This document shows positions 1 to 24,330 of a stretch of 24,330 nucleotides of DNA, one piece after another. Made by a program: the position numbers and the translations under genes. How positions within the stretch are numbered: the stretch's first letter is position 1; the number at the start of each line of letters is the position of its first letter. The stretch spans positions 1 to 24,330 of the IMG/VR virus record IMGVR_UViG_3300030339_002067, one strand, 5' to 3'. Source of the stretch: a virus. Under the pieces are notes generated by a model. The model worked only from the letters and a program-made list of their open reading frames with translations, was not told the DNA's origin and made no database searches.

Positions 1-648
1 GAGATTCTCGATCGCGTAGGCAGGCAAGATCTTGTCGGCCGCCTCGATGCCCTTGTCCTCGATGATGGCTTCGCGCTGGCCGCGCAGCAGAGTACCCAAT
101 TCCTTCAGCCGCCATGCCAGGCGATTGAGCCACCCTCCCACCACCGTGCCCCAGTCGGCAGGAGCCCCAAAGACCAGGAGGTCATCGGTGGTGCTGCAAC
201 CAAAGGCCATGTCAGATTCGGCAAACAGTCCTTCACCGAATTCCAGAGCGGATTGATCCTTGAGGGATGGGTTCCATCCTCCCAAAATCCCCAGGTGGCG
301 CAAGCCTCCGTTTGCGTAGAAGGCCGGGCTGTTGTACTTGTATTCGCCCTTGCGACAGGATTCGGCGAATTCAGGCGTCAGCTCGTCCACCCGGACGTAT
401 CCGTCAGTCCCGTCGAGTTTTGCCTCCACCACGGAGGCCACGCGCGGGCTGTCGTGCTTGGGGTGGCCAATCACGGCAGGAGGCGTGTACCCGCTGGAGA
501 GCTGCTTCTTGATGGCCTCCACCTTGGAAGCCACATCGCTGGAAGTGAAGGTCACCTCCTTGCCGCTCAAGGAGGTGAATGTTCCCGGATAAAGGATTTT
601 CACCCAGGGATTGACGGGGGTAACCGATAGTGGAGCACGCTTGGTCAT
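1..648 (-). CDS. Mu gpI-like phage protease/scaffold (5' part)
   Basis: This open frame starts at the ATG complementary to 646-648 and runs without a stop off the left edge, giving 216 codons. The protein begins MTKRAPLSVTPVNPWVKIL. It shows the layout of the Mu gpI family (capsid-maturation protease and internal scaffold): a short start with PGTFTSLSGKEV, a GHPKHDSPRVASVVEAKL stretch (about residues 61-78), and an EYKYNSPAFY stretch around residue 105, followed by a glycine-rich HLGILGG segment. These match the H-containing and 'YRYISPxF'-type blocks of the family as I know it. It is divergent from the terminase genes, whereas in Mu all head genes point the same way. No strong Shine-Dalgarno (SD) is visible before the start. 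The C-terminal scaffold part and the major capsid gene would lie to the left. Confidence 0.7.
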   Translation of the reverse strand, partial: MTKRAPLSVTPVNPWVKILYPGTFTSLSGKEVTFTSSDVASKVEAIKKQLSSGYTPPAVIGHPKHDSPRVASVVEAKLDGTDGYVRVDELTPEFAESCRKGEYKYNSPAFYANGGLRHLGILGGWNPSLKDQSALEFGEGLFAESDMAFGCSTTDDLLVFGAPADWGTVVGGWLNRLAWRLKELGTLLRGQREAIIEDKGIEAADKILPAYAIENL

Positions 649-768
649 GCTTCATAATTTGGGGCGGAATCGATGCGCGGTATTTGGAGCGATTCCACAT
701 TCCATTCCGCGATTCATTCAGGGAATGCGCCGTGATACGATTCCAAAGAGTCGCATCACATTCATTTC
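649..768. promoter_or_regulatory. Divergent promoter region of the two head-gene arms
   Basis: This 120-base gap separates the leftward gpI-like gene from the rightward terminase arm, so it must drive both. It is rich in repeated GATTCC/GGAATC-type words. GGAATCG at 666-672 pairs with CGATTCC at 690-696, GCGGAAT at 664-670 pairs with ATTCCGC at 704-710, and a further CGATTCC lies at 738-744 and GGGAATG at 721-727. Similar GGAATG/CATTCC halves form the dyad at 7449-7473 in front of the Mor/C-like gene. A regulator shared by the two regions is therefore possible. I see no convincing -35/-10 pair, as expected for activator-dependent late promoters. Inference only. Confidence 0.45.
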
Positions 769-1104
769 ATGTCCCTGATACAAGATACAGCAAGCCGGTC
801 CGGAACGGATCATTCCTTTTTCTGGTGGGCCGGATTGGTCGGGGCAATCATGACAATGGTGAAACCGGCCTGGAGCGCATTCTCTTGGCTCGTCCAAAAG
901 GTCTTCCTGGATTCTCGCGACAATCGCCTGCAGGAACTTGAAAAGGGGCAGAAGGAACTGAAGGTCTCCCAGGACGCACTCCACACCAAGCTCGACAACG
1001 TCATGGAGATCATAATCGATTTACGGATCCAAGGGCATGCACCCCAGTCTGCGCCACGCGCCGCCGCCAAGAATGACGGCGCCGAACTTGGGAGGGCTGC
1101 ATGA
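769..1104 (+). CDS. Small membrane-anchored coiled-coil protein
   Basis: A 111-residue protein that I cannot assign to a family. Residues about 17-45 (FFWWAGLVGAIMTMVKPAW and onward) are hydrophobic and could form one or two membrane segments. Residues about 50-90 (NRLQELEKGQKELKVSQDAL and onward) have heptad-like spacing typical of a coiled coil. The C-terminus is polar. It is the first gene of the rightward head arm and its last codons overlap the small terminase gene (ATGA at 1101-1104). Its start at 769 lacks a visible SD, and an internal ATG at 850 is a possible alternative. Small membrane proteins often sit just before gp27/gp28-type genes in Mu relatives, sometimes as lysis or accessory proteins; no specific role can be given. 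Confidence 0.6.
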   Translation: MSLIQDTASRSGTDHSFFWWAGLVGAIMTMVKPAWSAFSWLVQKVFLDSRDNRLQELEKGQKELKVSQDALHTKLDNVMEIIIDLRIQGHAPQSAPRAAAKNDGAELGRAA

Positions 1105-1523
1105 GCAAGCGCGATGACCTGGGTCCCCAGGCCCGCGAGCTGTACGTCATCCATGGACTCACCAAGCGCGAGATTGCTACGCGCCTGGGCGTGTCCGAGC
1201 GCACCATCCACAACTGGTCGGATGACGATGGACTGAGCAAAGGAACATGGGACTCCCAGAAGGCGGCCCTGACCAATTCGTCCGAAACGTTTGCGGCGGA
1301 GCTGATGGGGTTGGGTACGGTTGTCGCTCGCAAGATCAAAGACGACCTGCTGGAAGGCAAGCTTGACAAGGCGGCGATCGCCAACCTGGACCGCATCGTC
1401 AAGACGGCGCTCAACGCCTGGAAGTACCAGCAGAAGAACCCTCCCAAGAAGGGCGCGTCGACACCTGAGCAGCGCAACAAGGATCTCAACGACAAGATCC
1501 GGGCGCGGCTGGGACTCAAGTGA
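1101..1523 (+). CDS. DUF1804-like small terminase subunit
   Basis: A 140-residue protein. The N-terminus has a clear helix-turn-helix (about residues 12-38: ARELYVIHGLTKREIATRLG, then VSERTIHNW), followed by a helical region and a basic tail. This architecture, placed directly before a gp28-like large terminase, matches the DUF1804-type small terminase proteins of Mu-like phages. These bind phage DNA and recruit the packaging motor. The start overlaps the previous gene (ATGA at 1101) and its stop overlaps the GTG start of the large subunit, which suggests translational coupling and a fixed stoichiometry. The assignment to small terminase is from domain and context; DNA specificity cannot be read. 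Confidence 0.75.
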   Translation: MSKRDDLGPQARELYVIHGLTKREIATRLGVSERTIHNWSDDDGLSKGTWDSQKAALTNSSETFAAELMGLGTVVARKIKDDLLEGKLDKAAIANLDRIVKTALNAWKYQQKNPPKKGASTPEQRNKDLNDKIRARLGLK

Positions 1524-3097
1524 AAACGCCGCGCAAGGCAAAGCCTACGGCAACGGCGCAGGCTCGCAAAGTCGTAGCCAAGCCCAAGCCTCCTTTGCGG
1601 GATGAAGCACCATTGAAGGGGGCTTGCAAGCGCAACGCAGCCACACTCAAGCCGTTCCTGCACCTCTTGACCAAGTGGCAAGTCGCCTACTTGATGGACC
1701 GCAGCCGTCTCAAGAAGTTCGTCAAGAGCCGCCGCATCGGTGGGACCTGGATACAAGCCCTGGAAGACGTCTTGGATTGCATCGACACGCCGGGGCTTTC
1801 CGTGTGGTTCAGCTCCGCCGACAAGACCTCGGGCATCGAGTACATCGAATACCTGCTGATGTGGGTAGGCGTTGCCAACCTGTTGGTTCAGAGGTCGGAT
1901 GTTGCCGAAGCGGATCTGGATGATGTGGAGTTCGAGTCTGACGACCCCCTGGAGGTCGCCGACGAAAGCGAGGCCACGGCCACGGTCGTGAGGTTCCACA
2001 ACGGCAGCCGCATCACCGTCCTTTCCAGCAATCCCAGCCAGTTCCGCAGCAAGGGCGGCAAGGTGGTCATCGACGAGTTTGCGCACCACAAGCGCGACCG
2101 CGATCTCTGGAAGGCAGCTCAGCCCGTTGCAGCGCGTGGCCACTCCATCCGCATCATCTCCACCCAAAACGGCATGGGCTGCGTCTTCTGCAAGCTGGGC
2201 AACCGAAAAGACGACGCCAAAGGCCAGAGCAACAAATATCAGTGGTCCGAGCACCTGGTCACCATTGTCCAGGCCGTGGACGAGGGAATGCTGGATCAGA
2301 TCGAGGGGCGCCCTACGACGGCGCAGGAGCGCGCCGACTACATCGCAAGCCAGCGCGCCCAGTGTCTCAATGAGGCACAGTTCCTGGAGGAGTACATGGG
2401 CATTGCCCAGGACGAGGCGCATGCCTTGCTCCCGTACGCCCTAATTGAATCGGTGGAGCGCGATGGGATCCTGGGCCTCTCCCGTGCCACCGGGCCACTG
2501 TACCTGGGAATGGATATCGCCCGGCGCCGCGATCTCACGGTCATCTACGTGCTGGAGCTGTGCGGCATGGTGCTGCACACGCGCCACCTGGTCGCCCTGG
2601 AGAAGACTCCCTTCCGACGGCAAAAAGAAGTGCTGTGGGAGCTTCTGCGGCACCCTCGCTTGGTGCGGGCCTCAATCGATGCTACAGGCATCGGAGCCCA
2701 ATTGGCAGAGGAGGCGCAGGATCTCTTTGGTACCTACCGCGTGGAGGCCGTGACCTTCACATCAGCCATCAAGGACGCCCTGGCGACCCGCATGGTGCAG
2801 GAGTTCCAGGACGCGGCGGTGCTTGTGCCCATGGACCAGCAGCAGAAGGAAGGCCTGCATGCCGTGGCAAAGTCGGTGAGCAGCACCAACCAGGTGCGCT
2901 ACGATGCCAAGCACGACGAGGAGAGCGGGCACGGAGATCACTTCTGGGCGCTGGCCCTTGGCATCGCGGCAGCCAGGTGCAGCGACAGCGGCCCTGTCGA
3001 GGTGATGTCCAGCGCGGTGTTGCCCACAGGCGACATGACACAGGTGTTCGGATCGTACAGCCATGGAAGCCTGGATGCATGGGCGGCCATGAAATGA
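1520..3097 (+). CDS. Mu gp28-like large terminase (ATPase/nuclease)
   Basis: A 525-residue packaging motor subunit that would cut phage DNA and pump it into proheads using ATP. It starts at GTG 1520, which overlaps the stop of the small subunit (GTGA). The N-terminal ATPase half has the loose Walker-A-like KSRRIGGTW (about residues 68-76) and a Walker B box VVIDEFAHHK (about 182-191). The RNase H-like nuclease half starts with LGMDIARRRDLTVIY (about residue 330), continues with RASIDATGIGAQLAEE, and ends with GHGDHFWALALGIA. These supply the acidic residues expected of gp28-type enzymes. The length fits the family. It is followed by an overlapping ORF instead of the portal gene directly. Confidence 0.9.
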   Translation: MKTPRKAKPTATAQARKVVAKPKPPLRDEAPLKGACKRNAATLKPFLHLLTKWQVAYLMDRSRLKKFVKSRRIGGTWIQALEDVLDCIDTPGLSVWFSSADKTSGIEYIEYLLMWVGVANLLVQRSDVAEADLDDVEFESDDPLEVADESEATATVVRFHNGSRITVLSSNPSQFRSKGGKVVIDEFAHHKRDRDLWKAAQPVAARGHSIRIISTQNGMGCVFCKLGNRKDDAKGQSNKYQWSEHLVTIVQAVDEGMLDQIEGRPTTAQERADYIASQRAQCLNEAQFLEEYMGIAQDEAHALLPYALIESVERDGILGLSRATGPLYLGMDIARRRDLTVIYVLELCGMVLHTRHLVALEKTPFRRQKEVLWELLRHPRLVRASIDATGIGAQLAEEAQDLFGTYRVEAVTFTSAIKDALATRMVQEFQDAAVLVPMDQQQKEGLHAVAKSVSSTNQVRYDAKHDEESGHGDHFWALALGIAAARCSDSGPVEVMSSAVLPTGDMTQVFGSYSHGSLDAWAAMK

Positions 3098-3438
3098 CAA
3101 ATCCTGTCAATTCAAAGATGCCTCGGTCTGGCGCAGGATTTGAAGATCGATCTTCAAACGACTTTAAAGCCTTCAAACGATCGTCAACGCGAAACGGTCA
3201 AATGAGACAAAACCAAACCCGCTCAGGGTGCTTGATAGGGTTTCCCCCTCTAAAAACGCGATTCGTGCCGAACTCAAAAATCGAGCACCGCCACACGGGC
3301 GCAGAAATGGCCCTAGAAGGCGCGTCAAAATCCAGACACACAACGACAGCACCGCACCGGCTGCTGCGGAATTTAAAGCGGTCTTCAAGCGGTTTCCGTC
3401 GATCCGTGCCATACAACCCCGTAGGAGATGCTTCCTGA
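3094..3438 (+). CDS. Unknown 114-residue ORF between terminase and portal
   Basis: The terminase and portal genes are separated by 340 bases, unusual in a cluster where genes overlap. One frame is open across exactly this gap. It starts at ATG 3094 in an ATGA overlap with the terminase stop and ends at TGA 3436-3438, whose last base is the first base of the portal ATG. The predicted product (MTNPVNSKMPRSGAGFEDRS at its start) is rich in Ser, Arg and Asn, has no recognisable domain and no membrane segment. Two short segments resemble each other in different frames (DFKAFKR and EFKAVFKR), reflecting DNA repeats. Base composition is more A-rich than in the neighbours. It could equally be regulatory DNA that happens to be open; coding is supported only by the two-sided overlap. 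Confidence 0.45.
   Translation: MTNPVNSKMPRSGAGFEDRSSNDFKAFKRSSTRNGQMRQNQTRSGCLIGFPPLKTRFVPNSKIEHRHTGAEMALEGASKSRHTTTAPHRLLRNLKRSSSGFRRSVPYNPVGDAS
3139..3180. repeat. 20-bp palindrome and CTTCAAA repeat cluster
   Basis: Bases 3139-3158 form a perfect 20-bp palindrome (TTTGAAGATC and its complement). The word CTTCAAACGA occurs at 3152-3161 and again at 3171-3180, with the 8-bp palindrome CTTTAAAG (3162-3169) between them. A related pair, TTTAAAGC at 3372-3379 and CTTCAAGCGG at 3383-3392, lies just before the portal gene. The arrangement resembles a cluster of binding sites for a dimeric protein, or a remnant of a small duplicated segment. Confidence 0.6.
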
Positions 3439-4991
3439 TGGCCAAAAAACACTCGAACCGTCCCAAAAACCGATCCAAAAGCGGTGGTAGACCCCAAAAT
3501 CGGGGAGCTGAGGTCATATCTTTCGGGGAATCACGCCTGGATGAGGGCGGACTGGGGCAGGAGCTGACGACACGCCAGCTCATTCTTCAAATGTCCGACC
3601 TCCAGGGCTTGCCCAACCCCGACCCGATCCTGCGGGCGGAAGGAAAGTCCCTGTCGGTCTACCGCACCATGGTGGACGGGCACCTGTCTGCCGTGATGTC
3701 CAAACGCACCGCCGCCGTGACGGCGCGTCCCTGGAGCATCGAGCGAGGCAAGGCGTCGGCGCGAGCCACCGCCAAGCTGCAGGACACCTTCGATCACTTG
3801 GATGTGCGCTCCATGACGGACACGGCCCTTGAGTCGCGAGCCTTTGGATACTCCGTCCAGGAAGTGATCTGGGATGTGGATGACTGGATCGTGCCTCGTC
3901 GCGTTGCCCCGCGTCCGCAGGAGTGGTTCCGGTTTGGGCTGCGCGGAGAGACCCGCTTCCTGGATGACACTGGGCTCAATCAGATCGTCCCACCCCGCAA
4001 GCTCCTGGTGGCGCGACATCGCGCCGACTACCTCAACCCCTACGGCAAGCCCATCATGAGCGAGTGCTTCTGGCCACTCGCCTTCAAGCGCGGCGGCCTG
4101 AAATTCTGGGCGCTCTATTGCGAGAAGTTCGGGTTGCCAAAGACGGTCGGCAAGGTCCCGGCATCCATGCCCGAGCCGCAGAAGCTCGATCTCCTGATGC
4201 GGCTGGAATCCATGGTGCGCGCAGCTGCGGCTGTCATCCCGGACAACTCGAGCGTCGAGCTGCTGGAAGCCAAAGCCGGCGGAAGCCTGCCTCACCCCGA
4301 CCTGGTCAAGTGGGCGGATGAGGAAATGTCAACGGCATGGCTGGGCGAAGTGCTGTCCACAGCCCCCGACGCTGGAGGCACCTATGGAGCCGCCAGGTCA
4401 GCCAATGAGGTGCGCGCTGATCTTGCTCTGGATGACGCCAATGCCGTCGAGGCCTTGTGCAACCAGCTCATCACCTGGATCTGGGACGTCAACGGTCTGC
4501 CGGGCCCGCTGCCGTGGTTTCAGATCCACATGCCCGAAGACCTCAAGGCCGCTCGGCTGCAACGCGACCAGGGCCTCTACCGGTTAGGTGTGCGCTTTAC
4601 CCAGAGCTACTTCGAGGACGTCTACGATCTCACCCCGGAGCACATCAGTCGGATCGATGACAAGGCCGCTCCGGCCCCGATGGATGCGGCGGCGGCCTTC
4701 GGTGAGGCTCCCGAACATGACCACCCCGACGAGGTCTTGCAGGATCTGCTAAAGCAGCTGCCAGACGGAGCCCTGGGAAAGCAGGCCAATGCCTTGGCCA
4801 AGCCCATCATGGAAATGGCGAACCGCTCGTCGGGATACGATGAGTTCCTGAAACTCCTGGACACCGAGTTCGCCGAAATGGATGCCCAGGAGTTGGAAGA
4901 CGCGCTGGAGAGCTTTTGCGTGCTGTCGGAGCTGGCTGGAGCTACCGACGCAGCCAAGGACGCTCAAGCCACCTTGGATGCCGATGCCTGA
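3438..4991 (+). CDS. Mu gp29-like portal protein (DUF935)
   Basis: A 517-residue portal protein that forms the DNA entry/exit ring of the head. The start at ATG 3438 is preferred over an upstream in-frame ATG at 3228, because TAGGAGA lies just ahead (3422-3428) and the family normally begins with a short basic tail (MAKKHSNRPKNRSK). Family hallmarks visible include TTRQLILQMSDLQGLPNPDP near residue 45, a VYRTMVDGHLSAVMSKRTAA block, SRAFGYSVQEVIW, and LNPYGKPIMSECFWPLAFKR. The WADEEMSTAWLGEVLST segment matches the conserved C-terminal block of DUF935. The tail is acidic and Ala-rich. Its stop overlaps the start of the gpF-like gene by eight bases. Confidence 0.92.
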   Translation: MAKKHSNRPKNRSKSGGRPQNRGAEVISFGESRLDEGGLGQELTTRQLILQMSDLQGLPNPDPILRAEGKSLSVYRTMVDGHLSAVMSKRTAAVTARPWSIERGKASARATAKLQDTFDHLDVRSMTDTALESRAFGYSVQEVIWDVDDWIVPRRVAPRPQEWFRFGLRGETRFLDDTGLNQIVPPRKLLVARHRADYLNPYGKPIMSECFWPLAFKRGGLKFWALYCEKFGLPKTVGKVPASMPEPQKLDLLMRLESMVRAAAAVIPDNSSVELLEAKAGGSLPHPDLVKWADEEMSTAWLGEVLSTAPDAGGTYGAARSANEVRADLALDDANAVEALCNQLITWIWDVNGLPGPLPWFQIHMPEDLKAARLQRDQGLYRLGVRFTQSYFEDVYDLTPEHISRIDDKAAPAPMDAAAAFGEAPEHDHPDEVLQDLLKQLPDGALGKQANALAKPIMEMANRSSGYDEFLKLLDTEFAEMDAQELEDALESFCVLSELAGATDAAKDAQATLDADA

Positions 4992-6396
4992 GGCTCCGAA
5001 AAAACGCCTGGGGATAAGCCTCGACGTATCCACCCAGGATGTCGCCAAGCTCTTTGGCGTGCCAGCCGAGCAAGCCATTGCCGCCTGGGAAAAGCGCATC
5101 TTGCCCAACAAGCCCAGCCCCGGCGATGTGGCAAAGGCGGCAAAGGGCATTCCCAACCCCAAGATCCCCTGGAAGTCTTCCGACGTCCTTTGGCATGGGC
5201 ATAGCCGCGCCTTCTTCGTCGCCCGCATGACGCGGGCCGACATCTTGGCCGACATCCACAAGGAGGTCGATCGGGCAATCCGCGAAGGCCGCACCTTTGA
5301 GCAGTTTCGGCGCACCCTGGAACCCACCTTGCGAGCCAAGGGATGGTGGTCGGGGGACGAGCCGGACCAGAAGTCTTTGGTGCGCAATCCCCAGACCGGC
5401 CAGGATGAGTGGACACGCCTGGGAACGCCGCGTCGCCTCAAGACCATCTACCAGACCAACAAGGCCGTCTCCTACGATGCCGGCCACTACAAGACCATGG
5501 ATGACCTGGCGGACTTGCTGCCCTACCAGCAGTACCACGTACTTGACCATGGGAAGAATCGACGCGCCGCCCATCAAGCCTTGGATGGGCGCATCTTCCG
5601 AGCAGACGACCCAGCGCTGTCAAGCATCCGCCCTCGCAATGGCTGGGGGTGTGAGTGCCGCATGAACAGCATCACCGAACGCAAGGCGCGCCGTCAAGGG
5701 GAACTTCCGGAAAAATCCACCCTCGTCACCAAGATGGCTCGCGTAGGGCGCGACGGACCGGAGGTGCAGATCCAAGGGATCGACCTGGGAGGAGGCAAGA
5801 GCTTTTACCCCGATCCGGGTTGGGCTTACGATGTTTCCCGCAATGCCCGCGCCGTAGAGGATCTGGCCTGGAGGAAGATCTCGGCGCTGCCTGAACCGGC
5901 GCAAAAGACATTCGTCAATTCGATTGCAAAGGATACCGGGCTATTCAATAGCCGCGCATCGCAATGGAATACTTGGACCCAAGGCATCAAGGCAAGCGAA
6001 ATCGCAAAAGGCGAAAGCGTTGCGATTGGATGGATAGATCATCCGCTCCTATCCAAGGTCACCAAAGCCGCAGGGAAATCGATATCGCCCGTCGTCGTTA
6101 CCGATGATAATGCCATCAAGCACGCCTTGCGCCCAACCAAGTCAAGCGTCCAAGCTTTGACGCTTGAGCAAGTTCAAGAGATCCCCGCCATATTGGCGGC
6201 ACCATACCGTGCCGTTTGGGATGGCGACAACTTGATCATTTACAGTCCTGCGCGCGCGTCAGCAAAAGGGCTTTCAAAGCGTGTCAATGCTCATACCAAA
6301 CTGGTGTTCAAGCGCGATGCATCTGGGAACATGACCCTGGTGACCGCAAGCGAAGTCGAGGCAAGCGCCTTGAGTACAGTCGGGACGACCCTATGA
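4984..6396 (+). CDS. gpF-like minor head protein fused to a PBECR-like nuclease domain
   Basis: A 470-residue protein. The start at ATG 4984 overlaps the portal stop. Residues about 1-260 are a Mu gpF/gp30-type head morphogenesis protein: internal RMTRADILADIHKEVDRAI, then YQQYHVLDHGKNRRAAHQAL, DGRIFRADDPAL and NGWGCECRMNSI, the usual His/Gly/Cys signature of the family. From about residue 300 the sequence changes (from 5880 on the DNA is visibly more A+T-rich). It then contains VVVTDDNAIKHAL, IPAILAAPYRAVW and a KLVFKRDASGNMTLVTASEV strand pair. That order matches the phage Barnase-EndoU-ColicinE5/RelE-like (PBECR) RNase-fold domains known at the C-termini of gpF-type proteins. Injection with DNA and action in the new host is the accepted idea for such polyvalent proteins; catalytic residues were not verified here. 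Confidence 0.82.
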   Translation: MPEAPKKRLGISLDVSTQDVAKLFGVPAEQAIAAWEKRILPNKPSPGDVAKAAKGIPNPKIPWKSSDVLWHGHSRAFFVARMTRADILADIHKEVDRAIREGRTFEQFRRTLEPTLRAKGWWSGDEPDQKSLVRNPQTGQDEWTRLGTPRRLKTIYQTNKAVSYDAGHYKTMDDLADLLPYQQYHVLDHGKNRRAAHQALDGRIFRADDPALSSIRPRNGWGCECRMNSITERKARRQGELPEKSTLVTKMARVGRDGPEVQIQGIDLGGGKSFYPDPGWAYDVSRNARAVEDLAWRKISALPEPAQKTFVNSIAKDTGLFNSRASQWNTWTQGIKASEIAKGESVAIGWIDHPLLSKVTKAAGKSISPVVVTDDNAIKHALRPTKSSVQALTLEQVQEIPAILAAPYRAVWDGDNLIIYSPARASAKGLSKRVNAHTKLVFKRDASGNMTLVTASEVEASALSTVGTTL

Positions 6397-6551
6397 AGGA
6401 GGTTGGAATGCTCCTCGGTCGGTGCGCTAGGTTCCGACTCCCACCTGTATGCTCCGGTTTCCCGGAGGGACAGTCCTACGTGCGTCTCGATTTAGGCTTC
6501 GAGGAGATTCCTTCCAGAAGATACGCCCCTTACAGCTGGAGCGCAACATGA
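6393..6551 (+). CDS. 52-residue ORF coupled to gpF and gpG
   Basis: A small ORF starting with ATGA overlap at the gpF stop (6393-6396) and ending with ATGA overlap at the gpG start (6548-6551). It exactly bridges the gap between the two genes. A GGAGG run sits just inside its start. The product begins MKEVGMLLGRCARFRLPPVC and ends with SRRYAPYSWSAT. It has no signal peptide or membrane segment, two cysteines and many Pro/Arg/Tyr residues. I do not recognise it. Mu itself has no gene here. Because it follows directly on a toxin-like nuclease domain, an immunity or chaperone role is conceivable, but this is context only. Confidence 0.55.
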   Translation: MKEVGMLLGRCARFRLPPVCSGFPEGQSYVRLDLGFEEIPSRRYAPYSWSAT

Positions 6552-7084
6552 GAATCGAGCTCACCTTCAGCTCTCAAGATGCGCGTCATACTCTGGCACA
6601 CCTGGCCAATGGCGATCTCAGTCGTCCCATGGCTGCCGGTGCCGAGATCCTCGTCGACTCGGTGCAGCAGAATTTCTCTGACGGCGGCAGGTACGATCGC
6701 GCCGGGTCCATCCTGGGTGGCTCCAACAAGTGGAAGGTCACCAACAATCCAACTCCTCTCATCAAGATGGGCATGCAGGGTGGCCTGATGCACTCCATTC
6801 GAGGACGCAGCGACAACGACAGCGCCTTTGTCTCTAGCGACAAGCCTTACGCCGCGATCCACAACTTCGGAGGCAGTCAGACCAGCTATGCCCGCAGCGA
6901 GATCTTCACCCGCAATCGGTCCCAAACCGGGAAATACTCTGGTGGTACCAAGTCGGGGCGCGGAAATACCTACGGAACCAGTTCACGTAAAGTAGAGGCT
7001 CGCCCCTTCGCTGTGATCCAAAAGGAAGACATCGAGGACTTCAAGGACCTGTTGCGCGACTACCTGGCCAGGCCCGTCAGATGA
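6548..7084 (+). CDS. Mu gpG-like virion morphogenesis protein
   Basis: A 178-residue protein in the position of Mu gpG, directly after gpF. It begins MRIELTFSSQDARHTLAHLA and has the AAGAEILVDSVQQNFSDGG block near residues 36-55 (family: conserved region with 'I..SI..NF..GG'). It continues with the GGLMHSIRGRSDNDSAFVSS block and YAAIHNFGG near residue 100, and the late RPFAVIQKEDIEDFKDLLRDYL block. These are the usual landmarks of the phage virion morphogenesis family, which acts in head completion/tail joining. The start overlaps the upstream 52-residue ORF; the stop (7082-7084) overlaps the end of the convergent Mor/C-like gene by eight bases. Confidence 0.88.
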   Translation: MRIELTFSSQDARHTLAHLANGDLSRPMAAGAEILVDSVQQNFSDGGRYDRAGSILGGSNKWKVTNNPTPLIKMGMQGGLMHSIRGRSDNDSAFVSSDKPYAAIHNFGGSQTSYARSEIFTRNRSQTGKYSGGTKSGRGNTYGTSSRKVEARPFAVIQKEDIEDFKDLLRDYLARPVR

Positions 7085-7385
7085 GACTCATCTGCAACGA
7101 TTCGGGGCGGCGCTTGGGAACCCGGCTCACCAAATTGCGTACCGTGCGCGTGGTGCAACCCAATGCGCGGGCGATTTGGTCGTCATTGTCACCGGTCCAA
7201 TGTGCCTGCACATACCGCAGCATGTACTCGGTCGTGAACCGCACGGGAGGCTCCAAGCGAGTGCCCCGCAACTTGCGCCAAACATCAGCCGCAACACGCG
7301 GCCCAAGGCTCTGCGCAAGCAACTGGAGGCCTCCCTCAGGGAAGTCTTCGACCGTCAATTCGTCCCAGGCGGAAGGCAGTGACAT
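7077..7385 (-). CDS. Mor/C-like transcription activator
   Basis: A 102-residue protein on the minus strand. Family features of Mor/C activators are visible: an N-terminal dimerisation helix pair (LQLLAQSLGPRVAADVWRKL, about residues 20-39), a short beta-like hinge (TRLEPPVRF), and a C-terminal helix-turn-helix (WTGDNDDQIARALGCTTRTV and onward, about 66-90). In Mu, Mor activates middle and C activates late promoters by contacting RNA polymerase at promoters with poor -35 boxes. The gene is convergent with gpG (8-base overlap) and divergent from the Dam-type methylase. The start at the complement of 7383-7385 was chosen because the similarity begins there; the longer open frame upstream is a shadow of the methylase gene. 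Confidence 0.8.
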   Translation of the reverse strand: MSLPSAWDELTVEDFPEGGLQLLAQSLGPRVAADVWRKLRGTRLEPPVRFTTEYMLRYVQAHWTGDNDDQIARALGCTTRTVRNLVSRVPKRRPESLQMSLI

Positions 7386-7391
7386 GCCCCC

Positions 7392-7420
7392 AACATACGC
7401 GAAAAACGCCTCAAATGCAA
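7392..7420 (-). promoter_or_regulatory. Sigma70-like promoter of the Mor/C-like gene
   Basis: On the minus strand TTGCAT (complement of 7415-7420) is followed after exactly 17 bases by TATGTT (complement of 7392-7397). Both are close to consensus. The expected transcription start falls at or next to the ATG at 7385, so the message would be leaderless or nearly so. There is no room for a usual SD. Confidence 0.5.
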
Positions 7421-7448
7421 TAGAACGCGCATTTCCCGCGCATCCACA

Positions 7449-7473
7449 GGGAATGGATGGCCTGTCCATTCCC
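7449..7473. promoter_or_regulatory. Dyad operator candidate between activator and methylase
   Basis: GGGAATGGA (7449-7457) and its exact complement TCCATTCCC (7465-7473) are separated by seven bases. The dyad lies about 75 bases upstream of the predicted start of the Mor/C-like transcript and about 40 bases before the methylase gene. Related GGAAT/ATTCC words recur in the divergent head-gene region at 664-744. Confidence 0.5.
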
Positions 7474-7514
7474 ACTTTCAGAAACCGCAATTCCCTGCAG
7501 AGACCAACAACAAA

Positions 7515-8273
7515 ATGACAAAGCCCATCGTCCCCTGGATCGGCGGCAAGCGCAGGCTTGCCAAGTCGATCTTGCCCCTCTTTGGGGAGCACGTGTGCTA
7601 TGTGGAACCTTTCTGCGGAGCGGCTGCGCTGTTCTTCTTGAAGGAGCCATCCCGAGTCGAGGTGCTCAATGACGTGAACGGCGAGATCGTGAATCTCTAT
7701 CGGGTGGTGCAGCACCACCTGGACGAGTTCCTGCGCCAGTTCCGCTGGGCATTGATCAGCCGCGAGATCTACAAGTGGCTCCAGGTCACCCCCAGCCAAA
7801 CTCTCACCGACATCCAGCGAGCGGCACGATTCTTCTACCTCCAAAAACTGGCTTTCGGAGGAAAGGTCTCTGGACAAACGTTCGGCACCGCCACCACAGG
7901 CTCGCTACGCCTCAATTTGACGCGCATGGAAGAGGAGCTATCCCAGGCCCACCTGCGCCTGGCGCACGCCACAATCGAGCACCTGGACTGGGCCGAGTGC
8001 ATCCGCCGCTACGACCGGTCCCACAGCCTGATATACTGCGATCCTCCGTACTGGGGGACCGAAGGGTACGGCGTGCCGTTCGGGCTGGAGCAGTACGACC
8101 GCCTGGCAGAACTAGCCCGCACCATCACGGGGCGCATGATCATCTCGGTGAACGACATCCCCGAGATGCGCAAGGCCTTCGATGGCCTGACCATCGAGCG
8201 TACGGAACTGGCCTACACGGTCGGCATCAAGGCCACCGCCCCAATGGGTGAGCTCATCATCCGCAACTGGTAA
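7515..8273 (+). CDS. D12-class DNA adenine-N6 methyltransferase
   Basis: A 252-residue Dam-type enzyme that would transfer methyl from S-adenosylmethionine to adenine N6. The N-terminal KPIVPWIGGKRRL (residues 3-15) and EPFCGAAALFF (31-41) form the AdoMet-binding motifs. DPPYWG at residues 176-181 is the catalytic motif IV. The GGKVSGQTFG loop (about 115-124) and the C-terminal MGELIIRNW are also usual for the class, and the length fits. Solitary phage methylases of this kind commonly protect phage DNA from host restriction or modulate promoters with GATC sites. It stands alone downstream of a putative operator and is followed by a hairpin, so it may be an independent unit. Confidence 0.92.
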   Translation: MTKPIVPWIGGKRRLAKSILPLFGEHVCYVEPFCGAAALFFLKEPSRVEVLNDVNGEIVNLYRVVQHHLDEFLRQFRWALISREIYKWLQVTPSQTLTDIQRAARFFYLQKLAFGGKVSGQTFGTATTGSLRLNLTRMEEELSQAHLRLAHATIEHLDWAECIRRYDRSHSLIYCDPPYWGTEGYGVPFGLEQYDRLAELARTITGRMIISVNDIPEMRKAFDGLTIERTELAYTVGIKATAPMGELIIRNW

Positions 8274-8282
8274 ACACAAGGA

Positions 8283-8303
8283 GGGCCGGTGGTTCACCGG
8301 CCC
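8283..8303 (+). terminator. GC-rich hairpin after the methylase gene
   Basis: GGGCCGGTG (8283-8291) and CACCGGCCC (8295-8303) form a 9-bp stem with a 3-base loop ten bases past the methylase stop. The following TTGAATGCTCTTTG is only modestly T-rich, so it may be a weak terminator or an RNA-stabilising hairpin. Confidence 0.5.
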
Positions 8304-8330
8304 TTGAATGCTCTTTGAAAGGATTAGGAA

Positions 8331-8648
8331 ATGTTCGAATTCTACAGCATGTGCATCATCGCGATCATTGGAGCAACCACTGTCGGAGTGGTTTGGATTG
8401 TCATGCGCGCCTTGCTGATTGCCGATGCGACAGATGGCATCGCTATGCGCCGCGCACTCCTGATGGCACACCATGAACTGACCACCTTGAGTGGCCTGCA
8501 AGCCTTCGACGCCGAAGATCCGAAGGATGTCTTCACCATCGACGCCTCGCAAACCCTCGCAGTCATCCGAAAAGCTATTGGCCCAATCACATCTGCCGAT
8601 ACCTGTACACCGCCCTATTGGGGGCACAATCGAAAGGACAGAGCATGA
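8331..8648 (+). CDS. Small membrane protein, unknown
   Basis: A 105-residue protein preceded by a purine-rich AGGATTAGGAA. Residues about 5-30 (YSMCIIAIIGATTVGVVWIV and onward) are a strong transmembrane helix. The remainder is soluble, with an ELTTLSGLQAF helix and an acidic stretch. No family is recognised. It is followed by an ATGA-overlapping 66-residue gene, so the two form a pair between the methylase and the minus-strand accessory genes. Confidence 0.65.
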   Translation: MFEFYSMCIIAIIGATTVGVVWIVMRALLIADATDGIAMRRALLMAHHELTTLSGLQAFDAEDPKDVFTIDASQTLAVIRKAIGPITSADTCTPPYWGHNRKDRA

Positions 8649-8845
8649 CCGGAGAACAATATCGCGCAGAGCAAGAGGCCATCGCCAAGGCCACTTCAAG
8701 CATCCTGGAGGCCGTCGATGGGCTCTCGGTGCGGCTGGCTAAGGAAGCTTTGCAGGAATCCCTTCACAGGATCACCTGCGTGTGCGAAGAGGCACCCGTC
8801 AGCCAAACGATTTGCTTGGAGAAGATGCCCTTCTACATCCTTTGA
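8645..8845 (+). CDS. 66-residue helical protein, unknown
   Basis: The start at 8645 overlaps the previous stop (ATGA). The protein (MTGEQYRAEQEAIAKATSSI at its start) is largely helical by appearance, with two cysteines in ITCVCEEAP and a hydrophobic C-terminus. No domain is recognised. Its stop (8843-8845) directly abuts the stop of the convergent minus-strand gene, forming TGATCA. Confidence 0.6.
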   Translation: MTGEQYRAEQEAIAKATSSILEAVDGLSVRLAKEALQESLHRITCVCEEAPVSQTICLEKMPFYIL

Positions 8846-9058
8846 TCAGGAAACGAATAGGAGGGTGCGCTGTTTGCTCCCTCCGATGATGTACTCGATC
8901 CTCTTGATCGTGTACGAACCGTGAGCCGTTCCATTGAACGTCACCTTGCCACCTATGGTGAAAGGGCCGTAGGGCGTTGAGGCGCTCAAGACTGGGCCGG
9001 TACCAGGTTCGACTCCAGGCTGGATCACTTCTAGGTCATAGGTCAGCGGATTTGCCAT
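8846..9058 (-). CDS. Small beta-rich accessory protein A
   Basis: A 70-residue protein (MANPLTYDLEVIQPGVEPGT at its start) with alternating hydrophobic residues suggestive of a small beta barrel: PFTIGGKVTFNG, GSYTIKRIEYIIGG, RTLLFVS. It appears distantly related to the next minus-strand product at 9347-9589. Both have 'M-A-x-TY-LE', a central 'F-x-[IV]-G-x', a 'Y-x-[IV]-x-x-[IV]-E' strand and a 'T-x-L-[LF]-V' end. It is the last of three genes downstream of the repressor and carries leader copy 1 just before it. An SD-like AAAGGAAA lies upstream of the ATG. Function unknown; the position suggests expression in the lysogen. Confidence 0.65.
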   Translation of the reverse strand: MANPLTYDLEVIQPGVEPGTGPVLSASTPYGPFTIGGKVTFNGTAHGSYTIKRIEYIIGGSKQRTLLFVS

Positions 9059-9074
9059 CTCAGTTTCCTTTGCG

Positions 9075-9130
9075 CGGGTTTTGGTTCCGGGATGCGCTCC
9101 CGGCAGGCGTCAGCCTCTGCTGAAATCGAT
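9075..9130 (-). ncRNA. Structured leader element, copy 1
   Basis: Read on the minus strand, the leader has hairpin I TCAGC-AGAG-GCTGA (complement of 9110-9123). Hairpin II follows, CCGGGA-GCGCA-TCCCGG (complement of 9087-9103), then AACCAAAACCCG and the start codon of the gene at 9058. Two further copies precede the genes at 9589 and 9993. Hairpin II keeps its pairing by compensatory changes between copies. There is no T-run after it, so it is not a simple terminator. Confidence 0.6.
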
Positions 9131-9198
9131 GTGAACGACATTGCCAGTACGAGATATCACACAGCAGCCCCACTGAGGCTCAATCGAAAGGTCATAAC

Positions 9199-9378
9199 AT
9201 GGAATCGAAAATTGATCCAGCCCTCGCCATCATTGAAAGCCTCCAAGGCTACTGCGTCAGAGATGCGATTGGAGTACTGGAAGACGCGAAGCGATACATT
9301 CTAGGATTCTCCAAAGTCGATATCACCGATGATGTGAGGCATTCTTTTACGATTCCGCCTGCACAAGCAAACGAGTAG
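9199..9378 (+). CDS. 59-residue plus-strand ORF inside the accessory block
   Basis: ATG 9199 follows AAAGGTC at a fair SD distance and runs to TAG 9376-9378. The predicted protein starts MESKIDPALAIIESLQGY and has a 'DPALAIIESLxGYxVxDAIxVLEDAKRYI' pattern of two amphipathic helices, a style common in small phage proteins. It is the only plus-strand gene in this stretch and its end overlaps the end of the minus-strand gene at 9347-9589 by 32 bases. Its upstream region is the antisense of a conserved minus-strand reading frame, so one of the two may be spurious. Function unknown. Confidence 0.4.
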   Translation: MESKIDPALAIIESLQGYCVRDAIGVLEDAKRYILGFSKVDITDDVRHSFTIPPAQANE

Positions 9379-9589
9379 TGATAATACCTCCTTGTTGATT
9401 CATTAACGTCTCCACCGACAGCACAACGAAATAGCCATTTCGCTTTGCATTCATCGAGTGCGTGAGACATATACGCTCACCAACTTTGAATTCTTTGATG
9501 GGGTGGTCAGAGATCCCGAATTGAGGAACGACGCAACCATCGCCATCTTGGTGATCTAGCCAAATCTCAAGTTTATAGGTGATCGCCAT
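9347..9589 (-). CDS. Small beta-rich accessory protein B
   Basis: An 80-residue protein (MAITYKLEIWLDHQDGDGCV at its start) with predicted beta strands (EFKVGERICLTHS, GYFVVLSVETL, ITTRLLVQ), looking like a small SH3-like or OB-like barrel. It is a probable distant paralog of the 8846-9058 product. GAGGAGGATGAG before the ATG is a strong SD. It carries leader copy 2 immediately upstream. No family is recognised. The gap of about 290 bases to the next minus-strand gene holds leader copy 1 and the 59-residue plus-strand ORF. Confidence 0.68.
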   Translation of the reverse strand: MAITYKLEIWLDHQDGDGCVVPQFGISDHPIKEFKVGERICLTHSMNAKRNGYFVVLSVETLMNQQGGIITTRLLVQAES

Positions 9590-9605
9590 CTCATCCTCCT
9601 CTTCA

Positions 9606-9658
9606 CGGGTTTTGGTTCCAGGTCACGCACCTGGCGGCGTCAGCCTTTGCTGAAATCG
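9606..9658 (-). ncRNA. Structured leader element, copy 2
   Basis: On the minus strand: hairpin I TCAGC-AAAG-GCTGA (complement of 9640-9653) and hairpin II CCAGGT-GCGTG-ACCTGG (complement of 9618-9634), then AACCAAAACCCG. Relative to copy 1, hairpin II differs at two paired positions (G-C to A-T, and A-T to T-A) with pairing intact, which is covariation. It lies between the stop of the 9670-9993 gene and the start at 9589. Confidence 0.62.
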
Positions 9659-9669
9659 TTTCCAGGGGA

Positions 9670-9993
9670 TCATGCAATCTTGCGGATCGCAGCCCCTTGC
9701 GATGTGGTAGCTATGAACCAGCATTCGTCATCCGGCTCAAGGTGCGCTCTAATTTCTTCCGCAAGCTGATCCGCATTGATCCCGCGCTCATTGAGATCAA
9801 CAACAAAGCTTTCTTCTCCCAATCCACAGAATGACTCATCGCCCAAGGCGCGACGGTTCTTGAGCCTGGACTCAAGTTGCTCGGGCGCGAAGTCTTCGGT
9901 TGTGCGCTGCGTTTCAAAGAACACCACGACCAAGCCCTCACGAAGGATATGCCAAGAATTGTCTTCGATGATCTCAAGGATCGATGCAAACAT
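9670..9993 (-). CDS. 107-residue acidic accessory protein, unknown
   Basis: A 107-residue protein starting MFASILEIIEDNSWHILREG. It is rich in Glu/Asp and looks alpha/beta: EGLVVVFFETQR strand, QLESRLKNRRALG helix, ESFVVDLNERG strand, LAEEIRAHLEPDDECWFIAT helix-strand. It appears globular and cytoplasmic, with no membrane segment. It is the first gene after the repressor on the same strand and has leader copy 3 directly before it. AGAAGAAAGA serves as a weak SD. Position between repressor and phage accessory genes suggests lysogenic expression, for example superinfection exclusion or host modification, but no family was recognised. Confidence 0.68.
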   Translation of the reverse strand: MFASILEIIEDNSWHILREGLVVVFFETQRTTEDFAPEQLESRLKNRRALGDESFCGLGEESFVVDLNERGINADQLAEEIRAHLEPDDECWFIATTSQGAAIRKIA

Positions 9994-10010
9994 GCGGGAT
10001 CTTTCTTCTG

Positions 10011-10065
10011 CGGGTTTGTAATCCGGGATAGCCCCCGGTAAGCGTCAGCCTCTGCTGAAATCGAT
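10011..10065 (-). ncRNA. Structured leader element, copy 3
   Basis: On the minus strand: hairpin I TCAGC-AGAG-GCTGA (complement of 10045-10058) and hairpin II CCGGG-GGCTAT-CCCGG (complement of 10023-10038, extendable by a G-U pair), then ATTACAAACCCG and the start at 9993. Conservation with copy 1 extends further upstream, to about 10087, where both copies are open in the same frame (see findings). The repressor stop lies just upstream. Confidence 0.58.
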
Positions 10066-10091
10066 GTGAACGATGTTGCCAGTGCGGGCGA

Positions 10092-10592
10092 TTACCTCGG
10101 GCCGTCTGTGCCGGTCTGCGGCTCGGACTCCAAACCCTCCGATCCATGATCGCAACGCGATTTCGCCATAGCGTTCATGAGCACTGCGGCAGCACGGGCC
10201 ACCTCATTGAAGAGCAAGGCAAGCTGTTGTGGAGATGGCTGCGTTTTGCCATTCATCCAGTCTCGTACTTGCTTCGGCGTCGCATCGACATCTGCTGCGA
10301 CATCATCAGGCGCACCAAGGACCTTGAAGGCATCGCGCAGGCGGAGGGGAGGGAGAGTGTCGGATGAACTCCGTACAGCACTGCAATCACCGTCGTCCGC
10401 CTCTCCTGCAAGAAAGGCTATGGTGGTTCCGCATTCTTGCGCGACGACTTGCAGGAAGTCAACGGTAGGGCTGTACGCTCCTCGCAAATAATTGTTCAGC
10501 GTCGCCGGAGATACGCCCGCTTTCTCTCCAATTTCTTTTTGCGTTTTTTCGGACGCTTTGATAACAGCCCGCAGGCGCTCTGAGAATTTCAT
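10092..10592 (-). CDS. Phage repressor with two helix-turn-helix domains
   Basis: A 166-residue DNA-binding protein. Residues about 5-60 form an XRE/HTH_3 domain (KTQKEIGEKAGVSPATLNNY is the recognition region). After a linker, residues about 84-130 look like a second helix-turn-helix: DAFKVLGAPDDVAADVDATP then KQVRDWMNGKTQPSPQQLAL. A tail without recognisable domain follows. It is divergent from a Cro/Ner-like gene with an operator region between them, the standard lysogeny switch of a temperate phage. An AGAGGA motif precedes the ATG at 10590-10592. No peptidase domain is present, so LexA-type self-cleavage is unlikely. The last residues overlap, in another frame, a short conserved reading frame that ends at leader copy 3. 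Confidence 0.82.
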   Translation of the reverse strand: MKFSERLRAVIKASEKTQKEIGEKAGVSPATLNNYLRGAYSPTVDFLQVVAQECGTTIAFLAGEADDGDCSAVRSSSDTLPPLRLRDAFKVLGAPDDVAADVDATPKQVRDWMNGKTQPSPQQLALLFNEVARAAAVLMNAMAKSRCDHGSEGLESEPQTGTDGPR

Positions 10593-10687
10593 GAAATTCC
10601 TCTTGCATCGCTAAATATCTGGCGCTAACTTGTTGGAAGTAGCAGGAGCTACTACACCAAGCCAAAGCCTAGCAAAAGGAGCAATCA
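10593..10687. promoter_or_regulatory. Lysogeny-switch operator/promoter region
   Basis: The 95 bases between repressor and Cro/Ner-like gene contain the dyad AGTAGC-AGGA-GCTACT (10638-10653). It lies between a -35-like TTGTTG (10630-10635) and a poor -10-like TACACC (10653-10658) for the plus-strand operon, a spot where a bound repressor would block polymerase. A direct repeat CGCTAA occurs nearer the repressor gene. AAAGGAGC just before 10688 is the SD of the first early gene. Confidence 0.55.
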
Positions 10688-10879
10688 ATGCCCTCGGAAA
10701 TTTTTGCGACCCGCATCTCGTGGGTCGCCGTAGCCCGTGCTGTCTCTGAAAAATTGGGGCGCAAATACTCCGCGAACTACTGCCGTGAGGTCGCCATCGG
10801 CTTCCGCAGCAGCAGCGTCATCGAACCCGTCTTGAAGGAACTCGGAGCCATGCAGGAAGAACAGGCGGTGGCCGCATGA
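10688..10879 (+). CDS. Cro/Ner-like early regulator
   Basis: A 63-residue protein, first gene of the early operon, with a strong SD (AAAGGAGC). It looks like a single small helical DNA-binding domain: ISWVAVARAVSEKLGRKYSA, then NYCREVAIGFRSSSVIEPVL. This resembles the small Cro-type or ParB-associated 'REVxxGxRxSxxIxPVL' proteins of phages. Position opposite the repressor argues for a Cro/Ner role, turning down repressor or early transcription. Its last codon overlaps the next gene (ATGA at 10876). Confidence 0.65.
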   Translation: MPSEIFATRISWVAVARAVSEKLGRKYSANYCREVAIGFRSSSVIEPVLKELGAMQEEQAVAA

Positions 10880-11391
10880 ACGCCACGACCAACGCAGTGA
10901 CCAGAGGCAAAGTCAGTCGCCACGGAATCGCCAGCACCAATCCGGGCGCCTTCTGGTGGGGTGAATGGATGGCCACCGAATGCGGACGCCAGGTCATTGT
11001 CCTCCATGGCGAAGACACTGACGCCAAGTGCTACGCCGATGATGGCGGAAGCATTGGTGAGCTGCTCGGCACCTGCGAGCTGATTGAAAGCAGCATGAAA
11101 GCCGCAGCAATGGAGCCCTACCCCTTCGCCGCCCGTGTCCAACCGGACCTCACCATCACCTTCCCCTTCGACAGCATCCAGCGTCATGCGCCATGGATCC
11201 GCAAGGAACATGTCGGCTCGTGGGCTGAGGTAAACGGTCGCATCAGCGAAGACATCCTCCTCGTCAAAATCCTCTTGCCCTGCGAAAAAGGCCCCGTCTG
11301 GACTGCTGGCGTGACTCCCTACGCTCCGAAGACCATGCTCTGGAAAACCCTCGTCGAGTGCGGCGCGGAAAATATGGATGTGGCCGCATGA
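10876..11391 (+). CDS. Stand-alone protein with MuA-type beta-barrel domain
   Basis: A 171-residue protein with no assigned family by itself. Its residues about 25-72 (GAFWWGEWM, then R-Q-V-I-V-L, D-AKCYADDGG, ELLGTCELIE) align with residues 505-552 of the transposase encoded 3.5 kb downstream (TWWGEWM, R-E-V-V-L, T-AKCYEATENG, PLIGVCQLIE). In MuA this is the C-terminal beta-barrel part of the catalytic core region, a DNA-contacting non-catalytic module. The catalytic Asp/Glu residues are not present here. The C-terminal 100 residues show no similarity I can see. It is cotranscribed before the transposase with overlaps on both sides. A modulator of transposase assembly or a DNA-binding regulator are the obvious guesses. 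Confidence 0.75.
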   Translation: MNATTNAVTRGKVSRHGIASTNPGAFWWGEWMATECGRQVIVLHGEDTDAKCYADDGGSIGELLGTCELIESSMKAAAMEPYPFAARVQPDLTITFPFDSIQRHAPWIRKEHVGSWAEVNGRISEDILLVKILLPCEKGPVWTAGVTPYAPKTMLWKTLVECGAENMDVAA

Positions 11392-12326
11392 GTTCCGTCT
11401 TCATCCCGGAAGAGGCCAAGCCCTACTGCAACCACATGGGGATCATCAACTGGCATGCGATCACGGAGCTGATCCGCCAGGAGCGCGGCGTAGAATCCTA
11501 CCTGGAGAGCGGCTACCAGCTTGGGCTGATCCTCGAAGGAACGATGGAAGACAAGCGCGGCGCTCTCCCGATCATGCGCCGCCTCAAACTGGACGAGATC
11601 ATCAGCGCCCGTCGTCACAACAGGCATCATCCCCATTTCATCAAATCAAAGGAGTTGGCCGAAAGGTTTGCTGCCGACTTCGATATCGATATCAGCCAAG
11701 TCCCCGGTACTGGCCCAGACGGAATGGTTCTCAAACGCGACGTGGTCGCCTACCGTCGTTTCCTCAAGGCAGGTAAGATCGCTGTCATACAGTCCCTAGA
11801 AACCGCTGCAGAAGACGATGATGCATCAAAGCCGGTCAGATGCCCTTCGAACCAAGATCGCCTCCTCCGCCAGCGCCGTATCCTGGCCAGGCACATCTAC
11901 CGGATGAAGATGGCTGAACGTGAAGCTGTCTCGACTCTCGACGCCGCTTCACGGGCAATCCACAATCTGCACGGCGAGGTGGATGCCGCAAACATCCGCA
12001 CCGACGACGCCACTGATCGCCTGGCAGCCACCTCCGAGAGGCTAGCGGAAGCCTTGATCGACAAGCTCGCAGTCGAATCCAGGCTCAGCCGTGCCGAGCA
12101 AATGTGCGACGCTCTTCGGGCCGATCTCTACAAGGCCTGCACCGACCGCACCAACGCCATTGCCCGCGCCATTGCCGCTGAAGAGCGGGCCGCCCAGGCC
12201 GACAGGATACTCTCGCAGATCCTGAGCGAACTGCACGCACCGCGCACCCTGCGCCGCACTGGAACTTGGCTTGACCACGTCATCGGTTTCCTGTTCCGCC
12301 TTTCCCCGAAAGAAGCCCACGCATGA
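11388..12326 (+). CDS. Coiled-coil protein with E3-binding-like module
   Basis: A 312-residue protein. Start at 11388 (ATGA overlap), not the upstream in-frame ATG. Residues about 87-124 (SKELAERFAADFDIDISQVP, then GTGPDGMVLKRDVVAYRRF) closely follow the peripheral subunit-binding (E3-binding) domain of 2-oxo acid dehydrogenases. That domain has the consensus 'P-x-x-R-x-L-A-x-x-x-x-[IV]-D-[LI]-x-x-V-x-G-T-G-x-x-G-x-[IV]-x-x-x-D-V-x-x-[YF]'. The N-terminus is a separate small domain. Residues 160-285 are a long Ala/Glu/Arg coiled coil, and the end has an aromatic amphipathic segment (TWLDHVIGFLFRL). The RQRRILARH motif at 161-169 recurs in the next gene. Its place before the transposase suggests an early function, possibly scaffolding; no partner is visible. 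Confidence 0.72.
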   Translation: MSSVFIPEEAKPYCNHMGIINWHAITELIRQERGVESYLESGYQLGLILEGTMEDKRGALPIMRRLKLDEIISARRHNRHHPHFIKSKELAERFAADFDIDISQVPGTGPDGMVLKRDVVAYRRFLKAGKIAVIQSLETAAEDDDASKPVRCPSNQDRLLRQRRILARHIYRMKMAEREAVSTLDAASRAIHNLHGEVDAANIRTDDATDRLAATSERLAEALIDKLAVESRLSRAEQMCDALRADLYKACTDRTNAIARAIAAEERAAQADRILSQILSELHAPRTLRRTGTWLDHVIGFLFRLSPKEAHA

Positions 12327-12814
12327 ACACCCAGCAAGAACTCAGAGCGCAGAACGTTGAACTGCACAATATCCTCGCCACAGCAAACAAGCACATCCGC
12401 AACATGGAGCTGGCTATTGCCTATGTCCTGGAGGAGCGCGATCACCTGCGCAACCTGTGCATGCTTCTGCACGACGACACCATGCGCATGCAGCTGGAGC
12501 ACGACAACGAGGAGATCGTGCTGCGTGATGCCGTATCACGGCTGCGTGACGAGCTGAACATCGCCCTGGATGAGCAGGTGCGCCTGCTGGCCCAGCGCCG
12601 CATCCTGGCCAAACACCTGCGTGCCCTGATGTACCTGGCACGTCCAGCTCCAACTGGTGGGTGGATGCTCGAAGTGGTTGCTGCAGAATACGCTCCAGAT
12701 CATTCCCAGGGCGACTTCGCCTTTACCCTGGACCCCACTCCGACACCGAGTATCCTGGAGCGCATCTCCACCTGGTTCCGCGCCATCACCGCTTCGCGCA
12801 CAACGGCAGCTTGA
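12323..12814 (+). CDS. Coiled-coil protein sharing a motif with its neighbour
   Basis: A 163-residue protein beginning MNTQQELRAQNVELHNILAT. Residues about 1-100 are a strongly predicted coiled coil. QRRILAKHLR at residues 91-100 repeats the RQRRILARHIYRM motif of the preceding product, and both proteins end with an aromatic amphipathic segment (here ILERISTWFRAI). The two genes overlap by ATGA (12323-12326), and together may be a duplicated pair or a hetero-oligomer. No enzymatic motif is seen. It ends three bases before the transposase start. Confidence 0.68.
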   Translation: MNTQQELRAQNVELHNILATANKHIRNMELAIAYVLEERDHLRNLCMLLHDDTMRMQLEHDNEEIVLRDAVSRLRDELNIALDEQVRLLAQRRILAKHLRALMYLARPAPTGGWMLEVVAAEYAPDHSQGDFAFTLDPTPTPSILERISTWFRAITASRTTAA

Positions 12815-12817
12815 TCG

Positions 12818-14824
12818 ATGGGAGCGGCTCAACCATACATCGCATTGCCAGAGTCCGATGAGGATGTCTGGCTATCCATTGCCGATGCGGCAAGTGTACT
12901 GGCCCAGCCCGAGCGCACCGTGCGCGCTCAACTGGGAAAGTATGTCGCGCGCCATAGCGAGAAGGTTGGTGCAGGAGGCGTACGCCACGAGGTGCTTCTC
13001 ACGTCTCTCCCCCTGGATACGATTGCTCGCTGGGAGGCCAGGCGCAGCATCATCCCGTACATCCCCCCTCACGAGTCCGACCTCGTGGCCCAGGCCTACG
13101 AGCGCGCCGACCAACGCACCCGCAAATACTTCGACCGCTGGTCTCAAGCCTTGCTTGCGACCGAGGGGATTACAGGGCGCAAGGCCTTGGAATCATGGGC
13201 TGACGCCTGGAACCGTAAGCACCCGGAATGCGATGTCTCCGTACAGAGCCTGTACCGCATTCGCGCCTTGGTCCGCGAGCATGGCCGCATTGGCCTGCTG
13301 ATGCGCGAATCTGGATGCCGTGAAAGCTCCGTGCGTGACGAATGGTACTCCACCTTCTGCCGCGCTTACCTGCACGAGAACCGGATCTCTGCAAACGACG
13401 CCAGGCTGGCTGCCTTGGGCGAAGCGATCACCCAAGGCACAACTAGCGGAGAAGCCGACTTCCCTTCCGTCGGATCGTTCTTGCGCCGCTTGCGCGCCGA
13501 GTACGCTCCTGCGGTGATCTCGTTTGCCCGCGATGGCGAGAAGCGCTACTTCGACCGGCACGGCTTCTACGTGGAGCGTGACTATTCGGCTCTGGTGTCC
13601 GGGCGCATCTGGGTGGGCGACTCGCGCGTCCTGGATGTCCTGGTGAGCGTGGAAGGCTCCACCCGCCCCGTGCGCCCATGGATCACCACCTTCATCTGTA
13701 TGAAGAGCTACGTACCCATGGGGTGGTACATCCACACCAGTGCCCCAAGCGCCGAAAACACCATGCGCTGCCTGCGCCACGGCCTGGAGCGATCCGGCAA
13801 GCCGGACTGGTGGTACCTGGACAACGGTCGCGAGTACAAGAACACGGAAGTGACCGGTGTCAAGCGTGGGCATGTGGTGAACTTCGATACCCAGCACACC
13901 GGCTCCGTGGCCGCACTGCTTGGCATCAATGTCCACTTTGCCGAAGCCAAGCGCTCACGCGCCAAGGTGATCGAGCGGCAGTTCTTGGAAATGAAGCTGC
14001 ACTTCGACAAGTGGTGGAGCACCTACAAAGGCGGCAGCACGGCAGAAAAGCCAAATCGCCTCAAAGAGGTATTGAAGCACGCTTCACAGATCCCCGCGTT
14101 CGAGGAATTCCAGCGCGATCTGAACCAGTGGATGGCAGAGACATTTCCCTCCATGGTGTGCAACGGCAAGATCCATCGCGGAAAGACACGCGCCGCCGTC
14201 CTGCTGTCGGACTACACCATGCATGGCCCCCTGCCACGCATCTCAAGCGACACCGCATCCATGCTCGTGACCAAGCTGGCCCGGCTGCGCGTAGGGCGCC
14301 GGGGTGTCACGCTCGCAGCGCTGAAGTGCACCTGGTGGGGTGAGTGGATGCCGCTCTGGAAAGACCGCGAGGTGGTGCTGCGTTACGACCCGGACGACTT
14401 GACAACCGCCAAATGCTACGAAGCGACAGAGAATGGAAGTGGCCCACTCATCGGCGTGTGCCAGCTGATCGAAGCCGCCGGTGCCATGGTGAGCGCCAAC
14501 GATGCCTATGGCCTCTCGGTGGTGGGCGAACAGAATCGCATCCACAAGCGCGAGATCAAAGCCATGAAGGAGGCCCTGCCGCAAGCGGACAAGGGCGAAC
14601 TGGAGAGCCTGCGCCAGTCCTACCGGGTCGGTGTGGGAGCCCAGGCCCTGGAGATCCCCCACGGCAACACCACCATCGTGACGGAGCATGACCGTGCCAT
14701 CGCACAAGTGCGCCGCGAAGACCGCTCCGGGCGCGCCGATCTGGCGAACCTGGTACCCAAAGCAAAGCCCACCAAGAAAACCGACTGGATCTGGGTAGAC
14801 GACCAGGTCGCAGCCGCAGGATGA
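12818..14824 (+). CDS. MuA-like DDE transposase
   Basis: A 668-residue transposase that would pair phage ends and join them to target DNA. The N-terminus (residues 15-75, WLSIADAASVLAQPERTVRA and onward) is the MuA-type winged helix DNA-binding part, and a second helical domain follows to about 200. The RNase H-like catalytic core has D268 (in WVGDSRVLDV), D335 (in WWYLDNGREY) and E386 (in AKVIERQF), spaced as in MuA (269, 336, 392). The beta-barrel module starts at W506 (WWGEWM). The tail, about residues 570-668, is helical and basic. The length matches MuA (663). The start at 12818 has no visible SD and is probably coupled to the gene ending at 12814. Its stop overlaps MTHSQ ATG at 14821. 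Confidence 0.95.
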   Translation: MGAAQPYIALPESDEDVWLSIADAASVLAQPERTVRAQLGKYVARHSEKVGAGGVRHEVLLTSLPLDTIARWEARRSIIPYIPPHESDLVAQAYERADQRTRKYFDRWSQALLATEGITGRKALESWADAWNRKHPECDVSVQSLYRIRALVREHGRIGLLMRESGCRESSVRDEWYSTFCRAYLHENRISANDARLAALGEAITQGTTSGEADFPSVGSFLRRLRAEYAPAVISFARDGEKRYFDRHGFYVERDYSALVSGRIWVGDSRVLDVLVSVEGSTRPVRPWITTFICMKSYVPMGWYIHTSAPSAENTMRCLRHGLERSGKPDWWYLDNGREYKNTEVTGVKRGHVVNFDTQHTGSVAALLGINVHFAEAKRSRAKVIERQFLEMKLHFDKWWSTYKGGSTAEKPNRLKEVLKHASQIPAFEEFQRDLNQWMAETFPSMVCNGKIHRGKTRAAVLLSDYTMHGPLPRISSDTASMLVTKLARLRVGRRGVTLAALKCTWWGEWMPLWKDREVVLRYDPDDLTTAKCYEATENGSGPLIGVCQLIEAAGAMVSANDAYGLSVVGEQNRIHKREIKAMKEALPQADKGELESLRQSYRVGVGAQALEIPHGNTTIVTEHDRAIAQVRREDRSGRADLANLVPKAKPTKKTDWIWVDDQVAAAG

Positions 14825-14844
14825 CCCATTCCCAAGGAGAGATC

Positions 14845-15768
14845 ATGCCAAACGAAACACCGCGCAATACCTCGGATCTGGCCCTGAAGCTTCAGGCGCA
14901 CATGACAGAAAACGGAATAACTCAGGCAAGCGTTGCCAAGGCAATTGGATGCACTGGCGGAGTAATTAGCTCCTATCTCGCCGGGAAGTACAAGGGCGAC
15001 GTGGCGGGTACTGAGAAGAAAATCCGTCAGTACCTGGAGCTGGAAGAGGAGCGCGCTGAAAGCGCGGTGCTCCCCATTGTCCCGGTGGTGAAGACCACGG
15101 CATGGGCCAGCGTGACCAACGCCATCAAGGTCGCGGCCCACAAGCGCGCCATCATCTCGGTGACGGGGCCTGCCGGGGTTGGCAAGACAACGGCTGTGGA
15201 AGAGTACCTGCGCAACAACACCGCCACGATCCTCATCACGGCGCACCAGGGATACACCTCCCGCGACCTCTTCTGCGAGCTGTGCGACAGCTTGAGCGTT
15301 TCCCCTAAGGGCACGCTCCATGCTCAGCTCAAGCGCATCGTGGAAAAGCTGGAAGGGTCCGGCCGCCTCATCATCATCGACCAGGCCGAGTACCTGCCGC
15401 GCATCGCTTTGGACATGCTGCGCAGCGTGCGCGACTTCGCGAAGATCCCGATCGCCTTGGTCGGCCTACCGCGCCTCAACGAAATCATCGTGGGTGATCA
15501 GAACAACTTCGCACAGCTCTCCAGCCGCATGCGTTTGCGCCGCAAGGTCGACCCCATGACGGCAAACGATGAAGAGATCCTCATCCACGCCTACATGGGC
15601 GATGTCCCGCAGGACGTCATCGTCGCGCTGCACAAGCATTGCCGACGCAACGCCCGCATCCTGGTGGACTTGATCGACTGGTGCCTGGATCTCAGCCGGC
15701 TCAACAAGACCGCTGTCACCGCCGACGCTGTCGCCTACGCCGCCGAAGTGAGTGGGGCCATTGCATGA
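14845..15768 (+). CDS. MuB-like AAA+ target-selection ATPase
   Basis: A 307-residue ATPase that would bind target DNA and deliver it to the transposase. I chose ATG 14845 because AAGGAGA (14834-14840) sits just before it; ATG 14821 gives eight more residues. The N-terminal helix-turn-helix (about residues 15-50: GITQASVAKAIGCTGGVISS) is as in MuB. The AAA core has Walker A GPAGVGKTT (108-116), Walker B LIIIDQAE (175-182), a sensor-like ALVGLPRL, and an SSRMRLRR arginine patch. The C-terminal ~60 residues match the small helical MuB C-domain. It follows the transposase, as in Mu. Confidence 0.92.
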   Translation: MPNETPRNTSDLALKLQAHMTENGITQASVAKAIGCTGGVISSYLAGKYKGDVAGTEKKIRQYLELEEERAESAVLPIVPVVKTTAWASVTNAIKVAAHKRAIISVTGPAGVGKTTAVEEYLRNNTATILITAHQGYTSRDLFCELCDSLSVSPKGTLHAQLKRIVEKLEGSGRLIIIDQAEYLPRIALDMLRSVRDFAKIPIALVGLPRLNEIIVGDQNNFAQLSSRMRLRRKVDPMTANDEEILIHAYMGDVPQDVIVALHKHCRRNARILVDLIDWCLDLSRLNKTAVTADAVAYAAEVSGAIA

Positions 15769-16004
15769 GCGCCACCCTCTCTGCCAACCGCGCCATCAGC
15801 GAGCTGGAGCTCCTGCTGGGTGAGCCAGGGCGGCCGCTGCTGCAGGCGATTCGTGCTGACCTGCGCGACAAGTCCACCCGCATCACTGTGCTACGCAACA
15901 AGGCCGCTGTGCTGGAGCGCGGGTTGCTCACCATCCAGGCCGGAGGCCCAGCCATCTCCACGGCCCAGGGCGCTTTGCACACAGCCGCGAGGCACGAGGC
16001 ATGA
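15765..16004 (+). CDS. 79-residue helical protein between MuB and GemA
   Basis: The start overlaps the MuB-like stop (ATGA at 15765) and the end overlaps the gemA-like start at 16001, so it is an integral gene. It appears all-helical with one coiled-coil-like stretch (ANRAISELELLLGEP, then ITVLRNKAAVLERGLLTI). No family is recognised; small genes are commonly found in this place in Mu relatives. Confidence 0.62.
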   Translation: MSATLSANRAISELELLLGEPGRPLLQAIRADLRDKSTRITVLRNKAAVLERGLLTIQAGGPAISTAQGALHTAARHEA

Positions 16005-16528
16005 GCGCCAAACTCATCCACACCCTGGTCTCGCGGCTGGGCATGCCCGACGACCAGTACCGCCAGATGCTGCGCGACCGGTGCGGCGTGGAGACCTCCA
16101 GCGCTCTCACCCCCAGCCAGCAGCGCGATCTGGCCCAGGACCTCAACGCCCTACTGCCCAAGGACAGCCGCATGCGCATCACCGGCGCTGGTGGTGCCCG
16201 CCGCCGGTTCGAGCACCTGGCCAACCGTGAGGCCCAGTACGCCACGCCCGCCCAGCTGCGCATGCTGGAGGCCACCTGGGTAGAGCGTTCTCGCAAGCCC
16301 ACCCGGCAGGAGGCTCAAGACGCCCTCAATGAGTTCCTGCTCCAGCACTTCCGGATCGGCCGCATCGAGTGGATCCTCAAGGACCAGGTCGGCAAGATCC
16401 TCAAGTCCCTGCAGCAAGTCGACCCTGCTGCCCCGACACGCGCCGCCTGGAACCGGGAGCGCCGCAAGCCAAAGCCCAGACCCAAGACCACCAAGACACC
16501 CACCACCACACCAACAGAAGGAGCCTAG
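16001..16528 (+). CDS. gemA: GemA-like regulatory protein (DUF1018)
   Basis: A 175-residue protein resembling Mu gp16/GemA. The N-terminal KLIHTLVSRLGMPDDQYRQM block, residues 4-23, has the 'I...R..LGL.DD.YR.ML' motif, followed by SALTPSQQRDLAQDLNAL. A second block (LRMLEATWVERSRKP, then FRIGRIEWIL) sits in the middle, as in the family. The tail is Lys/Pro/Thr-rich and low in complexity. In Mu, GemA affects host gene expression and DNA topology; that function is carried over only by family. The start overlaps the previous gene. Confidence 0.85.
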   Translation: MSAKLIHTLVSRLGMPDDQYRQMLRDRCGVETSSALTPSQQRDLAQDLNALLPKDSRMRITGAGGARRRFEHLANREAQYATPAQLRMLEATWVERSRKPTRQEAQDALNEFLLQHFRIGRIEWILKDQVGKILKSLQQVDPAAPTRAAWNRERRKPKPRPKTTKTPTTTPTEGA

Positions 16529-16529
16529 A

Positions 16530-17150
16530 ATGGCCATCACCAACGATCGTGGAGACTGGATCGACTCGCGAGGGGCGGCATGCCCTGCGAAGTTCATCCC
16601 GCCCGTCGAAAAGCGACGCGATGCCGCCGTGGAGCGCATCCACAAAATCGGCAAGCGCCTGGAAGAGCAGATGCGCAAGGCCAAGAAGGACGTGCTGGAC
16701 GAGATCAGCGCCTACCTCGAATGGCTCGACAAGAACTCCGACACCCCTCGCTCGCGCAAGGGAAACATCACGCTCACGAGCTACTCCGGCGACAAGCAGG
16801 TGGAGCTTGCGATGGACGATGTGATCAAGTTGGACGAACGTCTACAACAGGCCAAGGAGCTGGTCGATGCATACGTCGCAAGCCTGGGAGAGACCGCTCC
16901 CGAAGAGCTGACGACGCTAGCGCATACCAGCTTCGACACCGACAAATCCGGTCGCGTGAACCAAGCCCTGGTGCTGCGCCTAACGAAATACCAATTCAAG
17001 GACCCGCGCTGGCAGCGAGCCGTACAGCTAATCCGCGAATCCATGCAGGTCGTCGGAACACGGCAGTACCTGCAACTGCGGCAGCTTGTCCCCAACGTTT
17101 CAGGCGCCAAGAAATGGGAGCGCCTCCACCTCAACTTCTCAGCGATGTAG
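16530..17150 (+). CDS. DUF3164-like protein
   Basis: A 206-residue protein found next to GemA in many Mu-like phages. The N-terminus 'MAITNDRGDWIDSRGAACPA' and the following IPPVEKRRDAAVERI (about residues 22-36) are the family's opening pattern. A long helical part and YSGDKQVELAMDDVIKLDER (about 85-104) follow. The C-terminus has the FKDPRWQRAVQLIRESMQVV block. It is soluble and charged. The biochemical role of the family is unknown; early expression is the rule. SD AAGGAG lies seven bases before ATG 16530. Confidence 0.85.
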   Translation: MAITNDRGDWIDSRGAACPAKFIPPVEKRRDAAVERIHKIGKRLEEQMRKAKKDVLDEISAYLEWLDKNSDTPRSRKGNITLTSYSGDKQVELAMDDVIKLDERLQQAKELVDAYVASLGETAPEELTTLAHTSFDTDKSGRVNQALVLRLTKYQFKDPRWQRAVQLIRESMQVVGTRQYLQLRQLVPNVSGAKKWERLHLNFSAM

Positions 17151-17162
17151 GAGATAAAACTC

Positions 17163-17633
17163 ATGCCCAAGATCAAGACCACCTACAAGGCCCGTGGGGT
17201 CACCGTCGAACTGGAACCGGAATCGATCGGAAAGATGACTCCGGCCTTGGTTCAGCGCGTCCTCATCACGCACCCTTCGCCGATTACACCTACCGACCTG
17301 GCTCGTGGATGCGCAGCGATCCTGAAGGAGATGAATCTCCGCGAAGCTAAGGCCAAGCGCAAAGCTTCCGACAAAACCAAGTCCGAAGCGAAGAAGGAGA
17401 AGGCCAAAGCACGCAAGGGCGGCAAGGCCAAGGTCATCGCCGAGGCCCGCGCCCCACGCAAGCGCAAGACTCCCCAGCTCGAGATGTTCCCGGATGCCCC
17501 CAACGATCGGATCAATCCCGAGAACATGGAGGAGTACTTCCCAATAGGGAACTACGAGAGCGAATACAGCAGCTGTACTGGAGAGGCCACGACACCAGCC
17601 CCCATCACCGCCAACTCCTGCGTGCTGGGATGA
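17163..17633 (+). CDS. Lysine-rich protein, unknown
   Basis: A 156-residue protein with SD TAGGAG ahead of ATG 17163. The first 60 residues look globular (MPKIKTTYKARGVTVELEPE onward). A very basic Lys/Ala linker (about residues 62-105: AKAKRKASDKTKSEAKKEKA and onward) follows, and then a polar tail with MFPDAPNDRINPENMEEYFP. The basic middle could bind nucleic acid or act as a flexible arm. No family recognised. The stop overlaps the next ATG (17630). Confidence 0.65.
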   Translation: MPKIKTTYKARGVTVELEPESIGKMTPALVQRVLITHPSPITPTDLARGCAAILKEMNLREAKAKRKASDKTKSEAKKEKAKARKGGKAKVIAEARAPRKRKTPQLEMFPDAPNDRINPENMEEYFPIGNYESEYSSCTGEATTPAPITANSCVLG

Positions 17634-17797
17634 CCCTCTCGCAGTTCTGCCCATCCGTGATCATCGGATTCAGCGTGGCTGCGGCGTTGGTCTACCTGAT
17701 CAAGGGCGACACCTCGCGATTCATCTACTGGATCGCGGGGGCGTCCCTCAACGCCGCCGTCACCTTCCCGCTCCCGAGGCTCCCATGGTCCAACTGA
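17630..17797 (+). CDS. 55-residue membrane protein, lysis cassette
   Basis: ATGA overlap with the previous gene at 17630-17633; ends at TGA 17795-17797. Two hydrophobic segments (SVIIGFSVAAALVYLI and FIYWIAGASLNAAVTFPL) separated by a charged turn KGDTSR suggest a two-helix membrane protein. It overlaps the start of the holin-like gene. It could be an antiholin, a second holin or a helper in the lysis cassette. Confidence 0.62.
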   Translation: MTLSQFCPSVIIGFSVAAALVYLIKGDTSRFIYWIAGASLNAAVTFPLPRLPWSN

Positions 17798-18057
17798 CGA
17801 TTCTCCAATGGCTGCGCGGCTTCCTTTCCGAATCGACCGGAGCAGCCAGCAACAGCCGCCTGATCGCCCTGCTCTCGAACCTTTCCGCCCTGGTGCTGGT
17901 CTTCATCGTGACCCTCACCAAATCCGACATCCCTCCCGTGGCGCAGACCATTCTGCTGTGCGCCATGGGGGCCGGGACCCTCGGGTACCTGGGCAACAAG
18001 GTCGTCACCACGTCCACTACCACAAACGCCTCTTCAACCACTGGAGAAACCCCATGA
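17785..18057 (+). CDS. Holin-like membrane protein
   Basis: A 90-residue protein with two membrane segments: LIALLSNLSALVLVFIVTL, about residues 26-44, and VAQTILLCAMGAGTLGYLGN, about 52-71. A Ser/Thr-rich tail follows. Size, topology and position directly before an amidase fit a small holin that permeabilises the inner membrane. The start overlaps the preceding membrane gene, and the stop overlaps the amidase ATG (18054). The family was not identified by name. Confidence 0.68.
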   Translation: MVQLTILQWLRGFLSESTGAASNSRLIALLSNLSALVLVFIVTLTKSDIPPVAQTILLCAMGAGTLGYLGNKVVTTSTTTNASSTTGETP

Positions 18058-18632
18058 AATACCCGATCAAGATTTGCTGGGATGCTGGCCACGGAGGCCA
18101 TGACACCGGAGCCATCGGTCCCACCAGCCTGCGCGAGAGCCTGGTCACGCTGTCCCTGGCCAACCGCGGTCACATCCTGGCCATGGCCGCAGGCCTGACC
18201 TCCATGCTCACCCGCGAACGCGACGACTTCATTTCCCTGGACCAGCGCGCCTCCATTGCCAATGCTGCCGGTGCCGACCTCTTCGTCAGCATCCACTGCA
18301 ATGCCGTGGGCAATCCTGCGCCCAACGGCTACGAGGTCTGGACGACTCCCGGACAGACCCAGGCCGACCCATTGGCCGAGGCGATCTTCAGGAGCATCAA
18401 GGCGCAATTCCCTCGTGAGATCGGGCGCGCCGACCTGCAGGATGGAGACCACGACCGCGAGGCCAACTTCGCCGTCCTGCGCTTGACCAAGGCACCGGCA
18501 GCTCTGGCAGAAACCGGCTTCATCAGCCATCCCGAAACAGAAGACCTGATGCGTCAAGATGCTTGGCTAGACCTGATGGCTCACGCCATCGTCGGTGGTG
18601 TCATGGCCTACCTCGATGGTCTCGACAGTTGA
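18054..18632 (+). CDS. N-acetylmuramoyl-L-alanine amidase endolysin (Amidase_3)
   Basis: A 192-residue zinc amidase that would cleave between MurNAc and L-Ala of peptidoglycan. The Amidase_3 hallmarks are all visible: DAGHGGHDTGA with His13, Glu28 (in RES), SIHCNA with His81 as zinc ligands, and Glu153 in the catalytic AETGFISHPET block. Residues TRERDDFISLDQRASIAN match the family. There is no signal peptide or cell-wall-binding domain, so release depends on the holin-like protein. It lies in an early-type operon, unlike Mu where lysis genes are late. Confidence 0.92.
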   Translation: MKYPIKICWDAGHGGHDTGAIGPTSLRESLVTLSLANRGHILAMAAGLTSMLTRERDDFISLDQRASIANAAGADLFVSIHCNAVGNPAPNGYEVWTTPGQTQADPLAEAIFRSIKAQFPREIGRADLQDGDHDREANFAVLRLTKAPAALAETGFISHPETEDLMRQDAWLDLMAHAIVGGVMAYLDGLDS

Positions 18633-18816
18633 GCCGACGGCACAGGGGGATCTCAGCTACTGCTGGACCCTCCTGTGCCCCGGCTGCCCGCTGGGACTCG
18701 TGACGCACTTCGGTACCCACGAGTCCGCCCACTCCCTGCGCGATGGCCTCCAAGCGCAGGGCCTTGCTCCCAACGGATGCACCATCCGACAAGCCACGAA
18801 AGACGACCTCCCATGA
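18616..18816 (+). CDS. 66-residue Cys-containing protein, unknown
   Basis: An ORF overlapping the amidase end by 17 bases and ending in an ATGA overlap with the spanin-like gene at 18813. The product (MVSTVEPTAQGDLSYCWTLL at its start) has CWTLLCPGC in the middle and a polar C-terminus. An upstream ATG at 18595 is also possible. No lipoprotein signal is clear. The two-sided coupling supports that it is real, but the start is uncertain. Confidence 0.5.
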   Translation: MVSTVEPTAQGDLSYCWTLLCPGCPLGLVTHFGTHESAHSLRDGLQAQGLAPNGCTIRQATKDDLP

Positions 18817-19463
18817 GCCAACCCATGACACCCTCCCAACACCTCACCGCCGCTGGAGTGCTCGCCATCCTGATCGGGATCGGATTTGCCTCCGGGTACC
18901 ACACCGCACAGAACGCATCCGCGAGCGATGGCGATGCACGCCTGGACACCGCCCGCAAGGCTCTCAAGGATTCGCAGCACAACCTCGATTCGACCAGGTC
19001 CGAGGTCATCCGCCAGCAGCACGCCGACTCCATTCACTGGGTCGCCTACGTGAGCCAAGTGCGCGCCGAAGGCCACGACTCGCTCCAGGCTGCCCTGCGC
19101 CGCCTGTCCGTGCGCCGCGGTACCGAGGTCTCCCAGCGCATCCCCGACAGCGCACTCCGCACCCCGTTTCCCGGCGACATCCCCAGCAACCGCGACAGCG
19201 CCTGCACCGTGGACCTGCCTTGCTCCTACGCCGCCAACCTGCTCGCCAGCGACAGCCTGCAAGCTACCCGCATCGACTCGCTCACTGGCGCCTCTGCGGT
19301 GGCCGTGGCGGCGTGCTCGACGGCGGTCCTAGGCGAGCGCGTGCGCGGCGATTCCCTGGCCACCTTGCCGCCCCGCAGGGCCTCGTTGACAGAGATGGCG
19401 CTTCCCACCGTCCTGGGTGCTGCAGCCATGGCCATCATCATGGCAATCGCAGGCGCCCTGTGA
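18813..19463 (+). CDS. Spanin-like coiled-coil membrane protein
   Basis: A 216-residue protein directly behind the amidase region. Residues about 12-33 form an N-terminal membrane anchor (AAGVLAILIGIGFASGY). A long helical/coiled region follows (DARLDTARKALKDSQHNLDS, QAALRRLSVRRG), then a cysteine pair within CTVDLPC and a C-terminal hydrophobic segment (MALPTVLGAAAMAIIMAIAG). Topology and location suggest an Rz-like role in disrupting the outer membrane, but two membrane segments are not typical of a simple i-spanin. A unimolecular variant or a different membrane protein is possible. Confidence 0.55.
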   Translation: MSQPMTPSQHLTAAGVLAILIGIGFASGYHTAQNASASDGDARLDTARKALKDSQHNLDSTRSEVIRQQHADSIHWVAYVSQVRAEGHDSLQAALRRLSVRRGTEVSQRIPDSALRTPFPGDIPSNRDSACTVDLPCSYAANLLASDSLQATRIDSLTGASAVAVAACSTAVLGERVRGDSLATLPPRRASLTEMALPTVLGAAAMAIIMAIAGAL

Positions 19464-19648
19464 CGGCGCCCCTCTACCGCTGCAACGGTGCCAGCAAGCT
19501 TTGTCCAAGCACGTGCCTCCATCGGGACCCGCATGCGCACCAAGAGAGCCTCCATGCCTCGAAGGATTGCAGGCCGGGGAAGTGCGGAGGCGTGAAGGTC
19601 TCTTGCAGGCCGGTTGAAACGCACAGCCATGGCGCTACCACCCTTTGA
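19460..19648 (+). CDS. 62-residue Cys/His-rich protein with GTG start
   Basis: Starts at GTG 19460 in a GTGA overlap with the preceding stop and runs to TGA 19646-19648. The product has seven cysteines and six histidines (CNGASKLCPSTCLHRDPHAH, then CRPGKCGGVKVSCRPVETHS). It looks like a small metal-binding (zinc-finger-like) protein, or else a disulfide-rich one. The 3' end overlaps the next gene by 20 bases. No family recognised. Confidence 0.5.
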   Translation: MTAPLYRCNGASKLCPSTCLHRDPHAHQESLHASKDCRPGKCGGVKVSCRPVETHSHGATTL

Positions 19649-20102
19649 AGCGCGGGTGCGACGTCTCGCGTCGGAGCTCTTCGCTCCCGACCCGCCGCCT
19701 CGCCCCGAGGTCAAGGCCGACAGGGCCTGGATCGATACGGGGAGAGGCGGCATCTGGGCGACCCACGATGGAGACAAGCTCACCCGCCTGACGATCCTCG
19801 CGCACAAGTACCGCCTCTACGCTCAAATCCAAATCCTCGACACCAGCCTGCGAATCCTCCTCATGCCCCGCAGTGCCGACCCGCAGGATCCCGCATTCCA
19901 TCCCGGCCTGGGGGATCTCGTCGCGCGCGCCTATGCAGCGGCAGGAGCCACAGCCCCGCAAGCGGATATGCTGTGGCTAGAGGCTCGCAAACTCCTGGAG
20001 GCGACAGCGCCCATCCTCGAAAGCCTGGCCTCGCGCACCGACGACGAATCAGATGCCCTCGCCAAAACCCGATCAATCCTGGAAAGGACCCGCACCAAAT
20101 GA
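19629..20102 (+). CDS. Helical protein, unknown
   Basis: A 157-residue protein from ATG 19629; a TTG at 19614 would add five residues. The N-terminal half (EARVRRLASELFAPDPPP, KADRAWIDTGRGGIWATHDG) is mixed. The C-terminal half is helical with HPGLGDLVARAYAAAGATAP and LLEATAPILESLASRTDDES. No family recognised. Its stop overlaps the next gene (ATGA at 20099). It may be connected to the early functions that follow the lysis cassette. Confidence 0.62.
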   Translation: MALPPFEARVRRLASELFAPDPPPRPEVKADRAWIDTGRGGIWATHDGDKLTRLTILAHKYRLYAQIQILDTSLRILLMPRSADPQDPAFHPGLGDLVARAYAAAGATAPQADMLWLEARKLLEATAPILESLASRTDDESDALAKTRSILERTRTK

Positions 20103-20299
20103 CCACCGCACCAACCATCCAACGAGACAGCCTGGGCGTCTACAAGTGGAGCCGCACCGTGCCCGTCCCTGACTCCATGTACCCCCGCACCGAGGTCCAC
20201 TCCAGCGGCACGTTCGCCGGTCGTCTCGTCGACGCACCGGCAGAGGCGCTTCGTCGCGGAATCCTGGCATCAGACGGATGGACGCTGGGGCACGCATGA
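20099..20299 (+). CDS. 66-residue protein, unknown
   Basis: ATGA overlaps at both ends (20099 and 20296). The product starts MTTAPTIQRDSLGVYKWSRT and ends with AEALRRGILASDGWTLGHA. No membrane segment and no known motif. Its status as a gene rests on the overlaps. Confidence 0.55.
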   Translation: MTTAPTIQRDSLGVYKWSRTVPVPDSMYPRTEVHSSGTFAGRLVDAPAEALRRGILASDGWTLGHA

Positions 20300-20517
20300 T
20301 GCACGTCGCCCAGATGCTCCTCATCCATTCCCTCGGCGGCCCCCGCGCCGTCGGGCCGCTCCTGGATCCGCCGGTCGAGACCTGCGTGGTCTACCGGTGG
20401 GCCAGCGGCCACAAGCACATCCCATCCGACCGACTCAATCAGCTGCGCAACCTGCAGCGCACCTGCGGCAAGACCTGGGCACCATCCTACACCGCTACCC
20501 AGAAAGACCTGCCATGA
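20296..20517 (+). CDS. Small Cro-like helix-turn-helix protein
   Basis: A 73-residue protein. MLLIHSLGGPRAVGPLLDPP (about residues 7-26), VYRWASGHKHIPSDRLNQL (about 33-51) resemble the 'GG..AV...L......V..W..G...IP...L..L' pattern of YdaS/Cro-type helix-turn-helix proteins. It could be a second small early regulator. It overlaps its neighbours by ATGA at both ends. Confidence 0.6.
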   Translation: MMHVAQMLLIHSLGGPRAVGPLLDPPVETCVVYRWASGHKHIPSDRLNQLRNLQRTCGKTWAPSYTATQKDLP

Positions 20518-20750
20518 ACCTGATCCGCCTGGGCGTGAGCCCGATCACAGGAAACGTGTATGCTGGACGCCGAATCAAGAACGGATGCTGGGGAGCCAAC
20601 AAGGAGGATGTGACCCCGGACTTTCTGGCCTGCGTGATCGAAAAGTTCCATCCACTGCCAGGACAATCCGACATGACAGCCGTGATCCTGGACAAAGACG
20701 GATGCCCGGCAGCAGAGATCCGCCTGAAGCTGCTGGGTGGCAACGGATGA
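20514..20750 (+). CDS. Small phage protein (DUF7446-like)
   Basis: A 78-residue protein. MNLIRLGVSPITGNVYAGRR and DVTPDFLACVIEKF closely follow a small phage protein type seen widely, with 'LSVSPLTGTIYAGR...DVTSDFL..VI'. I believe it is the DUF7446 type, without having been able to search. Function unknown. It is ATGA-coupled at both ends. Confidence 0.65.
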   Translation: MNLIRLGVSPITGNVYAGRRIKNGCWGANKEDVTPDFLACVIEKFHPLPGQSDMTAVILDKDGCPAAEIRLKLLGGNG

Positions 20751-20995
20751 GCGGCACCATTCGGCAGTCCCGCGCCTGGGTCATCTACAGCATCATGGAC
20801 AAGCCGACGCTGTACACGCGCCACGCGCTGGTCCGAGCATGGAAACGCACGCCAAAAATCCCGTTTTTTTTCGACTGGGGAAGCGGCCACGTCTACATGC
20901 GCCTGCACCCATCCGATCCAACCCGAACCTACGAACAAATCCACACCATGCGCGAGCTGCTGGAGCGCGCCAGAAGAGACGGAGTGAAGGCATGA
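20747..20995 (+). CDS. 82-residue basic protein, unknown
   Basis: ATGA overlap at 20747 and 20992. The product (MSGTIRQSRAWVIYSIMDKP at its start) is basic with an aromatic patch (IPFFFDWGSGHVYMRLH) and a helical end. A poly-T stretch within the gene (20863-20870) is notable because such runs are prone to slippage. No family recognised. Confidence 0.58.
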   Translation: MSGTIRQSRAWVIYSIMDKPTLYTRHALVRAWKRTPKIPFFFDWGSGHVYMRLHPSDPTRTYEQIHTMRELLERARRDGVKA

Positions 20996-21300
20996 AAAAA
21001 GCACCAATGAACATCGAATGTAAGGTCGGAGACCTGGTTGCTTGGGAGAGTCAGGCGGCCGGTTCCTGGCGCACCAAGATCGGTCGTATCGTCTCTATTC
21101 CGCACCCCAATGCAGACCAGCGCACCAGCGCAAGTAAGGTCCGCATCAAGGTCCTGGCATCCTATCCGGTCTCCACCGAGAAGGACATCGGCAAGGCAAA
21201 GGGAGTCATCCGCGCCAAGACCACTCAGGCCGAAGGCCGAGCGTCCATCAAGCAGATGCGCACCCCGAGCGCTGCCGAGCGGAAGGCGATACTCCTGTGA
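20992..21300 (+). CDS. 102-residue SH3-like protein, unknown
   Basis: The protein opens with MKKAPMNIECKVGDLVAWES, reminiscent of small SH3-like barrels (VGDLVAWES, TKIGRIVSIPHP), and has a basic C-terminal half. Overlaps the preceding gene (ATGA 20992) and the GTG start at 21297. No specific family. Confidence 0.6.
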   Translation: MKKAPMNIECKVGDLVAWESQAAGSWRTKIGRIVSIPHPNADQRTSASKVRIKVLASYPVSTEKDIGKAKGVIRAKTTQAEGRASIKQMRTPSAAERKAILL

Positions 21301-21968
21301 AAGAGCGCCCCATCATCTTCAATAGCCAGATGGTCCGATCCCTTCTAGATGGCCGCAAGACGCAGACGCGGAGGATTGTAAAACCACAACCCCCAGATGG
21401 GTGGAATTGGTGCGGGTGGCAAATCGAAGGGAGCAATCGAAAACTCGATGGATCAGCCAATTGGTCGAAAGAGGCGACAGGAAGCCCGGTCACAACAGGC
21501 CGGCACTCTGTCAAATGCCCCTATGGCCAGACCGGCGACCGCCTATGGGTGCGCGAGACGTGGTCAAGCGACGACGGCAAGACGGCCTATTACCGGGCGG
21601 ATGGCGAGACGCACAATGCGGGCCTTCCGTGGCGCCCCTCCATCCACATGCCCCGGTGGGCCTCACGGATCACCTTGGAGATCACCGGCGTGCGCATCGA
21701 GCGCCTGCAGGATATCACCGAAGAGGCCGCATGGTCAGAAGGATGCATTCCCGGAGATCCAACGGATAACGGAGGATACTTCCCTGCAGAGGAACCAGAT
21801 CCGAAAGGCAATGGATCACTCGGGTGGGATTGTGCACGCGATTGGTTCGCTGATCTGTGGGACAGCATCTACGGGGGAGACCCGGCGAAGCGCTGGGATG
21901 CCAACCCCTGGGTCTGGGTAGCCGGGTTCGATGTAGTGACTCCGCGCATGGGAAAGGATGCCGATTGA
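21297..21968 (+). CDS. ASCH/PUA-like phage protein
   Basis: A 223-residue protein starting at GTG 21297 (GTGA overlap). KERPIIFNSQMVRSLLDGRK, then TQTRRIVKPQP at residues 22-32 is the typical beginning of the ASCH-like 'morphogenetic' phage proteins. CPYGQTGDRLWVRETW (about 74-89) and MPRWASRITLEITGVRIERL (about 117-136) are its further blocks. The ending NPWVWVAGFDVV matches also. The PUA-like fold is thought to bind RNA or modified bases; the phage role is unknown. TGATG overlap to the next gene. Confidence 0.82.
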   Translation: MKERPIIFNSQMVRSLLDGRKTQTRRIVKPQPPDGWNWCGWQIEGSNRKLDGSANWSKEATGSPVTTGRHSVKCPYGQTGDRLWVRETWSSDDGKTAYYRADGETHNAGLPWRPSIHMPRWASRITLEITGVRIERLQDITEEAAWSEGCIPGDPTDNGGYFPAEEPDPKGNGSLGWDCARDWFADLWDSIYGGDPAKRWDANPWVWVAGFDVVTPRMGKDAD

Positions 21969-22381
21969 TGAACGCCAAACACATCCCCTCAATCCTTGCC
22001 CCCAAGCACACTGGAATGATGGTTGAAGGTCTCCGAGTCCTGCGCCGGAGCTTCGCTGGTTCCCACTTCATGCGGAAGGAGATGGCTGATCATCTGGAGG
22101 AAGTTGCCCGCAGGTTCTACGCAGGGAAAGTGTCAATCGTCGATGAGTTCCTCCAGCTGTACCGGATTGGTACAAAGCATCGAGATGACCGCGTCCAGCT
22201 GGAGCAAGACGGTGGCGTCGAAACCGAGTGGGATGCCATGAACGAAGCGATCATCCATGCTCGCAACTACATCGAAAGTGATCGCAAGGAAAAGCGGGAA
22301 TGGAAAGGGTGGACCCTGGACGAATTCGACGCTGCCTGCGAGCGCCTCGATAAAATCCGCGCAGAAAGAACGAAGGCATGA
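21968..22381 (+). CDS. 137-residue helical protein, unknown
   Basis: Starts at ATG 21968 sharing a base with the preceding TGA. It is helical and charged, with RKEMADHLEEVARRFYAGKV and EWDAMNEAIIHARNYIESDR. No motif recognised. ATGA overlap with the zinc ribbon gene at 22378. Confidence 0.6.
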   Translation: MNAKHIPSILAPKHTGMMVEGLRVLRRSFAGSHFMRKEMADHLEEVARRFYAGKVSIVDEFLQLYRIGTKHRDDRVQLEQDGGVETEWDAMNEAIIHARNYIESDRKEKREWKGWTLDEFDAACERLDKIRAERTKA

Positions 22382-22554
22382 GCCGCCGCGCACCGATCTG
22401 CAAGCGATGCAGGACGCGACCGGCTACGGGGCCGGACAGGGAGCGCGACCTGGTATGGCGACTCACCATCTGCGACGAGTGCCGAATGGGCTACATGGTC
22501 GCTGATGTGGCAAGCATCCTGGATCACGCCAAGATCAAGAAGGATGTGGAATGA
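22378..22554 (+). CDS. Small zinc-ribbon protein
   Basis: A 58-residue protein with CKRC (residues 8-11) and CDEC (residues 32-35), which make one treble/zinc-ribbon-type metal site. A helical tail (VADVASILDHAKIKKDVE) follows. ATGA overlaps at both ends (22378 and 22551). Such proteins in phage early operons often bind DNA or RNA polymerase; no specific partner is visible. Confidence 0.62.
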   Translation: MSRRAPICKRCRTRPATGPDRERDLVWRLTICDECRMGYMVADVASILDHAKIKKDVE

Positions 22555-22710
22555 TGGAATGGACGCATATCGTTCCGTTGAATGATCTGATCGAGCATTG
22601 TGAGGATTCCACAGAATGCCCCTGCAATCCTGAGGATCGATCCCTTCTACATGCTGGTGATTCACTCCGCAATGGATCGCCGGGAATGCTTCGAAGGAGG
22701 TATCTTGTGA
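22551..22710 (+). pseudogene. Small phage gene with a +1 frameshift
   Basis: The start frame (MMEWTHIVPLNDLIEHCEDS, then TECPCNPE) resembles the beginning of a small phage protein with 'H-V-x-P-x-N-D-L ... CWCNP'. The end expected for that type, LVIHSAMDRRECFEGGIL, is encoded in the next frame (22651-22710), one base further along. The junction lies near 22631-22634 (CCTGAGG). The second frame ends with TGA at 22708-22710, which overlaps the GTG at 22707, the same coupling seen elsewhere. An inserted base, a sequencing error or programmed +1 shifting would each explain it. The first frame otherwise reads straight into the following gene, producing an apparent fusion. Confidence 0.55.
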
Positions 22711-22712
22711 AT

Positions 22713-22955
22713 ATGAAATGGACCGATCAAAGGCCGACCGCAAGCGGATTTTACTACTGGCAGAACAGCGAGCTACGAAGCATTTCACCTTTTGCTCTGC
22801 GAGTTGTGGACGTATCGAAGTACAAGAATCGAGATGGCTATCGTTGCGCCACGCTCACGGAAAATGGCAATACCTGTTCTCCTGTTTTCAGCTGTGATCT
22901 TGGGAATGAGCCTATTGGATGGTGGGCAGGACCTCTGCCTAATCCGATTGATTAG
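22713..22955 (+). CDS. 80-residue protein, unknown, last gene of the operon
   Basis: An AAGGAGG box (22694-22700) precedes GTG 22707 (6 bases away) and ATG 22713 (12 bases). MKWTDQRPTASGFYYWQNSE is the likely beginning and GWWAGPLPNPID the end, resembling a widespread small phage family with 'W...RP...GFYWWR...W.GPL..P'. Start choice between 22707 and 22713 is open. The terminator at 22998 follows, so this closes the early operon. Confidence 0.62.
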   Translation: MKWTDQRPTASGFYYWQNSELRSISPFALRVVDVSKYKNRDGYRCATLTENGNTCSPVFSCDLGNEPIGWWAGPLPNPID

Positions 22956-22997
22956 AAGGATTTGATCCGGATCGCTGGATTCATTCTGAGATTCATC

Positions 22998-23032
22998 ACA
23001 GAAAAGCCACCTTCACCGGGTGGCTTTTCTGT
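22998..23032 (+). terminator. Rho-independent terminator of the early operon
   Basis: ACAGAAAAGCCACC (22998-23011) pairs perfectly with GGTGGCTTTTCTGT (23019-23032) around a 7-base loop, a 14-bp stem with a T-rich 3' arm. The A-rich left arm makes it usable in both directions. It lies 42 bases past the last early gene. Confidence 0.85.
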
Positions 23033-23435
23033 TTCCTGGGGCGGCTGTCGCGGCGTTTTCTTCCCCCTCCTGGGGCATCCGTACCACCCACATGTACCAT
23101 CCCGTTGTACGGCCTTCTGTGCCAGACGGTCGACGTCTGAAAATTTCCGACTCAGGCGCGGCAAGCGCGGCAAAGTTCTGTCTCACGAGCGCGGCATGAC
23201 TTTCGTGTGAAATGGCCTGGAACGCCGATCAAATGGGGATTCTAGGCCATTTCACAATATCTACCGTGGATTGCTCGTGAACGGCCAAATGAGACAGACC
23301 CCTACGCGCTTTTCCGCTTTTGCGTTGGCATGAAATTTCTTTGGTCGCTTCATTGAGACGAAGAAACCTAGCATTCATGCGGGTTTGTGGCCGATTTGGA
23401 GCGGCTTGCTTTGTCTCATCCTTTCCGCTTTTGCA
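23033..23435. repeat. Right end of the prophage with putative transposase sites
   Basis: This stretch has no convincing gene. TTTCCGCTTTTGC occurs at 23311-23323 and, as the terminal element, at 23422-23434 next to the CA end. Read inward, it is a GCAAAAGCGGAAA box, similar in style to Mu end sites. The word TGAGAC(A/G) or its complement appears at 23179-23185, 23290-23296, 23354-23360 and 23412-23418. GCGCGGCAA is tandem at 23156-23173 with a third GCGCGGCA at 23189-23196. The arrangement fits several subterminal transposase-binding sites as in Mu right ends. Confidence 0.65.
23206..23256. repeat. 13-bp inverted repeat near the phage end
   Basis: TGTGAAATGGCCT (23206-23218) and AGGCCATTTCACA (23244-23256) are exact complements separated by 25 bases, inside the gene-free terminal region. 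It may be a binding site for a phage protein acting at the end or an imperfect transcription signal; there is no T-run behind it. Confidence 0.6.
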
Positions 23436-23440
23436 TATCC
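23436..23440. other. Predicted 5-bp target duplication
   Basis: TATCC directly follows the terminal CA at 23434-23435. Mu-type elements duplicate 5 bp of target, so this should reappear beyond the left end. It cannot be confirmed in this window. Confidence 0.35.
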
Positions 23441-23691
23441 TGCCGGTAGATCCAGCCATTCTGCTTTCCGATTCCCGTGACTTGTAGCCTCTGAGCTCGG
23501 CGCCCTTCCATGGAGGATGGTGCTGTGGAAAGGGTGCCGTTCGGGGCCGGAGTTCCCCAGGAATTGACCCACCAGCTAGGCGATGCGCTGCTTCCGTCTT
23601 CGAAACCTGGATTTGAGAGGCGTTCGATAGCTGCGCTGGAAGTGGCTGCGAGGATTACGGACAACCCAAGAACGCATTGAAATCTGCACAT
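23436..23691 (-). pseudogene. Host secreted CBM-like protein, cut by the prophage
   Basis: The reading frame starts at ATG 23689-23691, with GGAGG eight bases upstream. It encodes an N-terminal signal peptide (MCRFQCVLGLSVILAATSSA, residues 1-20) followed by an IERLSNPGFEDGSSASPSWW block, the typical start of CBM4/9-like carbohydrate-binding domains. The protein continues to WIYRQDM and there meets phage DNA; a stop follows 15 bases into the phage (23416-23418). Only about 85 residues of the host protein remain. The 3' part should lie beyond the phage left end. It is the second gene after the AraC-like regulator, on the same strand. Confidence 0.72.
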
Positions 23692-23742
23692 TGCCACTCC
23701 TCCGTTCATTTGGGGGAATGTCGCGAATCGTGGGGGGACTGT

Positions 23743-24330
23743 TCAGTTGATTTCGTTCGGATCCTTGTCGCTTTCGCCCGTTTGCAGGTTCTGCACAGGA
23801 TTTGACGGATTCTGCAAAGCCGCCCGCAGGGCGCCAGGTGCGGTTTCGAATCGTTCGCGGAACACACGGTTGAAGTGGCTGACGTTGCCGTACCCCACCT
23901 TGAAGGCGATCTCCGAGACCTGGAGGTCCGTTTCCAACAATAGGCGTCGTGCTTCCTGCAGGCGCAGGCGGTTGAGGGTTGCCTTGAAGCTCTCTCCGTT
24001 GCCGTTGAGCAGATTGGTGATGCGGCGAAGTGGCAAGGCCAGCTCGGTGGCCACGGTTGCCAGATCGAGGTCCTCACGGCAATAGTTGTCGGCCAGGAAA
24101 TGGTTCAGCCGTTCCAGGTCCGGTGGCGGGGTGACTAAGGAACGCGGCTCCAAGGGTGTGATGGCAGGATGCGTGGCGGCTGCTTCGGGTGCAGTTCGAG
24201 GGCGGGGCAGGAACGCAAGGATGAGGCCTCCCAGCAGGCCGAGGCAAGATAGGACGGCAAGGAGCGGTACGTTGGTGCCTGACTTGTGCTCAATTGAGGC
24301 GATCTCTATGGTGTCGTCCACGCCGACCAT
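23743..24330 (-). CDS. AraC-family regulator with membrane segment (3' part)
   Basis: The frame is open from the window edge to the stop at 23743-23745; the ATG at 24328-24330 may be internal, so it is treated as partial. A membrane helix (VPLLAVLSCLGLLGGLILAF, about residues 21-40) is followed by a Pro-rich linker. An AraC/HTH_18 domain comes next (about residues 75-175: LDLATVATELALPLRRITNL, then LLETDLQVSEIAFKVGYGNV and FNRVFRERFETAPGALRAAL). The second recognition block is a good match. Such membrane-tethered AraC proteins often belong to sensory systems with a periplasmic N-terminal part. It precedes a secreted carbohydrate-binding protein, which suggests control of polysaccharide use, an inference. 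Confidence 0.8.
   Translation of the reverse strand: MVGVDDTIEIASIEHKSGTNVPLLAVLSCLGLLGGLILAFLPRPRTAPEAAATHPAITPLEPRSLVTPPPDLERLNHFLADNYCREDLDLATVATELALPLRRITNLLNGNGESFKATLNRLRLQEARRLLLETDLQVSEIAFKVGYGNVSHFNRVFRERFETAPGALRAALQNPSNPVQNLQTGESDKDPNEIN

Follow-up and report, generated by a model that had tools for sequence, protein, structure and literature searches.

A module of 55–56 nt that folds in silico into two hairpins is present in three copies on the minus strand of a Mu-like transposable prophage, with each copy ending upstream of one small accessory gene. The module is a real repeated gene-start element for which there is modest evidence of selection on RNA structure, and its function is inferred. 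The DNA analysed (the window) is a stretch of 24,330 nt from IMG/VR record IMGVR_UViG_3300030339_002067, which comprises most of the prophage, and the host is a Fibrobacterota bacterium.

The assignment to the Mu-like phages comes from the presence of a MuA-like transposase (Pfam Mu-transpos_C, 9e-6), a B-type ATPase, GemA, DUF3164, an XRE repressor and Mu-like structural genes, with domain matches in the window to AAA_22, GemA and DUF3164. Prophages of Fibrobacter show a gene order identical to that of the window, one such relative (L087) being located within a Fibrobacter genome, and the AraC-type gene adjoining the right prophage end has relatives in the Fibrobacterota (44% identity over 175 aa in a search within that phylum). 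Two exact TTTCCGCTTTTGC repeats lie on the right side of the prophage (23311–23323 and 23422–23434) and are likely to be transposase end-binding sites, with host sequence seeming to begin directly after the second. On the host side (23416–24330, minus strand) are the AraC-type regulator and a small ORF that looks secreted; the frame of this ORF runs up to the prophage end and was possibly interrupted by the insertion. Two additional IMG/VR contigs are of the same phage and identical in sequence. The nearest other relative, and the sole near one among the transposase and portal relatives, is L006, with a transposase 57% identical; a transposase scan of the genome collection gave no match. The XRE-type repressor (10092..10592, minus strand; HTH_3, 2e-14, and PHROG repressor families) shares the strand of the modules and lies upstream of them.

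Copy 1 of the module (10011..10065) precedes gene E (9670..9993), copy 2 (9606..9660) precedes gene D (9347..9589) and copy 3 (9075..9130) precedes gene C (8846..9058), all on the minus strand. The three copies can be aligned with one another at approximately 76–85% identity and each, when folded alone, gives two hairpins of five and six pairs. They score 78, 79 and 86 bits respectively with a covariance model, R1, that was built from these same three copies, and the scores are therefore those of members of the model. Within the window the core TTTCAGCARAGGCTGACG is present at exactly three sites, each of them on the minus strand (9108–9125, 9638–9655 and 10043–10060), against an expectation of 0.03 in dinucleotide shuffles with up to three mismatches allowed. 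The initial annotation had described the same module before all three minus-strand genes (starts at 9058, 9589 and 9993), and both the repeat and the fold are borne out here. It had also described a ACCAAAACCCG-like single strand following the hairpins; copies 2 and 3 match ACCAAAACCCG exactly, while copy 1 has ATTACAAACCCG. Upstream likeness extends further in copies 1 and 3, as a 65-nt block of 85% identity that is lacking in copy 2. Two separate perfect dyads of such size were found in 0.7–1.4% of shuffles, depending on the copy. For sequences of this composition the fold energies are unexceptional (z of −0.6 to −1.2 against shuffles), and the evidence thus lies in repetition and covariation and not in stability.

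It is the second hairpin that carries the covariation. This hairpin lies at 10023..10038 in copy 1 (CCGGG[G]-GCTA-[T]CCCGG), at 9618..9634 in copy 2 (CCAGGT-GCGTG-ACCTGG) and at 9087..9103 in copy 3 (CCGGGA-GCGCA-TCCCGG), on the minus strand in each case, and is separated from the ATG by 29 nt for E, 28 for D and 28 for C, with a purine-rich ribosome-binding sequence following it. The six-pair stems are CCGGGG/UCCCGG with a closing G.U in copy 1, CCAGGU/ACCUGG in copy 2, which bears both compensatory changes, and CCGGGA/UCCCGG in copy 3. Both sides are thus changed in two of the six pairs, and one further position is a G.U, with 100% of the cells paired, as the initial annotation had reported in noting two base pairs that change together. 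Equal pairing was reached in 61 of 500 trials in which the 3′ letters were shuffled, and sliding the partner strand by one to three columns reduced pairing to 15–52%. Under random placement of the four stem changes that separate copies 2 and 3, the probability that all pairs survive is 0.005 when both stems are considered and 0.012, under the same substitution model, when placement is confined to helix 2. With three sequences and two varying pairs the covariation count is itself weak, so that the evidence is suggestive to good and a firm claim is out of reach. Symmetric stem changes can also be obtained via gene conversion or hairpin-templated repair. The matched differences nevertheless argue for a constraint on the fold, and suggest that a single hairpin 2 fold has been kept by selection. 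For the minus strand, terminator calling gave no intrinsic terminator (a GC-rich hairpin with a T-run) at the modules, in line with the earlier statement that hairpin 2 has no T-run after it.

The genes behind the modules are far less alike than the modules themselves. Gene E encodes an orphan of 107 aa (ATG at 9993), the in-frame codon score of which is the best of the six frames, gene D an orphan of 80 aa (ATG at 9589) and gene C an orphan of 70 aa (ATG at 9058) that is predicted, with low confidence, to be mostly beta strand. The proteins of C and D are remote paralogs of 22% identity (a value reached in 5 of 1000 shuffles), and E shows no relatedness to either. Leaders of 76–85% identity before genes of at most 22% indicate that the leaders are constrained or have been kept alike by recombination. 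An apparent C/D nucleotide identity of 81% was an artefact of gap-tolerant global alignment and was not used.

The order on the minus strand is repressor, E, D and C. No minus-strand terminator was found between the repressor and position 8304, and no convincing sigma-70 type promoter was found at the modules. A terminator-like hairpin with a 10-pair stem and a T-rich tail (8282..8306, minus strand; z about −3) lies before gene X, and this hairpin (8304–8282) probably represents the end of the minus-strand unit. The lack of a terminator before 8304, together with the lack of a convincing promoter, fits an intercistronic element. The modules had originally been described as leaders at a fixed place before three gene starts. 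The place is borne out, but with no promoter found they may, instead of being 5′ leaders, lie between cistrons within the repressor transcript.

The reading that we tentatively favour, as quite possible though short of probable, sees in the module a portable gene-start element, copied before three accessory genes in the repressor transcription unit. These genes, all small, lie downstream of the repressor; the prophage would have placed a module ahead of each, and the module would be transcribed within the minus-strand repressor unit. Hairpin 2 would then form in the mRNA immediately ahead of an unpaired stretch rich in A and C and of the Shine-Dalgarno region, where it would most likely insulate the ribosome-binding region from upstream RNA and translation and most likely also protect the downstream message, so that each accessory gene could be translated independently. 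Hairpin 1, in which the sequence and not the pairing is kept, would probably be a protein-bound site.

Hairpin 1 is found at 10045..10058 (TCAGC-AGAG-GCTGA, a dyad of five pairs), 9640..9653 (TCAGC-AAAG-GCTGA) and 9110..9123 (TCAGC-AGAG-GCTGA) in copies 1, 2 and 3 respectively, on the minus strand. Its stem is invariant across the three copies and the loop alone differs, and hairpin 1 therefore offers no covariation evidence. A conserved RNA shape, as initially proposed, thus holds for hairpin 2, where pairing is kept, but hairpin 1 has no compensatory changes and, instead of being an RNA element, may represent a dyad in the DNA or a coding remnant. A stretch frozen in sequence fits recognition by a protein, in RNA or in DNA. 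One alternative is that the phage repressor or the ner product binds hairpin 1 as a DNA operator, which would place the three genes in the immunity regulon and make of the module a regulatory DNA site joined to a transcribed hairpin 2. An operator-like dyad, AGTAGC-AGGA-GCTACT (10638..10653, no strand assigned), lies between the repressor and ner and is the sole dyad there with arms of at least five; its spacer and its AGC/GCT core (AGC-N4-GCT) match those of hairpin 1, and such a dyad arose in 190 of 20000 shuffles (approximately 1%) of the repressor–ner spacer. The contrast between the frozen sequence of hairpin 1 and the drift of hairpin 2, in which pairing is maintained, also agrees with an operator. 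However, the outer arm bases are unlike (TC..GA as against AGT..ACT), there are 13 AGC-N4-GCT sites in the window, mostly inside genes, and the match was noticed post hoc. Moreover, the modules have no promoter that could be found and the leaders of L006 have no such dyad. An operator at hairpin 1 therefore appears unlikely. It also seems distinctly unlikely that the modules form a prophage RNA regulon, in which one RNA-binding protein of the phage or host would recognise the sequence of hairpin 1, hairpin 2 serving as a structural spacer, and would so switch the translation of unrelated accessory genes together, the module acting as a plug-in start for recruiting genes on both strands.

Plus-strand genes interleave with those described above. 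Gene A (8645..8845, 66 aa) is convergent with C and abuts it, and gene B (9199..9378, 59 aa) is convergent with D and overlaps its end. The two ORFs have a common start leader, CAATCGAAAGG, also given as CAATCGAAAGGWCA, which at A (8623..8647) is 84% identical over 25 nt to its repeat at B (9177..9201), although no protein relationship between A and B could be detected. This leader may be a second portable gene-start element. With shared leaders at A and B and modules at C and D, the tandem unit looks like a convergent gene pair, and the duplication unit seems to be such a pair (A or B with C or D) of approximately 530–554 bp with a leader at each outer end. A duplicated cassette of three genes had initially been proposed; C and D are indeed distant paralogs, but E is unrelated, so that the three are not one family, and the convergent pair with leaders at both ends had been missed. 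This arrangement raises the alternative that the modules are relics: accessory genes would have been duplicated in tandem and recombination would have kept the modules alike, with the start sequences serving as homology for the swapping of gene bodies and the fold having no role. That leaders are common on both strands while the gene bodies differ, and that all searches beyond the phage were empty, would be expected of such a relic. Homogenisation would, however, erase and not preserve matched stem differences; two double changes with every pair intact are improbable by chance, and both hairpins and their spacing to the ATG have been kept exactly. A relic without a role for the fold is for these reasons an improbable explanation.

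A decidedly improbable one is that a short overlapping frame (...VIARTGNIVHIDFSRG*) lies behind the repressor, that the hairpin 1 stretch is its last part and was duplicated together with the leader, and that the dyad is incidental. Copies 1 and 3 can be read as VI[A/S]RTGN[I/V]VHIDFSRG* and copy 2 ends in DFSKG*, with the TGA lying inside hairpin 1, and five of the seven differences between copies 1 and 3 fall at third codon positions. In addition, the corresponding −1 frame after the repressor of L006 reads VVARKGNRIYVAPAP..., with 21 of 30 bases matching there. Against this, copy 1 has no standard start codon, the ATG in copy 2, overlapping with the stop codon of E, begins a different frame, and the codon score supports copy 1 weakly and copy 3 not at all. 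The differences from L006 are mostly at first positions, and a coding origin leaves hairpin 2 unexplained. A separate observation in this region is a GGGTTTG heptamer within the repressor (10131–10137, minus strand), which is in register for a −1 shift into the frame of 10045–10095 (...VIARTGNIVHIDFSRG*); no heptamer of this type was seen in L006 despite its similar −1 frame tail.

The distribution of the module was examined with R1 and with sequence patterns. The initial annotation had looked to a covariance-model search for further copies in phages and prophages, and an empty result is one half of what it had named as speaking against its reading; no copies were found outside this phage. R1 found none beyond the three in the window, in L006 or in approximately 80 portal-related loci, the other matches being in identical contigs of the same phage. 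In 168 Fibrobacterota genomes, a set that does not include the phage's own host genome, there were ten matches with E of 0.05 or less where approximately eight would be expected by chance. Exact-pattern scans of IMG/VR returned identical contigs of the same phage and chance matches alone, and degenerate patterns of either module half gave chance sites alone. One pattern match (L003) lay inside a gene of an unrelated phage and was rejected, as were 28 further IMG/VR candidates that failed fold and model checks. A search with the region's DNA in phages and plasmids gave nothing, and no match to the modules was found among 4227 Rfam models up to E = 1. The minus strand of L006 does carry two C-rich, unstructured leaders before its accessory genes (5733–5838 and 6372–6474), and these resemble each other weakly (1 of 500 shuffles). 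The absence of copies from every relative, L006 included, indicates that there is no deep conservation, and absence from every other virus or genome searched points to a local control element and not a widespread RNA family. Within the collections searched the module is a phage-private repeat.

Searches with the accessory proteins led to a similar picture. Gene C matches Pfam Big_7 at 0.003, below the family cut-off, and the structures predicted for C and E have low confidence (pLDDT of 58 and 54), with a PDB fold search being uninformative. Searches of IMG/VR with D and E gave matches solely in identical phages, C, D and E had no match in the phage collection, and a C/D profile found none in the 168 Fibrobacterota genomes. 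For E two weak matches (E of 0.001 and 0.009, in one genome) lie inside larger ORFs and there is no strong relative. PADLOC and NCBIfam gave nothing useful.

At present the module, carried by a phage from a phylum that has received little study, is well supported as a repeat, and the evidence for selection at the RNA level is modest. If the portable gene-start element is real in the sense favoured here, it would be a compact, self-contained start part that lets a temperate phage add genes behind its repressor with each expressed independently. It would also be a small example of a structured leader spreading in one genome before becoming a family.

Several known systems can be compared with the module. 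Intercistronic mRNA-stabilising stem-loops and REP/REPIN elements are, like the module, short hairpins between genes of one unit. The module differs from them in standing before gene starts at a fixed distance and in its three copies in one phage, and the chance-level matches of R1 in the 168 genomes of the host phylum indicate that it is not a dispersed host repeat of the REP/REPIN kind. Phage leaders with hairpins are already known in Mu mom and HK022 put. The put RNAs of HK022, of approximately 70 nt with two stem-loops, act on the polymerase without a protein, and their stem-loops are long, with bulges, a triplex and internal non-canonical pairs (PMC9378689). It is highly improbable that the module is a processive antitermination element of this kind that reloads polymerase before each gene: two hairpins, several copies in one phage and no T-run are shared with putL/putR, but the module is of 55–56 nt with simple stems of five and six pairs lacking the put bulges or triplex, it lies between genes and not behind early promoters, there is no terminator between the genes to read through, and R1 gave no convincing match in HK022 26000–34000 (best E 0.1 without filters), a stretch in which the put sites are unannotated and outside which they may lie.

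In the case of the Mu mom mRNA, the Com protein binds a hairpin that lies upstream of the start and acts in translation, and both the hairpin and its sequence are recognised (PMC6483171). The Com motif CC(N)2-3GAG in the loop is absent here, the hairpin 1 loops being AGAG, AAAG and AGAG closed by C-G; three genes are involved as against one in Mu, and the ribosome-binding site is not predicted to be covered by an inhibitory structure. Among the phage proteins scanned there was no Com family match to indicate a Com-type four-cysteine zinc finger. An ORF of 58 aa with two CxxC pairs (22378–22554, plus strand), which has no significant family match, lies near the right end, the position of com in Mu. 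The module resembles com/mom in belonging to a Mu-like phage and in placing a short hairpin ahead of the start of a gene.

Follow-up and report, generated by a model that had tools for sequence, protein, structure and literature searches.

A 171-residue protein encoded in the early operon of a transposable phage almost certainly carries the IIβ barrel domain of a transposase. In the reading that we favor, at a probability of roughly 0.4, the barrel of the transposase gene tnpA was duplicated into a separate early gene, was kept with its cognate transposase, and acts by contacting TnpA or the ATPase TnpB. The gene lies in a 24,330-nucleotide stretch of viral DNA (IMG/VR record IMGVR_UViG_3300030339_002067, positions 1 to 24,330), the whole of which is here called the window. 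Such a gene has also been kept by another phage, which is clearly distinct from the first but has a transposase of the same type, and this suggests that the detached domain is functional and probably adjusts transposition.

The free-barrel gene and its operon

The early operon contains the free-barrel gene and the transposase genes, with the following coordinates.

10092 to 10592, minus strand: CI-type repressor, divergent from the early operon.
10688 to 10879, plus strand: small conserved early gene in a Ner-like position, 63 aa, common to near relatives.
10876 to 11391, plus strand: free-barrel gene, 171 aa, a confirmed ORF encoding a barrel and a C-terminal extension.
10897 to 11097, plus strand: transposase-type IIβ barrel, residues 8 to 74 of the 171-aa product, assigned by homology, profile and predicted fold.
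11098 to 11388, plus strand: C-terminal extension, residues 75 to 171 of the 171-aa product, starting at an in-frame ATG.
11388 to 12326, plus strand: 312-aa protein with an E3_binding domain (PF02817, by Pfam) and a long C-terminal part.
12323 to 12814, plus strand: 163-aa protein, coiled-coil-like by eye.
12818 to 14824, plus strand: MuA-like transposase TnpA, 668 aa (phrog_310, E = 1.8e-74), with D268, D335 and E386 present.
14276 to 14479, plus strand: barrel inside TnpA, residues 487 to 554, carrying RYDP; very probably the source type of the free copy.
14821 to 15768, plus strand: MuB-like AAA+ ATPase TnpB (phrog_296, AAA_22).

The 171-aa ORF was present in the transposase operon as the initial annotation had described it, and it overlapped both of its neighbors by ATGA, at the stop of the gene at 10688 to 10879 and at the next start at 11388. 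BLASTP aligned residues 8 to 73 of the product with residues 487 to 554 of TnpA, the gene for which lies 1.4 kb downstream, at 37% identity and with an E value of 4e-11. The similarity to the transposase that had been proposed is therefore real, but the interval first given for it, residues 505 to 552, was slightly too short. The product had also been said to lack catalytic residues, and indeed the catalytic RNase-H/DDE region is absent from it, the alignment with TnpA being confined to the barrel.

Searches of Pfam and PHROGs returned no significant match for the 171-aa product. A held-out profile HMM was built from seven barrels taken from transposases of further phages; to avoid circularity, neither the window nor the second carrier phage, IMGVR_UViG_3300027796_000280 (L010), contributed to it. 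The profile matched the free barrel of the window with an E value of 4.5e-10 (34.5 bits) and that of the second phage with an E value of 1.2e-4; the best score among shuffled controls (2000 copies, two free proteins) was 8.7 bits. The profile thus groups the product with transposase barrels and not with an unrelated family, as the initial annotation had expected.

Both free barrels retain the WWGEWM edge and an R-x-G turn. Neither has the stretch RY[DN]P. Of 62 unique TnpA barrels, 60 contain this stretch, which is common in the family without strictly defining it, as MuA itself has RFDP. The hairpin loop of the window free barrel is four residues longer than in the barrels of other phages, and the longer loop is also found in both parent barrels, those of the window and L010 TnpA proteins. 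A match to the motif WWxEWM is not in itself diagnostic, as most DNA stretches that encode it in viral contigs lie in unrelated ORFs. Accordingly, the evidence for homology is the whole domain, and a chance match to the motif was rejected because the whole-domain profile was significant.

TnpA itself is related to two proteins with known structures, TnsB (3e-17) and MuA (1.4e-16), and its barrel matched PF09299 (Mu-transpos_C) at residues 487 to 536 with 26 bits (cut-off, 21.7). In both phages that carry a free barrel, the TnpA barrel and the three conserved acidic residues are intact. Because TnpA is complete, we conclude that the free barrel is an extra copy rather than a missing part. A transposase domain encoded beside tnpA would also be expected if the transposase were split and received its barrel in trans, an explanation that the completeness of TnpA makes extremely unlikely and that was rejected.

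The window is organized differently from phage Mu, as the terminase, Mu-type portal and head genes (1101 to 7084) precede the repressor and early operon (10092 to 23400), and host-like DNA, with an AraC-type gene, begins at about 23.4 kb. On the minus strand, a reading of about 100 aa at 7087 to 7390 has a helix-turn-helix-like C terminus and, by eye, the look of a Mor/C-type activator. Also on the minus strand, three copies of a leader of about 75 nt with two hairpins (9062 to 9142, 9590 to 9672 and 9996 to 10078) sit 5′ of three small minus-strand ORFs (8846 to 9058, 9347 to 9589 and 9670 to 9993). The second hairpin of the leader contains a compensatory change, from CCGGG/CCCGG to CCAGG/CCUGG. 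The leader repeats are not expected by chance, had no match in Rfam and were found in this phage only among the fetched loci.

Predicted fold of the free barrel

AlphaFold2 models were made from an alignment that combined the free barrels with those of transposases; because the alignment contained TnpA barrels, it favors a barrel as the answer, and the predicted fold is supporting rather than independent evidence. The 80-aa relative from the second carrier phage was predicted to be a confident barrel (pLDDT, 82). In the window protein, residues 7 to 71 had pLDDT values mostly above 90, with predicted strands at residues 7 to 12, 17 to 19, 25 to 28, 39 to 44, 49 to 55 and 60 to 71, and residues 75 to 171 had values mostly under 50 and no confident fold. 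The proposal of a free-standing barrel copy therefore holds by fold and by profile, but the barrel occupies only the N-terminal 43% of the protein, or about its first 74 residues.

With the 80-aa model as the query, the best 13 Foldseek matches were all TnsB and MuA chains, and with the window model the top seven were TnsB. VIA-align gave the 80-aa model Z scores of 9.9 with TnsB and 8.2 with MuA residues 477 to 560, the best unrelated protein scoring 5.0; the corresponding scores of the window model were 7.8 with TnsB, 6.7 with MuA residues 482 to 560 and 4.4 with the best unrelated protein. We conclude that the predicted fold is the MuA/TnsB IIβ barrel, which superposes on MuA at about residues 480 to 560, in agreement with the initial annotation.

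Origin and distribution

The second carrier phage, IMGVR_UViG_3300027796_000280 (loci L005, L007 and L010), has a transposase 57% identical to the window TnpA and encodes an 80-aa ORF that is a barrel and nothing else: MNASESPKAEIVSKEIVLIERRGIRTDIPYTFWWGEWMASRKGQNVRIEIPLVDACSSVRCFELRTGSFIGDACKLELAA. Its barrel gene also overlaps its neighbors by ATGA and occupies a different position in the operon from that in the window. The 80-aa gene stops where the tail of the window protein begins, and a separate ORF starts at once with ATGAAAGCC. Because the window tail starts with a methionine at the point where the other phage has a separate ORF, two small ORFs may have fused to give the 171-aa protein, judging from the sequences. 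A further contig that encodes an identical window protein (L003/L009) is 100% identical in DNA to the window over 18 kb and is thus the same phage, leaving two independent carriers rather than three.

The barrel tree supported the domain duplication that the initial annotation had raised as an option. Both free copies nest with the barrels of the window and L010 TnpA proteins (support, 98/99), which as transposases form one clade (support, 100) whose two known members both have an intact free barrel. The two free barrels adjoin each other with weak support (81/83), and a separate origin of each from its own phage's tnpA was not rejected (p-AU of 0.17 and 0.09). Their end branches are long (1.42 and 2.96), indicating fast evolution. 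We conclude with considerable confidence that the free barrel arose by duplication from this transposase lineage, and the duplication out of tnpA probably took place in an ancestor of this clade of transposable phages.

A partial, fast-evolving and rare copy could be a decaying, functionless fragment of a second transposase copy. No other transposase remnant adjoins it; moreover, in each of the two divergent phages the gene starts and stops cleanly and has ATGA overlaps, its third-position GC (0.72 to 0.73) is like that of neighboring genes, and an intact core and a confident predicted fold are found in both phages. Decay is therefore very unlikely.

The protein, the alignment of barrels, the transposase and a DNA pattern for WW[GA]EWM served as queries against viral contigs, and GTDB genomes and phage records were searched as well. 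Among about 90 related TnpA loci from IMG/VR and GTDB, no free barrel was found beyond the two independent carriers, although some of the contigs are short, such that single absences there mean little. The gene was thus found in one two-member clade only and is not a constant neighbor of such transposases, a point that the initial annotation had proposed to check. Among 167 Fibrobacterota genomes there was likewise no free barrel, as all matches fell in frames of at least 375 aa.

Several candidates were set aside. Short-frame matches to PF09299 in a Clostridia-class sample comprised two at contig ends, one in a stop-interrupted TnsB-like gene and one with an internal stop, and a frame of 390 aa from a Fibrobacter genome was a frameshifted TnpA. 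Antisense ORFs at three loci (L027 to L029) had weak profile scores and were treated as chance. A paired-cysteine signature was dropped as a mark of the clade because transposases of Fibrobacter prophages share it. Prophages of Fibrobacter and Fibrimonadaceae contain the nearest cellular relatives of TnpA, and the host of the window phage is therefore likely a member of the Fibrobacterota.

A natural comparison is offered by L012 (IMGVR_UViG_3300010212_000047), in which the free-barrel and E3_binding genes are both missing. Its Ner-like, D12 methyltransferase and GemA proteins are 88%, 84% and 76% identical to those of the window, compared with 40% for TnpA and 38% for TnpB. The DNA similarity ends with the Ner-like gene, at its stop codon; in L012, this gene is directly followed by a gene for a relative of the 163-aa protein. 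The tnpA-tnpB block is thus swapped between close relatives (L012, 7283 to 11412; window, 10638 to 16533). As the flanks are similar and the block is foreign, we infer that the block from the Ner-like gene to gemA was exchanged and that the free barrel and E3_binding genes belong with the window type of tnpA.

The E3_binding protein is 37% identical between the two carriers (window, 11388 to 12326; L005, 3255 to 4031), its gene order relative to the barrel gene differs between them, and no relatives of it were found in the other fetched loci. On these genomic grounds, the linkage of the two genes agrees with a functional connection to the transposase and is also expected from common descent, as only one clade is involved.

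The same evidence bears on whether the barrel has been recruited to an unrelated task, such as host takeover, and no longer touches the transposition machinery. Such a change of role would agree with the fast evolution, the lost RY[DN]P, the variability of the genes that separate the Ner-like gene from tnpA and the 97-residue tail of the window copy, for which a comparison of residues 75 to 171 with all fetched ORFs and loci found no relative. A freely moving accessory gene would, however, be expected with other transposases too, and the free barrel occurs with one tnpA clade only and is absent from L012 with its foreign tnpA-tnpB. We regard an unrelated task as rather unlikely.

Possible function and known systems

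One way in which a barrel could adjust transposition is by protein contact, and known barrels make such contacts. In IS21, IstA barrels rest on the DDE modules (RNase-H domain) of partner subunits (PMC10122671), and the IstA barrel docks on IstB and is required for stimulating its ATPase; TnsB engages TnsC through the same barrel domain (PMC11208146). By analogy, modulation through contact with TnpA or TnpB is our tentative choice of mechanism, at rather less than even odds. We infer a partner, a direction of effect and a role for the neighboring protein as follows. A loose barrel with a WWGEWM edge would occupy a partner site on TnpA or TnpB, and its occupancy of the site would limit or time transposition. 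The free barrel might stimulate ATP hydrolysis by TnpB, or it might block the assembly of excess transpososomes during replication, and the co-occurring E3_binding-domain protein may be its partner. The fuller proposal, in which the barrel is a dedicated modulator of its own transpososome or of the MuB-like ATPase, has the E3_binding protein as a partner and is passed on together with the matching tnpA-tnpB as one unit, is doubtful. Because of the fast evolution and the loss of RY[DN]P, the contacts made by the ancestral barrel may no longer exist.

E3_binding-type domains are similar to small folds that bind nucleic acids, and their co-occurrence with the free barrel could point instead to a DNA-binding accessory that, perhaps together with the E3_binding protein, binds target or phage-end DNA and steers target choice or prevents self-insertion. 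Moreover, binding to target DNA has been reported for MuA IIβ (PMC3362531). The free barrel of the window is acidic, however (net charge, −5; pI 4.7), that of the second phage is near neutral (net charge, +1; pI 7.9), and neither is markedly more basic than TnpA barrels; the conserved RY[DN]P stretch is also gone from both. The acidity of the window barrel argues slightly against DNA binding, which we consider unlikely, and we therefore prefer a protein contact, made as a competitor or as an ATPase modulator.

If the contact reading is correct, a transposition regulator was made by lifting out a contact domain alone. In MuA-family transposases, the function of the barrel is difficult to disentangle from that of the remaining enzyme, and a natural barrel-only protein beside its parent TnpA/TnpB, together with a relative that lacks it, would be a direct handle on the contacts of the domain and on how phages restrain transposition during replicative growth.

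The open-access literature that was searched describes no free-standing barrel. The closest folds belong to internal domains. Domain IIβ of Mu MuA (PDB 4fcy and 1bcm) resembles the predicted fold over almost the whole barrel, but it lies between the catalytic and C-terminal domains, whereas the free barrels are separate genes without RY[DN]P. The best structural match, with Z up to 9.9, is the barrel of Tn7-like/CAST TnsB (7svw, 8ea3 and 9bw1), which unlike the free barrels is an internal domain of a full transposase. The C-terminal barrel of IS21 IstA (8b4h and 8q4d) is a weaker structural match (Z of 4.8 to 5.8) and the best-documented precedent of a barrel that docks on a helper ATPase; it too is internal, unlike the free barrels, and no free IstA-type copy is described in the literature on it that was examined. 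The TnpA barrel is a member of the Pfam family PF09299, whereas both free barrels fall below the family threshold and lack its RY[DN]P core.

Parts of transposases that act as separate proteins and regulate transposition are known in Tn5 Inh and IS1 InsA, both of which are products of the transposase gene and retain parts for end binding or dimerization. The free barrel resembles them in being a separate part of a transposase, and it differs from them in being an independent, duplicated gene that supplies the barrel alone.
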